A stretch of DNA of 64,000 nt from Erythrobacter insulae (GTDB taxonomy: Bacteria; Pseudomonadota; Alphaproteobacteria; Sphingomonadales; Sphingomonadaceae): the NCBI RefSeq assembly GCF_007004095.1, contig NZ_VHJK01000001.1, positions 686,501 to 750,500 of the forward strand, in the 5' to 3' direction. Shown piece by piece: positions 1 through 64,000 of this stretch (its first letter is position 1; the number at the start of each line of letters is the position of its first letter). The translations under genes were made by a program, and so were the position numbers. The notes under the pieces are model-generated. The model saw only the letters and a list, made by a program, of their open reading frames with translations. It did no database searches and was not told the DNA's origin.

Positions 1-2063
1 TTCACGGCCATTCGAATATCATCGGTGCCACGATTTTTCCGCACAATATCGGTCTGGGCGCGATGCGTGACGCAGAGCTGGTCGAACGTATTGCGCAGGT
101 TACGGCTAAAGAGATCCGCGTGACCGGGCAGGAATGGACCTTTGCGCCCACAGTTGCAGTCCCACAGGATTTTCGTTGGGGCCGCGCATATGAAGGATAC
201 TCATCCGATCCCGCATTGGTCGCATCCTATGTTGGAGCGATGGTTCGCGGCCTACAGGGCGCGCCCGATTCCCAAAACCTACTCGCCGGTCCGTATGTCA
301 TCGCGTCCACCAAGCACTATCTGGCTGATGGCGGGACAAAAGACGGCATCGATCAGGGTGATGCGGATATTAGCGAAGAAGAATTGCGCGACATTCACGG
401 GGCACCTTACGGTCCCGCAATCGAAAATGGCGTGGCGACTGTCATGGCCAGCTTTTCGAGCTGGCAAGGTAAGAAGATGACTGGCAATCGCAGTCTCCTG
501 ACCGACGTCTTGAAGGATCAAATGGGCTTCAAAGGCTTCGTGGTTTCTGACTGGAATGCCCATGGGCAAGTCGAAGGCTGTACCAATGAAAGCTGCCCGA
601 AGGCCATTACCGCAGGCATCGATATGTTTATGGCTCCTGACACGTGGAAAGCGATCTACGCAGACACGCTGGCCAAGGCCAAGGACGGAACAATACCAAT
701 GGCGCGGATCGACGAGGCTAATGCCGCCGTTCTACGTGTAAAAATGCGCCTTGGACTGTTTGAAGCTGGCAGACCTTCAGAGCGGCTGTTGTCCGGTCAG
801 TATGAGTTGCTGGGTGCTCCTGAGCATCGTGCGGTCGCTCGCGAATCGGTGCGCAAATCGCTCGTTCTGCTCAAGAATTCCGGGATCTTGCCTTTAAAGG
901 CTAATGCCAATCTGCTTGTCGCTGGCGATGGCGCCGACGACATTGCGCGCCAGTCCGGTGGATGGACAATTTCATGGCAAGGCACCGGTATCGGCAATGA
1001 CTCGTTCCCCGGTGCGACCTCCCTCTTTGCTGGGATCAAGACAGCCGTTGCTCAAGCTGGCGGAACCGCCCAATTGTCACCTGATGGCAGCTTCACCAAG
1101 AAACCTGACGCCGCCATCGTCGTGTTCGGCGAGACACCTTATGCGGAGTTTCAGGGAGATCGAGCCACGTTGGCGCTCGATACCGAACTAACCGCTCCTT
1201 ATGAAACAATGCGAAAGCTTAAGGCGCAGGGTATTCCGGTTGTCGCGGTGATGATCACCGGACGACCACTTTATGTGAACCCTGCACTTAACATCGCGGA
1301 TGCATTTGTCGTGACGTGGCTTCCGGGCTCGGAAGGCGGCGGCTTGGCTGATGTATTGATTGGCGGCCCCGATGGGAACGCGCGCTACGATTTCACCGGC
1401 CAACTGCCGACAGCATGGCCCAAGACCCCTGATATGGGTGACGGGGTGCTGTTCCCGTTCGGATACGGTTTAAGCTATACTATGCCGGCGCCGGCATGGC
1501 AGCCGTTGACCGAGGTCGATACTGCGAATGCAGGTGACAGCCGGAATTGGTTGAAAGCAGGGGTTCCAGCATCCAGCTGGTCGCTATTGGTCGAGGGTGC
1601 CGGTTCCGGCGAAGAGACTCGCATAACAACCGTACCCGTCGAGGCTTTGAATGGCCGCGTCCGCGTGACAGCGAGCGACTATATCGTTCAGGAAGGAGCG
1701 CGACGGTTCGTGATTTCGAGCGGGCAATCTTCGGTTACCTTGCGAAACTTTGAAGCGATCGATCTTGACCGGGAAACAAATGCAGATGTTCTGCTGTTGT
1801 TTACTGCCAAAACCTGGACCGCGCTGAAGAACGCCAAAATCGGTGCATCGGGGAATTCCAGCGAAGGAATGGTCGCCCTGTCATTGCCGAAAACCGAAGG
1901 GTATGTCCGGTATGGCATCCCGCTCAAATGCTTCCGCACGAAAGGCGCAGACATGACCGCTCTGACCAAACCGTTCGTTTTGGAAACCGCCGGCCCGGCT
2001 GATTTCGGGCTGACAGAAATTCGATTGGGTTCGGACGCAGAACAAATTCTGCCATGTCAGTAA
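1..2063 (+). CDS. GH3 exo-beta-glucosidase/glucanase (5' end outside window)
   Basis: Glycoside hydrolase family 3 enzyme, most like the ExoP-type exo-1,3/1,4-beta-glucanases that release glucose from beta-glucans. The reading frame is open from base 3, before the first ATG at 63, and the residues encoded there (HGHSN, then FPHNIGLGA) are conserved GH3 sequence, so the N-terminus and any signal peptide lie outside the window. The conserved WGR..EGYSSDP segment follows, and the catalytic nucleophile is the Asp of VVSDW (codon 549-551). The second GH3 domain (LLKNSGILPLK, VVTWLPGSEGGGLADVL, FPFGYGLSY) ends near base 1480. About 190 residues follow that resemble the extra C-terminal beta-sandwich module of ExoP enzymes. 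A cupin_8 gene and a GH5 gene lie directly downstream on the same strand, suggesting one operon. Family is secure; linkage preference is inferred. Confidence 0.9.
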   Translation, partial: HGHSNIIGATIFPHNIGLGAMRDAELVERIAQVTAKEIRVTGQEWTFAPTVAVPQDFRWGRAYEGYSSDPALVASYVGAMVRGLQGAPDSQNLLAGPYVIASTKHYLADGGTKDGIDQGDADISEEELRDIHGAPYGPAIENGVATVMASFSSWQGKKMTGNRSLLTDVLKDQMGFKGFVVSDWNAHGQVEGCTNESCPKAITAGIDMFMAPDTWKAIYADTLAKAKDGTIPMARIDEANAAVLRVKMRLGLFEAGRPSERLLSGQYELLGAPEHRAVARESVRKSLVLLKNSGILPLKANANLLVAGDGADDIARQSGGWTISWQGTGIGNDSFPGATSLFAGIKTAVAQAGGTAQLSPDGSFTKKPDAAIVVFGETPYAEFQGDRATLALDTELTAPYETMRKLKAQGIPVVAVMITGRPLYVNPALNIADAFVVTWLPGSEGGGLADVLIGGPDGNARYDFTGQLPTAWPKTPDMGDGVLFPFGYGLSYTMPAPAWQPLTEVDTANAGDSRNWLKAGVPASSWSLLVEGAGSGEETRITTVPVEALNGRVRVTASDYIVQEGARRFVISSGQSSVTLRNFEAIDLDRETNADVLLLFTAKTWTALKNAKIGASGNSSEGMVALSLPKTEGYVRYGIPLKCFRTKGADMTALTKPFVLETAGPADFGLTEIRLGSDAEQILPCQ

Positions 2064-2088
2064 GCATGTCAGTAAGCATGTCAGTAAG
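2053..2088 (+). repeat. Three tandem 12-bp repeats spanning the GH3 stop codon
   Basis: CATGTCAGTAAG occurs three times in perfect tandem. Because the unit is 12 bp, each copy carries a TAA in the GH3 frame (2061, 2073, 2085), giving three successive in-frame stops. It lies in the 40-bp gap before the next gene. Confidence 0.9.
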
Positions 2089-2103
2089 ATCACCTCTGCA
2101 CGT

Positions 2104-3114
2104 ATGACACCGGTCCAAGAAATCGAGGCACCAACCCCGGAGGAGTTTCAGGAAAGCATTCGCCCGCGATTTCAGCCGGTGGTTATACGCGGTGCGGCCA
2201 ATGACTGGCCTATAGTGCGGGCAGGACGGCGATCGCAGGGTGAGGCACTCACCATGCTTCGCCAGCACGATAGCGGCGCACCAACCGACATTATAATCGC
2301 GCCGCCGTCGCAGAAAGGACGGTTCTTTTACCAGCCTGATATGCGCGGCCTCAATTTCACGCAGAAAAAAGCGAGTTTAACTCAGCTCGCAGATCAGATT
2401 GAGCAATTGGTTGATGCGGATGACCCGCCCGGTATTTATGCTGGCGCAACTGCACTGGCCAGCCACCAGCCGGGCTTGCGCGAAAAGCATCCGTTTCCGC
2501 TTGCGGATACGCTGCCTGATGCGACACCGCGCATATGGCTCGGCAATGCATCACAAGTTGCCACGCATTTTGACATGTCGGATAATTTTGCGGTGGTGGC
2601 TTTGGGGAAACGCCGTTTTACCCTGTTTGAACCACAGGTCACCGGTGATCTGTATGTCGGCCCACTGAATTTCACGTTGGCGGGCCAGCCAGTCAGTATG
2701 GTGGATCCACTCAATCCTGATTTTGAACGCTACCCCAGGTTCAATAATGCGTTGGCCACAGCGCAATACGCCGACCTTGAACCTGGCGATGCGATTTATA
2801 TCCCAACCCTGTGGTGGCATCATGTCGCCGCCTCGGCGCCAGCGAACATTTTGTTCAATTATTGGCACAATGATGCCGCGCATGGCGGCGGGTTTCTGGC
2901 GCTCGTTCACGGAATGCTTTCGATCAGAGACTTGCCTAAGCCTGAGCGCGAGGCGTGGCGCGCATGGTTCGATCATTTTGTATTTGGTGATGATGCCGCT
3001 CAATCCGCAGCGCACTTACCGCCCGCAGGCCAGGGCATAAACGGGCCGGCATCTGAACAACGCAGCATAATGATGCGTCAGTTCATCGCCCAAGTTCTTA
3101 CTAAGCCGCTATAA
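2104..3114 (+). CDS. Cupin_8 (JmjC-like) Fe(II)/2-oxoglutarate oxygenase-type protein
   Basis: A 336-residue cupin-like protein of the Pfam cupin_8 group, related in fold to the asparaginyl hydroxylase FIH and other JmjC oxygenases. The iron-binding facial triad is visible: His155-x-Asp157 in THFD and His239 in WWHHV. The pattern GDAIYIP before the second histidine and NYW after it is typical. No signal peptide is seen, so it should act in the cytoplasm. It sits between GH3 and GH5 genes and is a paralogue of the equally long protein at 22490-23500, which directly follows two halogenase-like genes. Such proteins recur beside TonB receptors and halogenase-like flavoproteins in sphingomonads and Caulobacter, but their substrate is unknown. 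Family is secure; hydroxylase activity is inferred. Confidence 0.85.
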   Translation: MTPVQEIEAPTPEEFQESIRPRFQPVVIRGAANDWPIVRAGRRSQGEALTMLRQHDSGAPTDIIIAPPSQKGRFFYQPDMRGLNFTQKKASLTQLADQIEQLVDADDPPGIYAGATALASHQPGLREKHPFPLADTLPDATPRIWLGNASQVATHFDMSDNFAVVALGKRRFTLFEPQVTGDLYVGPLNFTLAGQPVSMVDPLNPDFERYPRFNNALATAQYADLEPGDAIYIPTLWWHHVAASAPANILFNYWHNDAAHGGGFLALVHGMLSIRDLPKPEREAWRAWFDHFVFGDDAAQSAAHLPPAGQGINGPASEQRSIMMRQFIAQVLTKPL

Positions 3115-3129
3115 ATACGGGAGCGCCCC

Positions 3130-4734
3130 ATGATTAAGTCCTTAACCGCTACATTGATGGCTTCTACACTTGCCGTCTCGTCGCTGGGCGTTCCAGCTCT
3201 CTCTGCAAACGCGTCGCCGCCAGACCCGCTGCCAGTGGGTACTTGCATCAATATGGGCAACAGTCTGGAGCCTGAGACTGAAAATGCTTGGGGTGGCAAA
3301 CGGATCAGTGCCGCCGATTTCGAGCGGATTCGTGCAGCGGGCTTTGACACAATCAGGCTGCCGGTGCGGTGGCATACAAAAAGCCAAAACGAGCCCCCCT
3401 ACACTGTCGATGCAGCGTACATTAAACGGGTTGAGCAAGTTGTTGACTGGGCGCTCGAGGCCGATTTGAATGTTATTCTGAACAGTCACCATTTCGATCC
3501 TATTTACGAAGATCCCAAGGGCACGTCAGCTTGGCATGGCGGCGTATGGAAACAGATCGCGGCAAGATTTGCGGACCGCCCTGAAAGCCGGCTGTGGTTT
3601 GAGCTAGAGAATGAGCCGCATAAGAACTTCGACGATTCCAATCTGCTGGAAACACTGGCTCCAGCGCTTGCGGCTGTCCGTGCAACCAACCCGACACGCG
3701 CGGTGATTATTGGCGGTCAGGAATGGAGCGGAATAGATTCGCTTGCGACTTTGAAACTGCCCGACGACGCGAACATTCACCCGACATTTCACTATTATTC
3801 GCCATTCGATTTCACCCATCAAGGGGCAAGCTGGACTGGTGATGCTATGCCGCCAGTTGGCAGGCAATATGGTGCGCCAGGCGATGCCAAGCTGCTGGAA
3901 CAGGACGTGGCGAAATTACGCGCCTATATAGATCGTACGGGTCACACTCCCTTCATGGGCGAAACCGGCGCTTACGAGGCGCACATCCCGCTCGCCCAGC
4001 GTGTCCAATATCATGCTGCAGTCACAAAAGCGTTCGCACCGACCGGGATTGGCATCTGCGTGTGGGCTTACACCAACACCTACCCTTTCTGGGACCAGGG
4101 AACGCGCAGATGGCTGCCCGGTATGCTCGGCGCAATCGGACTGCCCGATGACAGCGTAGCTCCGCAACCGGCGGCCCAGCCTGCATCTCAGAGTAATACA
4201 GGGCCCCTCATCAACCCCGACTTGCCCGAAGCTTTGCGCGGAATTGATAACCAGCTGGCAGGGGCATTGATGAACGACCCCAGTCGTCTTGATTGGGAGA
4301 CATATGGCGACCAGTTCAAAGTGCACGGTTACTCCGACGCGAGCATACCCGGAGGTCAAGCTGCGCTTGCGTTCACAGTTAAAGAAGCACGTGAAAACTT
4401 CTCGGTCGGCGCCTCGATCCCACTTCTAGGCGACATCAAGCAAGGTGACACGATGACGGTCGGTTTTTTTGCCCGCGCGATCAAAGCTGATACGGCTGAT
4501 GGCAAGGCGCGCATTGGTGTCCGTTTCCAGCAAAATTCCGCGCCGTATCCGGGTTTTGGTGACACTACGGTCTCTCCGGACTCAGAATGGGGATGGTACG
4601 AAGTCACAGCCACAGCCAACCGGGATATCTCCAAGCAGTTAGCAATTGTCTCTTTGCAATTCGGCGAAGCCAAGCAAACTGTAGAAGTCGGACAAACTAT
4701 TGTCGTTAAAGGCAGCTCATCGATCGTTGATTGA
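3130..4734 (+). CDS. Secreted GH5 endo-beta-glucanase with C-terminal beta-rich module
   Basis: A 534-residue glycoside hydrolase family 5 enzyme. It has a Sec signal peptide (hydrophobic residues about 8-25, probable cleavage after ALSANA), then a GH5 barrel with GFDTIRLPVRW, the acid/base Glu162 in ENEP and the nucleophile Glu278 in MGETG. A Pro/Ala/Gln-rich linker at about residues 348-363 joins a C-terminal module of about 170 residues that looks like a carbohydrate-binding or jelly-roll domain but matches no family I can name. The start follows a GGAG ribosome site. It lies 15 bp behind the cupin gene in the same direction. It probably cleaves beta-1,4-glucan or mixed-linkage glucan outside the cytoplasm; the subfamily is not determinable by eye. 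Confidence 0.9.
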   Translation: MIKSLTATLMASTLAVSSLGVPALSANASPPDPLPVGTCINMGNSLEPETENAWGGKRISAADFERIRAAGFDTIRLPVRWHTKSQNEPPYTVDAAYIKRVEQVVDWALEADLNVILNSHHFDPIYEDPKGTSAWHGGVWKQIAARFADRPESRLWFELENEPHKNFDDSNLLETLAPALAAVRATNPTRAVIIGGQEWSGIDSLATLKLPDDANIHPTFHYYSPFDFTHQGASWTGDAMPPVGRQYGAPGDAKLLEQDVAKLRAYIDRTGHTPFMGETGAYEAHIPLAQRVQYHAAVTKAFAPTGIGICVWAYTNTYPFWDQGTRRWLPGMLGAIGLPDDSVAPQPAAQPASQSNTGPLINPDLPEALRGIDNQLAGALMNDPSRLDWETYGDQFKVHGYSDASIPGGQAALAFTVKEARENFSVGASIPLLGDIKQGDTMTVGFFARAIKADTADGKARIGVRFQQNSAPYPGFGDTTVSPDSEWGWYEVTATANRDISKQLAIVSLQFGEAKQTVEVGQTIVVKGSSSIVD

Positions 4735-4787
4735 TCCGGATTACAATCAAGGGGAAACCGGTCTTGCGCTTTAGCCATAGGCAGCTA

Positions 4788-4801
4788 TGGTAGCGCTATC
4801 A
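4788..4801. promoter_or_regulatory. Predicted XylR operator upstream of xylX
   Basis: Sequence TGGTAGCGCTATCA, one mismatch from the 14-bp palindrome TGGTAGCGCTACCA that recurs at three other promoters here. It lies 25 bp before the xylX start codon, a position that fits repression by a LacI-family protein. Confidence 0.8.
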
Positions 4802-4826
4802 CGACGTTATTTTTGCTAGGATTATT

Positions 4827-5954
4827 ATGAGCGGCACCGGTCTGCTAGGCTGTCTACCGGAAGACCATCTGACCGGTCACTTCCTCGGGCGAGCCATGTC
4901 GCCCGACGGGCCGTGCATCATTTCCATTCGCGAGGGTCGCATTTCCGACCTTACCGAAATTGTCTCGACCATGTCCGGTGCAATCGAACGCTGCGTATTC
5001 GATGGCGGTCGCGACCTCGGCCCAGTTCAAGACGGCTTGCCCGCTGGTTGGCACTTACTGAGCCCGGTTGACCTGCAATGCATCAAAGCCTGCGGGGTTA
5101 CCTTCGCGCTTTCGGCGATTGAGCGTGTTATTGAAGAGCGCGCGCGCGGCGATGCTACGAAAGCTACGGAAATCCGCAAACAGCTTGAGCAGCGCGTTGG
5201 AGCAGGCATTCGGTCTGTGGTCCCGGGAAGCTCCCAAGCCGCCGACCTTAAAGCAGCGCTTATCGAAGACGGCATGTGGTCACAATATCTGGAAGTAGCG
5301 ATCGGTCCCGATGCAGAGGTTTTCTCAAAAGCACCCGTTCTTTCCACGGTTGGTCACGGCGCTGAAATCGGCATCCGTTCGGACAGTGCCTGGAACAATC
5401 CAGAGCCTGAAATTGTATTGATCGTCGACAGTCGCGGCAATGTATTGGGCGCGACGCTGGGCAATGATGTTAATCTGCGCGATTTTGAGGGGCGCTCTGC
5501 GCTGCTTCTGTCTAAAGCCAAAGATAACACGGCCTCTTGTGCAATCGGCCCCTTCATCCGACTGTTTGATGATACCTACACAATGGATGATGTGCGAAAT
5601 GCCAATGTTGACCTTACCATTCGCGGGCCCGACGGGTTCGTTCTGAACGGCAGCAACGACATGGGGCAGATCAGTCGCGACCCTCTTGACCTGGTCGCGC
5701 AAAATTTGAGCGAACATCACTATCCGGACGGTTTCGTGCTATTCTGCGGGACTCTGTTTGCTCCAACACAAGATCGCAATGTTCCGGGAAGTGGTTTTAC
5801 CCACCAGATCGGTGACCAGGTGGCCATTTCGTCAGACCGCCTCGGCTGTCTGGAAAATACAGTTACTACATCGCGCGATGCCCCCCCTTGGGAGATTGGC
5901 ATCGCAGAATTCATGCGTGGCCTATCGGCACGCGGCCTCATCGACAGGATTTGA
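4827..5954 (+). CDS. xylX: 2-keto-3-deoxy-D-xylonate dehydratase (FAH superfamily)
   Basis: Fourth step of the Weimberg pathway: dehydration of 2-keto-3-deoxy-D-xylonate to alpha-ketoglutarate semialdehyde in the cytoplasm. The 375-residue protein is of the AraD1-like branch of the fumarylacetoacetate hydrolase superfamily, close in length to Caulobacter XylX. Probable metal ligands are Glu193 and Glu195 (NPEPE) and Asp214 (GNDVN), followed by the conserved RSALLLSKAKDN segment. The ATG has an AGGA site about 7 bp upstream. It is the first gene of a tight xylX-xylA-xylB-xylC operon, the same order as in Caulobacter, behind a XylR operator. The L-arabinonate version of the pathway uses related enzymes; the sugar is assigned to xylose from the linked xylanase genes. 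Confidence 0.85.
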   Translation: MSGTGLLGCLPEDHLTGHFLGRAMSPDGPCIISIREGRISDLTEIVSTMSGAIERCVFDGGRDLGPVQDGLPAGWHLLSPVDLQCIKACGVTFALSAIERVIEERARGDATKATEIRKQLEQRVGAGIRSVVPGSSQAADLKAALIEDGMWSQYLEVAIGPDAEVFSKAPVLSTVGHGAEIGIRSDSAWNNPEPEIVLIVDSRGNVLGATLGNDVNLRDFEGRSALLLSKAKDNTASCAIGPFIRLFDDTYTMDDVRNANVDLTIRGPDGFVLNGSNDMGQISRDPLDLVAQNLSEHHYPDGFVLFCGTLFAPTQDRNVPGSGFTHQIGDQVAISSDRLGCLENTVTTSRDAPPWEIGIAEFMRGLSARGLIDRI

Positions 5955-5959
5955 TCCAC

Positions 5960-7399
5960 ATGACCACACAGACTCTCAATCACTATATCGGTGGCGAATG
6001 GCTTTCTGAGCCAGCGGCGCTGGACAGCATCAATCCATCGAATACAAATGACATTGTTGCGCGTTTCCCAGCGGGCGATAGTGGCACGATTGATCGCGCG
6101 GTGAATGCCGCACATGATGCGTTTCCGGCTTGGTCGGCCGGCTCGCCAGAAATGCGCGCAGATCTGTTACACAAAGTAGGCGAAGCCCTGTTCGCGAACG
6201 CTGGTGAACTGGGTGAATTGTTAGCGCGCGAGGAAGGAAAAACCCGCGCCGAAGGCATGGGTGAAACGCTGAGAGCGGCACGCGTTTTTCGCTATTTCGC
6301 TGGTGAAGCACTCCGCCGTCACGGCCTGACACTTGAATCCTCGCGCCCTGGCCTGGATGTCGCCACATATCGCGAAGCGGTCGGCGTTGTTGGCATGATT
6401 ACGCCCTGGAACTTTCCGATCGCCATTCCGGCCTGGAAAGCAGCGCCAGCTCTCGCCTTTGGCAATACTGTTGTTATGAAACCTGCTGAGGGGACGCCTG
6501 CAATGGCAGTCGCTTTGGCGCGCATCTTTGCGGAATGCGGCGCACCGGCTGGCATATTCAACCTTGTCCTCGGATCAGGGGAGGCAGGTGCCGCGCTAGC
6601 ATCGCATGATGGGATCGCCGCCATCAGCTTTACCGGATCTCGCGGCACTGGCGCAAAAGTTGGTGCAGCAGCAATGGCCGGACAAAAGCGTGTTCAAATG
6701 GAAATGGGCGGAAAAAATCCGCTGGTGGTTTTGGCAGATGCCGATCTCGATAAGGCGGTTGGAATTGCGGCTGATGGCGGATTCTTCCAGACCGGTCAGC
6801 GCTGCACCGCTTCGAGCCGCGTTATTGTCGAAGACGCGGTTCACGACCGGTTTGTCGAAGCACTGGTGAAACGTGCAGAAGCAATCAAAGTGGGGCCTGC
6901 ACTGGCCGACGACACACAAGTCGGTCCCGCGGCCAGCGATACGCAATTGGAACAAAACCTTCGTTACGTCGATATCGCACGAGATGAAGGCGGGACGATC
7001 GCAACGGGCGGAGAACGGGTCGATTGCGAAACACCTGGCTATTACATGGCTCCCACCGTTGTGGCAGACACAGGCCAAGACATGCGTATCAATCGAGAAG
7101 AAGTCTTTGGGCCGGTCGTAAGTACCGTCAAAGTTGCCGATTATGACGAAGCCTTAGCCGTCGCGAACGCAGGTGATTTCGGCCTCTCGGCCGGAATCGT
7201 ATCCAACGATGCGGCCCGCATTCGTGACTTTCGAAAAAACGTCCGTGCAGGTATGGTGATGGTCAATCTCCCGACAGCCGGGGTGGATTATCACGTACCG
7301 TTCGGCGGAACGCGCGGTTCCAGCTATGGCCCCAGAGAGCAAGGCTTTGCAGCGGTCGAGTTTTATACGCAAATCAAGACGGTCTATACCGGGGACTAA
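5960..7399 (+). CDS. xylA: Alpha-ketoglutarate semialdehyde dehydrogenase
   Basis: NAD(P)-dependent aldehyde dehydrogenase of 479 residues that oxidises 2,5-dioxopentanoate to alpha-ketoglutarate, the last Weimberg step feeding the TCA cycle. Visible signatures are ITPWNFP, the catalytic base Glu248 in MEMGGKNP and the nucleophile Cys282 in GQRCTASS. The frame is open upstream to 5888, but the ATG at 5960 gives the family-typical beginning (NHYIGGEW) and sits 5 bp after the xylX stop, so it is preferred. Length matches Caulobacter XylA. Here xylA means the dehydrogenase, not xylose isomerase. It is co-transcribed with xylX, xylB and xylC. Confidence 0.88.
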   Translation: MTTQTLNHYIGGEWLSEPAALDSINPSNTNDIVARFPAGDSGTIDRAVNAAHDAFPAWSAGSPEMRADLLHKVGEALFANAGELGELLAREEGKTRAEGMGETLRAARVFRYFAGEALRRHGLTLESSRPGLDVATYREAVGVVGMITPWNFPIAIPAWKAAPALAFGNTVVMKPAEGTPAMAVALARIFAECGAPAGIFNLVLGSGEAGAALASHDGIAAISFTGSRGTGAKVGAAAMAGQKRVQMEMGGKNPLVVLADADLDKAVGIAADGGFFQTGQRCTASSRVIVEDAVHDRFVEALVKRAEAIKVGPALADDTQVGPAASDTQLEQNLRYVDIARDEGGTIATGGERVDCETPGYYMAPTVVADTGQDMRINREEVFGPVVSTVKVADYDEALAVANAGDFGLSAGIVSNDAARIRDFRKNVRAGMVMVNLPTAGVDYHVPFGGTRGSSYGPREQGFAAVEFYTQIKTVYTGD

Positions 7400-7403
7400 G
7401 ATC

Positions 7404-8189
7404 ATGAAGGAGGGGGCGATTACAACGGCTAGCAAAAGCGCGAGCTATCCCGATCTCGAAGGGAAACGCGTAATCGTAAGCGGTGGTGCATCGGGTATCG
7501 GCGCAGGCATCGTGCAGGGCTTTGTGAAGCAAGGGTGTGCAGTTGGTTTCGTCGACCTCTCGGAGGACGCAGGAAATTCGCTCTGCCGCTCATTGGATTA
7601 CGCCGCGCATCAACCCGTTTTCGAAACCTGCGATGTCACAGACATTCCGGCATACACCGCCACTCTCGAAGACATGGCGGCTAAGCTGGGCGGCTGCGAC
7701 GTGCTCATCAACAACGCCGGTAATGATCATCGCCACACGATTGAAAGCGTCACCGAGTCGAGTTGGGATGACAGCATCGCGGTCAATTTGAAGCATCAGT
7801 TTTTTGCTGCTCAATCGCTTGTCAAAACAATGCGCCAAAATGGCGGTGGCAGCATCATCAATCTGGGTTCAATCAGCTGGCATCTGGGTATCCCGGACCT
7901 GGTCGTCTATCAGACCGCCAAGGCTGCGATTGAAGGTTTGACCCGCAGTCTGGCCCGCGAACTCGGCCGCGACAACATTCGAGTTAATGCAATCTTGCCC
8001 GGCAATGTCGAAACTCCTCGCCAAAAGCAGTGGTATTCACCGGAAGGCGAAGCAGAAATCGTCGCCGCACAATGCCTCAATGGACGGATACAGCCGAGCG
8101 ATATCGCGGCGATGGCGTTGTTCCTAGCATCGCAGGAAGCGCGTTTTTGTACTGGTCACAACTACTGGGTCGATGCAGGGTGGCGATAA
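7404..8189 (+). CDS. xylB: SDR-family D-xylose 1-dehydrogenase
   Basis: Short-chain dehydrogenase of 261 residues, predicted to oxidise D-xylose to D-xylonolactone with NAD+, as does Caulobacter XylB. The Rossmann motif SGGASGIGAG, the NNAG motif, the catalytic Ser of NLGSIS and the YQTAK active-site Tyr/Lys are all present. The ATG at 7404 lies 4 bp after xylA. A perfect Shine-Dalgarno AAGGAGG (7407-7413) lies inside the first codons and points to an in-frame ATT at 7419, so the true start is uncertain. The stop codon shares one base with the start of xylC. The substrate is inferred from operon context; the fold is certain. Confidence 0.85.
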   Translation: MKEGAITTASKSASYPDLEGKRVIVSGGASGIGAGIVQGFVKQGCAVGFVDLSEDAGNSLCRSLDYAAHQPVFETCDVTDIPAYTATLEDMAAKLGGCDVLINNAGNDHRHTIESVTESSWDDSIAVNLKHQFFAAQSLVKTMRQNGGGSIINLGSISWHLGIPDLVVYQTAKAAIEGLTRSLARELGRDNIRVNAILPGNVETPRQKQWYSPEGEAEIVAAQCLNGRIQPSDIAAMALFLASQEARFCTGHNYWVDAGWR

Positions 8190-9061
8190 TGACTGACATA
8201 GCCGAGGTACTCCAAGCCGATTTCGCGCTTGGCGAAGGACCAATCTGGGATGCACGGCGCAAGGTCGTGTGGTTTGTCGATATCAAACGCCACCGGCTGT
8301 GGCATTTCGATCCAGCAAACGGCAGCAATTCGATCAGTGATGCGCCAGACCAAATCGGCTGGGTACTGCCAGCCAGCAATGGACAGTTGCTCTGCGGCTT
8401 GAAAGACGGCCTCTACACATTTTCACCAGAGACGTCGCGTTTTAGTAAACTGATGGACGTGCCAGGTGAGCTGCCAACAAATCGTTTGAATGATGCCTGC
8501 ACAGACCGTTGGGGGCGCGTGTGGTTCGGATCAATGGATGATGGCGAAGACGACAAGAATGGCCGTTTCTATGTATTTGATCGCGGCACAATCACGCCTT
8601 CCGGGCCAAGCGGTATCACAATCACCAACGGGCCGGCTGTGAATGCGGACAGCTCACGGATATACTTCACCGACAGCGTTAATCAGAAAATCATGGTTGC
8701 AGACCTTGATCGTGAGAATGTGGGTGAGGCGAGTTTGTTCGTCGACATCGCAGCCCTCTTCCCCGAGGCCTTTCCCGACGGTCCGGCGGTAGATAGCGAG
8801 GGTAATGTGTGGACCGGGCTTTATAACGGTTCCGCTGCCGCCCGCTTCAGTCCCGCTGGCAAGTTGATCGAGACCGTTGAACTTCCCGCCAAGAATATCA
8901 CGAAGCTGTGTTTCGGAGGGCCCGATTTGCGCACCGCGTTTGTAACAACGGCGCGCCAAGGCATGTCAGATCAAGCCCTTGCCGACAGCCCGCTATCCGG
9001 CAGTCTTTTGACGTTTCGGGTCGATGTGCCGGGGTTTGAACAGGCCGAAGCCGCTTTGTAA
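8189..9061 (+). CDS. xylC: SMP-30/gluconolactonase-type xylonolactonase
   Basis: A 290-residue beta-propeller lactonase of the SMP-30/regucalcin family, predicted to hydrolyse D-xylonolactone to D-xylonate. Family segments are FALGEGPIWD near the N-terminus with the metal-binding Glu, NRLNDACTDRWGRVWFGSM in the middle, and PDGPAVDSEGNVW towards the C-terminus. The ATG at 8189 overlaps the xylB stop (TAATG), so translation is likely coupled; longer upstream starts would lie inside xylB. It is the last gene of the xylXABC operon and converges on xylD across a 54-bp gap. Caulobacter XylC has almost the same length. Confidence 0.87.
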   Translation: MTDIAEVLQADFALGEGPIWDARRKVVWFVDIKRHRLWHFDPANGSNSISDAPDQIGWVLPASNGQLLCGLKDGLYTFSPETSRFSKLMDVPGELPTNRLNDACTDRWGRVWFGSMDDGEDDKNGRFYVFDRGTITPSGPSGITITNGPAVNADSSRIYFTDSVNQKIMVADLDRENVGEASLFVDIAALFPEAFPDGPAVDSEGNVWTGLYNGSAAARFSPAGKLIETVELPAKNITKLCFGGPDLRTAFVTTARQGMSDQALADSPLSGSLLTFRVDVPGFEQAEAAL

Positions 9062-9115
9062 GCTACACAGCGCGCCTACATTCGAACGCATACAAATCGT
9101 GACCAATGGCCATGA

Positions 9116-10897
9116 TCAGTGATTGTGGCGCGGTAGCTTTTTAGACGTCTTGCGATATTTCAGCGCGAATTCCATCACGCCGCCTTCGCTCAACTGGCTA
9201 CTCTTCTCACGGAACAGCTCTTCCCACGGCGTTTGAGATTCAGGTATCTCTGGCGCCGGGTCATTCGCAATGCGGCGCTCGATTTCATTGTCGTCAACCA
9301 GCGCGCTACACGTCTGGGCGTTCAGATCGACGCGAATAATGTCACCTGTCTTGAGCCAGGATAGCCCGCCGCCAGCCGCGCTTTCAGGCGAGATGTTGAG
9401 TATAGACGGGCTGTCCGAAGTGCCTGACTGACGGCCATCGCCCAGCGTCGGCAACCAAGCGATACCTTCGCGGATCAGCGCGTCAGGCGGCTGCATATTG
9501 ACCACTTCTGCGCTGCCCGGCCAGCCGATCACGCCAGATCCCCGGATGACCAGAATGCAGTCTGCATCGATGTTTAGCTCGGGATCATTTATCCGGTGAT
9601 GATAATCGTCTGAGCCATCAAACACGATTGCCCGTGCTTCAAACACGCCTTCATTGCCATCCCGTGACAAATATCGCTTTCTGAAGTCTTCAGAAATAAC
9701 GGAGGTCTTCAATATCCCGAAGTCGAACAAATTCCCAGACAGAACCAAAAAGCCTGCCTTTTCCATCAGCGGTTCATCAAACCTCCGGATCATCTCGCGA
9801 TCATTGCTTTCGCTACCGCTGAGATTATCGGCAATGCTCTTGCCTGTGCATGTCAAGGTTTCGCCCTTCAACTTGCCGGCATTCATCAGTTCCCACATCG
9901 CCGCAGGCACCCCACCCGCGCGGTGGAACCGCTCACCTAAATAAGCACCAGCTGGCTGCATATTGACCAGCAGCGGCAAGTCATAGCCGTGCTCTTGCCA
10001 TACCTGCGGCTCGAGCTCGACACCGGCATGGCGCGCCATAGCGATGATGTGCGGTTGAGCATTTGAAGAACCACCGCACACGCTGACTGTCGCAATCGCA
10101 TTCAAAAAGGCATCGCGGGTCAAAATCCGCGACGGACGCAAATCCTCGGCCACCATTTCTACGATGCGCTTACCAGTCCGGTATGCCATTTGGCCCCGCT
10201 CACGGTAAGGCGCCGGAATTGCAGCGCACCCCGTAAGAGAAAGGCCGATTGCTTCGGCAACTGCGTTCATTGTGCTGGCAGTGCCCATTGAATTGCAATG
10301 CCCGGCAGACGGTGCGCTTTTAGTAGCCCTCTCGAGAAATTCCTCTTCGTCAATTTCTCCCGCAGATAGCTTGCGACGACTTCGCCAGATAACCGTTCCC
10401 GAGCCCACCAGCTCCCCGTCGTGCCAGCCATCCAGCATCGGGCCGCCGGACAAGACAATCGCGGGGATGTCGACTGTGCTTGCGGCCATGATTTGTGCAG
10501 GCGTCGTCTTGTCGCACCCTGTCGTCAGGACCACCCCGTCAATCGGATAGCCATTAAGCAATTCAACCAAACCCAGATACAGCAGGTTACGGTCAAGCGC
10601 GGCGGTGGGCCTCCGGCAGTTCTCGAAAATAGGATGCACCGGAAACTCGATGGGAATCCCGCCAGCGTCGCGAATGCCGTCTCGGGTTCGTTTTGCCAAA
10701 TCGATATGGATGCGGTTGCAAGGGCTTAGATCACTGCCTGATTGCGCAATGCCGATGATTGGTTTGCCGCTGCGCAATTCCTCTGGCGTGACGCCGTAAT
10801 TCATAAATCGCTCAAGATAGAGCGCTGTCATATCCATGCGTTCGAAATTGTTGAACCAATCCCGCGACCGCAGCGTTTTGGCGTTATTTTCGGTCAC
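9116..10897 (-). CDS. xylD: D-xylonate dehydratase (IlvD/Edd family)
   Basis: A 593-residue Fe-S dehydratase that converts D-xylonate to 2-keto-3-deoxy-D-xylonate. The three cluster-ligand cysteines of the IlvD/Edd family are visible at Cys60 (SDLSPC), Cys128 (TTGCDKT) and Cys201 (SAGHCNSMGT). The length matches Caulobacter XylD rather than the shorter IlvD. The start codon overlaps the stop of the upstream regulator gene by 4 bp (ATGA), so xylR and xylD form a translationally coupled pair transcribed opposite to xylXABC. The location within a xylose locus makes xylonate the likely substrate; arabinonate or galactonate cannot be excluded by eye. Confidence 0.87.
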   Translation of the reverse strand: MTENNAKTLRSRDWFNNFERMDMTALYLERFMNYGVTPEELRSGKPIIGIAQSGSDLSPCNRIHIDLAKRTRDGIRDAGGIPIEFPVHPIFENCRRPTAALDRNLLYLGLVELLNGYPIDGVVLTTGCDKTTPAQIMAASTVDIPAIVLSGGPMLDGWHDGELVGSGTVIWRSRRKLSAGEIDEEEFLERATKSAPSAGHCNSMGTASTMNAVAEAIGLSLTGCAAIPAPYRERGQMAYRTGKRIVEMVAEDLRPSRILTRDAFLNAIATVSVCGGSSNAQPHIIAMARHAGVELEPQVWQEHGYDLPLLVNMQPAGAYLGERFHRAGGVPAAMWELMNAGKLKGETLTCTGKSIADNLSGSESNDREMIRRFDEPLMEKAGFLVLSGNLFDFGILKTSVISEDFRKRYLSRDGNEGVFEARAIVFDGSDDYHHRINDPELNIDADCILVIRGSGVIGWPGSAEVVNMQPPDALIREGIAWLPTLGDGRQSGTSDSPSILNISPESAAGGGLSWLKTGDIIRVDLNAQTCSALVDDNEIERRIANDPAPEIPESQTPWEELFREKSSQLSEGGVMEFALKYRKTSKKLPRHNH

Positions 10898-12018
10898 AAC
10901 TGTCCAGACCCACTGCTTGTACGTTTGGCCAGACTCGGCGCCGCGTCGGAATCCCGGCGGATCAATTCATATGGTAGCGTCGTACATTCGGCGGGCCCGT
11001 TGCTTCGTGTCCGTTTCGCGCTCACGATACGGGCAATTTTCGATACGGCACACGCTGTCATTTGGCGGATGGGTTGGCGAATGGTGGTTAATTCCGGCCA
11101 GATCGTGCTGGCCATCTCCGTATCGTCAAATCCGCAAACGGTCAGATCAGTCGGAACATCAAGATGTTGACGATGCGCCACTGCAACAGCAGCCGCCGCC
11201 ATATCATCGTTTGAAGCAAAGATCGCCGTGGGTCGGGGATCAACCTTCAGCAGCAATTCTGTTGCCGCCATGCCCGAACGATATGTGAAACGCCCTTGGA
11301 CTATCAAGTCATCAATCACATCGAGCCCGGCGTCATTCAGCGCGGCAAGATATCCGTTGAGCCTGCGTCCGCTGGCGACCTGTTCGGGATTGCCGATTAT
11401 AAAACCGATCCGGCTATGACCAAGACCGATAATATGTTTGGTCATATCGTAGGCCGCTTGGAAATCGTCGATCATGACCGATCCATGCGCATCGGTCGCT
11501 TTGCCCGGACCGACCGCGATAGCCACCGCGTCCAATTCGTTCGCTAAATCCATGACCGCCTGATCGTCGCATAGAGGCGGTGGTAAGATGAATCCTTTTA
11601 TCCCACCTTCGTGCAACTTGTGCATGATGGGCAAAGCTTCACTGAGGTTCTCACAGCTCTGAACCTCCAAATGGATATCGTTGCTGGATGCCTCATCCAG
11701 CGCGCCCATCAAAAATTCGGCCAAATATGACGCCGATGGATTGTCGAACATCAAGGCAATCCGCAGCTGCTGCCCGCCGGCCAGACTGCGCGCGGCCCGA
11801 TTGGGCGTATAATTAAGCTTGCGAACAGCCCTCATGACCGCTTCGTGCGTTTCCGCTTTCACGCGGCTACCACCATTAATTACACGGCTGACAGTCATGG
11901 GGGAACATTTGGCCTGCGCTGCGACATCGGCGATCGTAGGCGCGTTTCCGCCGCGCTGTTTCACGCGCTTTTTGTAGCCCTCGGGCTTCCCTGCCTCCAT
12001 GACAGCTTGCATAGCCAT
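10894..12018 (-). CDS. xylR: LacI-family transcriptional repressor of xylose genes
   Basis: A 374-residue LacI-type regulator. After a basic N-terminal extension of about 25 residues comes the helix-turn-helix (TIADVAAQAKCSPMTVSRVI, then the hinge segment NRAARSLAG), followed by the periplasmic-binding-protein-like effector domain (FASNDDMAAAAV, CGFDDTEMA). It is divergent from the GH3-GH10 operon, with an exact operator palindrome between them, so autoregulation is likely. The operator (core AGCGCT) recurs before xylX, the TonB receptor and the sugar porter genes. By analogy with Caulobacter XylR it should release DNA on binding xylose or a xylose derivative. The start is uncertain: ATG codons at 12018, 12012 and 12000 are possible and none has a strong ribosome site. 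Confidence 0.85.
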   Translation of the reverse strand: MAMQAVMEAGKPEGYKKRVKQRGGNAPTIADVAAQAKCSPMTVSRVINGGSRVKAETHEAVMRAVRKLNYTPNRAARSLAGGQQLRIALMFDNPSASYLAEFLMGALDEASSNDIHLEVQSCENLSEALPIMHKLHEGGIKGFILPPPLCDDQAVMDLANELDAVAIAVGPGKATDAHGSVMIDDFQAAYDMTKHIIGLGHSRIGFIIGNPEQVASGRRLNGYLAALNDAGLDVIDDLIVQGRFTYRSGMAATELLLKVDPRPTAIFASNDDMAAAAVAVAHRQHLDVPTDLTVCGFDDTEMASTIWPELTTIRQPIRQMTACAVSKIARIVSAKRTRSNGPAECTTLPYELIRRDSDAAPSLAKRTSSGSGQL

Positions 12019-12102
12019 ACTCGCACTCTTTCAGCAATAGTTCGGCAACGAAAAACGCGAAGCACGGGCGCCCCAACGCACGATCATCCACATTCTTCGC
12101 GG

Positions 12103-12128
12103 TTGACATCAATCAGCCAGACTATAAT
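12103..12128 (+). promoter_or_regulatory. Promoter-like hexamers before the GH3-GH10 operon
   Basis: A perfect TTGACA (12103-12108) and a perfect TATAAT (12123-12128) face the glycosidase genes. The spacer is only 14 bp, short of the usual 17, so the promoter may be weak or need activation. The -10 hexamer runs 2 bp into the operator at 12127-12142. Confidence 0.5.
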
Positions 12129-12142
12129 GGTAGCGCTACCAT
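12127..12142. promoter_or_regulatory. Perfect XylR operator between xylR and the GH3-GH10 operon
   Basis: The 16-bp perfect palindrome ATGGTAGCGCTACCAT. It overlaps the -10 hexamer of the glycosidase promoter and lies in the divergent intergenic region, so one site could control both directions. It is the most symmetrical of the four copies. Confidence 0.88.
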
Positions 12143-12188
12143 AAGTAAAGTACGGCACGACGTGCGCGTATCACAGGAGGGGAAATTA

Positions 12189-14603
12189 ATGGGCATTCTC
12201 AAGAGCACTGCGTTTGCAGCATGTGTCAGTCTCATGGCGCTATCAGCCAGCTATTCCGGCACCGCTATGGCACAAGAATCGCTGACAGATACGGTGCAGC
12301 GGCCGGTAGCTGAAGCGCTCTACTGGGATGCCTCCGCCCCTACCGAACAACGCGTCGAAGATCTGATCGCCCGGATGACGCTGGAAGAAAAGATCGGACA
12401 GATGGTCACCATCTGGAACGACAAGCCGAAAATACAGGATGAGGACAATTTTTTCGCGCCCGAAAAAGCGTCAGAACTCTATCCCGACGGACTAGGCTTT
12501 TTTGCGCGTCCATCTGACCTGAAGGGTCCGGGAAGCCCGCGCGTCAACACACCGCGAAGCATCGAAGAATCGATCCGTTACGTCAATGCGCTGCAGCGCT
12601 GGTCACGGGAGCAGACAAGATTGGGCATCCCGGTTCTAACACACGAAGAATCATTGCATGGCCTGGCTGCCCTGAACGCCACCAGCTTCCCACAATCTAT
12701 CGCTTTGGCTTCGACTTGGGATCCCGAACTGGTGCGCAGCATCAATGACTACATCGCCAGCGAGGTTCGCGCGCGCGGTGTGCATCAGGTGCTATCGCCG
12801 GTGGTTGATATTGCGCGCGACCCGCGCTGGGGCCGTATCGAAGAGACATTCGGTGAAGACCCCTATCTGGTTGGGGAGATGGGCGTAGCAGCTGTCGAAG
12901 GCTTGCGCGGAGTGGGGAAGGACCCCAAGCTTAAACCGGGTCAGGTCATGCCAACCCTGAAGCATATGACCGGGCATGGTCAGCCCGAAAGCGGCACCAA
13001 TATCGGCCCTGCACAGATTTCCGAACGAACATTGCGTGAAATGTTCTTCCCGCCTTTTCAGCAGGTGGTCGAGCGGACCGCCATCGATGCGGTCATGGCG
13101 AGCTATAACGAGATCGACGGCATCCCAAGTCATTCCAGTTCGTGGCTGCTTCAAGACATCCTGCGTGGTGAATGGAAATTCGATGGTACCGTAGTGTCGG
13201 ATTATTACGCGATTGAAGAAATGGTGTCGCGGCACAATATCGCTGCTGACGTGCCAGCCGCAGCCAAGATCGCTTTGGAAGCAGGCGTCGATGTAGATTT
13301 GCCCAGCGGAATATCTTTCTCGACGCTCACTGATCAGGTGAAAGACGGTTCGGTTTCGATGGCAGCGATCGACACTGCTGTCCGCCGCATCCTGACGATG
13401 AAATTCAACGCGGGTCTGTTTGAAGATCCCTTCGTGGATGATGCTGCACCTGCGCTTCGTTCTAATGGCACCGAAGGGCGCGCCCTCGCTCGCCGCGCGG
13501 CTGAAAAATCACTCATTCTGCTCAAGAATGACGGAGCATTGCCTCTGGCGCTACCCGATACGGCGGCTGACACACCGACAATCGCCGTCATCGGCCCGAA
13601 TGCTGATGTGGCGCGCTTGGGCGGTTACTATGGTATTCCTCGCGACACTGTGACGCCGCTAGAGGGCATTCGTAATCTGGTCGGCAACCGGGCAAACATC
13701 GTGCATTCTCCAGGTGTGGTCATCACCGAAGATGATGACTGGTGGGAAGATAAAGTCACTCTTGGCGATCCGGCTGAGAACCGGAAGATGATTGCAGAGG
13801 CTGTCAGAACGGCTGAGAACGCGGACACCATCGTTTTGTTTATCGGAGACACCGAACAAACAAGCCGCGAGGGTTGGGCCGAGGCGCATCTGGGCGACAG
13901 AACAAGCCTTGATCTGGTTGGAGAGCAGAATGAGCTCTTCGCCGCACTGAAGGAACTGGGCAAACCAATCGTTACGGTCCTGATTAATGGCCGCCCACCA
14001 AGCTATCTACAGGTGGCCGAACAATCCGACGCAATTTTGGAAGCGTGGTACGCGGGCGAGCAACAAGGCAATGCTATTGCTGACGCATTGTTCGGACAGG
14101 TAAACCCCGGTGGCAAACTACCGGTTACTGTCGCCCGGAACGCCGGACAATTGCCATTTTTCTACAATCACAAACCGAGCGCACGGCGCGGATATCTTTT
14201 CGATGACGCCGCGCCGCTGTATCCGTTTGGCTTCGGCCTTTCTTATACCAGCTTTGACATGGCTGCGCCGACCTTATCCTCGGCAAGCATTGCGAGCGGT
14301 GAAGATGTGACAGTGCGTGTTCGCGTTACCAATACCGGCAACATGACCGGCGATGAGGTCGTCCAAGTATATCTTCGCGACATGGTCAGCTCAGTTACGC
14401 GCCCGGTCAAGGAGTTGGTCGGGTTTGAACGCGTCACGCTTGACGCTGGTGCCTCGACGACCGTGAGTGTGACTATTGATGCTGACAGCTTTGCATTTTG
14501 GAACCGCGATATGGAGCGCGTCGTCGAACCTGGTGAATTCAGCGTCATGGTGGGGCCCAATTCGCAGGACCTCCAAACGATTACGCTGACCATCTCGCAA
14601 TAG
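12189..14603 (+). CDS. GH3 beta-xylosidase/beta-glucosidase, exported
   Basis: An 804-residue family 3 glycosidase. The ATG at 12189 is chosen because AGGAGG lies 8 bp upstream. A Sec signal peptide follows, with likely cleavage after TAMA. The GH3 catalytic domain carries SPVVDIARDPRWGR and EETFGEDPYL, the KHMTGHGQ loop and the nucleophile Asp338 in VVSDY. The second GH3 domain (LLKNDGALPL, GEQQGNAIADALFG) and a C-terminal fibronectin-III-like domain (YPFGFGLSYTSF onward) complete the standard architecture. It is immediately followed by the GH10 xylanase and controlled by a XylR operator, so removal of xylose from xylo-oligosaccharides in the periplasm is the likely role; beta-glucosidase activity is the alternative. 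Confidence 0.9.
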   Translation: MGILKSTAFAACVSLMALSASYSGTAMAQESLTDTVQRPVAEALYWDASAPTEQRVEDLIARMTLEEKIGQMVTIWNDKPKIQDEDNFFAPEKASELYPDGLGFFARPSDLKGPGSPRVNTPRSIEESIRYVNALQRWSREQTRLGIPVLTHEESLHGLAALNATSFPQSIALASTWDPELVRSINDYIASEVRARGVHQVLSPVVDIARDPRWGRIEETFGEDPYLVGEMGVAAVEGLRGVGKDPKLKPGQVMPTLKHMTGHGQPESGTNIGPAQISERTLREMFFPPFQQVVERTAIDAVMASYNEIDGIPSHSSSWLLQDILRGEWKFDGTVVSDYYAIEEMVSRHNIAADVPAAAKIALEAGVDVDLPSGISFSTLTDQVKDGSVSMAAIDTAVRRILTMKFNAGLFEDPFVDDAAPALRSNGTEGRALARRAAEKSLILLKNDGALPLALPDTAADTPTIAVIGPNADVARLGGYYGIPRDTVTPLEGIRNLVGNRANIVHSPGVVITEDDDWWEDKVTLGDPAENRKMIAEAVRTAENADTIVLFIGDTEQTSREGWAEAHLGDRTSLDLVGEQNELFAALKELGKPIVTVLINGRPPSYLQVAEQSDAILEAWYAGEQQGNAIADALFGQVNPGGKLPVTVARNAGQLPFFYNHKPSARRGYLFDDAAPLYPFGFGLSYTSFDMAAPTLSSASIASGEDVTVRVRVTNTGNMTGDEVVQVYLRDMVSSVTRPVKELVGFERVTLDAGASTTVSVTIDADSFAFWNRDMERVVEPGEFSVMVGPNSQDLQTITLTISQ

Positions 14604-14604
14604 G

Positions 14605-15795
14605 GTGCCGCCGGTGACTGTCGATATCTCTCATAATTGCTCCCGCCGCACGGCTCTCGCCGGTTTGGCGGCGATGCCCGCTGCGGCATGCACACCAATT
14701 CTGACCGCGCCAGTTGCACCGCCAGCCGTGACTGCAACCGGCAGCCTTGATTTCTTAGCGAGGAGCGGCAGAAGGCGCTTCGGCACGGCTATTGCTCACG
14801 GAGTAGCAAACGAAAATTCAGGATCCGTTGCTAACCGGAGATACGCCGCTTTGGTGAAGTCTGAATGCGGTTTGGTCGTCCCTGAAAATGCCATGAAGTG
14901 GCAATCTATCCGTCCTTCGCCAGATCGGTATGATTTTTCGCAAATGGACACAATCGTCCGCTGGGCAAAGGCGAATGATATAGATGTGCGCGGACATGTA
15001 CTGCTGTGGCACCGACCAGAATGGTTTCCAGATTGGCTCAACACTTATGATTTCGGGACCTCACCAGCTAGCGAAGCGGGACGAATACTAAGCGACCATA
15101 TCCGCACAGTGACCGAACGCTACGCTGACACGATCGTAAGCCATGATGTAGTCAACGAGGCGATAGATCATGCGACCAACCGGCCGATCGAAACCAGTCT
15201 CAGCCGCGCGATGGGTAGTCCCGAAGCGGTAATGGACCTGGCCTTCCACAGCGCACGGGAGGGTCTGCCAAACGCCCAGCTGGTCTATAATGACTATATG
15301 AGTTGGGAGCCTGCCCACGCCGATCACATGGCCGCGGTTCTGCGCCTTCTCGAAGGGTTCAAGAAACGCGGTACGCCGGTCGATGCGCTGGGGATCCAGA
15401 GCCATATTGAAATTATGGGAGTCGATCCCGCCACCGGAGTCGGTCCCTACCGCGAACGCGAATGGCGCAAGTTCCTCGATGAGGTAACGGGCATGGGATA
15501 TCGCCTTCTGATCACTGAATTCGACGTCAAGGATAAGGCATTGCCCGCCGATATCGCTACGCGCGACCGCTTGGTCGCTGAGTACACGCGTCGCTATTTC
15601 GATGTGATGATGGATTATGACTCGATGCTGGACGATATTCTCGTGTGGGGCATGGTCGATCAATACAATTGGCTACAGTACTTTGATCCGTCCAAGAGGG
15701 CCGACGGGCTAGAAGTGCGCGGTACGCCCTATAGTAGCGACTATCGCCCAAAGCCTATGCGTGATGTTTTGGCGCAGGTTCTGAGCCGCAGCTGA
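14605..15795 (+). CDS. GH10 endo-1,4-beta-xylanase, predicted Tat lipoprotein
   Basis: A 396-residue family 10 xylanase. Catalytic residues are the acid/base Glu185 in DVVNEA and the nucleophile Glu305 in LLITEFD; WHRPEW and GIQSHIEI are further family segments. It begins with GTG one base after the GH3 stop, so translation is coupled; a second GTG at 14614 is possible. The N-terminus has a twin-arginine motif (SRRTAL, residues 13-18), a short hydrophobic stretch and AAAC with Cys29, which suggests Tat export followed by lipid anchoring. It should cut xylan or long xylo-oligosaccharides at the cell surface or in the periplasm, feeding the GH3 enzyme. A strong terminator follows. Confidence 0.92.
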   Translation: MPPVTVDISHNCSRRTALAGLAAMPAAACTPILTAPVAPPAVTATGSLDFLARSGRRRFGTAIAHGVANENSGSVANRRYAALVKSECGLVVPENAMKWQSIRPSPDRYDFSQMDTIVRWAKANDIDVRGHVLLWHRPEWFPDWLNTYDFGTSPASEAGRILSDHIRTVTERYADTIVSHDVVNEAIDHATNRPIETSLSRAMGSPEAVMDLAFHSAREGLPNAQLVYNDYMSWEPAHADHMAAVLRLLEGFKKRGTPVDALGIQSHIEIMGVDPATGVGPYREREWRKFLDEVTGMGYRLLITEFDVKDKALPADIATRDRLVAEYTRRYFDVMMDYDSMLDDILVWGMVDQYNWLQYFDPSKRADGLEVRGTPYSSDYRPKPMRDVLAQVLSRS

Positions 15796-15835
15796 GACGC
15801 TCAAGCGAATAAAACAATCCAAATGTCCCAAAGAG

Positions 15836-15870
15836 AAGGCCGCCCCGGTTTCCCGAGGCGGCCTTTCTTT
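15836..15870. terminator. Bidirectional intrinsic terminator
   Basis: A 9-bp perfect stem (AAGGCCGCC with GGCGGCCTT) with a 12-base loop, followed by TCTTTTT. It lies between the convergent GH10 and TonB-receptor genes and can serve both. Confidence 0.88.
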
Positions 15871-15887
15871 TTGAGATCGCAGGGTAT

Positions 15888-18800
15888 TTAGAACTTACCC
15901 CTTAAAATGAACGAGAACCTTCGGTCATTCGTAAAGAATGATCGCGGCGCCAAGACATTCGCATCGCCGGTATAGGCCTGCAACGTCTCCGTCGTTTCAT
16001 TGAGCAAGTTGACGCCCTGCACGCCGATCTGAACATCATCGGTAACTCTGAAGAAGATCGAACCATCCAATTGCCCGGTCTCTTCATTGAAAATCGAATA
16101 GAACGGGAAGATGACGTCAGACGCTGTTAGCAAGAAGCGCGAGCGCCAATTATACGCGGCTCGGAGACTTACCGGCCCCTTCTCGTAGAACACCGTCGCG
16201 TTGACGTTGTGTTTCGATAGCTGCTCGAGTGGCAGGTTTCCGCCCGGCGCAACGGTCGAGTTATTAGCCAAATCTGGCCCATTCAAGAACGTGTTCGGCA
16301 GACCGTCACTATCGATATAGGTATAGTTCGCTTGCACACCCAATCCGTCAAGCGGTCCAGGCAGGAAGTCGTAAGTTTGCTGATATGCAACTTCAAAGCC
16401 TTTGATCTTGCCTCCGCCTTGGAAGTTGGCAGGTCCGCGTACCAATACAGTTTGCGTAACGCCGTTATTGGTGATGTCCTGATTGACCAAATCCTGGAAG
16501 AAGAAGTTGTCTATGTCTTTGTAGAATGCGTTGAGCGTCAACGAACCGACTGGCGCAAAATACCATTCGAGCGACACGTCATAGGTCCACGCTGTGGCCG
16601 GTGCCAGATCCGCGTTACCGCCTTGCGCAGTCAGATTTCCTGCCTGATCCAAAGTGATATCGAGGAAGTTGCGCAGCAACGCATTGTCTGGCCGCGTCAA
16701 CACATTCGAGGCCGCTAAACGCAAGATCAGATCATCTGTCAGCCCGAACCGCATATTGATGCTCGGGAGGAAATAATCGAATGTTTCGCCGCGGATGCTA
16801 TTTGTACCCGCTGATCCATTTCCGGCGAATGCCCGAAGGTTGTTATAGGCTGCTTCGCCCTGCAAACACAGCGGTTCGGTGCTTGGCACCGGCCCGTTTG
16901 GTCCCTGCGCTGTACAGCGGACCGTAAATGGATCGGCAATACCTAATTGTTGAGCGCTTGGCGCGCTGATATTGCCGAATGATCGCGTATCCAGATTCAC
17001 ATAGCGAACCCCGATATTGCCGGCAAAGCGAACATCGCCCAGCAGGTCATCGGAGCCGAACTCCAACATCGCATAGGCCGCAGTATCACGTTGTTTCAGA
17101 CGTTGAATGTCGCTTGGAATGAATGGCGAACCATCAAGTGCGCCCGGACGTTGAGCCAGCGGAACCCAACCAGCGGGTCCACCACGGTTTTGGAATTCTT
17201 GGTTTACACCCAAGGCGAAATTGGTCGCCTCGTCATAGCCGCTGATCAGATCACCCGAGTAATACAGCGCCGCCGGAGGGGCCGCCGTGTCACCGCGGAA
17301 GAAGTTGTCAAAGTCGTAGATTTCGTAGTTGCTTGGATCGGTATCGCCGAAACGGACAACGTCACCATTGGCACCCCAGACTTCGCTCAACACACCCCAG
17401 TTGTAGGTTGTGTAACGGACCGTCGTGTCACGTTCGGAAAAGCGCGCTCCGACTTTCGCTTTACGAATGAAGGAATCGTAACCAAATTCGTACTCTACAT
17501 CAGCTTGGAAGGCGAACTGATCGCCTTCGCTGTCCTCGATGTGATCCATTGCGGCGCGCCAAAACTGAACGCGTGGGTCGACGAAGTATTCGGCATCCGT
17601 GAGACCATCTAGGTTTGCGTTTGGCCCACCCTGCCAAGAATAGCTGGTGAAGTTTGGAATATGAGGAACTCCGACGGGCAAATCACCGGTGAGATCCAGC
17701 TCAGAATCCGCAAACGTCGAGCCAAAGACAGAGAAATCGAGGTTTTCTTTGCGTGATGTCGCGTATTGCGCATCGAGCTCGATCGTCAATTTATCGGTCA
17801 GCTCAGTTCGCAAATTAAGCGAATAGTCTTCGTTGGTTGTTTCGTCTTCAACTTGCCGGCGGGACAAGACCTGTTGCAGGCCACCGATTGATGTGAACGC
17901 CGCGCCGTTGCCCGGATCACCGCGCCAACCGTTATTTGGGCTGGTAATATACCCCGATTGGAACAGGCCTGTGTCGTCATAGACGTAGTTTTCGAAGCCG
18001 CCGACGGGACACTCAGCCCGCGCGGTACCGCCCGGGCCATTCTCGTTCTGCAAGCATCCGATCGGATAAGTGTTATATTCCGCAAGATCGGGGCCGGTTT
18101 CAAAAGTATGCTCACCCCAGCTGTTGGTAGTGTGTGAACGAATGAACTCGGCGGTTACAACTGTACGCTCATCAATTGATTCAAATTGCGCAGCGACCGA
18201 GAAACCATCGCGCTTACGGTCAAACTCCTGCGACCGGAATTGCGGACCGAGTGGAGCGAAGCGCAGGTCTGCGAGATCGGCAAATCCGTCTGGTCCGCCA
18301 GCGCCAAATGTTCCGCATGCCGCGCCGCCTGGTGGCAAGGTGGTCGTATCGCCATCGCCGGGCAGAGGGTTCCGGCAAGTCAATGCACCGCCGGTGTTGG
18401 CAGCAGCAACCAGCGTGTTGTCGCGGGCTTGGAAGTTTGTGACCTGAATACCGTCGGCACGGTTACGGATTTGGGAGAATGTACCACTGACCAGAATGCC
18501 AAAGGTACCAATTTCGGTATCCCAGGTGTTGCTGATGAGGCCGGAGAATGTTGGCGACCATTCCTTTGCGAAATCGCCGTAATTGCCCTCTGCACTGAAT
18601 GCGACATTGAAGCCTGGATCATCAAGCGATTTGCGCGTTACAAGATTGACCGTACCGGAAATTCCGCCTTCGATCATATCAGCAGTAGAGTTTTTGTTGA
18701 TGATCACGGAGCCCAGAAGCTCGGGCGGGACATCGGCAAAGTTCAACGCCTGCCCACCGACACCAGCAGAAAATGCGGTACGGCCGTTAAATTCGGAGCG

Positions 18801-19235
18801 GACGTAGTTCAGTCCGCGAATCGTGACGCCCGACCCCTCGACCGAGAAGTGATCGGGATCGTTGGAGCCGGCAAAACGGTTGATCGCGACACCGGGGACA
18901 CGCTGCAAAGCCTCTGTGACAGAACGATCAGCGAGTGCGCCGATATCGTCCGCTGTAATCGCGTCCACGACCGTGTTTGCGTCTCGTTTGATGTTCTGCG
19001 CAGAAATCAAAGATGCGCGGATACCGCTTACGACGATTACATTGCCTTCGGCTGCATCAGCCTCGACTTCCGTTTCCGGGTCGACAGGCTCCTGCGCCGT
19101 TTCTTGCGCCAGCACATTAGACGACAGCAATAGGCTACCAATAGCCAACATTGATGCACCGGAACGCAGAAGCGCGCCTTTACCAAGTATTGCGCGCTCG
19201 GCCGCCGACAACGCCATTTGATCAAAAGTTTTCAC
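15888..19235 (-). CDS. TonB-dependent receptor for xylan-derived oligosaccharides
   Basis: A 1115-residue outer-membrane receptor of the large Caulobacter/sphingomonad class. It starts at GTG (19235) with a GGAGGG site 8 bp upstream. An extended N-terminus leads into a signal peptide ending ANVLAQ-like (SSNVLAQE), then a TonB-box-like stretch (NVIVVSGIRASL) and a plug domain (ITADDIGALADRSVTEALQRVPGV). The barrel ends in FSFILRGKF with the terminal Phe typical of outer-membrane proteins. A perfect XylR operator lies 18 bp upstream of the start codon. Divergent from it is an operon of halogenase-like and cupin genes. Xylo-oligosaccharide import is inferred from the regulon; the family is certain. 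Confidence 0.92.
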   Translation of the reverse strand: MKTFDQMALSAAERAILGKGALLRSGASMLAIGSLLLSSNVLAQETAQEPVDPETEVEADAAEGNVIVVSGIRASLISAQNIKRDANTVVDAITADDIGALADRSVTEALQRVPGVAINRFAGSNDPDHFSVEGSGVTIRGLNYVRSEFNGRTAFSAGVGGQALNFADVPPELLGSVIINKNSTADMIEGGISGTVNLVTRKSLDDPGFNVAFSAEGNYGDFAKEWSPTFSGLISNTWDTEIGTFGILVSGTFSQIRNRADGIQVTNFQARDNTLVAAANTGGALTCRNPLPGDGDTTTLPPGGAACGTFGAGGPDGFADLADLRFAPLGPQFRSQEFDRKRDGFSVAAQFESIDERTVVTAEFIRSHTTNSWGEHTFETGPDLAEYNTYPIGCLQNENGPGGTARAECPVGGFENYVYDDTGLFQSGYITSPNNGWRGDPGNGAAFTSIGGLQQVLSRRQVEDETTNEDYSLNLRTELTDKLTIELDAQYATSRKENLDFSVFGSTFADSELDLTGDLPVGVPHIPNFTSYSWQGGPNANLDGLTDAEYFVDPRVQFWRAAMDHIEDSEGDQFAFQADVEYEFGYDSFIRKAKVGARFSERDTTVRYTTYNWGVLSEVWGANGDVVRFGDTDPSNYEIYDFDNFFRGDTAAPPAALYYSGDLISGYDEATNFALGVNQEFQNRGGPAGWVPLAQRPGALDGSPFIPSDIQRLKQRDTAAYAMLEFGSDDLLGDVRFAGNIGVRYVNLDTRSFGNISAPSAQQLGIADPFTVRCTAQGPNGPVPSTEPLCLQGEAAYNNLRAFAGNGSAGTNSIRGETFDYFLPSINMRFGLTDDLILRLAASNVLTRPDNALLRNFLDITLDQAGNLTAQGGNADLAPATAWTYDVSLEWYFAPVGSLTLNAFYKDIDNFFFQDLVNQDITNNGVTQTVLVRGPANFQGGGKIKGFEVAYQQTYDFLPGPLDGLGVQANYTYIDSDGLPNTFLNGPDLANNSTVAPGGNLPLEQLSKHNVNATVFYEKGPVSLRAAYNWRSRFLLTASDVIFPFYSIFNEETGQLDGSIFFRVTDDVQIGVQGVNLLNETTETLQAYTGDANVLAPRSFFTNDRRFSFILRGKF

Positions 19236-19253
19236 TAGAAATTCCCTCCCTCA

Positions 19254-19267
19254 TGGTAGCGCTACCA
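19254..19267. promoter_or_regulatory. Perfect XylR operator before the TonB-receptor gene
   Basis: The 14-bp perfect palindrome TGGTAGCGCTACCA. It lies just upstream of the receptor ribosome site and 130 bp from the divergent halogenase-like gene. A degenerate half-site, AGTGCTACC, lies at 19279-19287. Confidence 0.87.
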
Positions 19268-19397
19268 AAATAAAGCGCAGTGCTACCTTTTCCTCTCGCC
19301 ACGGAGTATCAAAGCGGTTTGCCCTTGGCAAGAGCTGAGGAAAGCGGCACAAGGCCAACAGCGCAATTATGTAACAAAAAGGACGCAGTGCACGGTT

Positions 19398-20960
19398 ATG
19401 CAACCCGGAAATGATAGCGATATCGCGCAGATTGTTATTGTTGGGGGCGGAACGGCCGGATGGATGGCAGCCGCCGCGTTCTCGCGATATTTCGATAATG
19501 GCAGACGCACAATCACTCTGGTCGAATCAGAGCAAATTGGCACCGTGGGTGTTGGCGAGGCGACGATCCCTCCGATCGCCAATTTTAACAAAATGCTGGA
19601 TATTGCTGAAAACGATTTTCTGCGCGCAACCAACGGTACATTCAAATTGGGTATCGAGTTCGTTAATTGGGGCCAGCAGGGCGATCGGTATTTTCATCCG
19701 TTCGGCGGTTACGGCCAAGACTTGCACGGTATCGCTTTCCATCAATTATATTTGAGAGAAAAGGCCCTTGCACAGGCAGGGTTGGCGGCAGGGCGCGAAA
19801 CCGTAGGTGATATTGCGGGCTACTCCATGAGCTCAATGGCCGCCCGCCACGGGAAATTCGCCCGGGTAAAGCCTGGCTCCCAGTCATTGGCCGGGCAGAT
19901 AGGGTACGCCTATCACTTTGACGCTAGCCTATATGCGAAATTCTTGAGGAGCCTCGCCGAGAAGCAGGGCACGATCCGCCGCGAAGGGCAAATTTCAGCT
20001 GTGCACCGCGATAGCGAGACCGGTGATGTCACATCGGTCGAATTGGACAATGGTGAAAAGATCGAAGGTGAGCTTTTCATCGACTGCTCAGGCTTCCGCG
20101 GGCTTTTGATCGAAGGGGCTCTAGAGACCGGTTACGACAATTGGAGCCATTGGCTGCCTGTTGACCGCGCAATCGCCCTTCCCTGCGCGAACCCTGCAAC
20201 GCTTGATCCATACACACGCTCAACCGCGCATGGCGCAGGCTGGCAATGGCGCATCCCTCTCCAGCATCGGACAGGCAACGGGCATGTCTATTGCAGCGAT
20301 TACATGGAGGCGGACGAAGCCGAGACGATCCTGCGGGCCAATATCGAAGGGGAACCGCTCGGTGATGCGCGGCATTTGCGCTTTACAACGGGCATGCGAA
20401 GCAAGGCGTGGAACCATAATGTAGTCGCTTTGGGCCTGGCTTCGGGCTTCATCGAGCCGCTCGAGTCTACCAGTATTCATTTGGTGCAGAACGGTATCGC
20501 CCGCTTATTCGCGCTGTTTCCTGATAAGAAAATCAGTCCGGTTGAACGTGATGAATATAACAGGGGAATGCACGAACTGTACGAAGATGTGCGCGACTTT
20601 GTGATTTTGCATTATAAAGCAACCCAGCGCGATGATACAGAATTCTGGCGATATGTGCGTGACATGGACGTGCCGGAAACTCTGGCAAAAAAGATGGAGC
20701 TATGGAAACTGCATGGCCGTGTCTTCCGCGAGAATGCAGAGCTTTTCACAATGCCCAGCTGGATCGCCGTGATGTTGGGACAAAACATCTGGCCCGACAA
20801 ATATGACCCGATGGCCGATACCCTTGATGATGCAAAAGTGGCGGGCGCGATGAAACAGATGCGTGAGGCATATCGCAACACCGCATTACAAATGCCGGCC
20901 CAGGTCGATTTTCTGAAGCAATCGAATTCGTGGGCGGCAGCGCAGGATATGTCAGGATGA
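19398..20960 (+). CDS. Tryptophan-halogenase-like flavoprotein (copy 1)
   Basis: A 520-residue protein of the flavin-dependent tryptophan halogenase family. The FAD motif GGGTAGWM is at residues 17-24, the catalytic Lys aligned with PrnA Lys79 is Lys83 (TFKLGIEF), the halogenase signature WxWxIP appears as GWQWRIP, and the Glu of the EPLEST motif is kept. All parts needed for HOCl/HOBr-type chemistry therefore seem present. It is divergent from the TonB receptor, and its stop overlaps the start of the next paralogue by 4 bp. A flavin reductase partner is not seen in the window. Homologues from Xanthomonas brominate free indole, but the natural substrate beside glycan-uptake genes is unknown. 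Confidence 0.88.
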   Translation: MQPGNDSDIAQIVIVGGGTAGWMAAAAFSRYFDNGRRTITLVESEQIGTVGVGEATIPPIANFNKMLDIAENDFLRATNGTFKLGIEFVNWGQQGDRYFHPFGGYGQDLHGIAFHQLYLREKALAQAGLAAGRETVGDIAGYSMSSMAARHGKFARVKPGSQSLAGQIGYAYHFDASLYAKFLRSLAEKQGTIRREGQISAVHRDSETGDVTSVELDNGEKIEGELFIDCSGFRGLLIEGALETGYDNWSHWLPVDRAIALPCANPATLDPYTRSTAHGAGWQWRIPLQHRTGNGHVYCSDYMEADEAETILRANIEGEPLGDARHLRFTTGMRSKAWNHNVVALGLASGFIEPLESTSIHLVQNGIARLFALFPDKKISPVERDEYNRGMHELYEDVRDFVILHYKATQRDDTEFWRYVRDMDVPETLAKKMELWKLHGRVFRENAELFTMPSWIAVMLGQNIWPDKYDPMADTLDDAKVAGAMKQMREAYRNTALQMPAQVDFLKQSNSWAAAQDMSG

Positions 20961-22489
20961 CCGCTGCGAAAACTGGCAAGCCCATTCAATCAATTACAAT
21001 CGTTGGAGGCGGTACAGCTGGTTGGATGACAGCGGCGGCGCTGTCGCGGCTGCTTTCGGGAATCCCGGGGCTTTCCATCAAACTGATCGAAAGCGAAGCG
21101 ATTGGAACGGTTGGCGTCGGTGAGGCTACCATTCCCCAGATCAATTCATTCAATACATTGCTGGGTATTAATGAGCACGAATTCGTTCGTGAAACGCACG
21201 CTACTTACAAATTGGGAATCGAATTCGTTGACTGGACCCGGCTGGGCCACTCCTACGTCCATCCGTTCGGCTCATTCGGACTGGATATGTATGGGATCGA
21301 ATTCCACCATTACTGGCATCGCGGCTTGGCAGCCGGAGATTCCTCGGGACTGAACGATTATTCGATTTCCGGCATGGCTGGAAAATTGGATAAGTTCATG
21401 CATCCCCAGCATAACAATCCGAAATCGGCTCTATCCAAACTCGGATATGCGTTCCAATTTGATGCCGGGCTCTACGCCAAATATTTGCGCCGGATGGCAG
21501 AAACGGCGGGTGTCGAACGTATCGAAGGCAAAATCGTTCACGTCGCACAGCATAGCGACACGGGTTTCGTTACACACGTAAAGCTTGACGATGAAACCGA
21601 GATAGGCGGAGAGCTGTTCATTGATTGCACAGGGTTTCGCTCGCTGCTTCTTGGCGAAGTACTCGGTGTAGGCTTTGAGGATTGGAGCAAATGGCTCCCT
21701 TGTGATCGGGCTGTGGCAATTCCGTGTTCTCTTGGCGGAAAGAATGAGGCGTTAACACGGTCCACTGCCCGGCCTGCGGGATGGCAATGGCGCATTCCGC
21801 TACAGCACAGACTGGGCAACGGGCATGTCTACTCATCCGCCCATATGAGCCAGGACGAGGCGACTGACCTGCTTGTAGCCAATTTGGATGGCGCGCCATT
21901 GGCTGATCCGAATCACCTGCGCTTCACAGCGGGTTACAGGCATAAGGCGTGGGACAAGAACGTGGTCGCTCTCGGCCTGTCAGCAGGCTTTCTTGAACCG
22001 CTGGAATCGACCACGATCCACATGGTCCAGACAGGTATCGCGCGTCTCATGACGTTTTTTCCAACGACCGATTTCAGCGCACCAGAAATCGCGCATTTCA
22101 ACAAGCAGAACGTGCAGGATTACGTTGATATACGCGACTTCCTCTTACTGCATTACACCGCAACAGAGCGCGATGATTCCGAATTCTGGAACTATTGCCG
22201 CAATCTCGAACCGCCTTCAGGGTTGGCTGACAAATTGGAAATGTTTCGTTCATCTGGCCGAATAATCCGTGAGCATAACGAGCTATTCACTGAGGCTAGC
22301 TGGCTGGCAGTGATGACGGGCCAGGGGATCAAGCCAGGCGGATGGAACACTGCGAACAGTGTGATTGACGATGCCGAAACGCTGAAACGCTTGGCGCATA
22401 TTCGGCACGTTGTTTCCAGCACTGTCCAGCAAATGCCGTCTCAAGCAGAATTCCTGGCGGCGAACGGTAGCGCAATCGCAGCGCGGTAA
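20957..22489 (+). CDS. Tryptophan-halogenase-like flavoprotein (copy 2)
   Basis: A 510-residue paralogue of the preceding gene. ATG at 20957 overlaps the upstream stop codon (ATGA), so translation is coupled. FAD motif GGGTAGWM at residues 17-24, catalytic Lys85 in TYKLGIEF, GWQWRIP signature and FLEPLESTTIH are intact. The stop codon is directly followed, without a gap, by the ATG of the cupin_8 gene. The tight packing suggests that the two flavoproteins and the cupin protein are made in fixed proportion and may act on one substrate; this is inference. Confidence 0.88.
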   Translation: MTAAKTGKPIQSITIVGGGTAGWMTAAALSRLLSGIPGLSIKLIESEAIGTVGVGEATIPQINSFNTLLGINEHEFVRETHATYKLGIEFVDWTRLGHSYVHPFGSFGLDMYGIEFHHYWHRGLAAGDSSGLNDYSISGMAGKLDKFMHPQHNNPKSALSKLGYAFQFDAGLYAKYLRRMAETAGVERIEGKIVHVAQHSDTGFVTHVKLDDETEIGGELFIDCTGFRSLLLGEVLGVGFEDWSKWLPCDRAVAIPCSLGGKNEALTRSTARPAGWQWRIPLQHRLGNGHVYSSAHMSQDEATDLLVANLDGAPLADPNHLRFTAGYRHKAWDKNVVALGLSAGFLEPLESTTIHMVQTGIARLMTFFPTTDFSAPEIAHFNKQNVQDYVDIRDFLLLHYTATERDDSEFWNYCRNLEPPSGLADKLEMFRSSGRIIREHNELFTEASWLAVMTGQGIKPGGWNTANSVIDDAETLKRLAHIRHVVSSTVQQMPSQAEFLAANGSAIAAR

Positions 22490-23500
22490 ATGAGCAATCC
22501 TATGCCGCCCCAGCCAGTCGCGGAACACGCGATCTCTTCAAGCAAAGCTTTCGAGGACATAAGACGAAGCGGTACGCCAGCCGTCATTCGCGGTCTGGCA
22601 AGTCATTGGCCTAGCGTACAAGCAGCAGTCGATAGCGACCAGGCATTTGCCGACCACGTAACGCAGAATGCCAGCCCCCAACCGATCAATGCAATCGTTG
22701 CCAGCCATGATAAGCAAGGTCGTTTTTTCTATGACGAAGATTTGACGAAGTTCAATTTTGTCAGTGGACGTGGCGCATTTACGGACTTTGTGAACGACCT
22801 GATGCGACTTCGCGACGACCCGCGCCCGCCTTCGGTGGCTGTTCAATCAACACCGGTGGACAGTATTATTGCCGGTTTCAGTCAGCAAAACAGGCTAGAC
22901 ATACTGGCACATGTAGAACCGCGGATCTGGCTGGGTAACGCCATTCGGGTAGCTCCGCATTACGATGTGAAAGAGAATGTCGCAGTCTGTGTCGCAGGAC
23001 AGCGACGTTTCACCCTGTTTCCTCCTGAACAAACGCCCAATCTCTATCCGGGTCCTTTTGAGAAAACCCCTGCGGGCACACCTGTCAGCATGGTTGATCA
23101 GCAGAGCCCCGATCTCGACAAATATCCGCGCTATTCGAAAGCATGGCCGCATGCGCTGCAGACCACTCTGGAACCGGGCGATGCAATCTATATTCCCTAT
23201 TGCTGGTGGCATGGGGTTGAATCGCTTTCCCCTGTCAGTTGCCTGATCAATTATTGGTGGAATGACGCAAACCCCGCGCTCGCCGGTCCGTATGATGCAC
23301 TGTTACATGCCTTGGCGGCGTTCAGGCATCTGCCGCCAGAGCAGCGCCGCGTTTGGCAGATGATGTTGAACCATTACGTTTTCGAAGAAAATGGCGATCC
23401 AGCGGCGCATTTGCCGGATCATGCCAAAGGAATTCTAGGCCCTGCCAGTCCAGAATTGATAGCCCAAATGCGCCAAATGCTGCGCGGAATTATCAAATAG
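22490..23500 (+). CDS. Cupin_8 (JmjC-like) Fe(II)/2-oxoglutarate oxygenase-type protein
   Basis: A 336-residue paralogue of the protein at 2104-3114. The metal triad is His157-x-Asp159 (PHYD) and His241 (WWHG), with RIWLGN, GQRRFTLFPPEQ and GDAIYIP as shared segments. No signal peptide. It starts on the base after the stop of halogenase-like copy 2 and ends the operon; the next gene is convergent. Proposed role: a cytoplasmic Fe(II)/2-oxoglutarate oxygenase that works with the adjacent flavoproteins, on a protein or small-molecule substrate. Only the fold and the metal site are supported by sequence. Confidence 0.86.
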   Translation: MSNPMPPQPVAEHAISSSKAFEDIRRSGTPAVIRGLASHWPSVQAAVDSDQAFADHVTQNASPQPINAIVASHDKQGRFFYDEDLTKFNFVSGRGAFTDFVNDLMRLRDDPRPPSVAVQSTPVDSIIAGFSQQNRLDILAHVEPRIWLGNAIRVAPHYDVKENVAVCVAGQRRFTLFPPEQTPNLYPGPFEKTPAGTPVSMVDQQSPDLDKYPRYSKAWPHALQTTLEPGDAIYIPYCWWHGVESLSPVSCLINYWWNDANPALAGPYDALLHALAAFRHLPPEQRRVWQMMLNHYVFEENGDPAAHLPDHAKGILGPASPELIAQMRQMLRGIIK

Positions 23501-23533
23501 GCAGCTCACAGAGCGACCACTGTTTCGGAGCGC

Positions 23534-25030
23534 CTAACGCGGCTGGTTGCTCTGCAAAAACCGTCCGAGCCATTCACCGTAAGGCGGCGCGGCATGAAGA
23601 GCCGCTTGCGCCTTTGCTTCAAATGCCGAGCGAGACTGGTGGGCTGCCCCGCTGCCCTCTGCCGATGCCAGCGGGGTCAACCCGCCGCCAATGCCAAGAG
23701 CGGCCAGCAATGCGGATAATTCCTGATTTGCGAATGGCAATTCTTCTGCAAAGGGGATTCGGCCACGGCGGGATGACTGATCCAACAAGCGTTCTAAATG
23801 AGCCGATTGTTTGCGCGCGCCGAACCGTTTGACAGCCGCCGGCGCGGCATAGTGAAGGCCCAATACGTCTCGCACGCCGGCAGCCATCAAGCCAGCCCGG
23901 CGATTATATTCGGCGCGTTCCCGTGGATCGATGACTTGGCCCGGCAGCATCTCTAGCAAAAGTTCCAATTGCCGGTGCGCCAAATCGAGATTGAGAAAGC
24001 CAAGCGGCTCAAACTGGGCCGTAGCATCGCCAAGCGCCGCAACATTACCGACCCATGGCTCGCGAACCGCACCAGGATTGAGGGATACGCTATCAGCAGG
24101 TGGCTGACCAAGCATCTCGATAATCTGCTGATCTGAAACGCCGTCTGGAAGCGCCAGCATCAACTGCAATGCGTCCCTACCAGCCAATTCATTCAACCAG
24201 CCATATTGCGGCAGTGAAACACGATCTTCCAAAGACAGTACCGGCTTCACGGGTTGCGCAAATGCAAGTTGGCGAATGGGCAGATATTCTCGCCAATCGT
24301 CGCGTTTTATAGGCGCGGTACCTGACAGGAGCATGGCCGACGGGCCGGTACAATCGACAAAGAAATCAGCCTCAATCGCACCCGTACCGTCGATTGTCAG
24401 AGCAGAAAGCCCACCCTGTCCATCCGGCACCGTGCCAGAGATCTCTCCCGAAACATGGCGAACACCTGCAGCACTGGCCATTTCAATAATGACATCACGA
24501 TAAGCGGTCGGGTTCCAGCGAAGCCCATAATCAATTTCGCGCAGCGGCGTTGGCGGTTCGGCGGGTAAGATCGCGAAACGCCCTCTGCCCGATAATACTT
24601 CCGCCACCGATCCGGCGAACTGCGCATTCGACTGGCCTTCGGTCCCGCTTCTTGATCCGCCACCCCATTCCTGCGCGAAACGAGTCTTCAAAGACGCATC
24701 ATTCGACAGCCCGTAAGGCATGGCGCCATGCTGCAAAGTTCCAGCGCTATCCTGACCGCCCCATCCGATGTAGCGCAGAACCAGCCGGTGGCAGCCACCA
24801 GCGCGCAGCAATAACACCGCTTCCTGTAATCCGAGCCGGTCATGAAACCGATTGGTAAAAGGCAGCGCAGTGGGCGAACGGTCAGCCAGCGCGCCATTAT
24901 CGAACGGCGTGCCGATGATGATGACTTCCGCAAACGGAAGCGCTTGTTTGATAGCCAAAGCCGCCAACGATCCTAGCTGCCCGTCTCCTGCCACCACGAT
25001 ACGTTTCAATGGCGCGCGGGGAACGCTCAT
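23534..25030 (-). CDS. Degenerate halogenase-like flavoprotein, catalytic residues lost
   Basis: A 498-residue protein that aligns along its length with the three intact halogenase-like paralogues but has changed at the key sites. GGGTAGWM has become GDGQLGSL (the basic GxGxxG is kept). The catalytic-Lys segment YKLGI reads HRLVL, putting Arg82 in place of Lys. The EPLEST motif reads EPLGFL, replacing the catalytic Glu with Gly. The WxWxIP signature is missing. The frame is uninterrupted and its start overlaps the stop of copy 3 by 4 bp, so it is likely expressed and may be a pseudoenzyme, scaffold or FAD-binding partner of copy 3. Lineage is clear; function unknown. Confidence 0.8.
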   Translation of the reverse strand: MSVPRAPLKRIVVAGDGQLGSLAALAIKQALPFAEVIIIGTPFDNGALADRSPTALPFTNRFHDRLGLQEAVLLLRAGGCHRLVLRYIGWGGQDSAGTLQHGAMPYGLSNDASLKTRFAQEWGGGSRSGTEGQSNAQFAGSVAEVLSGRGRFAILPAEPPTPLREIDYGLRWNPTAYRDVIIEMASAAGVRHVSGEISGTVPDGQGGLSALTIDGTGAIEADFFVDCTGPSAMLLSGTAPIKRDDWREYLPIRQLAFAQPVKPVLSLEDRVSLPQYGWLNELAGRDALQLMLALPDGVSDQQIIEMLGQPPADSVSLNPGAVREPWVGNVAALGDATAQFEPLGFLNLDLAHRQLELLLEMLPGQVIDPRERAEYNRRAGLMAAGVRDVLGLHYAAPAAVKRFGARKQSAHLERLLDQSSRRGRIPFAEELPFANQELSALLAALGIGGGLTPLASAEGSGAAHQSRSAFEAKAQAALHAAPPYGEWLGRFLQSNQPR

Positions 25031-26556
25031 AGTGGATCTGCCATGCGCGCGGCCTGCTGATTCAGATAGTCAGTATGACCTGGCATTCCGACGACAATTT
25101 CACCAATCGCCTTCTGCAATTGTGTCAGCGCGCCCGCGACCTGTTCCGGCTTAGGCAAAGCCGCACGCGGATCGTGGTGCTGCGGCAAAACACCTTGCCC
25201 CAGATATACCGCGATCCAGCTGGCATCGTAAAACAGGCCATCGGAATATTTCTCTATCCGTCCGGCATCGCGCCACAGCTCCATTTTCCCCGCCAGGCTG
25301 TCCGGCAATTCCATCGTCCGGACATGGTTCCAGAATTCGGAATCGTCACGCGTTGTCGCGTTATAATGGAGGATCAAGAAATCGCGGACGCGGTCATATT
25401 CCATATCGACGAGCCGGTTGAATTCATCACGGTCGCGCGGGTCGATCTGCCGCCCGCTTGGGAACAGTTCTATCAGATAGGTAATCGCCATCTGCGCCAG
25501 ATAGATCGACGTCGATTCCAATGGTTCCAAGAACCCGCTGGCCAAGCCTACACCGATGACATTGTGGCTCCAGCTTTTCTTGCGCCTGCCCGGCCGGAAT
25601 CGCAGAACTCTAGGGTCCGCCAGCTGTGTTCCCTCAGCCACTTTCGCGATTGTGTTGCACGCTTCATCTTCTGAAATGAAACTGCTGGCAAAAACATAAC
25701 CATTGCCGATCCGGTGTTGCAAAGGAATGCGCCAGCGCCAGCCAGCCGGCATTGCAGTTGCCGTCGTATAGGGCGCAATTTCATCGGACGTGTGGGAACA
25801 TGGCATGGCTGCGGCACGGTCACAGGGTAACCAGTGAGTCCAATCCTCCCATTCTTCATCCAACGCATCGCCGAGCAAAAGCGACCGGAAACCGGAGCAA
25901 TCAACGAATAGATCGCCTTCAATCCGCTCGCCAGATTCCATAATCAGCGCCGACACATCCCCTGTCTCGCTATCACGCTGTACTTCGGTAACGCGCCCTT
26001 CAGTACGATCGACGCCATTGGCCATTCCGAAATCGCGCATGAAGGGTCCAAAAAGTGTGGCGTCGAATTGGTAGGCGTATCCATATGACGAAGCGAGGCT
26101 GGTATCCTGTGCCGGCGGAGTAAAACGATTTGCCTGCGCAGCTTGTACAGCCAGAGAATATTCCCCGATTGCCCCCGCCATGCCCTGCCGTTGCAGCTCC
26201 AGCCAATAGTGGTGGAAAGCGACGCCGTTCACCTCTTCCCCAAAACTGCCAAAGGGATGGATATAAGAGGTTCCGATGCTGCCGAAATCGCGGAAATCAA
26301 TGCCGAGCTTATACGTCGCATGCGTGGCTTTCATAAAAGCCGCTTCGTCGATCCCTAGCCGTTCTACAAAGCCGCGGATGTGGGGAAGCGTAGCCTCCCC
26401 TACACCGACAATGCCGATATCTTCGCTCTCGATAAGATGGACGTTAGCCAGACCGGGAAGCAATTTTGCCAAGCCTGCAGCTGTCATCCAGCCTGCGGTA
26501 CCGCCCCCAAGGACGACCACACGCATTGGCTTAGGCTTAGGCTCATCTGTCCTCAT
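25027..26556 (-). CDS. Tryptophan-halogenase-like flavoprotein (copy 3)
   Basis: A 509-residue intact member of the halogenase-like family. GGGTAGWM lies at residues 17-24, the catalytic Lys is Lys83 (TYKLGIDF), the signature reads GWRWRIP, and FLEPLESTSIY keeps the catalytic Glu. A second in-frame Met at residue 11 is an alternative start. It lies 57 bp behind the sugar porter gene on the same strand and is coupled to the degenerate paralogue, so the three probably form one transcript under the operator at 28060. Confidence 0.87.
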   Translation of the reverse strand: MRTDEPKPKPMRVVVLGGGTAGWMTAAGLAKLLPGLANVHLIESEDIGIVGVGEATLPHIRGFVERLGIDEAAFMKATHATYKLGIDFRDFGSIGTSYIHPFGSFGEEVNGVAFHHYWLELQRQGMAGAIGEYSLAVQAAQANRFTPPAQDTSLASSYGYAYQFDATLFGPFMRDFGMANGVDRTEGRVTEVQRDSETGDVSALIMESGERIEGDLFVDCSGFRSLLLGDALDEEWEDWTHWLPCDRAAAMPCSHTSDEIAPYTTATAMPAGWRWRIPLQHRIGNGYVFASSFISEDEACNTIAKVAEGTQLADPRVLRFRPGRRKKSWSHNVIGVGLASGFLEPLESTSIYLAQMAITYLIELFPSGRQIDPRDRDEFNRLVDMEYDRVRDFLILHYNATTRDDSEFWNHVRTMELPDSLAGKMELWRDAGRIEKYSDGLFYDASWIAVYLGQGVLPQHHDPRAALPKPEQVAGALTQLQKAIGEIVVGMPGHTDYLNQQAARMADPL

Positions 26557-26613
26557 CGGCTGCAGCTTAACCGCAAACGTGCGATGAATACCATGCTGGA
26601 CTGCCCCTGCGGA

Positions 26614-28014
26614 TCACCCCTTCATGTCCTCTAGTTCAAGCCCTTTGGTTTCATGGACGAGTTTCCAAACAAACAAGACCGAGATCGCGGCACTGATTGC
26701 GTAGAATCCGTATGCGCCGGTTAGTCCAATCGATGCGAGCATGATCGGGAATGTCATGGTGATCCCGAAATTCGCAGTCCATTGTGCGAAACCGCTTACC
26801 GCCAAGCCCGATCCCCGGATCTGGTTAGGGAACATCTCACCAAGCATGACCCACATCACTGGCCCCCAGCTAAAGTTGAAGAACGCCACATAGGCATTCG
26901 CAGAAACCAGCGCGATCACACCGGCACTGTCCGACAGGACCAAAGAGCCGTCAACGATTGAACCGCTTTGAAAAGCAAATGCCATCGCCGCCAAGGTGAC
27001 CGCCATACCCACCGAACCCACCAGCAACAAAGGCTTGCGTCCGATCCGATCGATCAATGCAATTGCGGCCAAACACGCGGCAATCGAGATCGACCCGCTC
27101 AGGATATTGATTTTCAGCGCGTCGCTTTCGCTAAAGCCGACAGCTTGCCAGAGAACAGCGCCATAATAGAAAACAACATTGATACCGACCAGTTGCTGGA
27201 ACACTGCCAGCCCGATACCCGTCCATACAATTGGGCGGATTTTCCCACTGTGGCGATCAAGCAGATCCGAAAGCCTTGGCGCGTGATCAGCCGCAATCGA
27301 TGTTTTGATTTCAGCGACTTTGCGCTCCGCAAATCCGGTGCCGAACAAACGGCCCAAAACCTTCTGGGCATCCTCATTGCGCTCCTTTGCAACAAGGTAA
27401 CGCGGGCTCTCCGGGATGAAGAACAAAGCCACCAAGAAAATTGTCGCAGGGATAAGTTCCATCCAGAACATCCACCGCCATGCCTCAAACCCCATCCACA
27501 GCGCGTTGGTTGATGCACCTGCAAACTCTGCGAGCAAATAATTGGAAAGGAACGCCACCGTCAGACCGATAATAATCATGATCTGTTGCAGGCTAGACAA
27601 ACGCCCGCGCAAATGGGCAGGCGTTACTTCACTGATGTAGGCTGGTGCCAGAACGCTTGCAGCCCCGACGGCCAAGCCGCCAATAACGCGGTAGACTACG
27701 AACTCGGCAGACGAGCCAGCAATGCCCGAACCGTATGCACTTACGATAAAGAACAGCGCCGCCAATAACAGCGTGCGCTTCCGGCCAAGAATGTCCGCCA
27801 GACGCCCTGCCAAAAACGCACCAACTGCACAGCCGAGCAGCATCGAGGCAACGTTAAAACCGGTTCCAACATCGTCCGAATCAAACGCGATGCGCAGCCC
27901 ATCAACGGTGCCATTGATTACCCCGCTATCAAATCCGAACAGAAACCCGCCCAGCGTCGCCACAGCGACAATCGCCGTGATCAGCGCCATATTAGCACTT
28001 TGTTGTTGATCCAT
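26614..28014 (-). CDS. MFS sugar porter (XylE/GLUT-type), probable xylose importer
   Basis: A 466-residue inner-membrane transporter of the sugar porter family with about 12 membrane segments. Signatures: GFLFGFDSGVINGT in TM1, GRLADILGRKR in the loop after TM2, PESPRYLV after TM6, and LIDRIGRKP after TM8. The ATG at 28014 is chosen because GGGAGGGC lies just upstream; an upstream ATG at 28056 would add 14 non-conserved residues. A XylR operator lies about 46 bp before the start. It should carry D-xylose, or a disaccharide, released in the periplasm into the cell by proton symport; substrate is inferred from regulation and neighbours. Confidence 0.9.
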   Translation of the reverse strand: MDQQQSANMALITAIVAVATLGGFLFGFDSGVINGTVDGLRIAFDSDDVGTGFNVASMLLGCAVGAFLAGRLADILGRKRTLLLAALFFIVSAYGSGIAGSSAEFVVYRVIGGLAVGAASVLAPAYISEVTPAHLRGRLSSLQQIMIIIGLTVAFLSNYLLAEFAGASTNALWMGFEAWRWMFWMELIPATIFLVALFFIPESPRYLVAKERNEDAQKVLGRLFGTGFAERKVAEIKTSIAADHAPRLSDLLDRHSGKIRPIVWTGIGLAVFQQLVGINVVFYYGAVLWQAVGFSESDALKINILSGSISIAACLAAIALIDRIGRKPLLLVGSVGMAVTLAAMAFAFQSGSIVDGSLVLSDSAGVIALVSANAYVAFFNFSWGPVMWVMLGEMFPNQIRGSGLAVSGFAQWTANFGITMTFPIMLASIGLTGAYGFYAISAAISVLFVWKLVHETKGLELEDMKG

Positions 28015-28059
28015 CTCGCCCTCCCAAACGCGTCGATCATCGCCGTACGCGCCCATTTA

Positions 28060-28073
28060 TGGTAGCGCTACCT
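28060..28073. promoter_or_regulatory. Predicted XylR operator before the sugar porter gene
   Basis: TGGTAGCGCTACCT, 13 of 14 bases of the shared palindrome. It lies upstream of the porter-halogenase transcript on the minus strand. Confidence 0.82.
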
Positions 28074-28450
28074 ATCTGCAAGTTTTATGACTTGGCAAGC
28101 GATATCGCGAATGATCCGCCAACAGCGCATTATTCCAATACACATTGGCACAAAGCCGGTGGTGTCGCGCAAATACCGACAGTTAGTGCGCGGTTCAGGG
28201 GTTATAGCTTCAAATTGATCAATTCTAACAAGCTAGATAAATGCTTTAGAAACAACCGGACTTCCCTGACAACCCAAACATTGCTGTGGTTACCAGCCGC
28301 ACTTCAAATTGCGCGGCTGGAGAGGATCGATATCGGCGATCACTCCTCAGAGGCCGCAAAACTTTGTACAGAGTAGGCATCAGCACCGGATACCACCTGG
28401 AATCGGACAAAATCCGATCCGGTTGATCCCTTTTTTAACGATCGAGAAAA
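28074..28450. other. Gene-free stretch between the xylose locus and tRNA-Lys
   Basis: No convincing coding sequence. It should hold the promoter of the porter operon at its left side. A 6-bp inverted repeat (ATCGGA/TCCGAT, 28402-28418) and a run of six T at 28431-28436 are present but do not form a clean terminator. Confidence 0.5.
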
Positions 28451-28526
28451 TGGTGAGCCCTGCTGGGTTCGAACCAGCGACCTACTGATTAAAAGTCAGT
28501 TGCTCTACCGACTGAGCTAAGGGCCC
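28451..28526 (-). tRNA. tRNA-Lys (anticodon TTT)
   Basis: A 76-nt cloverleaf including an encoded CCA end. The acceptor stem GGGCCCT/AGGGCTC has one G-T pair; the anticodon arm CTGAC-TTTTAAT-CAG presents TTT; the T loop contains GGTTCGAACC. Reads AAA/AAG lysine codons. Confidence 0.97.
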
Positions 28527-28664
28527 CCAAAGGGTTGCTGCTGCGCTGCGGCGCAATGCATGCTTGACGCAGAACTCTGCGTCAATCGGAGCGCCCACCT
28601 AGTCAGGGCGTAGCCACGGGTCAAGCGTTACAAGGCAATAAGATCAACGAAATTTTCATGTCGC

Positions 28665-30230
28665 CTAACTGTCAGAGTGTGCGGCGGTCCAATGTGCGAC
28701 AATTTCTCGGTTGCTCGGCGCAGCCTCGCGGGCTTTGGTCAACAATTGACGCGCTTCTGCTTTGGCGCTGCCTTGCTGCCATAGAGCCCAACCCAAAGTG
28801 TCGAGTATTTGCGCACTTTGCGGCGCCTGCTTCAGCGCGCGCCGGGCGAGGATGATGGCCGCATCATAATCTCCCAGCTGCGATTTTACCGCCGCTGCAT
28901 TGTTAAGCAATGCGGGATCATTCTTGCCTCGGCCAGAGACAAGCGGCGCGTAAATCGAATCGGCTGTTTGCCAATCGCCTGCCCGAATCGCCTTGCCAGC
29001 CGCCAGCATTGTTTCGGACAGATTGGGCGCAGCACCGTGTTTTGCGATCAATTTGCGAACTTTGGAAGATTCGCTTGGGCCGGTTTTCTCCGCCAATCGC
29101 AATGCGAGCAGCAACAGGCCACCATCAGCCTGCGGATGATCGACCACCGGAGCAATGGTTTTCCAGCCATTCTTAAATTCGCCCTGCTCCGCATAACTGT
29201 TGGCCAGCACACGTTGAGCCATCAGGTCGCTAGGGTGATCCTCGGCATATTCTTCCAGCGCGACAATCGCGGCGCCATGCTGTCCGCGTGCCGCATCGAT
29301 AAACCCGCGCAACCGTGCAAAGGCAGGCTCGGAAGAAACGGCAGGCGGGACCGTTTCGATCAATTCAAATGCCCGCTGTGGATCACCGTCATTAAATGAC
29401 ATTTGAGCAAGGAACAGAACGCCAATCGGGTGCGTCGTATCGCTGCCGCCGGTTTTCTGAATCCATGCCGCCGCGGTATCATTATCGCCGCGATCCCTTG
29501 CGATGGCGGCCAAGCCGAGCATTGCCGTCTGCTGTGCCGGGTTCACTTTCAGAACAGTGTCGAAATGCTGTTTGGCGTCATCAAGCCGGCGATTGGACAG
29601 CGCGATCTGTCCTGCAAGCAAGTGCGCCTGAGGCACAGTCGGCGTTACGGACAGGACCGGTGTAAGCCGTTCGAGCGCCGCTTTCGTGCGGGCCCCCGCG
29701 AGCAGCCGCTCCGCCGCGATCGTAACAAGGCGTGGATCATCAGGGAATTTGGCGAGGCCTTCGTCAAGCTGCCGTGAGGCGGCCGGCAAATCGCCTTTTG
29801 CCATCGCGATACCGATCGCTGCCGTATAGGCCATCGGGACATCAAATTCGAGCGCCTCCAACGCATCATCGGCAGCGCCCGTATAGTTGCCCAGCAAATA
29901 AGCCTCAGCAAGTTTTGCTTTGGCGAGGCTATTCGCATTCGGGCCGCGCACAACAGCCTCATACTCGGTAACAGCGCGATCGGCATTTCCGAGCGCAATC
30001 GCCAGATCACCAGCGAACAGTCGCAAATCTGAATTGCCAGGGTCTTGTTTCAAAGCAGTGTTGACGTGTTCGAGCGCGATGCGCGGTGCCCCGTCTGCCA
30101 ATGCTGCATGCGCCGCCGCGATCGGATCGGCAGGTACTGTGTCGCATCCCGTCAAAAACGTGCTCGCAGCCAAAGCAAGCGCGGCAGCGGGAAACAATGT
30201 GCGAACGAAGGATGGCCGGTTTTTGATCAT
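28665..30230 (-). CDS. TPR-repeat lipoprotein
   Basis: A 521-residue protein with a lipoprotein signal (hydrophobic residues 12-26, lipobox LTGC with Cys29) followed by tetratricopeptide-like helical repeats through most of its length. Examples are LAGDLAIALGNADRAVTEYE and, near the C-terminus, QSAQILDTLGWALWQQG, a phrase common in TPR proteins of the exosortase/PEP-CTERM and exopolysaccharide systems. It probably sits in the periplasm as an assembly scaffold. It is divergent from the PEP-CTERM-like gene across a 230-bp region, which may link the two. It is shorter than the named PEP-CTERM TPR lipoprotein PrsT, so that name is not used. Confidence 0.75.
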   Translation of the reverse strand: MIKNRPSFVRTLFPAAALALAASTFLTGCDTVPADPIAAAHAALADGAPRIALEHVNTALKQDPGNSDLRLFAGDLAIALGNADRAVTEYEAVVRGPNANSLAKAKLAEAYLLGNYTGAADDALEALEFDVPMAYTAAIGIAMAKGDLPAASRQLDEGLAKFPDDPRLVTIAAERLLAGARTKAALERLTPVLSVTPTVPQAHLLAGQIALSNRRLDDAKQHFDTVLKVNPAQQTAMLGLAAIARDRGDNDTAAAWIQKTGGSDTTHPIGVLFLAQMSFNDGDPQRAFELIETVPPAVSSEPAFARLRGFIDAARGQHGAAIVALEEYAEDHPSDLMAQRVLANSYAEQGEFKNGWKTIAPVVDHPQADGGLLLLALRLAEKTGPSESSKVRKLIAKHGAAPNLSETMLAAGKAIRAGDWQTADSIYAPLVSGRGKNDPALLNNAAAVKSQLGDYDAAIILARRALKQAPQSAQILDTLGWALWQQGSAKAEARQLLTKAREAAPSNREIVAHWTAAHSDS

Positions 30231-30460
30231 GGGCGTGGCGTATAATCCAAGATGCTTAACAGCCCGTTCCTGCCCATTAACCGTCAGGAATTCTTACATA
30301 ACTGACAAAGCCCAGATAGGCGTTAACCGTTAACTTACGCGGTTTTACTGGGTTTTCAGCTGTTTGGCATGGCCATTGCTTAACTCTTCCCGACGGGAGC
30401 TTGCCGGTAGGTCGGCTCGTATCGGACAGAAAATGAGACCTAGACGATCGGGGAATGACA

Positions 30461-30985
30461 ATGACCAAGCTTTACAAAACTGCAGCGATTGCACTGGCAG
30501 CCGGCACGATGGCTGCTGCTGCGCCCGCATCGGCAGCAATTTTCGAATATGAAATGAATGATGGCGATATCCTTACCATCGACACCGAAGCCCAAACGGG
30601 CAGCTGGGTCGGAGATGATATCAATGTCAGCTTTAACAGCGCAGAGTTTGCCAGTTTCGAAGGCGGTGCTTCGCCGAGCTTCTCTTTCACATTGACTGAC
30701 ATGACGGGATTTCGCACCATCAACGGCGTTGATTATGATCCCACAACACAGAACGGCACAAGTTTTCACCCATGGATGATGAAAACCACTTCGACTGGTG
30801 CGATCAACCTTTGGTCATGGTGGGGCGATCCGGTGATCGCGGGCGATTATGTTCGCGGCATCGCTGATTACCGCGTCGTCGATGTTCCGGCACCTGGTAT
30901 AGTTGGACTGCTCGCTCTTGCTCTTGCAGCGCTCGGCTTTGGTCGCCGCCGCCGCAAGATCAAAGGCGCTGTTGCTGCGGCATAA
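30461..30985 (+). CDS. Secreted protein with PEP-CTERM-like sorting signal
   Basis: A 174-residue secreted protein. It has a Sec signal peptide (to about ASAAIFEYE), a beta-rich middle and a C-terminal tail of VPAPG, a hydrophobic segment of about 15 residues and the basic cluster RRRRK, the tripartite PEP-CTERM layout with Pro-Ala-Pro in place of Pro-Glu-Pro. Exosortase would cleave the tail and attach the protein at the surface; no exosortase is in the window. The ATG at 30461 is preferred to 30455 for spacing from GGGGA. The upstream region holds GTTAACCGTTAAC (30322-30334), a near-palindrome that might bind a regulator. A perfect terminator follows. Exact function unknown. Confidence 0.75.
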   Translation: MTKLYKTAAIALAAGTMAAAAPASAAIFEYEMNDGDILTIDTEAQTGSWVGDDINVSFNSAEFASFEGGASPSFSFTLTDMTGFRTINGVDYDPTTQNGTSFHPWMMKTTSTGAINLWSWWGDPVIAGDYVRGIADYRVVDVPAPGIVGLLALALAALGFGRRRRKIKGAVAAA

Positions 30986-31005
30986 GCCCGCCCAATAGAA
31001 AATCG

Positions 31006-31043
31006 AAAAACGCCCGGGCGCCCATGCGCATCCGGGCGTTTTT
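31006..31043. terminator. Bidirectional intrinsic terminator
   Basis: A perfect 12-bp stem (AAAAACGCCCGG with CCGGGCGTTTTT) with a 14-base loop, between the convergent PEP-CTERM-like gene and folK. Confidence 0.9.
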
Positions 31044-31058
31044 GGTGTCTGATGCAGT

Positions 31059-31523
31059 TCAGATCCGCGCTGCGAGCTGGCGTATGCTCAGACCACCAAT
31101 CGGATCGCGCCAGTCGGCGGCAATGCGATTTGCAGGGATGAGCACAAAGTCGCGATGACGATAATCCTGATGCGGAATTTCAAGGGCGCTGCCGCTCCAG
31201 ACGCCGCCACTCCACAGCACGATATCGACATCAAGCACCCGGTCGCCCCAGCGCCGGCCCCGCCTGCGTCCAAACTCACGCTCCATCCGTTTTGCTGCGG
31301 CCAGCAAAGCCATGGGATCATATTCACTTTCCAGAACGGCCGCAGCATTGGCGAACCGCCGCTGCGCTGCGCCCATGGGCGGAGTGCGGAAAATTTCTGA
31401 TCTCTTGAGCACCGTGCCCAGCGCCGACAATTCTTCCATCGCCGCGCGCACCACATCGCGGGGGCGGCCATAGGCGTGGTGCCTGCGGTTGGAACCAAGC
31501 GCGATCAGATAGCGGCTGCTCAA
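31059..31523 (-). CDS. folK: 2-amino-4-hydroxy-6-hydroxymethyldihydropteridine pyrophosphokinase
   Basis: A 154-residue HPPK that transfers pyrophosphate from ATP to 6-hydroxymethyl-7,8-dihydropterin in folate synthesis. Typical segments are IALGSNR at the N-terminus, SEIFRTPPMG, and the signature RRWGDRVLDVDIVLW with the metal-binding Asp pair. The HRDFVL.P segment near the C-terminus is also conserved. Its start overlaps the stop of aguB by 4 bp, an unusual pairing of folate and polyamine genes that is probably only transcriptional. Confidence 0.93.
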   Translation of the reverse strand: MSSRYLIALGSNRRHHAYGRPRDVVRAAMEELSALGTVLKRSEIFRTPPMGAAQRRFANAAAVLESEYDPMALLAAAKRMEREFGRRRGRRWGDRVLDVDIVLWSGGVWSGSALEIPHQDYRHRDFVLIPANRIAADWRDPIGGLSIRQLAARI

Positions 31524-32395
31524 ATGTCTTCTGCAATCCGGCCATAGAGTTGCGGCCGGCGATCACGGAAGAAACCCATGCCCGCCCGGTGCTTTGCCGC
31601 AGAGGCGAGATCGAGTGTCGCGACCAAAATGCCTTCCTCGCTCGCGCCGAATTCCTCTCGCATGTCGCCCCATTCGTCACAGATGAAAGAGTGGCCGTAA
31701 AAACTCTGCTCGCCCTCTGCCCCTTCGACGCCGATCCGGTTGCTAGCGATCACGGGCATACAGTTTGAAACAGCATGGCCAATCATGGCGCGCCGCCACA
31801 TCCGGCTGGTGTCGAGATCTGCGTCATAAGGTTCTGATCCGATTGCCGTGGGATACAGCAGCATTTCTGCCCCTCTAAGTGCCATAACGCGCGCGCACTC
31901 GGGGTACCATTGATCCCAGCAAATGCCGACACCGATCCGAACAGTTTGACCGTTGTCGCCGGGTACGTCCCACACTTTGAAACCATCATTGCCCGGCCGG
32001 AAATAGAATTTTTCTTCATATCCCGGCCCATCGGGAATGTGGCTTTTCCGGTATGTGCCCATGATCGCGCCGTCGGGTCCGATCATCGCCAGTGTGTTGT
32101 AATAATGATGCCCGTCACGCTCAAAGAAACTGGTCGGGATTGTCACTTTCAACCGCGCGGCGAGCGCCTGCATCGCTATGACGCTGGGGTGTTCGGCAGT
32201 CGGACGTGCCAGCGCAAATAACGCTTCGTCTTCGACACGGCAAAAATACGGTCCGGAAAACAGCTCCGGCGGCAGGACAACTTTTGCGCCTTTCGCCGCG
32301 GCCTGTTCGACCAGCGCGCCAACCGCGGCGATGTTCGCCGTATCGTGTTCGAGATTCAGCGCAAGCTGCAGGGCGGCGACAGTCAGAGTGTTCAT
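31520..32395 (-). CDS. aguB: N-carbamoylputrescine amidase
   Basis: A 291-residue member of the nitrilase superfamily that hydrolyses N-carbamoylputrescine to putrescine, CO2 and ammonia. The Glu-Lys-Cys triad is visible in LPPELFSGPYF (Glu), TYRKSHIPDGPGYEEKFYF (Lys) and VGICWDQWYPE (Cys). The sequence around the Lys and the Cys is characteristic of AguB rather than of general nitrilases. An agmatine deiminase gene, the usual partner, is not in the window. Translationally coupled to folK downstream. Confidence 0.9.
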   Translation of the reverse strand: MNTLTVAALQLALNLEHDTANIAAVGALVEQAAAKGAKVVLPPELFSGPYFCRVEDEALFALARPTAEHPSVIAMQALAARLKVTIPTSFFERDGHHYYNTLAMIGPDGAIMGTYRKSHIPDGPGYEEKFYFRPGNDGFKVWDVPGDNGQTVRIGVGICWDQWYPECARVMALRGAEMLLYPTAIGSEPYDADLDTSRMWRRAMIGHAVSNCMPVIASNRIGVEGAEGEQSFYGHSFICDEWGDMREEFGASEEGILVATLDLASAAKHRAGMGFFRDRRPQLYGRIAEDI

Positions 32396-32412
32396 GCCGC
32401 CGCCCTCTAAAC

Positions 32413-33267
32413 TTAGTCTGCTTTCTTGAACAGCAGAGTCATCCGGTCACTCTCGCCAATCGCGAGATATTCGTCGCGCTTGGGATCATCCTGGCCGGTT
32501 GCGAGCACCGGCGGCAATGTCCAAACGCCGCGCTCCCAATTCGCGGGGTCCTTGGGGTTGGCATTGATTTCGCTTGTCCCGGCAAGCTCAAAACCGTTGG
32601 CTGCGAAAATAGCCACGACATCCTGCTGGCGCATATATCCGCGCTGCTGCGCGCCATATTCATCGTAGCTGGCACCGTCCGGCGCGCGGTGCTGAACCAC
32701 GCCGACCATACCATCATCTTTCAACATCCGGCGTGCGGCTTTCAAGATATCATCGGCATTGTTGCCAATATTCAGGCCGTGCATCGAACGAAAGATAACC
32801 ACACGGTCAACTGTGCCAGCCATCTCATCAGGCATTTCGTCCGCTTCAAACGCGGTCACGTCATCCGGCTTAACGCCCATCGCTTCGGCAAGGCCGCTTT
32901 TGAATGCTTCGGTCCAGCCTTTGGCGCGCGCTTCCTGAGCGCGGTTGCGATATTGGCGGCCATCGCTGTCCTGATTAAAAGCGACATATTTACCAGCAGG
33001 CATCAAATAAGGCGCGAGAACGCGGGTATACCACCCACCTCCTGGCCCGTATTCCGCAACTGTCATTGTCGGTTCAATCTGAAAAAATGCGAGCGTTTCA
33101 GCCGGATTGCGAAATTGATCGCGCGGTTGGTCATTGGCGCGCGTTTCGGCCGCCAAAACGTCTTCAATCGCGGGCGCAGCGGCGTGATCATCAGCCAGCG
33201 CAGGGGCCGTGACAGCAAGAGCGGCACCGGCAATGGCAGCGAATGATGCGTGATAAAGTGGTTTCAT
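32413..33267 (-). CDS. Exported class I SAM-methyltransferase-like protein
   Basis: A 284-residue protein. The ATG at 33267 is chosen because it opens a clear signal peptide (cleavage near TAPALADD); the frame stays open 450 bp further upstream without a plausible protein. After the signal come the SAM-binding motif VAEYGPGGGWYTRVLAPYL and a Rossmann-type domain, as in the COG4798 group of predicted methyltransferases. The family is common in marine and sphingomonad genomes, always with a signal sequence, which is odd for an enzyme needing S-adenosylmethionine. It may have another ligand. It lies 17 bp from aguB on the same strand. Function unknown. Confidence 0.78.
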   Translation of the reverse strand: MKPLYHASFAAIAGAALAVTAPALADDHAAAPAIEDVLAAETRANDQPRDQFRNPAETLAFFQIEPTMTVAEYGPGGGWYTRVLAPYLMPAGKYVAFNQDSDGRQYRNRAQEARAKGWTEAFKSGLAEAMGVKPDDVTAFEADEMPDEMAGTVDRVVIFRSMHGLNIGNNADDILKAARRMLKDDGMVGVVQHRAPDGASYDEYGAQQRGYMRQQDVVAIFAANGFELAGTSEINANPKDPANWERGVWTLPPVLATGQDDPKRDEYLAIGESDRMTLLFKKAD

Positions 33268-33405
33268 GGATAGGGGTCCTCTCATCTGAAACAATGTGAC
33301 CCGCACTCCTGACGCAGAAGCGCGGATATGACAAGCCGAAGGGTAGAAGGGCTGGCAAATCCGATACGTGATCTTATGTCCTCCATCGAACAGGAGATCG
33401 AAAAC

Positions 33406-33951
33406 ATGGAACAGGCAATCATTGCAGGCGGGTGCTTTTGGTGCACCGAAGCGGTGTTCAAAGACGTGATCGGCGTGACTGACGTGGAAAGCGGCTATAT
33501 CGGCGGCGAAAAACCGAACCCGACTTATAAAGAGGTTTGCACCGGAACGACCGGCCATGCCGAGGGCATCCGCGTAACCTTCGACCCCGAGCAGATCACT
33601 TTGCCAGAAATTTATGACGTATTTCTCGGGACACATGATCCAACCCAGCTGAACCGTCAGGGCGGCGATGTCGGCACCCAATACCGCTCCGCGATATTCC
33701 CGCTTTCCGCCGAACAAGGTGAGGAAGCCGAAGCCGCGATTGGTCGCTGGAATGCAGAAAACGGCAAAATGGCCGTGACCACAATCGAAGGATTAGATGG
33801 CGGCGCACAAGGCAAGGAATGGTATCCGGCAGAAGATTACCATCAGGAATATTGGGAAGGCGAAGGCCAACGCAATCCCTATTGTCTCGCCGTGATCCCG
33901 CCAAAGATCATGAAGCTGCGCAAGAGCTTTCAGAAATATGTAAAGACCTGA
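33406..33951 (+). CDS. msrA: Peptide-methionine (S)-S-oxide reductase
   Basis: A 181-residue MsrA that repairs the S-epimer of methionine sulfoxide. The catalytic motif GGCFWCTEAVF lies near the N-terminus; TGHAEGIRV, THDPTQLNRQGGDVGTQYRS and AEDYHQEY are conserved. The ATG at 33406 is preferred to 33376 and 33328 because AGGAGA lies 9 bp upstream and the protein then has the family length. The partner msrB is separate, at 48069. Cytoplasmic; thioredoxin-dependent by family. Confidence 0.93.
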   Translation: MEQAIIAGGCFWCTEAVFKDVIGVTDVESGYIGGEKPNPTYKEVCTGTTGHAEGIRVTFDPEQITLPEIYDVFLGTHDPTQLNRQGGDVGTQYRSAIFPLSAEQGEEAEAAIGRWNAENGKMAVTTIEGLDGGAQGKEWYPAEDYHQEYWEGEGQRNPYCLAVIPPKIMKLRKSFQKYVKT

Positions 33952-33955
33952 TTGC

Positions 33956-34408
33956 TCAGGCGTTTTTAAGGATGATGTAGGCAAGGAACAACATTCCCCC
34001 GACCTGAGTAATCTTCATTAGGCCAGAGGAAGCCATGGAGAAGCGCACCTCGCCTTTCTCGGGTGCTGCGACAGGGTATCGCACTGAAACCGGCTCACCG
34101 ACACTCAGACTGCGAAGAGGGTGGCTGACCTTTTTGATCAGCTGCAATTCTCCACTTACCGTGGTGAACTCGACTGTATAACGCTTAAAATCCTCGCCGA
34201 AACCGCTGTCTTCCGAGACTACACGACCTGACGAATACGTCATTTCGCTCGATGTGAAATCGCTAAAAAAGCCTTCAAAGGCAAAATAGATCGCCGCGGC
34301 AAGCAAGCAAGCCAGCAACACCAGATCGAATGTCCCGAGACTGGCAAATTTCTCTGCCCAATCGATCGGATCAGATGCGGATGTAGATTGAAAGCGTACG
34401 TCCATCAA
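33956..34408 (-). CDS. DUF3592-type membrane protein
   Basis: A 150-residue protein with a membrane segment near residues 26-45 (FDLVLLACLLAAAIYFAF), a beta-rich soluble middle (about 60-120, TYSSGRVVSEDSGFGEDFKRY onward) and a second membrane segment at the C-terminus. This arrangement and the phrase GEPVSVRYP fit DUF3592 proteins, which have no known function. It converges on msrA with only 4 bp between the stops. Confidence 0.65.
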   Translation of the reverse strand: MMDVRFQSTSASDPIDWAEKFASLGTFDLVLLACLLAAAIYFAFEGFFSDFTSSEMTYSSGRVVSEDSGFGEDFKRYTVEFTTVSGELQLIKKVSHPLRSLSVGEPVSVRYPVAAPEKGEVRFSMASSGLMKITQVGGMLFLAYIILKNA

Positions 34409-34466
34409 ATTCGGTTTAATCGCAAAAAATCAATGCGATCTTAACGCTGTCCGCAGCCTCGATACC

Positions 34467-35714
34467 TCACAATTTACGCCAACGCCCGATAAAGAACCCG
34501 TCCAGACCGCCCGCTTCGGCAAGCATACCGGGATGAGTGCGGAGCCAGCCCTCTTTTGTGGGCTGTAATCCTGCGGGCAGTTCCTCGGCGGTGATCGGCA
34601 CCGGTTCGAGATCAAATGTTTCGTCGATCCAGCGCGCCTGATCTTCGCCCTCTTCGAATTCGAGCGAGCAGACCGCGTAAACAAAGGTTGCGCCGCTGGG
34701 GAGCCAGCTGACCGCTTGGTGGATCAGCGATTGCTGGATTTCCGTCATCTCGCCAATAGCACGCGGCCCGATCCGGTGCAGCACATCAGGGTGACGGCGG
34801 CACGTGCCGGTCGCGGTACACGGTGCATCCAGAAGGATGGCATCGAACTGTTTGGCAGGGTGATAGGTGAGCGCATCGGCCTTCACCACTTCGGCTTCGA
34901 TATGCGTGCGTTTCAGATTTTCGCGCAGCATCTCCAACCGTTTGCCGCTAATGTCCAGCGCGGTCACGTTCCAGCCCCGCGCGGCCAGCGACAGCGTTTT
35001 TCCGCCCGGCGCAGCGCAAAGATCAAGCGCGCGTTTTCCTTCGCCATTGCCAAGCAAGCGAGGGGGAAGCTGCGCAGCAAGATCTTGCACCCACCATGCG
35101 CCTTCGGCAAAGCCCGGCATCTTCTCAATCGGCGTTCCGCGCGGCAGGCGGATGTGACCGTCAGCCAGGCTAATCCCGCCCATTTCGAGCGCGCGCGCTT
35201 CGGTCTCTTCAGCGTTTTTCAGCGCCAGATCAACTTCGGGCGGATCGATCAGACCCGGCGCAATCGTTTCAGCCCGGTTGCCCCAGCGGGTAAGCACAGC
35301 ATCGCTTAATGTCGGAACATCGGGCAGCGTGACTTCGCGCTTCATAAGGGTCGAGAAAACCCCGTGTGCCAGCCTGCGCGGACCACCGGTGAGCAGCGGC
35401 AGGCATGTCGCGATGACAGCATGGGGCGGCGTACCGAGGCGCAATGCCTGCGCCAGCATCAACCGCAGCACACTGCGCGGCTTTGCATCATCGGGCAGGC
35501 GTTTTTTGGTCGCGCTGTCGATCAACAGATCAAGATCGGTCAGCCAGCGCAAACTTTCGCCGATAATGGCGCGCGCCAAAGCGCGGTCAGCTGGACCATC
35601 AACGCCCTTAAGCGCAGCGGCCTCGGCCTGTTCGAGTGTTTCGCCGCGGCGCATGACAGCGTCGAGCGATTTAAGCGCAGCGCGGCGCGCGGGGAATCCT
35701 GGTGCAGTGGGCAT
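34467..35714 (-). CDS. rsmB: RsmB-family 16S rRNA cytosine-C5 methyltransferase
   Basis: A 415-residue RNA m5C methyltransferase. An N-terminal NusB-like RNA-binding domain (about 1-135) precedes the Rossmann methyltransferase domain. The SAM motif LDLCAAPGGKT, the ALDISGKRLEML acidic motif, and the two active-site cysteines in DAPCTATGTCRRHPDV and YAVCSLE are visible. By family it methylates C967 of 16S rRNA. It is the only gene of its transcript as far as seen, divergent from the small SDHAF4-like gene. Confidence 0.92.
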   Translation of the reverse strand: MPTAPGFPARRAALKSLDAVMRRGETLEQAEAAALKGVDGPADRALARAIIGESLRWLTDLDLLIDSATKKRLPDDAKPRSVLRLMLAQALRLGTPPHAVIATCLPLLTGGPRRLAHGVFSTLMKREVTLPDVPTLSDAVLTRWGNRAETIAPGLIDPPEVDLALKNAEETEARALEMGGISLADGHIRLPRGTPIEKMPGFAEGAWWVQDLAAQLPPRLLGNGEGKRALDLCAAPGGKTLSLAARGWNVTALDISGKRLEMLRENLKRTHIEAEVVKADALTYHPAKQFDAILLDAPCTATGTCRRHPDVLHRIGPRAIGEMTEIQQSLIHQAVSWLPSGATFVYAVCSLEFEEGEDQARWIDETFDLEPVPITAEELPAGLQPTKEGWLRTHPGMLAEAGGLDGFFIGRWRKL

Positions 35715-35772
35715 GTGCGATGCTCATAGAGATATTGAAACCAAGCGCCAGCCCGCGCGTTGATGATCCGAC

Positions 35773-35943
35773 ATGACCAAACAAAAATCACACGCCGCGA
35801 AGAATTTCAAGAAACCTGCGCATTGGACAAATGATCCACCGCCGCAGCCCAAGGCGGTAGACCCGCTAAAGGATGAACCGCGCGAACTGTCGCCCACACG
35901 CTATGGCGACTGGGAACGCGAAGGAATCGCTTGGGATTTCTAG
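35773..35943 (+). CDS. SDHAF4-like succinate dehydrogenase assembly factor (DUF1674)
   Basis: A 56-residue protein, easily missed because of its size. It is Lys- and Pro-rich at the start and ends with LSPTRYGDWEREGIAWDF, the hallmark C-terminal motif of DUF1674/SDHAF4 proteins (PTRYGDWE..G...DF). In mitochondria SDHAF4 binds flavinylated SdhA and promotes its assembly; bacterial homologues are thought to do the same. Two ATGs are not in competition: 35773 is the only one that yields the full motif. No succinate dehydrogenase gene is nearby. It is divergent from rsmB and convergent with the P450 gene. Confidence 0.85.
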   Translation: MTKQKSHAAKNFKKPAHWTNDPPPQPKAVDPLKDEPRELSPTRYGDWEREGIAWDF

Positions 35944-35987
35944 AGGCTTAGTTTTCTAAGCCTTGGGATTTATAGTGGTAGGGATTT

Positions 35988-37400
35988 TCAGATTCTTTTG
36001 AATTCGATTTTCAACCCGTCTTTGGGCTGAGGAATTGGCCATTCCTGCCAATCGGGCGCGTAACCTGGCGCTGCTTCGATGCGGTAACGCTGCAGTATTT
36101 GCGCCAGCAGAACTTTCACTTGCATATAGGCAAAATGCAGCCCGAGGCACATATGTGCGCCGCCGCCGAATGGTACCCATGCGTATTTATGCCGCGCTTT
36201 CACATTCTCTGGCGTGAAACGCATCGGGTCAAAGGTGAATGGATTGTCCCAATATTCCTCTGAATGGTGCGTCCAATATACATTTATGCCCACCATGGTG
36301 CCCTGCGGAATGGTGTAGCCATCGAATTCGAATTGCTTAAGCGCACGGCGAGGCATCGAAGGCACCGGCGGCACCATCCGAAGCGATTCCTTGAACGCCA
36401 TTTCCGTCAGCTCAAGCTTGCCCAGATCGGCATAATCAAGCGCCCTCGGTGTGCCTGAACCGTCAGGACCACCGGTCACTGCAAAGATTTCCTCGCGCAG
36501 TTTCTCCTGCCACACAGGATTGGTCGCGAGATGATAGATAAGCGAGGTTGCGCTCGACGTGATCGTGTCGTGTGCCGCCATCATCAAGAAATTCATATGG
36601 TCGACCACTTCGTCAACCGGCAACAGTGATCCATCATCACGAGTCGCGGTGGCAAACTGGCTGAACATATCCTGCCCCCCGCCTTCGGCGCGGCGGCGAT
36701 GGGTTTCTTTGGTGAAGTATTCGATCAAATATGCCCGGCCATCGACGCCTTTTTTCATCTTGGTAAAAGGCAGCGGGCTGCGAACCGGCGCGACGGAGGC
36801 CTGCACCATATCGACAAAGGCGACATTTATTTTGTCGGCTTCTGGCCCCCATGGAATGCCGATGAAGCTGTCTGCCGCGAGATCGAGCGTGAGCTTTTTG
36901 ATCGCAGGATAGAATTGCATCGGGCCTTCCCAGCTGGCGACTTCCCGCGCTATTCCGCTGTTCAGCGCACCTGAGTAATGACGCATGGGTTCCGGTTTGA
37001 ACGCAATAGAAAGCGCTCGCCGGTCAATCCGGTGATGGTCGAAATCCATCAACATCAATCCGCGCGGAAATAATTGATCAAGGATCGGTCCCCAACCCTG
37101 CTCACTGGAAAAAATCTTGTCTTTGTTAAACAGCAAAAGCTCATTGGCTTCAGCCCCGATCAGCGCGACTTGCCAGCCACCAAAGGCGCGATTTTTATAA
37201 ACCTTGCCATAGGTGTCGAGCATTCGCCGGGCAAAACCATGCGGATCGGCGAGCATGCGAAACGTGTTGCCAACCATTGGCCAACCGGCTTCGCCTGGGA
37301 TATGCGCCAAATCAGCTTCAGTCAGACGACCTTCAGACCAATGGGTTGGCGATTTTCGTTCAGCAAACGCTTGATCGGGTGTTTCTGCCAAAGTTGCCAT
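35988..37400 (-). CDS. Cytochrome P450
   Basis: A 470-residue cytosolic P450. The haem-binding motif is FGGGAHMCLG with Cys418 as the thiolate ligand; the I-helix oxygen-binding segment is MAAHDTITSS; the K-helix ExxR is in ESLRMVPP. The sequence around the N-terminus (PGEAGWPMVGNTFRML) and the K-helix resembles the CYP120/CYP26-like retinoid-hydroxylase branch. No ferredoxin or reductase lies beside it. Possible substrates are carotenoid or terpenoid compounds, which many sphingomonads make, but this is not shown by sequence. A palindrome upstream suggests local regulation. Confidence 0.9.
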   Translation of the reverse strand: MATLAETPDQAFAERKSPTHWSEGRLTEADLAHIPGEAGWPMVGNTFRMLADPHGFARRMLDTYGKVYKNRAFGGWQVALIGAEANELLLFNKDKIFSSEQGWGPILDQLFPRGLMLMDFDHHRIDRRALSIAFKPEPMRHYSGALNSGIAREVASWEGPMQFYPAIKKLTLDLAADSFIGIPWGPEADKINVAFVDMVQASVAPVRSPLPFTKMKKGVDGRAYLIEYFTKETHRRRAEGGGQDMFSQFATATRDDGSLLPVDEVVDHMNFLMMAAHDTITSSATSLIYHLATNPVWQEKLREEIFAVTGGPDGSGTPRALDYADLGKLELTEMAFKESLRMVPPVPSMPRRALKQFEFDGYTIPQGTMVGINVYWTHHSEEYWDNPFTFDPMRFTPENVKARHKYAWVPFGGGAHMCLGLHFAYMQVKVLLAQILQRYRIEAAPGYAPDWQEWPIPQPKDGLKIEFKRI

Positions 37401-37450
37401 CGGTTACGGATTCCCTTTTGGTGCTCGAAATAGGTACTGATTTGCTACTT

Positions 37451-37466
37451 ACCTTGACGTCAGTAA
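37451..37466. promoter_or_regulatory. Palindromic site upstream of the P450 gene
   Basis: TGACGTCA (37455-37462), a perfect 8-bp palindrome flanked by TTACC and GTAA as an imperfect extension, lies about 55 bp upstream of the P450 start. The layout resembles TetR-type operators, but no regulator gene is adjacent. Confidence 0.35.
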
Positions 37467-37475
37467 CTACGCAAA

Positions 37476-38510
37476 TCAAATCCAGCCGGATAGCTCTCGC
37501 CGTATCATCGTATCGAGCATCTGAATGCCGCTTTGCGAAACATTCAGGCAATCCAGCACGGCATAATCCTCGCCGCCTGCCTCAACGAATTCATCGCGCC
37601 CTTCCAAAGCAAGCTCTTCCAATGTCTCTACGCAGTCAGCGGCAAAGCCCGGCGCTGCAACGACCAATCGTTTCGTGCCCTTTTCGCCCTCGGCAATCAA
37701 TGTGTCATCGGTCGCCGGTTCAAGCCATTGTGCAGGTCCAAAACGGGATTGGAACGTCGTTTCAAAACGTACGCCTGAAAACTCGGGCCTTACTTCAAGC
37801 TGTTCTCGCACAAGACGCGCAGTTTTATGACAATGACAGTGATACGGATCGCCTTTTTCCAGCGTCCGCTCGGGCATGCCGTGAAAACTCAACAGCATCA
37901 CCTCGGGTTTGAAGGAAAGCATCGCAATCTGGCGCGACAAATCATCGGCAAGCGCGGTAATGTAGGCCTCATCATCATGATATGGCGGTACGAAACGAAG
38001 CGCGGGTTGCCAGCGCATTTCACCCAAAACACGCGCCACTTCGTCAAAAACCGTTGCTGTCGTCGCGGCGCAATATTGTGGATACATTGGCGCGATCAAA
38101 ATGCGGTCACAGCCTTTCGCCGTCAGCTCGCCAAGGCGTTGCTCTATCGAGGGCGAGCCATAGCGCATCGCATAATCGACAATGACATTTTCACCCAGAT
38201 CACCGGCAATCGCCTCTGCCTGGCTCGCCGTGATATCCGCCAGCGGCGATCCACGGTCAGTCCAGATTTTGGTATAGGCTTCGCTGCTTTTCTTAGGGCG
38301 CGTGTTCAAAATGATCCCGCGCAAGATCGGTTGCCAAGCGATTTTCGGAATTTCGATCACGCGTGGATCGGAAAGAAACTGTTTGAGGTATTTCTTCACC
38401 GATTTGGGATCGGGGCCATCAGGCGTGCCAAGATTGACCAGCAAAACGCCGATTGTCCCGCTTTTTACGGGCGGGTGGTCATTAGGGAGGCGTTGGGGTT
38501 GCCAGGTCAT
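37476..38510 (-). CDS. hemH: Ferrochelatase
   Basis: A 344-residue ferrochelatase that inserts Fe2+ into protoporphyrin IX to make protohaem. It has the N-terminal GVLLVNLGTPDGP, the central YAMRYGSPSIEQRL, and the signature region LLSFHGMPERTLEKGDPYHCHCHKTA with the metal-contacting His. FQSRFGPAQWLEPATDD and the Glu of ETLEEL are also family-typical. The gene ends 75 bp upstream of the P450 start on the same strand, so haem supply and a haem enzyme are adjacent. Confidence 0.93.
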   Translation of the reverse strand: MTWQPQRLPNDHPPVKSGTIGVLLVNLGTPDGPDPKSVKKYLKQFLSDPRVIEIPKIAWQPILRGIILNTRPKKSSEAYTKIWTDRGSPLADITASQAEAIAGDLGENVIVDYAMRYGSPSIEQRLGELTAKGCDRILIAPMYPQYCAATTATVFDEVARVLGEMRWQPALRFVPPYHDDEAYITALADDLSRQIAMLSFKPEVMLLSFHGMPERTLEKGDPYHCHCHKTARLVREQLEVRPEFSGVRFETTFQSRFGPAQWLEPATDDTLIAEGEKGTKRLVVAAPGFAADCVETLEELALEGRDEFVEAGGEDYAVLDCLNVSQSGIQMLDTMIRRELSGWI

Positions 38511-38587
38511 AAGGGGGATAACGCCTCAGAGGCGTTCTATATCCTTCGCATTTTATTTCGTTGTCTCGCGAACGAGAACAGCAAAGT

Positions 38588-40867
38588 TTAGATCCCGCCT
38601 GAAAGTAGGGGCAGTCGCCGCAATCGCAAGCCTGTGGCCGAAAACAATGCATTGGCAATGGCAGGGGGCGCGATAACCGCACCCAATTCCCCAGGATCGG
38701 CAGGTGCCGCCGCGCTGGCGATGAATTGAACGTCGATTTCGGGGCAATCGGCCAGCATCGGCAAGCCCAGATCAGCGTAATCGAAACTTTCGGGCAGACC
38801 AGCCCGAAATGGGATCGCATTGCCCAGCGCAGTACCGATCCCGAAGATCAAGCCCCCTTCGATCTGCTGCCGTGCAATATCCGGATTGATGACCCGGCCA
38901 ATATCCACCGCGACAGACAACCGCTCTACCCGCACGCCGCCTTCGCCCTGACGCGCCGTGGCGACACATGCGATGCGCCCACCTGTGGCAGGATCGCCAA
39001 TTCGGTAACAGGCAAGACCTTGGCCGCTTTGATCGATACCTCCGCCCCAATCCGCCATTTTCGCCGCGAGCTGAAGACACGCCGCCAAACGGATGTCATC
39101 CCCCAACATCGACATTCTGTAAGACAGGGGTTCACGGTCGGACTCCCGCGCAATCTCATCGACAAAACTTTCGATTGCGAAGGCTGTGTAGGTGTTCGCG
39201 TTTCCCCGGACCCGGCCGACAGGCAGGCCGATTTCGGTCGGGATATGATCCACCACCATGCTTGGTAAACGGTAGGCCGGAACAGCACCCTCGCAGGCGA
39301 GCGCGTCCTTTTTTCCAGTGCTTTCGCGAATGGCGGCTGAAGGCGTAAGATTGCCGAAAAAACGCTCCCCAAATTCATGCATCACAGGCGGGCAGGCAAT
39401 GCGAACCCGCATCGCATCAACATTGCCCCCGCCGGCATCGGACAATTGCGCACCCATCAGAACATAGGCAGGGCTGCGGGGCCGCGCCATGACCATTTCG
39501 TCCCTGCGCGACCAGGTCAGTTGCACTGGTCGGCCCAATTCTTTGGCAATTACCGCAATTTCAACTGCGTGATCATGTTCAAGCCGTGCATCAAAGCTGC
39601 CCCCGGCCGGGATCGGATAGAGCGCCACATTCTCCGGCGCGATGCCAATCGCAGCTGCCGCTGCCATGCGGGCCTGTTCCGGAGCTTGACTGGCAATCCA
39701 CAATTCCAATTGGCCATCCTGATAGCGTGCGGCGGCAGTTGCAGTTTCCAACGGGGCCGCGGGCGCAGGTTCGATCTCATAGCGCCGCGCCAGATCAACC
39801 CGCGTCATCGCGCCCTCGCCAAAACCGGTTTCTGCGATACGAAACGAACCGCCGCTGTCTACTGCGGCATTCAAACGCTCGGCAATTTCGTCACTTGAAA
39901 CGGGAAACGCCGCCTTGAATTGCGGCTTCATCGCGTCGATTGCCTTTTCGGCGCTCCACCAAGTGGTAGCCGCGACAGCCAGCCATTTCTTTGATTTTAC
40001 CGCGCCTACAATTCCGGCGATTCCATCGGCACCTGTTGCATCGAAACCTGTCAGTTCAGCACCATCATTCGGGCCATGCCGGATTGCAGCGAAAACCATG
40101 CCTGGCAATCGGATGTCTCCTGCAAACTGGTATGATCCATCGACTTTTGATGGCAAATCAATCCGGGGGTAGTCAGGCAGGGTATCAGCGTAAGCGGACG
40201 TAGGAGCGGGCCGCAGTGCCGGCGTTTCCGGGCGCAAGGGCGGCGGATCGGGCGGGTCGCGCGTCGCCGCACCGGCAGCGAGTTCTCCGAAAGTGGCGCT
40301 CTTTTCACCAAGTGAGACAATACCGTTTGCGACTACACATTCTTCCCATGATGCATCCCACCGCGAGGCCGCCTCCTGCGCAAGAACAGCCCGCGCAGCC
40401 GCGGCAGCTTGCCTGCATGGCTCTTCATAGGCCGCAATCGCGGTGCCTTCAGCGGTCGCAGAAAAACGGGCAGAACGCGCAAAACGTTCAGTTTGCATCG
40501 TGTCTGTCATATCGCTCAAACCCGCTGCAAACGGATCCCACAGCGCCATCCACTTTCGTGCGAGGGGGATGTTGGGATAGGCACCTGAAATCGGCGCAGG
40601 CTCGATCGCGATCTGGCGCCAGTCCGCACCCAGTTCCTGAGCGATGATTTGCGGCAGCAACGTTGTGATGCCTTGCCCCATTTCCAATTGCGGAACGGCG
40701 ACTGTTATCACCCCGTCCTCTGCGATTTTCAGCCACGCATCAAAGACATGTTCGCCGCGCGCCGGGGTAAGCGGACTGGGATAGGAGCGCGGCATCAGAT
40801 ACCATGCTACCAACAAGCCGCCGCCAGCGGCAGCCCCTGTTATCAATCCCCGCCGCGTGATCTGCAT
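38588..40867 (-). CDS. Tat-exported molybdenum hydroxylase large subunit (IorB/xanthine dehydrogenase type)
   Basis: A 759-residue molybdopterin-binding subunit of the xanthine oxidase family, closest in layout to isoquinoline 1-oxidoreductase beta subunit and related aldehyde dehydrogenases. The Tat signal is TRRGLITG with a hydrophobic stretch at residues 10-25. The body has VPQLEMGQGITTLLPQIIAQELGADW at the N-terminal side, RVRGNANTYTAFAIESFVDE and VDIGRVINPDIARQQIEGGLIFGIGTAL. The small [2Fe-2S] subunit normally encoded next to it is absent on both sides. It lies 4 bp downstream of the Mrp ATPase gene and is probably co-transcribed with it. Substrate unknown. Confidence 0.82.
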   Translation of the reverse strand: MQITRRGLITGAAAGGGLLVAWYLMPRSYPSPLTPARGEHVFDAWLKIAEDGVITVAVPQLEMGQGITTLLPQIIAQELGADWRQIAIEPAPISGAYPNIPLARKWMALWDPFAAGLSDMTDTMQTERFARSARFSATAEGTAIAAYEEPCRQAAAAARAVLAQEAASRWDASWEECVVANGIVSLGEKSATFGELAAGAATRDPPDPPPLRPETPALRPAPTSAYADTLPDYPRIDLPSKVDGSYQFAGDIRLPGMVFAAIRHGPNDGAELTGFDATGADGIAGIVGAVKSKKWLAVAATTWWSAEKAIDAMKPQFKAAFPVSSDEIAERLNAAVDSGGSFRIAETGFGEGAMTRVDLARRYEIEPAPAAPLETATAAARYQDGQLELWIASQAPEQARMAAAAAIGIAPENVALYPIPAGGSFDARLEHDHAVEIAVIAKELGRPVQLTWSRRDEMVMARPRSPAYVLMGAQLSDAGGGNVDAMRVRIACPPVMHEFGERFFGNLTPSAAIRESTGKKDALACEGAVPAYRLPSMVVDHIPTEIGLPVGRVRGNANTYTAFAIESFVDEIARESDREPLSYRMSMLGDDIRLAACLQLAAKMADWGGGIDQSGQGLACYRIGDPATGGRIACVATARQGEGGVRVERLSVAVDIGRVINPDIARQQIEGGLIFGIGTALGNAIPFRAGLPESFDYADLGLPMLADCPEIDVQFIASAAAPADPGELGAVIAPPAIANALFSATGLRLRRLPLLSGGI

Positions 40868-40871
40868 GGGC

Positions 40872-41861
40872 TCAGTATTCCTCGCCGTTCACCCATGCGG
40901 CAATGCGCTGAGCGATGGCATTAAAAGGCACTGCGCCTTCGCCATCAGAGGCCGCCGGCGGTTTGCCTGAGTCGCCGCTGATGCGCGTTTCCAGTCTTAA
41001 AGGCACCCGCCCAAGGAACGGGATCTCAAGCGCAGTCGCGAATTTTTCGACGCCGCCCTGGCCGAACGGATCGCTCATCTCTCCGCAATGCGGGCATTCA
41101 TATCCGGCCATGTTCTCGACCAGCCCGATAATCGGAACCTCGCCCTGTTCAAACAATTGTCCTGCGCGCGCTGCATCAATAAGAGCGAGGTCTTGCGGGG
41201 TAGACACCAGCACCGCTCCATCGGGCTTGCTATCGGCCATCATCGAAAGCTGCACATCGCCCGTGCCCGGAGGCAGATCGATAAGCAGCAGATCGGTATC
41301 GCCCCAATCCGCGTCTACCAATTGCCCGAGAGCTTTGCCGGCCATTGGCCCGCGCCAAGCGAGCGCTTTGCCCGGCGCAACTATATGCCCCATCGACAGA
41401 ACTTTAACCCCGTGGGGACTTTGCAGCGCGACAAGTTTATCGCCGCGGGCTTCGGGTTTCTGGCCTTCGGTTGCGAGCAATTTGGGCTGAGACGGACCGT
41501 AGATATCGCCGTCAATCACGCCGACCTTGTGCCCAAGGCGGGCCAGCGCCACAGCGAGATTGGTGGTCAGAGTGGATTTGCCGACACCGCCTTTGCCCGA
41601 ACCGATTGCAATAATGCGCGTCCGCTTGCGATCAGCGACCAACGCGACACGCACCTCTTCGATGCCGTCGATATTTTTCAGAGCGTTGCGATAGGCCACC
41701 TCGAGCACTTCGCGTTCTTCAGGCCGCATATCCCCGGCATCCGCGACGATAATCGCACGCCCATTGGCGAGCCGTGCAGACTGCACACGTCGTTCGATGT
41801 TATCAGGCATTGCGGCGCGCAACCGCGCGTCAATCGCTTCTGGAGTTTCAGCTTTTGTCAT
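40872..41861 (-). CDS. apbC: Mrp/ApbC-type iron-sulfur carrier ATPase
   Basis: A 329-residue P-loop ATPase of the Mrp/NBP35 group, which carries and transfers [4Fe-4S] clusters. An N-terminal MIP18-like domain (about 1-90) precedes the deviant Walker A motif GSGKGGVGKST; DGDIYGPSQP, LIDLPPGTGDVQLS and the cluster-binding CxxC in ECPHCGEM follow. The next gene in the transcript encodes a molybdenum hydroxylase subunit, a family that works with Fe-S proteins, which may explain the pairing. Confidence 0.9.
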   Translation of the reverse strand: MTKAETPEAIDARLRAAMPDNIERRVQSARLANGRAIIVADAGDMRPEEREVLEVAYRNALKNIDGIEEVRVALVADRKRTRIIAIGSGKGGVGKSTLTTNLAVALARLGHKVGVIDGDIYGPSQPKLLATEGQKPEARGDKLVALQSPHGVKVLSMGHIVAPGKALAWRGPMAGKALGQLVDADWGDTDLLLIDLPPGTGDVQLSMMADSKPDGAVLVSTPQDLALIDAARAGQLFEQGEVPIIGLVENMAGYECPHCGEMSDPFGQGGVEKFATALEIPFLGRVPLRLETRISGDSGKPPAASDGEGAVPFNAIAQRIAAWVNGEEY

Positions 41862-41935
41862 TGCAAAAGGCCTTTAACATCAAAATCACTGCCTAACCCC
41901 TGTTTTTCGCCAGAATGCGTTCCTATAAGGGAGTT

Positions 41936-43108
41936 ATGCAGATTTTTAATCGGTTGAAAGAGCGCTTTGGATCGTCCGCACAAGGACTTGCCATGGCTGG
42001 AAAGAATCCCTGGGGCGGTCCGGGCAAGAATGGCGATGGCGAATCGTCTTCTGGAGACAAGCCGGGCGGGAGCGGTCAGGATGGCCCCCGCAACCCTTGG
42101 CTTCCGGGAGGAGGCTCGGGCGACGGCAAACGCCGTTCCGCCAGCATCGAGGATATCTTCAAGAATCGCGGGCCGGAAGGTCCAAACCGCGGTGGCAGCG
42201 GCGGCGGTCCAAACTTTCGTATGCCAGAGCGCCCAGGTGGAGGCAGCTGGCTGCCGGTCATTATCGGCGGCGTCGTTCTGATTGGCCTCGCGTTGACGAG
42301 TTTGCATCTGGTCGAGCCAAAAGAAAAAGCGATTGTCAAAACTCTCGGCAGTTACAGCCGCACGCTTGATTCAGGCCTTCACTTCACGTTCCCTTACCCA
42401 ATCGAAACGGTTGATATCGAGGACGTCGAAGGCGTTCGTGCGGTGAATATCCCGTCGTCAGGCGAAAGCGCGAAACTGATCCTGACCGGCGATCAGAACC
42501 TCGTCGATCTCAGTTACATCGTCCGCTGGCGCATCAACAATCTGGCGGATTTCAAATTCCAGCTGGCTGAGCCGATCGAAACAGTTAACGAAGTCGCCGA
42601 AGCCGCCATGCGCGCGTCGGTTGCGGAAAAAACGCTGGACGCCACCTTTACCGGCGCAGGCCGCGCTGAAATCCAGCTGGCCGTGCGCGAACGGATGCAG
42701 GAAACTCTCGACGCATATCGCGCGGGGATCCAGGTGGTAGGTGTCGAAATCGCCAAGGCCGACCCGCCAAGCGAAGTCGTTGACGCGTTCCGGGACGTTT
42801 CGGTTGCAGAACAAAACGCCGACGCCGCCCGCAACCTGGCGCGTGGTTACGCGCAGCAGACCATTGCAGGCGCGGAAGGTGAGGCCGAAGCGTTTGAAAA
42901 AGTCTACGAACAATATCGGCTTGCGCCGGGGGTCACGCGCCAACGTCTTTATTACGAGACAATGGAGCGTGTGCTAGCGCAGACAGACAAGACTATTGTC
43001 GAGGCAGAAGGGGTCACACCGTACCTGCCGCTGCCTGAATTGCGCCGCCGGGCCACACCGCCCGCACCCATCACCGCGCAGGCACAACCAACCGAGCAGG
43101 GGCAATAA
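41936..43108 (+). CDS. hflK: HflK, FtsH-associated SPFH membrane protein
   Basis: A 390-residue SPFH/band-7 protein that with HflC forms a large cage around the FtsH protease in the inner membrane. A Gly/Pro/Asn-rich cytoplasmic N-terminus of about 100 residues precedes one membrane segment (LPVIIGGVVLIGLALTSL) and the SPFH domain (KAIVKTLGSYSRTLDSGLHF, then VVGVEIAKADPP and a coiled region). ATG 41936 has AAGGGAG a few bases upstream; ATG 41993, with its own AAGGA site, is a plausible alternative. It is 2 bp from hflC. Confidence 0.92.
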   Translation: MQIFNRLKERFGSSAQGLAMAGKNPWGGPGKNGDGESSSGDKPGGSGQDGPRNPWLPGGGSGDGKRRSASIEDIFKNRGPEGPNRGGSGGGPNFRMPERPGGGSWLPVIIGGVVLIGLALTSLHLVEPKEKAIVKTLGSYSRTLDSGLHFTFPYPIETVDIEDVEGVRAVNIPSSGESAKLILTGDQNLVDLSYIVRWRINNLADFKFQLAEPIETVNEVAEAAMRASVAEKTLDATFTGAGRAEIQLAVRERMQETLDAYRAGIQVVGVEIAKADPPSEVVDAFRDVSVAEQNADAARNLARGYAQQTIAGAEGEAEAFEKVYEQYRLAPGVTRQRLYYETMERVLAQTDKTIVEAEGVTPYLPLPELRRRATPPAPITAQAQPTEQGQ

Positions 43109-43110
43109 TC

Positions 43111-43947
43111 ATGGAAGCTCTCTGGAATAGTTATCGCTGGATAATCATCGCCATTGCCCTTGTCATCGTGGGCACATTGATGAGCGTCTATGTTGTCAAT
43201 GAAGAAGAACAGGTCGTGGTCATCCGAACGGGTGAGCCGGTCTATGTTGCAAATCGCCCCGGCAGCGACTGGGGCGCAGGACCGTATCTGCGCATTCCGT
43301 TTATCGACACATTGCGCGTCGTAGAAAAGCGCGTGCTCGATCTGGAAATGACAGATGAAGAAGTGCTGTCAAACGATCAGCAGCGTTTGCTGGTCAACGC
43401 CTATGCGCGCTTCCGCATTGTCGATCCGATCCGCATGGTTGAACGTGCGGGCACGACCGATGGCGTTCGCGTTGCGCTTGAGCCGATCTTGAATTCGGCC
43501 GTGCGTCAGGAACTGGGCCGCCGGACTTTTGCAGCAATGCTGACCGCCGAACGCGGCAATGCTCTTGCCAATGTGCGCGCCAATATCGACCGTGAAGCGC
43601 GCCAGTATGGTGCCGAGGTTATCGACGTGCAGATCAAACGCACCGACCTTCCCGAAGGTCGTCCGCTGGAATCCGCTTTCCAACGAATGGAATCGGATCG
43701 CGAACGTGAAGCCCGGACGATTCGTGCACAGGGCACCCGCGATGCGCGGATCATTCGCGCTGAAGCCGATGCGGAAGCTGCGCGTATCTTTGCTCTGGCG
43801 TTTGGCAAAGATGCCAATTTCTACGACTTTTACCGCGCCATGCAGAGCTACGAACAAAGCTTTGCCAAAGGCGAAGGTCGCGGAGCAAGCTCGATCATTC
43901 TATCGCCTCAGAACGAATATCTGCGGCAGTTCCGCGGGCAACGTTAG
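43111..43947 (+). CDS. hflC: HflC, FtsH-associated SPFH membrane protein
   Basis: A 278-residue SPFH protein with an N-terminal membrane segment (IIIAIALVIVGTLMSVYVV), then VNEEEQVVVIRTGEP, the domain core (GPYLRIPFIDTLRVVEKRVLDLE) and the conserved C-terminal stretch RAEADAEAARIFALAFGKDANFYDFYR. Partner of HflK in controlling FtsH proteolysis. The operon is followed by a stress-type promoter and the DegP gene, which is the usual alphaproteobacterial arrangement of membrane and envelope quality-control genes. Confidence 0.94.
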   Translation: MEALWNSYRWIIIAIALVIVGTLMSVYVVNEEEQVVVIRTGEPVYVANRPGSDWGAGPYLRIPFIDTLRVVEKRVLDLEMTDEEVLSNDQQRLLVNAYARFRIVDPIRMVERAGTTDGVRVALEPILNSAVRQELGRRTFAAMLTAERGNALANVRANIDREARQYGAEVIDVQIKRTDLPEGRPLESAFQRMESDREREARTIRAQGTRDARIIRAEADAEAARIFALAFGKDANFYDFYRAMQSYEQSFAKGEGRGASSIILSPQNEYLRQFRGQR

Positions 43948-44060
43948 ACGGCTTTGCCGACGAACGGCTTATCTGATGCTACCGACTACAAATGTGTTCA
44001 ATCGCGGTTAAGTGCCGTTGGGCTCAATTGGAACGCGTAGTTAGGAATAAGCCCGAGCTT

Positions 44061-44086
44061 GGAACCGGTCAGGATACTTGGCCGTT
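44061..44086 (+). promoter_or_regulatory. EcfG-type (general stress response) promoter before degP
   Basis: GGAAC (44061-44065), a 17-bp spacer and CGTT (44083-44086) match the alphaproteobacterial EcfG sigma-factor consensus GGAAC-N16/17-CGTT. The first codon of the protease gene is about 30 bp further on. Confidence 0.6.
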
Positions 44087-44114
44087 TCATGCACTGAAAA
44101 AGGAATAAGAGGAC

Positions 44115-45656
44115 GTGAAGAACGTGCGGTATGTATATGGACTGACGAGCGCTCTCCTGGTCGGAGGCGCGGCCGTTTCACTGGTCACCGGGCACCCTGC
44201 GGGCGCTCAGGTGGCACAGAACGATACAAGCGTGATGAGCAATGTGGTTCCGCGCGCCGGTGCCCCGTCGAGCTTCGCAGATCTGACAGAGCAGCTTCAG
44301 CCTGCAGTGGTGAACATTGCCACACGTCAACGTGTCGAAGTGCAAAGCCGCAACCCGTTTCAGGGCACACCGTTCGCAGACCTGTTCAATCGCCGCCGCG
44401 GACAGCAACAACCGCAAGAGCCGCAAACGCGCGAGGCGCAGTCGCTTGGCAGTGGTTTCATCATTTCGGCAGACGGTTATGTCGTGACCAACAATCACGT
44501 TGTCACACCAAACAACCGGGCGACGCTGGAAGAGATCACCGTCACCATGCCTGACGGGACCGAATATGAAGCCGAACTGATCGGCGCCGATGCGCAGTCC
44601 GACCTCGCCGTGCTGAAGATCAAAGCGAACAAGACATTCCCGTTCGTAAAGTTCGGCAATTCTGCCGCCACCCGCGTTGGCGAATGGGTTGTCGCAATCG
44701 GCAATCCATTTGGGCTTGGCGGAACCGTGACGAGCGGTATCGTTTCGGCTGTCTATCGCAACACCGGTCAAGGCGGCGCCTATGACCGGTACATCCAAAC
44801 CGATGCCAGCATCAATCGCGGCAATTCTGGTGGTCCTCTTTTCGACATGCAAGGCAACGTGATCGGCATCAACAATGCGATCTTCTCGCCTTCGGGCGGC
44901 AGTGTCGGCATCGGCTTTGCCATCCCTTCGGAGATCGCTGCGCCGATTATCGATCAGCTGAAGGCCGGCCAAGAAATCGAGCGCGGCTTCCTGGGTGTGG
45001 GCCTTAATCCGATTACCGATGATTTCGCCGACTCGCTTGGCCTGCCGCGCAATCGCGGCGAGATCATTCAAAACGTCCAGGACGATAGCGCCGCGGACAA
45101 AGCGGGTCTGCGTGCAGGCGACATCGTGACCAAGATCAACGGGCAGGATGTGACCAGCGAGCAGACGGTATCTTACCTCGTTGCCAATCTGGCACCGGGC
45201 GCGCAGGTTCCAATTGAGCTACTGCGTGACGGGAAATCCATGGCGGTCACGGCTGTCCTAGGCAAACGTCCCAGCGAAGATCAGCTGATCCAGCAACAGC
45301 AAACTTTTGATCCGGATTCAGAAGAACCGATGAACCCGGACGAAACCGATACGACCATTGCTGAAAAGCTCGGCCTGTCTGTGCTTGAGATGACTCCGGA
45401 TATCGCTCGTGCGCTTCGCGTGGATGAAGACACAGTGGGCCTGGTGATTGATCAGGTCGATCAGAATTCGGATGCGGGTCGCAAAGGGCTCCGGCGCGGC
45501 GACATTATCCTTTCCGCCCAATATAAAGCTGTCAGCACGATCGAAGATCTTCGAGCTGCAATTGCATCCGCCGAAGCGGAAAACCGTGAAGCGGTGCTGC
45601 TGCGTATCCAACGCCGCGGTCAGCCGCCGCGTTTCCTGCCGATCCGTCTGCGCTAA
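44115..45656 (+). CDS. degP: Periplasmic DegP/HtrA serine protease
   Basis: A 513-residue Do-family protease and chaperone that clears misfolded envelope proteins. A signal peptide (cleavage near GAQVAQ) is followed by the trypsin-like domain with His128 (NNHVV), Asp163 (QSDLAVL) and Ser238 (RGNSGGP), and then by two PDZ domains (GFLGVGLNPIT onward; the second from about residue 415, with GLRRGDIIL). The start is GTG, at 44115 or 44124; the second has better spacing from AGAGGA. An EcfG-type promoter precedes the gene and a strong terminator follows. Confidence 0.93.
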   Translation: MKNVRYVYGLTSALLVGGAAVSLVTGHPAGAQVAQNDTSVMSNVVPRAGAPSSFADLTEQLQPAVVNIATRQRVEVQSRNPFQGTPFADLFNRRRGQQQPQEPQTREAQSLGSGFIISADGYVVTNNHVVTPNNRATLEEITVTMPDGTEYEAELIGADAQSDLAVLKIKANKTFPFVKFGNSAATRVGEWVVAIGNPFGLGGTVTSGIVSAVYRNTGQGGAYDRYIQTDASINRGNSGGPLFDMQGNVIGINNAIFSPSGGSVGIGFAIPSEIAAPIIDQLKAGQEIERGFLGVGLNPITDDFADSLGLPRNRGEIIQNVQDDSAADKAGLRAGDIVTKINGQDVTSEQTVSYLVANLAPGAQVPIELLRDGKSMAVTAVLGKRPSEDQLIQQQQTFDPDSEEPMNPDETDTTIAEKLGLSVLEMTPDIARALRVDEDTVGLVIDQVDQNSDAGRKGLRRGDIILSAQYKAVSTIEDLRAAIASAEAENREAVLLRIQRRGQPPRFLPIRLR

Positions 45657-45692
45657 TACAACGAAGCGCGTCTGACGCGAGACGCCGAAACA

Positions 45693-45730
45693 AAAAAGGG
45701 CGCTGCGGTTTGACCGGCAGCGCCCTTTTT
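45693..45730. terminator. Bidirectional intrinsic terminator
   Basis: Stem AAAAAGGGCGCTGC paired with GCAGCGCCCTTTTT (14 bp) around a 10-base loop. It lies between the convergent degP and penicillin-binding protein genes and ends 4 bp from the stop of the latter. Confidence 0.92.
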
Positions 45731-45734
45731 GCAT

Positions 45735-47987
45735 TTACAGTCCGGGGGCGGTGGAGCCTCCCGGCGGTCGTCCAGTGCTTGGCTGGCGTTGCTGGCTGGG
45801 CTGAAGGATCCCGGGCGCTGCACCGCTGTTGGGGTCGGGCGGCAAGGCCCCGCCCGTTGCCCTCTCGAGAAAATCTTCGCTCACGGCAGGCGGAGGCTCA
45901 ACAGATGGCAGACGAGAATCTCTGTTCTGAGGTGTTCCTTCGCCTTCTACGTCAAACGGAGTGTCTGACGGATCCCGCCGGCCCGGCTCGACCAGATTAC
46001 CTTGTTCATCGATGAAGTAATAATCATCCGGGTCTCCGAAAAGGTATTCATCATCTGGCTCAAGACGCCATTCGGGCAGATCGAGTTCGGTATCGAATTC
46101 CTCAACGGCACGGTCCTTCACGGCATAGCGCATATAGGCGGCGAAGGCTTGAGCCGGGGCGCGGCCACCTTGTAATCCGGGGACTGCTTTTGCATCATCT
46201 CGGCCCATCCATACACCGGTCGTAATGCCGGAGGAGAAGCCCACGAACCAACCATCTTTGTTGGAACTGGTTGTGCCGGTTTTGCCCGCCACTGGTCTCC
46301 CGATTTGCGCTGACCGACCGGTTCCCGTTTGCACAGCCGTCTGCAACAGATCAGTCATGCCGGCGACAACATAGTCGGGCACCAAAGCGACATCGCGCGG
46401 CTTCTTGCGCTCATACAAAAGGTCACCGCCCGCAGTGGTTACTTTGGTGATACCGTATGGCTCTACCGAATTGCCACGGGCCGAAATCGCAGCAAACGCG
46501 CGGGTCATTTCGATCAATCGCACTTCGGAAGACCCAAGCACCATCGAAGGGTATGTCGAGATAGGCGAGCTGACACCAAAACGCCGCGCCATAGACGCGA
46601 CCGTGCCAAAACCGACTTCATTGCCCAATTGCGCTGCAACTGTGTTGATCGAATAGGCGAATGACGTCCGCAAACTGGTTTCACCGACATTGCGGCCATT
46701 GGCGTTGCGCGGGCTCCATCCATCGATTGTGACAGGCGTATCAACCACGCGGTCTTCGGGCGTGTATCCCGCTTCCAAAGCAGCAAGATAGACAAACAGC
46801 TTCCACGAAGAACCCGGCTGTCGCAGCGCACTGGTCGCACGATTGAAATTTGTTTCGACGTAATCGGTCCCGCCAACCAGTGCCAAAATAGCGCCATCGC
46901 GGTCCAGACTGACAAGCGCGCCTTGGGAACCGCTCGGCGTGTTGGCATCAATAGAAGCGGTGGCGGCGCGCTGCATCCCGACATCCAATGTCGTCCAGAC
47001 CTCGATTGGGGCAAAGGTTTCGGGCAGCAGAATATCAAGCTGTGGCAGAGCCCAGTCGGTGAAGTAGCGGACCGAATTCTGACCCGATTGCTGTTTCAGC
47101 TCGACTGTATCGACATCCACAGAGGCTTGCTCTGCGGTGATATAACCCTGCTCGCGCATCAGCCGCAAAACGACCTGCGCCCGGTCGACAGCGGCCTGAA
47201 CATCGGCTGTCGGGGAATAACGGCTTGGCGCTTTGACCAGCCCGGCAATGATCGATGCCTCGGCGACGCTTAACTCTTTGGCCGGGTGGCTGAAGAATTT
47301 GCGGCTGGCGCTGTCGATCCCATACGCCCCGCCGCCGAAATAAACCTTGTTGAGATAGAGTTCGAGGATTTGCTCTTTGGAAAATTTCCATTCGAGCGCC
47401 ATCGCGAGCACCGCTTCACGCGCTTTGCGGTCAAAGGTGCGATTGGAATTCAGGAAGACATTGCGGGCGAGCTGCTGCGTTATCGTGGAGGTGCCCCCGA
47501 CGCGTGACCGCGAACCAGTTACCCCTTCAACTACGGCGCCTGCGGTACGCACCGGATCAACCCCGTAATGCGAAAAATACCGCTTGTCCTCGACCGCGAT
47601 CATCGCGTTTTTCATATTGTCGGGGATGCCTTGATAGGTCAGCCATTCCCCGAAACTTGGCCCGATTTCAACTATTTCGCTTCCATCGCGGGCCCGCACC
47701 AGAATGGTCTGGGCGTTCTGGGTTGATTTAAGCTGATAAAAACTGGGAATGGATCTTGCAGCAAACCCGACTGCAAAAGCGAGGAACACCGCGCCCAGCA
47801 ATGCTACGGCACCGCCCCAGACAACCAATCGCTTGGTCCAGCGCCAGAAGCGCGAACCGCCGCCCGTGCCAGCTGCCGATTTCTTGCTGCCCTTGGTCCG
47901 TTTGGATGATGACGATGCGCGTTCAGTCGCCTTTCGGCGAGACCCGCGCGCGCTTTTGTTCGTCAAACGGTCTCCGCGTTTAGACAT
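45735..47987 (-). CDS. Class A penicillin-binding protein (PBP1-type)
   Basis: A 750-residue bifunctional peptidoglycan synthase. A Lys/Arg/Ser-rich cytoplasmic tail (1-50) precedes a membrane anchor (about 53-75). The GT51 glycosyltransferase domain has its catalytic Glu133 in AVEDKRYFSHYGVD. The transpeptidase domain has the nucleophile motif SSWK (Ser393 to Lys396), SIN and KTGTT. The C-terminal 90 residues are acidic and Pro-rich (about 660-750), probably disordered. Architecture is that of mrcA/mrcB products; the exact paralogue is not resolved. Confidence 0.92.
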   Translation of the reverse strand: MSKRGDRLTNKSARGSRRKATERASSSSKRTKGSKKSAAGTGGGSRFWRWTKRLVVWGGAVALLGAVFLAFAVGFAARSIPSFYQLKSTQNAQTILVRARDGSEIVEIGPSFGEWLTYQGIPDNMKNAMIAVEDKRYFSHYGVDPVRTAGAVVEGVTGSRSRVGGTSTITQQLARNVFLNSNRTFDRKAREAVLAMALEWKFSKEQILELYLNKVYFGGGAYGIDSASRKFFSHPAKELSVAEASIIAGLVKAPSRYSPTADVQAAVDRAQVVLRLMREQGYITAEQASVDVDTVELKQQSGQNSVRYFTDWALPQLDILLPETFAPIEVWTTLDVGMQRAATASIDANTPSGSQGALVSLDRDGAILALVGGTDYVETNFNRATSALRQPGSSWKLFVYLAALEAGYTPEDRVVDTPVTIDGWSPRNANGRNVGETSLRTSFAYSINTVAAQLGNEVGFGTVASMARRFGVSSPISTYPSMVLGSSEVRLIEMTRAFAAISARGNSVEPYGITKVTTAGGDLLYERKKPRDVALVPDYVVAGMTDLLQTAVQTGTGRSAQIGRPVAGKTGTTSSNKDGWFVGFSSGITTGVWMGRDDAKAVPGLQGGRAPAQAFAAYMRYAVKDRAVEEFDTELDLPEWRLEPDDEYLFGDPDDYYFIDEQGNLVEPGRRDPSDTPFDVEGEGTPQNRDSRLPSVEPPPAVSEDFLERATGGALPPDPNSGAAPGILQPSQQRQPSTGRPPGGSTAPGL

Positions 47988-48068
47988 TATGGTTCAATTA
48001 GCCTGTTCATACCTGCTCACGCTCTTGCATAGGCGAGTTGTAACGGCTCGTGAACACTCTGGCGCGGG

Positions 48069-48473
48069 TTATCCGTCCTTCTCAAATTCCAACGCAGCAG
48101 AATTGATGCAATAGCGCATACCGCCCTGTTCGGGTGGACCGTCAGGAAAGACATGACCAAGATGGCCGCCGCAATTGGAGCAGAGTACTTCCGTGCGGAC
48201 CATTCCAAAGGAAACATCGCGTTTTTCCTCGACTGTTTCATCTTGCGCCGGCTTTGTAAAAGCAGGCCAACCGCAGCCGCTGTTATACTTTGAATCGCTT
48301 GCGAATAGCACCGTGCCGCATCCCGCGCAGGCATATTCGCCTTCGTCATAATGTTTGTCATACTGACCAGTAAACGCGCGCTCTGTGCCCGCTTCGCGAA
48401 GGACATGATATTGCTCTGGCGACAGCTTCTTGCGCCAGTCGTCATCGCTGAGTGTTTTAGGGTCTTGGGTCAT
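48069..48473 (-). CDS. msrB: Peptide-methionine (R)-S-oxide reductase
   Basis: A 134-residue MsrB that reduces the R-epimer of methionine sulfoxide in proteins. Two zinc-binding CxxC pairs appear in CAGCG and [10 protein letters not shown], and the catalytic Cys is in RYCINSAAL near the C-terminus. GERCGWPAF-type sequence (NSGCGWPAF) and SFGMVRTEV are conserved. It is the stereochemical partner of the MsrA at 33406 but is encoded 14 kb away. Confidence 0.94.
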
Positions 48474-48579
48474 GAGCTGCCTTTCATTTCAGGCACAATA
48501 TCGGATGGCACTGCCCAATCTACAAGGCCAAGTGGCCGCCTGCTGGATGGCGCGCGCCCGGCCAAAACCATGCCAGCTC

Positions 48580-49251
48580 TTACCCGTCGACCAGAGCATA
48601 ATGGGCGGGCGGTTTGATCACATCCATGCGTTCTGTCAGCAAGGGGCGGAAACTCGGGCGGCTTTTGAAAACCGCGTACCATCCGCGTGTCTGCTCGTGA
48701 CCGGTCCAGTCAATCCCGCCGAGATAATCCGCGACCGATATCTGCGCCGCTGCGGCCAAATCGGCCATGCTCATTGTTGACCCCGCCAGCCATGGGCGAT
48801 TGTCGATCAACCAGTCCATGTAATCAAGATGGCCATGCGCCATCTTCATAGCTTCGCGCAGCGCGCGGCTGTCAGGCGGTTGGCGCAGCACGATCCGTTT
48901 CTTCATTCGCTCGGACAGAAGCGGCGCAGTTACGTCGTTATAGAAATTCTCATCAAACAGCGCGGTCAGGCGGCGGATTTCGGCCCGTCCTGTTGCGGTG
49001 CCATTTATCATCGGAGCGCGATCAACAGTTTCTTCGAAATATTCGCCAATCGCGCGGCTATCGGCGATCACTACGCCTTTGTCCTCATTCACCAGAACAG
49101 GCGTGCGGCCCGCGGGATTGAGATTGAAAAACATGTCAGACGCCGACCAAGGGTCCTCACGCACCAATTCGTACGCGATGTTTTTTTCACCCATCAGCAG
49201 CCGGATCTTACGGCTGAAGGGGCACAAAGGAAATTGATAGAGTTGCCACAT
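48580..49251 (-). CDS. Glutathione S-transferase family protein
   Basis: A 223-residue GST-fold protein. The thioredoxin-like N-terminal domain begins YQFPLCPFSRKIRLLMGEK, with a CPFS motif more like glutaredoxin or beta/omega-class GSTs than Tyr/Ser-type enzymes. FNLNPAGRTPVLV and ADSRAIGEYFEE form the glutathione site. A helical C-terminal domain follows, with STMSMADLAAAAQIS. Substrate unknown. It is about 100 bp upstream of msrB on the same strand and might share a redox role. Confidence 0.85.
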   Translation of the reverse strand: MWQLYQFPLCPFSRKIRLLMGEKNIAYELVREDPWSASDMFFNLNPAGRTPVLVNEDKGVVIADSRAIGEYFEETVDRAPMINGTATGRAEIRRLTALFDENFYNDVTAPLLSERMKKRIVLRQPPDSRALREAMKMAHGHLDYMDWLIDNRPWLAGSTMSMADLAAAAQISVADYLGGIDWTGHEQTRGWYAVFKSRPSFRPLLTERMDVIKPPAHYALVDG

Positions 49252-49317
49252 GACGCATTATCCAATGCCCTAAAACCACAGACAAATCCATGACAATGCG
49301 CTGCGGCGCGCAACTAT

Positions 49318-49689
49318 TCAGACGCCGGACGCCTCAAGCATGACAAGGCATCCGGGCATCACATCGTTGACCTTGTCATTGTCCCACAGATTTTGGGCCT
49401 CTTTACCCACCAGATCGGCAATGCCAGCCTGATCCAGACCGGTCTCGTCCATCAACCGCGCCAGCGATCGAACAAAGAATTCGCGGCCGCGCGGTTCGAG
49501 CTTTGGCCATTTAAGCGCATCTTCATTACCGTTGCCCTGCCCGAAACTGACAAGCGCGAAAGCTGCGGAGCAGCGCACAACGGCTTTGCTTTGCTGTGAA
49601 AGTGCAGAGCTTTTTTGCGATATATCAGACACAGAAGCCTGAGCGGAAAGGGTCAGCAATGCTGAACTGATAAGGGTCATGATCATCAC
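49318..49689 (-). CDS. Small secreted protein of unknown function
   Basis: A 123-residue protein with a signal peptide (MIMTLISSALLTLSAQASV, cleavage after about residue 18). The mature part is helical, contains two cysteines (VVRCSAAF and MPGCLVML) that could form a disulfide, and ends soon after. I do not recognise the family; similar short secreted proteins are common in Erythrobacteraceae. It stands alone between the GST gene and the divergent VOC gene. Confidence 0.6.
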   Translation of the reverse strand: MMIMTLISSALLTLSAQASVSDISQKSSALSQQSKAVVRCSAAFALVSFGQGNGNEDALKWPKLEPRGREFFVRSLARLMDETGLDQAGIADLVGKEAQNLWDNDKVNDVMPGCLVMLEASGV

Positions 49690-49808
49690 AAACGCTTTAA
49701 CAGCGGCGATCTGAACCGCAACTTACAGGTTTCAAATCAGGATGGGCTTGCCGCGCACCCGCGCCTCGCTTACCCAGTCACTCCACTCAAGAGAGGAGAC
49801 ACCCCCAA

Positions 49809-50201
49809 ATGATCAATCACATTATGATCGGCAGCAACGACATTGAGCGTTCAAAAGCATTTTACACCAAAGTGCTCGGCGTGCTGGGCGCTGGCGAGCC
49901 AATGGCGCATGTTAACGACACCGGCCAAACGCGTCTGTTTTACATGCATGATGGCGATACGTTCTCGATCAGCGAGCCAATCAACGGAGAGCCAGCCAAC
50001 ACGGCAAACGGTTTTACCATCGGTTTCAAATGCGATTCGCTTGATCAGGTCAAAGAACTCCACGATGTCGCCGTCGCTAATGGCGGCGCGACATGCGAAG
50101 ACCCTCCCGGCCCGCGCGAAGGCAGCATGGGTGTGATGAACCTGTGTTACTTCACCGACCCAGACGGTCACAAAATCTGCGGCATCCACCGCCCGGGTTA
50201 A
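49809..50201 (+). CDS. VOC/glyoxalase-like protein
   Basis: A 130-residue vicinal-oxygen-chelate protein with the paired beta-alpha-beta-beta-beta units of the family. It begins INHIMIGSNDIERSKAFYTKVLG and ends FTDPDGHKICGIHRP, where the His and the earlier His4 are likely metal ligands. It is close to the single-domain glyoxalase/bleomycin-resistance-like proteins with no assigned substrate. A GAGAGGAG ribosome site precedes the ATG. Confidence 0.85.
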   Translation: MINHIMIGSNDIERSKAFYTKVLGVLGAGEPMAHVNDTGQTRLFYMHDGDTFSISEPINGEPANTANGFTIGFKCDSLDQVKELHDVAVANGGATCEDPPGPREGSMGVMNLCYFTDPDGHKICGIHRPG

Positions 50202-50214
50202 ACCCAGCCGAGCC

Positions 50215-50802
50215 TCAACGGCTCAATTGAAAAACCGCAAATTCGGCGCGCCAGTTTGATGCTGGTGCGCCGATTTGTTTTTCATTGGCAAAAAACCAGG
50301 CGCTTTCGATCTTTGCGCCTTTTAATTTCGCAAGCTCTCTAAAATCATCGATTGTGACGTGGTGAATGTTGGTTGTTTCATACCAGCTCACCGGCAAGGC
50401 ACGAGTGACAGGCATACGGCCGCCAAACATTAAGGCGGCGCGGGTGCGCCAATGCGCAAAATTCGGAAAGCTGACGAAGGCTTTCTCACCGACGCGCAGC
50501 AATTCATCCAGGATCAGATCCGGGCGCGTCGCGGTCTGCAATGTCTGGCTTAGGATTGCATAGTCGAATGCTTTATCCGGATAATTCGCCAGATCCGTGT
50601 TGGCATCCCCCTGAACCACCGAAAGCCCACGCGAAACGGACCGTTCAACAAGTGCCGCATCAAGCTCCATCCCGCGGGCATCGACGCCGCTATTGGCCTC
50701 AAGCTCGGCCATCAATGCACCGTCGCCGCAACCGATATCGAGAACTCGTGAATTCGGCCTTACATGAGCGGCAATCGCCGCAAGATCGGGGCGCAAATTC
50801 AT
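50215..50802 (-). CDS. metW: MetW methyltransferase-like protein of methionine synthesis
   Basis: A 195-residue class I methyltransferase-fold protein with the SAM motif [41 protein letters not shown] and [23 protein letters not shown] are diagnostic of MetW. It forms a functional pair with MetX, supporting homoserine O-acetylation in organisms that use this route. The start overlaps the metX stop by 4 bp, so the two are translated together. Confidence 0.93.
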
Positions 50803-51908
50803 TGGACAAACCCCTGCACAACGCGGTCCAATTGTTCGTGCGGAAGCAGGAAACTGTCATGGCCATTGGGCGCGGATAGCTCGACGAAGCTCACTTTCGC
50901 GCCGGCCGCGTTGAGCGCGTGAACGATATGCCGGCTTTCGGACGTTGGATACAGCCAATCGGTATCGAAGCTGACCAGACAGAACCGCGCCGATGTGCCC
51001 TCGAACGCATTGGCAAGTTTGCCGCCGTGCTCCTCTGCGAGGTCGAAATAGTCCATCGCGCGGGTGATATAGAGATATGAATTGGCATCGAATCGCTGCG
51101 TAAAACCGCTGCCTTGATAACGCAGATACGATTCGACCTGAAAATCGGCATCGAACCCAAAGCTTTTTGTGTCGCGGTCTTGCAAGCGACGACCGAATTT
51201 CTCGGTCAAGCCTTCCTCTGATAGATAGGTGATATGCGCAGCCATGCGCGCCACCGCAAGGCCATTATCAGGCGACGCGCCGCTGGCGTAATAGTTGCCA
51301 CCGGCCCAGGCGGGATCGGCCATGATCGCCTGCCGCCCCACTTCGTGGAACGCAATATTCTGGGCCGAGTGCCGCGCAGTCGAAGCCAGAATCAAAACCC
51401 GCGCTGCACGATCAGGCCAGTTCGCCGCAAGGCTCAACGCCTGCATTCCGCCCATCGATCCGCCAACGACAGCATGAAGTTGATCGATCTCCATGCCATC
51501 CAGCAGGGCAATCAATCCGCGCACCATGTCGCGGATCGTGATGACCGGAAAGCGCATGGCATAGGGCGCGCCATCAGCAGCGATGCTGGCAGGGCCGGTC
51601 GAGCCCATGCAGCTGCCAATCACATTTGCGCAGATCACAAAATACCGGTCTGTATCAATCTGTCTGCCCGGACCAACCATCCGCTCCCACCAGCCCGGCT
51701 TACCGGTGATGGGATGATCGCTTGCAACAAACTGATCCCCCGTCAGTGCGTGACAGATCAGAATTGCATTGGATTTATCCGCTGCCAATTCGCCATAGGT
51801 TTCATAGGCAATGTGCGCAGCCGAAAGCACCTGTCCACTATCAAGCGGCAGATCACTGGGAACTGCATAGATTTTTGATACAGTTTTCGAGGCAGCAGAG
51901 GTGTCCAT
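50799..51908 (-). CDS. metX: Homoserine O-acetyltransferase
   Basis: A 369-residue alpha/beta hydrolase-fold acyltransferase that activates homoserine for methionine synthesis. [35 protein letters not shown] and GSTGPAS are family segments. The nucleophile is Ser151 in GGSMGGMQ; the Asp lies in FDTDWLYP and the His in NGHDSFLLP. It may use acetyl- or succinyl-CoA; sequence alone does not decide. No SAM riboswitch could be recognised in the 83-bp gap to hisC. Confidence 0.93.
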
Positions 51909-51991
51909 TTGCGATGCGAATTGGGCGAGCGAGCGCGGACTGTCAATTCCACTGTTTTTAATCGAGCAAAGACGGTATCGCGCACTCGCCT

Positions 51992-53095
51992 ATGATTACA
52001 CGACCCACACCCAAACCCTGGATCGCCAAGATCCACCCGTACGCGCCCGGTAAATCGACCGCTGCGGACGGCCGCGCGCTTGTGAAACTGTCCGCTAACG
52101 AAAACCCGCTTGGCACCAGCCCGGCGGCAATCGCGGCGCTGGAGACACACCGGCAAGATGCGTCGGCGTATCCTGACCCCGATGCCAAAGAATTGCGCGC
52201 AAAGATCGCCGCCATTCACGGCCTTGATCCTGCACGGATCGTCTGCGGCACCGGCTCTGGTGAATTGCTCACTTGCGCGGTGCAATCGTTGGCGGGCCCT
52301 GGGGATGAAGTGGTATTTTCACGCTATTCCTTTTCGCTCTATCCGCTCCTCGCGCATAAAGTTGGCGCGACTCCGGTCTTTGCGCCTGATACGGATTTGG
52401 CCGCATCGGTCGATGGCTTGCTCGCTTCGGTTACCAGCCGTACAAAAGTTGTCTTGCTCGACAACCCGAACAATCCGGTAGGCAGTTTCCTTGGCGCGGA
52501 TGAAGTTGCGCGGCTCCATGCTGGTTTGCCAAAGGATGTCTTGCTGGTGGTGGATCAGGCCTATGCCGAATATCTGGCAGCAGGGGTTGACGATGGCGGT
52601 CTGGCGCTGGCGCAGGCGCATGAGAATGTTCTGGTCAGCCGGACCCTTTCCAAAGCTTACGGCCTTGCCGCAGAACGGATAGGCTGGGCCACCGGCGCGC
52701 CTCATCTGATTGATCTGATTAACCGTCTGCGCGGTCCATTCAATGTAACCGCCAGCGGACAAAAAGCCGCGCTGGCGGGGCTTGAAGATCAACAGTTCGT
52801 TGAGGATAGCCGCGATCATAATTCGGCTGAACGCGCGCGGTTTTCCGATGCGATCTCCGCGCTTGGCAATCACGGTATATCCGCCGTACCGAGCGAGGCG
52901 AACTTTGTGCTGGTGCGCTTTGACGGGTCGGTAACCGCAGGTGCGGCGCTGGATGCACTGGCTAAAGCCGGTTATGCGGTCCGGCACCTGCCCTCGCAGG
53001 GCCTTCCCAATGCGTTACGGATAACCATCGGCAAGACCGAGGATATGGACCGGGTGATCGCGGAATTGCAAAAACTTTGCGGGGACACGGCGTGA
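51992..53095 (+). CDS. hisC: Histidinol-phosphate/aromatic aminotransferase
   Basis: A 367-residue fold-type I PLP aminotransferase. KLSANENPLG, the PLP-phosphate region GTGSGELL, DNPNNPVGSF, DQAYAEY and the Lys-containing SRTLSKAYGLAAERIGW are typical of HisC. It is followed, with a 4-bp overlap, by the prephenate dehydrogenase gene. This pairing is usual in alphaproteobacteria and suggests that the enzyme also transaminates aromatic keto acids in tyrosine and phenylalanine synthesis. Confidence 0.92.
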   Translation: MITRPTPKPWIAKIHPYAPGKSTAADGRALVKLSANENPLGTSPAAIAALETHRQDASAYPDPDAKELRAKIAAIHGLDPARIVCGTGSGELLTCAVQSLAGPGDEVVFSRYSFSLYPLLAHKVGATPVFAPDTDLAASVDGLLASVTSRTKVVLLDNPNNPVGSFLGADEVARLHAGLPKDVLLVVDQAYAEYLAAGVDDGGLALAQAHENVLVSRTLSKAYGLAAERIGWATGAPHLIDLINRLRGPFNVTASGQKAALAGLEDQQFVEDSRDHNSAERARFSDAISALGNHGISAVPSEANFVLVRFDGSVTAGAALDALAKAGYAVRHLPSQGLPNALRITIGKTEDMDRVIAELQKLCGDTA

Positions 53096-53997
53096 TCCAG
53101 TCTGTCGCTATAATCGGGCTTGGCCTGCTTGGCGGGTCTATCGGGCTTGCCATTAAAGCCAATGCGCCGGGGATTGTTACCACTGGGTATGACCGCGATC
53201 CTGAAACCCGCGCGGCGGCCGAAAAACGGGGTCTGGTTGGCACGGTATGCAGCAATGCCGGTGATGCGGTGGCAATGGCTGATCTGGTTATTCTGTGCGT
53301 TCCTGTGGGCGCCATGGAGGCCGCTGCGCGTGATATCGCCGGCGCATTGTCCGATCATGCAATCATCAGCGATGTCGGTTCATCCAAGCAAAGCGTTGCA
53401 GAGGCTTTGGCAAAGGCCCTGCCGGGCCGCACGATAATCCCCGCGCACCCCGTTGCAGGGACGGAACAAAGCGGCCCAGAAGCCGGCTTTGCATCGCTCT
53501 TCACCAATCGCTGGTGCATTTTGACGCCCGCGGATGACGCCGATCCGGCAGCCCTCGAATCTCTCGGTGAATTCTGGACCCGGCTTGGCGCAAATGTCGA
53601 GATAATGGATGCGGAGCATCACGATCTCGTGCTTGCCGTGACCAGCCATATTCCCCATCTGATCGCATTCACGATTGTTGGCACAGCCAGCGATCTAGAA
53701 GAGGTCACGCGCAGCGAAGTGATCAAATATTCGGCGGGCGGCTTTCGAGATTTTACCCGCATCGCCGCATCCGATCCGGTGATGTGGCGCGATGTGTTTC
53801 TCTCCAACAAATCTGCGGTTCTGGAAATGCTGGGTCGGTTTTCCGAAGACCTGACTGCAATGCAGCGCGCCATTCGTTCAGGTGATGGCGATGCCTTGCA
53901 TGAATTGTTCAGCCGCACCCGCGCCATTCGCCGTCAGGTGATTCAGGAGGGGCAGGATGATGACCGGCCCGATTTCGGGCGCAAGGATCACTCGTAA
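53092..53997 (+). CDS. tyrA: Prephenate/arogenate dehydrogenase
   Basis: A 301-residue NAD(P)-dependent dehydrogenase of tyrosine synthesis. The GTG at 53092 overlaps the hisC stop (GTGA) and puts the Rossmann motif AIIGLGLLGGSIG at residues 6-18. DVGSSK, HPVAGTEQSGPEA (active-site His) and VTSHIPHLIAF (second conserved His) are present. A short C-terminal extension is acidic and basic. No chorismate mutase or ACT domain is fused to it. Confidence 0.92.
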   Translation: MIQSVAIIGLGLLGGSIGLAIKANAPGIVTTGYDRDPETRAAAEKRGLVGTVCSNAGDAVAMADLVILCVPVGAMEAAARDIAGALSDHAIISDVGSSKQSVAEALAKALPGRTIIPAHPVAGTEQSGPEAGFASLFTNRWCILTPADDADPAALESLGEFWTRLGANVEIMDAEHHDLVLAVTSHIPHLIAFTIVGTASDLEEVTRSEVIKYSAGGFRDFTRIAASDPVMWRDVFLSNKSAVLEMLGRFSEDLTAMQRAIRSGDGDALHELFSRTRAIRRQVIQEGQDDDRPDFGRKDHS

Positions 53998-54007
53998 TTG
54001 GCGCCGC

Positions 54008-54697
54008 CTAATTCAGAGCGTTCAGCGCTTCGTGTACGCGGGCCTCGACTTCGGCTCGTTTCAGACCTGCCGGGATTGTTTCGCCCACCCGATAGGTAAT
54101 CGTGCCGGATTGTTTGATGATCCGGTGATAGAGCGGCCCGCTATTCACAGCCACCGGCACCACCGGCAGGCCCAGCAATTTATAAATCCCGGCAAAGCCA
54201 GACTGCAAAGGCGGCTTATCGCCGTGTACAACCCGCGTTCCCTCGGGGAAAAGGACGATTGGGCGCCCCTCCGCGATCCGCGCCCGCGCTGTAGAAATCA
54301 TCGTCCGCAATGCCCGCGCGCCCCCGTCACGCGCGACCGGAATCAGGCCATATACTTTCGCTGAAAAGCCCCAGCCTGGTATCGCGAAGAGTTCTTTCTT
54401 GGCAAAAACCGCCGGAAATCCGAACAGGCGCGGCATATCGATCGCTTCAAAATAACTTTCGTGCTTCACCGCGATCAAAACTGGCTCATCCGGAATGACC
54501 CCTTCTTGGATGATCGCTATTCCAAGCAGATGTGTCACGCACCAATGATGCCATACGCCCCAAGTCGCCACGACATGTCGGAGGCGGCTGCGGCCAAACG
54601 GAATGGCAAGCACCGACGCGACCACCAGCAAAGCCGAAACCCCGTAAAAGACGGGATAGAACAAGATGCTACGCAGAATCGCCACAATATGGTTCAT
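54008..54697 (-). CDS. plsC: 1-acyl-glycerol-3-phosphate acyltransferase
   Basis: A 229-residue membrane-associated acyltransferase that makes phosphatidic acid. An N-terminal membrane segment precedes the catalytic motif KHESYFEAID, where the acidic position of HX4D is Glu, a variant common in this branch. The acceptor-binding motif FPEGTR follows. It is last in the ftsE-ftsX-ydcF-plsC transcript, sharing one base with ydcF. Confidence 0.9.
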   Translation of the reverse strand: MNHIVAILRSILFYPVFYGVSALLVVASVLAIPFGRSRLRHVVATWGVWHHWCVTHLLGIAIIQEGVIPDEPVLIAVKHESYFEAIDMPRLFGFPAVFAKKELFAIPGWGFSAKVYGLIPVARDGGARALRTMISTARARIAEGRPIVLFPEGTRVVHGDKPPLQSGFAGIYKLLGLPVVPVAVNSGPLYHRIIKQSGTITYRVGETIPAGLKRAEVEARVHEALNALN

Positions 54698-55239
54698 TAA
54701 AGCCCGATCAGGCCTGACGTCCAGCTTGCCAGCAACTTGTGATATTCCAGAAACAGCGCGCTAAAGCTGGGTTCGGATGGCACCGCATCGCGGATGACGG
54801 TGACATTTTCAGGCAATGTCCGCGATAATTCGCCAGCCGCGCGGCGCATATGCCAGTCGGTCGTGACAAGCCGCAAAGAGGATACATCGTTATCTTCGGC
54901 CCACTGCGCGATTTCGGATGCGTTGCTCCGGGTGTCCACGGCCGCAAACCCCAAGGTTATGCAGCAATCGAGCAGGCTTTGATCAACATCGAACTGCGCA
55001 GCGAATTCGCCCGGCTTAACCTCGCGATCGACCCCGCTTACCAACAGTTTGCTAGCAAGGCCTGCATCAAGAACCGCGAGCCCTTGCGCAATGCGCCCTT
55101 CACCGCCGGTCGGAACCACAACCGCATCGGTTTCCAGATCATCCGCCGGTTGCGGCAGCGCCACAACAAACCACAAGAACCCGAGGGCCCAGATCAGAAC
55201 CATCGCCGAAAGAGCGCGTTTAATCATGGAGACTGCCAT
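54697..55239 (-). CDS. YdcF/ElyC-like DUF218 membrane protein
   Basis: A 180-residue protein with one N-terminal membrane segment (AMVLIWALGFLWFVVALP) and a periplasmic DUF218 domain. TDAVVVPTGGEGRIAQGL, KLLVSGVD and TTDWHMRRA are characteristic of YdcF-like proteins, some of which act in envelope glycan or lipid-carrier metabolism. It overlaps both ftsX and plsC by one base, so it is part of that operon. Confidence 0.82.
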   Translation of the reverse strand: MAVSMIKRALSAMVLIWALGFLWFVVALPQPADDLETDAVVVPTGGEGRIAQGLAVLDAGLASKLLVSGVDREVKPGEFAAQFDVDQSLLDCCITLGFAAVDTRSNASEIAQWAEDNDVSSLRLVTTDWHMRRAAGELSRTLPENVTVIRDAVPSEPSFSALFLEYHKLLASWTSGLIGL

Positions 55240-56195
55240 TACAGCATCGACCTGAGAGCGAGCTTAATAGTGATCCGCGCCGTCAAAAGAGCAACCAATA
55301 CACCTGCCACCGGTATAGCGGCGACTATCAGCCAGTCGGCCAGGCCCAATCCGCCGCCACCGACCATTCCGCTGTCGAGCGCAGCAAATTGCCGCCCCAG
55401 CAGCCACACTGCTGCAACCCCCAATATCAAGCCGACGAATGAACCAAAGGCCGCATCGCGAACCACCGAACGCTGGAAAATACGTGTGACCTGCGCATCC
55501 GTGCCGCCCAGCAAATGGATCACCTCGACAGTTTCCCTGTGGTTGGAAAAGGCGCTGCGCGCCGCCAGCCAAACGGCGGCAGCGGTTGCTAGGCCGACCA
55601 GCGCAATCAAAGCCAGCGCCAGATATTGCAGCGCCGCAAGGGCATCGTACACCGGCTTTAGCCAGTCGGACTGGGCATCTACCCGGGCGCTCGGCGCAGT
55701 TTCAGTAAGCCTGCCCTGCAATTCGGTGATCTCAATGGCGGATGCTCTCCGGGTCAATTCGACGTCAATTAGCGCCGGGATCGGGACATCTTCGCTACCG
55801 GCGGCTGCACCCAGCCATGGCTCCAATAGAGCATTAAGCTCTGCCTCGGGCACAATTCTGACCGATGTAACCAGAGGCTCGCCGGTCAAAGCCTTGGCGA
55901 CGCGGCCGGCTGCGGCCTGCCGTGCTTCGGCGTCGGCCTCTATAATCTGGATCGTCAGTGCCCCTGATAAATCCGCTTTTGCATTCTCCGCAAGATTTCG
56001 AAGAGAAAGCCCGCCCGCCGCAGCAATCACCACGAGCGCGATTAGAATGGCAATCACCCACGGTATCGGACCGCCGAATTTGGTTTGCGGCAACAGGCGC
56101 GCTGCCAGTCCGCCGCGAAGTTTCGAAGGTTGGCGACGTTCGGACATCTTGCGGCTGTCATCGGCCGCTTGTTCGGGAAGTGGCGGTGCGCTCAT
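55239..56195 (-). CDS. ftsX: Cell division protein FtsX
   Basis: A 318-residue ABC-type permease with four membrane segments (about 55-75, 195-215, 245-265, 290-310) and a periplasmic domain between the first two. With FtsE it transmits ATP hydrolysis to septal peptidoglycan hydrolases. The conserved stretch EVIHLLGGTDAQVTRIFQRS is visible. The long, Arg- and Lys-containing cytoplasmic N-terminus is typical of alphaproteobacteria. Its start overlaps the ftsE stop by 4 bp. Confidence 0.88.
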   Translation of the reverse strand: MSAPPLPEQAADDSRKMSERRQPSKLRGGLAARLLPQTKFGGPIPWVIAILIALVVIAAAGGLSLRNLAENAKADLSGALTIQIIEADAEARQAAAGRVAKALTGEPLVTSVRIVPEAELNALLEPWLGAAAGSEDVPIPALIDVELTRRASAIEITELQGRLTETAPSARVDAQSDWLKPVYDALAALQYLALALIALVGLATAAAVWLAARSAFSNHRETVEVIHLLGGTDAQVTRIFQRSVVRDAAFGSFVGLILGVAAVWLLGRQFAALDSGMVGGGGLGLADWLIVAAIPVAGVLVALLTARITIKLALRSML

Positions 56196-56929
56196 CTTCC
56201 GCCTCGCCCGGCATTATCGGGGCGCGGCGGAAACCGCAGCGCGCCGGTTGGGTCGGATAGTCGCCCCTTGTTCAATCGCATGATCAACGAATCCGGCACT
56301 TTTTTCAGCAAGTGAACATCGTGTGTCGCGACCACAACCGTTGTCCCGACACGGTTGTTCAACGCTTCGAACAGGCGAAGCAATTTGAGCGCCATTTCAG
56401 GATCGACGTTACCCGTCGGCTCATCCGCGATCAGCATTTGCGGGCGCGCTATCACAGCGCGGGCGATTGCGACGCGTTGCTGCTCTCCGCCCGACATCGT
56501 CGCCGGAATAGCCTGCGCCCGGTGCGACAGCCCGACCCAATCAAGCATATCCGATACGGCTTTGATCACTTTGGTTTCGCTGGCCCCCGCAAGCCGCAAA
56601 GGCAAAGCGACATTGTCAAAAGCAGATAGGTGTTGAACCAGACGGAAGTCCTGAAACACCACGCCCAGCCGCCGCCGGAAATCCGGCAAGCGTTCCCTTG
56701 GCAAAGTGATCATATCGTTGCCAAACATGCGGATTGCGCCGCGCGAAGGGCGCTGGGCCAGATAAAGCAGTTTCAAAAGGCTGGTCTTGCCGGCACCGCT
56801 AGCGCCTGTGAGGAAATAGAAACTGCCAGGAAACAGAGTGAAGCTCAGATCGCTAAGCACTTCGGGATCGGTGCCATAGCGCAGCCCGACATTGTCGAAT
56901 TTTACTATTTCACTGGGACGATCGTTCAT
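56192..56929 (-). CDS. ftsE: Cell division ATP-binding protein FtsE
   Basis: A 245-residue ABC ATPase. Walker [10 protein letters not shown], the signature [14 protein letters not shown], Walker [13 protein letters not shown] and the switch His in VVVATHD are all present. It begins with FDNVGLRYG, the FtsE start pattern. Length is slightly above the usual 220 residues because of a C-terminal tail. First gene of the operon, divergent from the zinc-ribbon protein gene. Confidence 0.93.
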
Positions 56930-57095
56930 GGGCTCGGCTTATCAGCGGGCCGTGCTGCGGGAAAGCTCACATTGGCCGATTTCACCGCTCAAACCCCATT
57001 AAGTGCGCGGCAATGTGGAAAAAAGCGCTCATTTACGAGGATCAGGCCAGAGTACCCTTGTGCGCTTACGCACCTTCATTATTGCCAATTACGCA

Positions 57096-58076
57096 ATGAT
57101 TATTTCCTGTCCTGCCTGCACAACACGCTATGTCGTGCCTGATGCCGCCATCGGTATAGAGGGCCGCACGGTTCGCTGCGCAAAGTGCAAACACAGCTGG
57201 TTTCAGGACCCGGATGAAGCCGCCAGCACCGCACCCAGCGCAAAAGCGCAGCCTGAGGCCTCGCGCGCGTCGGCTCCTCCGCAAGCGGCTCCGGCATCAC
57301 CAAAGCCAGCTCCGCGGCCCACCAAGAATATACCTGCGGCTGAGGAAACGGACGATGCCAGCGCGGGCCCCTCGATCAGCCATTGGCGCACCTCTGACAA
57401 GACCGATCTGGAAAGTTCCAAACCTGCTGCCGCAGACGCTGTAAAAACCGATGCGGGCGGCGCACGAAATTCCGGCACAAACAAATCGGCCGCACCGGAT
57501 CTTTCCGACGATACTCCTCCGGTTTCGAACGCTTTTGAACGCGATGCCGACCCGTTGGCCGAGCAGACTGTTTCGGATGACGCATTCGGTGACGGTGATT
57601 ACGATGATGAGCCATCGCAGTTCGATTACGTCCCACCGTTTCGCGCACGCCGAAACCCACTCAAAATGTGGACCATCGCCGCTGCCGCTTTCGCTTTGAT
57701 GGCCACAGGTACCGTTGTTGCGGTAAACTATTACGGCTTGCCCGATTGGTTTCCCCTGCAGCGCCCGACATTCGGGATTGGCAAACCTGATCTAACCCTT
57801 GAATTTCCGAGCGCGCAGCAGCGCACCGAAACGCTGGAGACCGGCGAAGAGATTTTCCGTGTGCGCGGGACAATCAACAATGCAGGCCGTGAAACCGTAT
57901 CGGTGCCCACTCTGCTGGTTGTGTTCCGCGATGAGCGCGACCGAAATGTCGGCAATTGGATCATCGTGCCGTCTAAGCGTGAATTGGCGCCAGGTGAAAG
58001 CCTGAATGTGACAGAAGCGATTGCAGATATTCCGCCATCTGCAACCGAAGCCGAAATCGGTTGGTCCCCCACCTGA
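57096..58076 (+). CDS. Zinc-ribbon membrane protein with DUF3426-like domain
   Basis: A 326-residue protein. ATG 57096 places the MJ0042-type zinc ribbon at the very start: CPAC at residues 5-8 and CAKC about 23 residues later. A long Ala/Pro/acidic linker (about 40-175) leads to one membrane segment (IAAAAFALMATGTVVAVNYYG) and a periplasmic domain of about 110 residues of the DUF3426 kind (VRGTINNAGRETVSVPTLLVVF). Such proteins recur near ftsE-ftsX in this group. Function unknown, possibly in envelope or division regulation. Confidence 0.85.
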   Translation: MIISCPACTTRYVVPDAAIGIEGRTVRCAKCKHSWFQDPDEAASTAPSAKAQPEASRASAPPQAAPASPKPAPRPTKNIPAAEETDDASAGPSISHWRTSDKTDLESSKPAAADAVKTDAGGARNSGTNKSAAPDLSDDTPPVSNAFERDADPLAEQTVSDDAFGDGDYDDEPSQFDYVPPFRARRNPLKMWTIAAAAFALMATGTVVAVNYYGLPDWFPLQRPTFGIGKPDLTLEFPSAQQRTETLETGEEIFRVRGTINNAGRETVSVPTLLVVFRDERDRNVGNWIIVPSKRELAPGESLNVTEAIADIPPSATEAEIGWSPT

Positions 58077-58185
58077 TAAGCATTCTTTGCGCCGACGCGT
58101 CAAAGCCCTTGCGCCTGATGATGCCCCTTGCTAGTGGCGCGCTCCTACCAAGGGCAAAGATTTGGTTCTAGCCCTGTTTCAGAGT

Positions 58186-58273
58186 GCGGTCGTGGCGGAA
58201 CTGGTAGACGCGCAACGTTGAGGTCGTTGTGGGATAATATCCCGTGGAAGTTCGAGTCTTCTCGACCGCACCA
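58186..58273 (+). tRNA. tRNA-Leu (anticodon GAG)
   Basis: An 88-nt tRNA with a long variable arm and encoded CCA. The acceptor stem GCGGTCG/CGACCGC is perfect and the anticodon arm CAACG-TTGAGGT-CGTTG presents GAG. It marks the left boundary of the Rhs-derived region. Confidence 0.96.
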
Positions 58274-58470
58274 ATTATCTTAGAATATATCCAGATTCCA
58301 AGGGTTTATGGAGAGTCCTGAAACACGGCTCACCCCCGCACCCCGGCCCACCTCAAATCATGTGTCGCAACTGCCTAACATGTGCTGCCATGTTCCAGTG
58401 ATTTGGTAGAACTTGCTGTCCACGAACGGCCATTCGGGATCGAGTGCTTAAGCCGGGTTGACCGCATTAT

Positions 58471-59313
58471 GTGACCGCCGCTGGGTCAGTATTTTCCGAA
58501 ATCGAGCGAACCTTTGCCGAACGCCTACAGGTCGTGCCAGCACCTCACGCCGACCCGCGCGGCTCGATCGTCGCCGTGACCAACTATCGCGGCACCGCCA
58601 CCGCGATCAACGCCTACGACGCGTTCGGCATCCCCGACAGCGCGGCATCGACCGACATCTCCACCAAAGGGCGGTTCCGCTATACAGGGCAACTGTGGAT
58701 CCCTGAGCTGGAGATGTATTACTACAAGGCGCGCATCTACTCCTACAAACTCAGCAGGTTCCTCCAGACCGATCCCATCGGATACGAGGATCAGTTCAAC
58801 CTCTACGCCTATGTCGGGAATGATCCGGTTAATGGCATTGACTTCAGCGGGATGTGTGAAGACAACGACTGCCCAGATGACAACAAGGTTGATCTGCAAG
58901 GTGCCGAAAATCTCGCTGAGAGAGTCGCGGATGAGGTTCTAGGAACGAGAGATACGACGACAGCGATGCTTGGCGAAGCTGCTCAAGCGGTCGGCAATGC
59001 TCTCGGGATTGTTGAAGACCCGCAGGGTGATGCATTCCGGTCGCTTGAAGATGGGATGGAGTTAAGTACGGACGAAGCGCTTGATGCGGCCACCAATGTG
59101 CTGGGAGATAATCCAACGGAAATAGCCGATGGCGTGTTCTTATCGGAGAATGAGGAGTTTTTGGTTCGGATGACCGATACTGATCTCGCTCCAGAAAATA
59201 ACCACGCAGGCGCGCCTCATATCAACGTTGAACGGGGCTTCACACAGAGGAAGTTCAACGGACGGCGACGGTTTAGAAGCCTCAACAATAAACACATCTT
59301 CTTGAAGGATTGA
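58471..59313 (+). CDS. Truncated Rhs protein: end of core plus C-terminal toxin domain (cassette 1)
   Basis: A 280-residue frame from GTG 58471. Residues about 27-130 are the conserved end of an Rhs/YD-repeat shell: [37 protein letters not shown], then the core terminus [26 protein letters not shown]. After this junction an unrelated C-terminal domain begins; it is acidic and ends with [16 protein letters not shown] and a basic NNKHIF segment, which looks like a small nuclease-type polymorphic toxin but I cannot name it. The thousands of bases of shell repeats normally upstream are missing, and the first 25 residues do not belong to Rhs, so this is a displaced module. A candidate immunity gene follows after 7 bp. 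Confidence 0.75.
58639..58816 (+). repeat. 178-bp direct repeat in the Rhs core (copy A)
   Basis: Identical base for base to 60261-60438. It encodes the last conserved part of the Rhs core, and identity ends where the two C-terminal domains are about to diverge. Confidence 0.93.
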
Positions 59314-59320
59314 TAGCCAG

Positions 59321-59611
59321 ATGCTCGACGAAATTGTCTCTCAAATCAGGGTTATTGAAGAAAACTCTCTAAGTGATGGCGGGGAATCGATTGTTTCTTC
59401 AAACCTCCAAGGCAATGTTCTCAATTTGCAAATGAACGAGCTAGCCATTGTAGAGCTGTGCAGGCAGCTCTTGGACCTAGCTAGGTCAGGAATTGACGGT
59501 AAGCACTGCCATCTCGATGGCGTCAGCTTCATTGATATTGGTGATGCAGAGCTGACCGTAATCCTAAAGAACGATTGGACTGAACTCAAACCGCAAGAGC
59601 ATTCTAGCTAG
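59321..59611 (+). CDS. Candidate immunity protein for cassette 1
   Basis: A 96-residue acidic protein right behind the cassette 1 toxin, the standard place for a cognate immunity gene. The pattern NELAIVELCRQLLDLARSG followed by GKHCHLDGVSF and ELTVIL resembles the Imm32-like group of small immunity proteins (GN..L..LA..L..LA, then HxHLD). No signal peptide, so protection would occur in the cytoplasm, in keeping with a nucleic-acid-directed toxin. Assignment rests on position and weak resemblance. Confidence 0.55.
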   Translation: MLDEIVSQIRVIEENSLSDGGESIVSSNLQGNVLNLQMNELAIVELCRQLLDLARSGIDGKHCHLDGVSFIDIGDAELTVILKNDWTELKPQEHSS

Positions 59612-60233
59612 ATTGCTTCCCGGCATTGCGGTCAATGTGCCCAATTGAACGGTCCGACTCATTCTCTGGATCGGCCTCTGGCAATTTGGGAAGCCTTAGG
59701 GCGCACACCGTACGCAGCGCCTGCTGTTGATGAATGTGATTTAGATCAGCGGCTTATAGCTGATTTTGGCGGATGGCATCTTCTGTGCCAGTCGTGACCC
59801 GGTGCCCAGATAGCGGCACAGAGTGGGCCGGTGGCGTTTGAAGCCGTTGCGATTGTTGGTCAATCTCCCGCGCCTCGACTGAGTCACTTTGGCCCGCAGG
59901 GTTGCGGCCCGCCCCATGCGATCGAGTGCGTGAAATCGCCCCCAATGGCGTCCCGCCGAGTCTCATTTTTGAGACAGATTTGCTTGGGTTTCTATAGTGC
60001 AAATCTTCGCGCCCGATGCTCCTTGCGCTGCGTCCGCGTCCTCGCTCGCTCCCGCTCCCTGCCGTGCGCGGCCTGGCGCTGCGGGATCGGCCTTGGGGAA
60101 GGCGCGCGTGTCTCGACCCATCTAGAGCCGCCAAAAGGCTCCGCCGAGGGGCTGCGAGTATGCTCCCGGCCGCTGTTGTCGTTCCCGCGCTGTCAGGCCG
60201 CTCTGAGGGCGGCTGAGAGAGGATCAGGCGGCG
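59612..60233. other. Non-coding relic between cassettes 1 and 2
   Basis: No intact gene. At 59647-59796 the plus-strand frame reads a degraded peptide including AIWEALGRTPYA that recurs near 62737-62780, so it is a fragment of a repeated element I cannot name. A perfect GTCTCA/TGAGAC hairpin with a 4-base loop lies at 59960-59975. The right half is strongly GC-rich and simple in composition, and ends in the second Rhs core copy. Confidence 0.5.
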
Positions 60234-60983
60234 TTGGCGCTCTCCTGTCCATGTTGTGCAAGCGCGGCATCGACCGACATCTCCACCAAAGGGCGGTTCC
60301 GCTATACAGGGCAACTGTGGATCCCTGAGCTGGAGATGTATTACTACAAGGCGCGCATCTACTCCTACAAACTCAGCAGGTTCCTCCAGACCGATCCCAT
60401 CGGATACGAGGATCAGTTCAACCTCTACGCCTATGTCGCAAATGATCCGATTAATGGAATCGATCCGACAGGGATGCAGACGACTGCGCCACCTACCAGC
60501 TCATGTAACGAGCAAAGATGTACGGTGACTTGGCAAACCAATACGCTAGGCGGCTACATTGCTGCTCAGGCAGCTAAAGGAGCAGTCGTTGTCTGGAATG
60601 CGGCGGTGGCGGTCTACAATGGCAACAGCACAGATACCAGAGATCGGAGCGTCCCGGTTCCAGTCACACAGACTGATGTAGAAAAGCGGCATGAGGGCGT
60701 AACCGTCTACAGAGTTTGGGGTGGCGGAAGCGGGCCAAACGGACATTCTTGGACCCCGATTGATCCACGTGTCCTTCCTGATGCGCGTGACAACCTCGGC
60801 TTGCCTGATGTAAATACCGCTGAGAATCTGACAATTGGTAGACTTGTTGACTCAACAGGCATTACGGTTCGTCCGGCTTTGCCACTAGACGGAAATCGTG
60901 GAGGAGCACCCGAAATTCTCGTCCCGAGTCCGACGGAACAGATACAGGTAATTGATCGAGAGCCATTCGATGAGCGACGATAA
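60234..60983 (+). CDS. Truncated Rhs protein: end of core plus C-terminal toxin domain (cassette 2)
   Basis: A 249-residue frame. The first nine residues are foreign, then the Rhs core end follows (from [16 protein letters not shown] to the junction [12 protein letters not shown]). The new C-terminal domain from about residue 83 has a distinctive pattern: [37 protein letters not shown], then [19 protein letters not shown]. That pattern is familiar from C-terminal domains of Rhs and other polymorphic toxins and may be ADP-ribosyltransferase-like, but I cannot confirm the activity. A small gene overlapping the last bases is the likely immunity gene. No ribosome site precedes the ATG, so this copy is probably silent unless recombined behind a complete rhs gene. 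Confidence 0.72.
60261..60438 (+). repeat. 178-bp direct repeat in the Rhs core (copy B)
   Basis: Identical to 58639-58816, offset 1622 bp. The sequence after it diverges within a few bases from copy A but stays identical to copy C for a further stretch. Confidence 0.93.
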
Positions 60984-61155
60984 TGACAAGTTGAAGGGTA
61001 TGACTGTCAACGAGCGATTGTTCGTTTGCGGTCTACTTTCGGCATTCGACGAGGCGGTCAAAAACGGTGATCGATCTCGCTTGGCTGAGATTTTGCGCCG
61101 AGTGGAGGTTGACGAACCCTCAATCGCTCTGACGATTGCAGAGCAAATTGGCTAA
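60970..61155 (+). CDS. Candidate immunity protein for cassette 2
   Basis: A 61-residue helical protein whose ATG at 60970 overlaps the end of the cassette 2 toxin by 14 bp. Its core ([21 protein letters not shown], then [14 protein letters not shown]) belongs to a family of very short proteins that I recall as frequent small genes in alphaproteobacteria and next to polymorphic toxins. No signal peptide. The overlap with the toxin frame argues for coupled expression and hence for immunity. Confidence 0.55.
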
Positions 61156-61200
61156 TGCTCCACGTTGTTTGCGCGTTTCCATCCCCCACATCGCTCTGCT

Positions 61201-61332
61201 CCGTCACCACAGGGTGGTGGAAGACAGTATTGGCGTACGATGCCGGATGGTACTGAGATATGGGTAAGTGTCCGAGGAGGTGTGATCCAGAATGCATCGC
61301 GAAATCTTCATTCAAGGTTCCCGCCGCAATAG
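61201..61332 (+). pseudogene. C-terminal remnant of a third toxin domain
   Basis: One plus-strand frame reads GGGRQYWRTMPDGTEIWV and then SVRGGVIQNASRN to a stop at 61330. The phrase PDGTxIWVxVRxGxIQNxGxN is a familiar C-terminal ending of polymorphic-toxin domains. Nothing upstream in frame encodes the rest of a toxin or an Rhs core, so only the tail of the domain survives. The stop overlaps the ribosome site of the next gene, as a cognate toxin would. Confidence 0.55.
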
Positions 61333-61343
61333 GAGTTTATCTT

Positions 61344-61586
61344 ATGAAAGAGTTTGAACCTGATTGCGCTGCTCAGCAGATAAGTCTGCTTGAAGCCTAT
61401 GATGCAATTGGTGAATTTATCTCGCTCAACTACGGTTCTTTAGTGGGGTCTTCCGAAGGTTTGTCGAACCTTTACAACGATACTCATCGAGGCTTGATCC
61501 CCGGGGGCTTTCCATCTGATGAGAGTACCTGGGATGTCTGGCTTCAAGCATGTCAGCGTGTGAGAGAAAAGGGCCAGGCACCCTGA
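61344..61586 (+). CDS. Orphan immunity-like protein
   Basis: An 80-residue acidic protein. ATG 61344 has AGGAG 8 bp upstream, the best ribosome site in this region; a longer frame from 61260 lacks one. The sequence ISLLEAYDAIGEFISLNYG, then LIPGGFPSDESTWDVWL, is of the kind found in small immunity proteins. It follows only the tail of a toxin domain, so it may persist because it protects against toxins delivered by siblings. It ends about 40 bp before the third Rhs core fragment. Confidence 0.55.
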   Translation: MKEFEPDCAAQQISLLEAYDAIGEFISLNYGSLVGSSEGLSNLYNDTHRGLIPGGFPSDESTWDVWLQACQRVREKGQAP

Positions 61587-61626
61587 AAATGCCTGCGTAA
61601 GAAGCAAAGAAAATTCCATCGGGTAT

Positions 61627-61688
61627 GAGGATCAGTTCAACCTCTACGCCTATGTCGCAAATGATCCGATTAATGGAATCGATCCGAC
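61627..61688 (+). repeat. Short third copy of the Rhs core end (copy C)
   Basis: 62 bp identical to 60408-60469, encoding the [20 protein letters not shown] junction. It lacks any upstream core and any in-frame start codon before 61693. Confidence 0.88.
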
Positions 61689-61692
61689 GGGA

Positions 61693-62283
61693 ATGGCGCA
61701 AGTCTGCACGGTGACCACGGGCTCGCGGATTAGGTCGGCAGGGGCTTGCGTGACCGTGGACGCTGACTTTGATGACGACGGCGAAGATGACTTGTCCAGA
61801 GGTGAACTGAACGACCTTGGCGACGACTTTAGCACTGCAATTGTTGCGAATGATGGTGCAGATTTTTCAGATTATGGGAAGCCAGTGACCGGTACTGCCT
61901 CCTTGTCTGAAAAAACCGCAGTCAGCGTCGTGAGCCAGTTTGTCGGTGGCGTTTACGGTAGTGATATCAATTGGGGAGATTTCTCCAGAATTGAAGCGCA
62001 TCGCGACAGCTGGTTCTCAGGAAACTATCCCGGTTGTGGAGGAAACGCGGTCATTGCTTGTGCGCAGATCACCCCTCCAGATCGCTGGGTGTCAATCACG
62101 GGCAGACGGCACTCTTTTTTTGCGGGTTCCCAATATTCAAACTTCAGAAATTTGGCCGTTATTCTCACTCATGAGAGCTTGCATTTTCAGGTGGGAACTT
62201 TGAGGAATGACCCGGCAGGCCATGCTGCGCTACAACGTAGAGCACAGCGATTGGTAAGAACGAGGCTAGGCAGTGCTTTCTAG
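61693..62283 (+). CDS. Rhs C-terminal toxin domain with HExxH motif (cassette 3), start-less core
   Basis: A 196-residue domain that continues in frame from the third Rhs core fragment; the frame is open from 61564 but has no start codon until the Met of the junction motif DPTGM at 61693. Residues 160-164 are HESLH, a zinc-metalloprotease HExxH motif, and a further His lies in AGHAALQRRA about 15 residues on, a possible third ligand. Four cysteines could form disulfides. Predicted to be a zincin-type effector, which fits the following gene being a lipoprotein that would protect the periplasm. As placed it is probably a silent module awaiting recombination. Activity is inferred from a short motif only. 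Confidence 0.65.
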   Translation: MAQVCTVTTGSRIRSAGACVTVDADFDDDGEDDLSRGELNDLGDDFSTAIVANDGADFSDYGKPVTGTASLSEKTAVSVVSQFVGGVYGSDINWGDFSRIEAHRDSWFSGNYPGCGGNAVIACAQITPPDRWVSITGRRHSFFAGSQYSNFRNLAVILTHESLHFQVGTLRNDPAGHAALQRRAQRLVRTRLGSAF

Positions 62284-62305
62284 AGAATTGAAACGCCGGG
62301 TCAGC

Positions 62306-62692
62306 ATGAAGCTCCACCTGACAAATGCGGTTGCAGCATTCTTCCTGCTGTTGGGTTGCACGACCGCTCAATCAGATCGAGCTTACTTTTGTTCTCTCGA
62401 TGGATCGCGCTTAGATGATGCTTTTTTTGATCGTGAACGTAATGTTCTTGTCCTCGGTGACGTTGTTATGAGTGGCAACTTCGATTGCGAGGCAGACAAC
62501 GCCGTATGCTTTCATAGCGGAGATATTTCGTTCGAATTTCCTAGAGAGGGTACAGGCACTTCAATCGTGTCCAATGATACACCGTGGGGCATTTATCAGT
62601 GGGAAATTGACTATAGCTCAGGAATTTTGTTTTTCAGAACGAAGCGTGAGGGCACCGACACGCTAAAGACCTGCGCTCCGTTCATAAGCTGA
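62306..62692 (+). CDS. Candidate lipoprotein immunity protein for cassette 3
   Basis: A 128-residue protein. The ATG at 62306 opens a lipoprotein signal (hydrophobic stretch, lipobox LLGC with Cys18); the longer frame from 62273 would mask it. The mature domain is beta-rich with several cysteines (YFCSLDG, DCEADNAVCF, KTCAPF). It begins 22 bp after the HExxH toxin. Export of an immunity protein implies that its toxin acts, or is intercepted, outside the cytoplasm. No family recognised. Confidence 0.55.
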   Translation: MKLHLTNAVAAFFLLLGCTTAQSDRAYFCSLDGSRLDDAFFDRERNVLVLGDVVMSGNFDCEADNAVCFHSGDISFEFPREGTGTSIVSNDTPWGIYQWEIDYSSGILFFRTKREGTDTLKTCAPFIS

Positions 62693-62936
62693 CTCTATCG
62701 CTCCATTGAACGAACCCACTCCTTCACCGAACCGAGCCAAGCCATGTGGGAAGCCTTGGGGCGCACACCCTATGCGGTAGACCCCGTGTTTTGTTGCAAC
62801 GAGATACCCGAGCAAATCCAGAGGCTTGCGATCGCCGAATGGGTGCCCGAAAAAGTTGCAACGGGTTGCAACGAGGCGTGGGCAGCGCGGTTATGACGCA
62901 ATGTTAGTAGGTTAGTGTTGCAACATGTTGCAACCG
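62693..62936. other. Non-coding relic with second copy of the WEALGRTPYA element
   Basis: No intact gene. A frame at about 62737-62895 reads EPSQAMWEALGRTPYAV, repeating the peptide at 59680-59720 with synonymous changes, then runs to a stop. The element flanks the right end of the cassette array as it flanks cassette 1. Confidence 0.5.
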
Positions 62937-63060
62937 GGCGGAGCGCTGGGCGTGCAGCGCTTCGTTCACGATGCCAACGCGCTGGTGGCTGAGTACAACA
63001 GCGCGCACGCAATGCTGCGGCGCTATATCCACGGCTTGGACATGAAAGCCGACGATCCGC
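62937..63060 (+). pseudogene. Displaced Rhs core fragment
   Basis: Reads RFVHDANALVAEYNSAHAM, then LRRYIHGLDMKADDPL. This is the part of an Rhs core that normally comes just before the GSIVAVT segment seen at 58560. It breaks off into unrelated sequence on both sides, so it is a leftover of a deleted or rearranged rhs gene and lies downstream of the segments it should precede. The remaining bases to 63222 hold nothing recognisable apart from the promoter region of nasT. Confidence 0.65.
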
Positions 63061-63222
63061 TGGACGAACGCCTGTACAAATTTCACTTTACAGCGTCTCT
63101 GTCCCTCGTGTTCAGCCAAATCCGCCTGACCTTTTCGATAAGCAGCCGCACTTTCCGAAATCCCATTTTTCAGAGCCACTTTTTACTTGCAGTCATGTAA
63201 TTGTGCATTGCAATAGAGCGCT

Positions 63223-63804
63223 ATGCGAATAGCCATCATCGATGAAAGCGCGCCGCGTGCCTCGATTATTGAGGAAGGCCTTACATCGCTCGAGGATTGT
63301 GAGATTTTCACGCTCACTTCGCGCAACGGATTGTTGGCCAAGATCGCCGAAATCGCACCTGACATCGTTTTCATGGACCTTGGAAACCCTTCGCGCGATG
63401 TGCTCGAAGAGTACTTCGCTGTCAGCCGCGCGCTTGACCATCCGATTGCGATGTTTGTTGATGAAAGCGACGACGACTCGATCGCAGCATCTATCGATGC
63501 TGGTGTCTCAACCTACGTTGTAGACGGTCTTGCCGCCAAACGTATCCAGCCGCTTCTCAAGATGACAATGCGCCGCTTTCAAGCCTTCGCCCGGCTTGAG
63601 GCCGAATTGGCCGAAGCCAAAGACAAGCTCGTAGAACGCGAGACAGTAGACCGCGCCAAACGCATCCTGATGGACCGGAAAGGCGTGTCCGAGCCTGCCG
63701 CTTATAGGGAACTGCGGCAAAAGGCGATGTCATCCAACCGCCGAATTGCTGACATTGCAGAGGCGATTGTTACCGCACATGAAATGATGGGAGACGGCCA
63801 ATGA
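63223..63804 (+). CDS. nasT: NasT-type ANTAR antiterminator/response regulator
   Basis: A 193-residue two-domain protein. The N-terminal receiver-like domain has Asp52 in IVFMDLGN at the phosphorylation position; the C-terminal ANTAR domain (about 130-190: RETVDRAKRILMDRKGVSEPAAYRELRQKAM) binds paired RNA hairpins. In alphaproteobacteria NasT relieves termination in the leader of nitrate-assimilation operons and is held inactive by NasS in the absence of nitrate. Its stop overlaps the next gene by 4 bp. Confidence 0.88.
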   Translation: MRIAIIDESAPRASIIEEGLTSLEDCEIFTLTSRNGLLAKIAEIAPDIVFMDLGNPSRDVLEEYFAVSRALDHPIAMFVDESDDDSIAASIDAGVSTYVVDGLAAKRIQPLLKMTMRRFQAFARLEAELAEAKDKLVERETVDRAKRILMDRKGVSEPAAYRELRQKAMSSNRRIADIAEAIVTAHEMMGDGQ

Positions 63805-64000
63805 CTATGCAGCTCAAAATCGGGTTTTTGCCGCTGGTCGATGCGTGTTTACCCATCCTTGCGCATGAGCATGGTTTTGCCGAAGAAGAGGGCCTGGACC
63901 TGACCTTTGTCCGCGATGTATCATGGGCAACTGTGCTGGATCGGCTGCTTTATGGTCATAGCGATGCAGCCCATATGCTCGCCCCATTGGCGATCGCGAC
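63801..64000 (+). CDS. nasS: NasS nitrate sensor (NrtA/CmpA-like), runs off window
   Basis: The first 66 residues of a protein of the NrtA/CmpA substrate-binding family (LKIGFLPLVDACLPILAHEHGFAEEEGLDL). There is no signal peptide, so it is more likely the cytoplasmic sensor NasS than an ABC-transporter binding protein. Its position right behind nasT, with ATGA overlap, supports this. The 3' end lies beyond 64000. Confidence 0.8.
   Translation, partial: MTMQLKIGFLPLVDACLPILAHEHGFAEEEGLDLTFVRDVSWATVLDRLLYGHSDAAHMLAPLAIA

Follow-up and report, generated by a model that had tools for sequence, protein, structure and literature searches.

Co-variation of a receptor tryptophan with a neighbouring halogenase gene in TonB-dependent receptor loci resembling that of Erythrobacter insulae

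Introduction

Among solved structures, those nearest to Hal1 and Hal2, two of the halogenase-like proteins described here, are BrvH (PDB 6frl), Xcc4156 (PDB 6y1w) and a halogenase of Pseudoalteromonas sp. L11 (9luq), which match them at 466–498 bits. The available portions of the reports on BrvH and Xcc4156 describe an open substrate site, a preference for bromide and bromination of indole or model substrates in vitro, with the native substrate not established; larger substrates might fit the open sites, in the case of Xcc4156 'possibly even peptides' (PMC5945002, PMC7336383). A second halogenase gene lies upstream of brvH, according to the available text (PMC5945002). Unlike the locus presented below, those portions name no receptor, pseudo-halogenase or cupin. 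In carbohydrate utilization loci with a TonB-dependent receptor (CUT loci), the receptor (TBDR), degradative enzymes and a sugar transporter are encoded together, a combination that the present locus shares; the word 'halogenase' is absent from the main text (PMC1790865). The terms 'receptor', 'transporter' and 'sugar' are absent from the available part of PMC8269204. Among open-licence papers, searched through titles and the beginnings of abstracts, we found none linking halogenases to modification of a TonB receptor, nor was a receptor so modified reported in them.

PrnA, RebH, Thal and PyrH take free tryptophan as their substrate and serve secondary metabolism, whereas QhpG and LodB are cytoplasmic flavoenzymes that modify tryptophan within proteins. 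The first four have their fold, their family and the catalytic Lys, Glu, GxGxxG and WxWxIP in common with Hal1–Hal3. They match Hal1 at about 246–293 bits, and differ from the halogenases here in that the latter adjoin TBDRs. QhpG and LodB resemble the present proteins weakly by profile, the likeness lying in the proposed mode of action, that of a flavoenzyme on protein tryptophan.

Results

The window, a 64,000-nucleotide stretch of E. insulae DNA, contains a TBDR gene (15888–19235, minus strand, 1115 aa; TIGR01782, 624 bits against a cut-off of 310), whose product is the proposed halogenase substrate, and a gene for an XylE-like MFS sugar porter (26614–28056, minus strand; Sugar_tr, 377.2 bits). 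Between them lie three genes for flavin-dependent halogenase-like proteins of PF04820. Hal1 (19398–20960, plus strand, 520 aa; 628.7 bits) has K83, W282 and W284, and E353 intact, and the catalytic residues are equally intact in Hal2 (20957–22489, plus strand; 599.4 bits), whose reading frame opens at GTG 20930 with ATG 20957 as the likely start, and in Hal3 (25027–26556, minus strand; 602.8 bits). Directly downstream of hal3 follows a divergent fourth copy, psHal (23534–25030, minus strand, 498 aa; 144.8 bits), and all four exceed the curated PF04820 cut-off of 21 bits. A GH10 xylanase gene (14605–15795, plus strand) and a GH3 glycosidase gene (12162–14603, plus strand), xylosidase-like by context, belong to the same locus. 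The sequence-only reading had described three intact halogenase-like genes and a degenerate one between receptor and porter; positions and families stand, but 'degenerate' does not, as psHal belongs to a conserved family whose orthologues share 46–82% identity.

The genes are tightly packed. The TGA of hal1 (20958–20960) overlaps the ATG of hal2 (20957–20959), hal2 and the cupin gene abut at 22489/22490, and the stop of hal3 overlaps the start of pshal at 25027–25030, so that the overlapping or abutting codons reported earlier for 20957, 22489/22490 and 25027 are seen at all three places and the coupling of a JmjC-like cupin to the second copy is borne out. The full gene order is kept in 8 of 10 relatives with whole or near-whole loci, which places the coupling above chance. 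Promoter and terminator scans gave no excess over shuffled sequence.

That such gene sets stand beside TonB receptors had been asserted beforehand and could be quantified: across 15 genomes, 10 of them with any PF04820 gene, 30 of 32 PF04820 genes have a TIGR01782 TBDR gene no more than 10 kb away, against 1.03 expected. By coordinate comparison, every one of the 18 top-scoring homologues of this TBDR in 48 further genomes adjoins a halogenase gene. The same genomes contain 6 matches to a strict DNA pattern for NWGxxSExW, all of them at a distance of about 2 kb from a halogenase gene.

To relate receptor residues to gene content, halogenases were typed by FastTree clades, with local support in the joint tree of 95 for Hal2, 71 for Hal1, 18 for Hal3 and 35 for psHal; outlying rows switched type between trees, and joint-tree retyping moved L233 from Hal2-positive to Hal2-negative, which removed one exception. 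Typing and the comparison of tryptophans with Hal3 and psHal drew on those 104 of 135 loci in which a receptor frame longer than 650 aa lay no more than 2.5 kb from a halogenase gene. Presence of Hal2 agrees with presence of Trp437 of the TBDR (SPNNGWRGDPG, codon 17925–17927, minus strand) in 63 of 65 psHal-bearing loci, counted without identical TBDRs, without L062, whose receptor is split over two frames, and without L058. Trp437 is present in 51 and absent from 1 of the loci with Hal2, and present in 1 and absent from 12 of those without (Fisher p = 4e-11, kinship ignored). This was the first-ranking of 2,916 residue tests, 26 of them on Trp, the next best reaching 2e-7. In the discovery set the residue was found in 31/33 receptors with Hal2 and 1/9 without, again ranking first (of 2,206 tests). 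Forty new stretches were then examined, of which 9 held no TBDR and 4 a TBDR outside clade 1; among the 27 left, 24 carried psHal and all 24 agreed, with Trp437 in 21/21 receptors with Hal2 and 0/3 without. The new loci do not form an evolutionarily independent test, because their Hal2 losses resemble earlier ones (L247 is like L067, L276 like L072 and L277 like L100). Among tree-independent pairs, 4 of 6 agree, none disagrees and 2 show no difference (p = 0.125); independent Hal2 losses are few, and the tree sign tests are under-powered.

Sorted by class, Trp437 occurs in 0/23 receptors of Hal1-only loci, 0/12 with Hal1, Hal3 and psHal, and 47/48 with all four copies. Of the 13 Hal2-less loci, 4 have Tyr in its place and a fifth has Arg, the motif being otherwise kept. 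The two exceptions are L232, which has Hal2 and NGFR, and L238, which has GDWRG with Hal2 not detected; in the single Hal2-type receptors of clade 1, Trp437 is found in only 2 of 7. Comparison of Trp373, Trp534, Trp559 and Trp690 gave no tryptophan that strictly follows Hal3 or psHal. The tie between Hal2 and Trp437, a correlation, suggests that the halogenases modify the receptor itself.

A first single-residue contrast of TBDRs with and without halogenases, which left aside 6 of 36 TBDRs for which locus DNA was lacking (1 halogenase-linked, 5 halogenase-free), gave no Trp column at its thresholds. It had mixed two TBDR clades, and discriminating Trp columns emerged once these were separated. 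In clade 1, Trp620 (codon 17376–17378, minus strand) is the single column conserved to at least 95% that discriminates TBDRs with halogenases from those without; relaxing the threshold to 90% gives three such columns (two Phe and one Trp), and to 85% sixteen. It shares the segment YNWGVLSEVW with Trp613 (codon 17397–17399, minus strand), which is near-universal in the halogenase-linked TBDRs of the clade. The motif [NTYS]W..[LIVAM][SAG]..W occurs in 72/96 TBDR rows with halogenases and 0/26 without, a few receptors having been entered twice in this count and in the wider Trp-content count (e.g. L012/L139 and L069/L181). Since the TBDR tree shows no more than two changes in NWGxLSExW, this motif may be just a receptor-clade marker; a halogenase-free TBDR, L197, keeps the NW..LS start of the motif. 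In clade 2, a GW tryptophan is invariant in halogenase-linked TBDRs (21/21 versus 0/6 in sister TBDRs without halogenase), as fully discriminating as an E and a G, and a Hal2-type gene accompanies all 15 of the 21 members that were typed. Overall Trp content is raised twofold in halogenase-linked TBDRs in one comparison, but the difference weakens to 1.34 versus 1.03% with a wider control (p = 0.03), and it is given no weight here. The receptor model places W437 and W613/W620 in long between-strand connections, with Trp437 on a probable outer loop. Modification of the receptor, one of the ideas put forward from the sequence, is supported by the co-variation of Hal2 with Trp437 and by tryptophans that mark halogenase-linked TBDRs in two clades, all of it correlation.

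The same pattern could arise if the halogenase substrate were a small molecule or a different exported protein, a secreted protein being also among the ideas drawn from the sequence, and if the receptor tryptophans were sugar-stacking residues co-selected by a shared substrate niche. Contacts to carbohydrates are commonly made by Trp, the receptor motif goes with a TBDR clade, and several Hal2-type loci lack W437, all of which would fit. What this explanation does not readily accommodate is that the top of 2,916 tests for Hal2 should fall on one Trp, that Tyr or Arg should replace it within a kept loop in five Hal2-less loci, and that a parallel Trp should appear in a second TBDR clade; we consider it rather unlikely.

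The enzymes might instead hydroxylate the receptor tryptophan as monooxygenases, in the manner of QhpG and LodB, rather than halogenate it. The NCBIfam profiles of these two do touch the Hal proteins, at 21.5–32.2 bits, far below their cut-offs of 240 and 400; the best values are 32.2 bits for Hal3 with QhpG and 21.7 bits for Hal1 with LodB. On the other side, the catalytic Lys, GxGxxG, WxWxIP and Glu are intact in Hal1–Hal3 of the window and in nearly all of 275 Hal1–Hal3 rows, the Lys in 275/275, and the available accounts of two of the closest solved relatives report bromination of indole or model substrates in vitro (PMC5945002, PMC7336383), which makes hydroxylation in place of halogenation quite improbable.

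It had also been proposed that an aromatic xylan substituent is the target, the enzymes modifying ferulate or coumarate taken up with the oligosaccharide. The enzymes are intact and GH10, GH3 and GH43 are among the neighbours of psHal loci, as this would predict. Loci without psHal, however, have starch-type neighbours (9 alpha-amylase-family proteins, 5 glucokinases and 3 GH97 among the 79 of 339 neighbours scanned, loci not named), and because relatives thus adjoin alpha-amylase and GH97 genes, ferulate or coumarate is disfavoured as a common substrate, and we rate this role very improbable. A search of this genome for the tannase/feruloyl-esterase family PF07519 gave 0 matches, but its controls were equally silent and the search carries no weight.

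psHal retains E353 in the window, but K83 is replaced by R and WxWxIP is lost. None of the 68 rows of its clade matches all three scanned motifs; position 83 is Arg in 45/68 and Lys in 1/68, the second Trp of WxWxIP is found in 16/68 and Glu353 in 47/68. Its model is predicted with confidence as a halogenase fold, to which BrvH, Xcc4156 and 9luq are the nearest folds (TM 0.81–0.83). Judged by its residues, psHal is thus a protein of halogenase fold but not a halogenase. It stands directly behind a Hal3-type gene in 67/67 loci examined, a count that, like the 68 rows, includes L058 (on the same contig as L044, in G016). That psHal has no role and is a neutral remnant in the course of being lost is hardly credible: shortened forms of about 250–360 aa at its site in Erythrobacter-type loci and an identity of 46–53%, below the 75–83% of Hal3 in the same ten relatives, would suit decay, but its invariable pairing with Hal3, its confident fold, the absence of stops from the window copy and 11 orthologues (one cut by a contig end) and a dN/dS of about 0.05 (window versus G082, 406 codons, dS near saturation) rule out a decaying pseudogene.

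The cupin (22490–23500, plus strand, 336 aa) is a putative FIH-like 2-oxoglutarate oxygenase of the Cupin_8/JmjC type (PF13621, 210.2 bits). Its best PDB matches are FIH and JMJD5 (E about 1e-17), with which it shares, read by eye, HxD (here HYD) and a distal His; it differs from them in being bacterial and coupled to a halogenase, and Arg appears in place of the 2-oxoglutarate-binding Lys of FIH. When the presence of an adjacent cupin was compared with receptor residues, 11 columns tied perfectly (13/13 versus 0/20), most likely reflecting close kinship of the carriers, so that no target site can be named for the cupin.

Discussion

The explanation that we favour over the others, at slightly below even odds, is that cytoplasmic halogenases modify tryptophans of the receptor before its export. 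Hal1, Hal2 and Hal3 would work in the cytoplasm as halogenase-type enzymes that depend on FADH2 and O2 and have open active sites, most likely brominating or chlorinating, and possibly hydroxylating, particular tryptophans of the neighbouring TBDR. They would act on the still-unfolded receptor before Sec export, and the modified residues would end up on extracellular loops that meet the glycan. Trp437 in the NGWRG loop would be the target of Hal2, and Trp613 and Trp620 in NWGxLSExW may be core sites common to receptors of the clade. psHal could be a catalytically dead paralogue that is constantly paired with Hal3, for instance to bind substrate or to regulate as one half of a heterodimer, and the FIH-like cupin may add hydroxylation to the same receptor.

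More tentatively, these parts may amount to a receptor-maturation system found in several classes of Proteobacteria, in which tryptophans of the future extracellular loops are halogenated before export by dedicated enzymes of the cytoplasm, in part with a separate enzyme for each site. One of these enzymes would depend on a conserved pseudo-halogenase as its partner, and a hydroxylase of the FIH type would add a further mark. Single tryptophans in a neighbouring receptor are hereby named as candidate substrates for halogenases of the BrvH and Xcc4156 type, with the pair Hal2/Trp437 as the residue-level test. The analysis also recasts a gene that looked degenerate as a conserved, putative pseudoenzyme partner. 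If the receptor is indeed the substrate, bacteria would halogenate their own outer-membrane receptors, with possible effects on glycan recognition and on the escape of the receptor from phages and bacteriocins.

Layout of the halogenase locus

Between the gene of the TonB-dependent receptor (TIGR01782; 15888-19235, minus strand) and that of an XylE-like sugar porter on the other flank (26614-28056, minus strand), the plus strand carries hal1 (19398-20960), hal2 (20957-22489) and a Cupin_8 gene (22490-23500), and the minus strand carries hal3 (25027-26556) followed by pshal (23534-25030), a divergent fourth PF04820 copy. Stop and start codons overlap or abut within this block, as the window coordinates confirm, and GH10 and GH3 genes lie to its left. 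Loci with the same gene sets in named genomes come mostly from Sphingomonas, Erythrobacter and kin. The source genome (2.99 Mb) holds five strong PF04820 genes: the four in the window, plus a fifth next to a different TIGR01782 receptor at 1.68 Mb. It also has two weak matches (19-22 bits), and halogenases adjoin two of its four TIGR01782 receptors over the cut-off.

Several further genes were observed in the window. Putative oxidative xylose genes (aldehyde dehydrogenase, SDR, SMP30-like lactonase, IlvD/EDD dehydratase and LacI regulator) adjoin the xylan locus at 5888-12018. A second Cupin_8 gene (2104-3114, plus strand, 213.7 bits) is flanked by putative GH3 (63-2063, plus strand) and GH5 (3130-4734, plus strand) genes, and a relative of it (57-58%) lies close to the halogenase block of L049, a locus of genome G086. 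A small secreted-looking protein (30455-30985, plus strand) has a C-terminal VPAPGIVGLLALALAALGFGRRRR stretch, which we take to be PEP-CTERM-like.

Halogenases adjoin TonB receptors

The sequence-only reading had described such sets as known beside TonB receptors in related bacteria, and this was borne out. We counted PF04820 genes (E up to 1e-20) in the source genome and 14 relatives: of 32, 30 have a TIGR01782 receptor (E up to 1e-60) no more than 10 kb away, against 1.03 expected. Of the two exceptions, one is 81 kb from such a receptor and the other sits on a contig that carries none. Of the 36 TIGR01782 receptors in these 15 genomes, 17 have a halogenase at 10 kb or closer and 19 do not. 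When coordinates were compared in 48 further family genomes, the best-scoring 18 homologues of the window receptor all had a halogenase within about 0.6 kb, whereas the picture for weaker homologues was mixed. A strict DNA pattern encoding NWGxxSExW matched six places in six of these genomes, each about 2 kb from a halogenase, and its reversed control matched none.

Receptor tryptophans co-vary with the halogenases

In the window receptor, which belongs to clade 1, Trp613 and Trp620 lie in YNWGVLSEVW. Within this clade both residues are present in all 39 receptors with at least three halogenases and in 6/6 with two; with one halogenase, Trp613 is found in 28/29 and Trp620 in 27/29, and without halogenase in 2/12 and 1/12, respectively. 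Among the 67 columns conserved in at least 95% of the 74 halogenase-linked clade 1 receptors, only Trp620 separates them from the 12 without; at lower conservation three columns discriminate at 90% (two Phe, one Trp) and 16 at 85%. A looser Trp motif occurs in 72/96 receptor rows with halogenases versus 0/26 without (0.3% of shuffled sequences). The 21 receptors of clade 2 all carry another Trp, in LTDPGGWG, versus 0/6 of their halogenase-free sister receptors, and one Glu and one Gly column discriminate there as fully; a Hal2-type gene is present in 15/15 typed loci of the 21. The thresholds of these contrasts were picked during exploration. The contrasts are clade-bound, since the receptor tree shows just two changes of the motif, and so cannot stand alone. 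The halogenase-free receptor of L197 retains the NW..LS start of the motif.

A third residue, Trp437 (SPNNGWRGDPG), is present in the receptors of many multi-halogenase loci and in 0/23 Hal1-only loci, and the multi-halogenase receptors lacking it come mostly from loci without Hal2. With halogenases typed by tree, Trp437 occurred in 31/33 loci with Hal2 versus 1/9 without, ranking first of 2,206 residue tests for Hal2; a second set of 24 usable psHal loci, drawn from 40 newly fetched stretches, gave 21/21 versus 0/3. Jointly (65 loci), Trp437 was present/absent in 51/1 loci with Hal2 and 1/12 without (Fisher p=4e-11, kinship ignored), again ranking first, of 2,916 tests (26 on Trp), with the runner-up column at p=2e-7, kinship likewise ignored. 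Loci lacking Hal2 often keep the loop, with W replaced by Y (L065, L067, L098, L247) or R (L063); in the remainder it is altered or shortened. Two exceptions are L232, which has Hal2 and a receptor reading NGFR, and L238, with GDWRG and only Hal3 and psHal found as halogenase types. Local support for the Hal2 clade was 82 and 95 in two trees; other halogenase types are less firm, and L233 switched type between trees. A G-W context, chosen after the fact, appears in receptors of 64/90 Hal2 loci versus 8/43 with other halogenases and 2/26 with none. The Hal2-Trp437 link is strong as a pattern, but independent events are few: four of six independent pairs agree, none disagrees and two show no difference (p=0.125), and the three Hal2-less loci of the second set look like earlier ones. 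L065 and L072 are Sphingomonas-like loci with TonB receptors, yet their records bear the titles Arthrobacter sp. TPD3018 and Bacillus sp. 2B10, which suggests misnamed records or mixed assemblies.

In the receptor model (mean pLDDT 72; below 50 at residues 433-447), for which Foldseek returned known TonB receptors, short turns join strands at 353/358, 478/483, 583/590, 728/736 and 831/836, and two long connections hold Trp437 (381-452) and Trp613/620 (609-709). In the usual architecture of TonB receptors, long connections are extracellular.

Conservation of the pseudo-halogenase psHal

The fourth copy had been read as degenerate; it proved to be a conserved, though divergent, gene. Searching 149 family genomes with psHal returned, besides the window, 11 orthologues (47-82% identity, the 82% one ending at a contig edge) without a single stop, and two more distant relatives at 33-35%. 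The dN/dS of psHal between the window and genome G082 is 0.053 (406 codons, dS near saturation), compared with 0.066 for the cupin and 0.011 for Hal2. In every psHal locus whose stretch includes a receptor (67 of 67), psHal lies directly behind a Hal3-type gene; an earlier count including receptor-less loci placed it directly behind another halogenase in 38/40, with a contig end in the other two. The complete order TBDR, Hal1, Hal2, cupin / psHal, Hal3, porter was found in 8/10 fetched loci (L044-L053). One exception, L046, is cut at an edge with its second half inverted. The stretch fetched for L049 keeps Hal1 and psHal-Hal3-porter and lacks the receptor, Hal2 and the adjacent cupin; it may be a module that has no receptor of its own.

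In a wider sample (80 loci from named genomes plus stretches fetched later), psHal-type genes formed one clade of 68 rows. Its local support was 99 in a smaller tree and 35 in a larger one, and long-branch attraction is possible. Records carrying these genes include ones named Sphingomonas, Maricaulis, Asticcacaulis, Aestuariibacter and Gilvimarinus. In the Hal1, Hal2 and Hal3 rows (98, 95 and 82), Lys83, Glu353, the FAD motif and both WxWxIP tryptophans are intact with almost no exceptions. None of the 68 psHal rows matched all three scanned motifs: position 83 is Arg in 45/68 and Lys in 1/68, WxWxIP is mostly gone and Glu353 is retained in 47/68. The AlphaFold2 model of psHal has a mean pLDDT of 86 and a TM of 0.83 against Xcc4156.

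In Erythrobacter-type loci psHal has shrunk to about 250-360 aa; L057, L078, L080 and L086 hold an about-250-aa form in a fixed place between two intact halogenases. A second divergent PF04820 kind (L101, L102, L107, L118, L137; about 250-370 bits) lies upstream of an intact halogenase and leaves the scanned Lys and WxWxIP patterns unmatched; its tree place is unstable, near Hal3-type once and outside the named types for loci retyped later.

Substrate range and proposed mechanism

An aromatic xylan substituent (ferulate, coumarate) had been suggested as substrate. Pooled tallies of the 25 commonest neighbour families gave 6 GH10, 4 GH9, 3 GH1, 3 GH3, 2 GH5-type and 2 GH43 around psHal loci (70 scanned of 202), and 9 alpha-amylase family, 5 glucokinase, 3 GH97, 3 sulfatase and 2 each of GH31, GH35 and GH3 around loci without psHal (79 of 339). 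Halogenases thus also occur where the locus serves sugars that carry no aromatic groups; this disfavours ferulate or coumarate as a substrate shared by all of them.

The halogenases and cupin should be cytoplasmic, because their N-termini, judged by eye, show no signal peptide; there they would meet the receptor unfolded, before export. The cupin resembles FIH and JMJD5 in structure-database matches, both of which are protein hydroxylases. The cupin of genome G062 (L051:8628-9629) consists of two separate open frames, of 228 and 105 aa, and may be broken; the halogenase-type genes there are open. PMC5945002 and PMC7336383 describe BrvH and Xcc4156, solved relatives of the halogenases, as bromide-preferring with open sites; BrvH has low activity on indole (PMC5945002), and the abstract of PMC7336383 names peptides as possible substrates. 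Given these open sites, the possible peptide substrates and the presumed cytoplasmic encounter with the unfolded receptor, we propose that the halogenases may modify receptor tryptophans site-specifically, Hal2 acting on Trp437. For psHal the proposed role is that of a constant partner to Hal3. Full-text searches of open-licence literature found no paper linking these halogenases to TonB receptor modification. The gene families are already known; what is new, as far as our searches go, is that a halogenase is paired with a pseudo-halogenase and that halogenase and receptor co-vary at the level of single residues.
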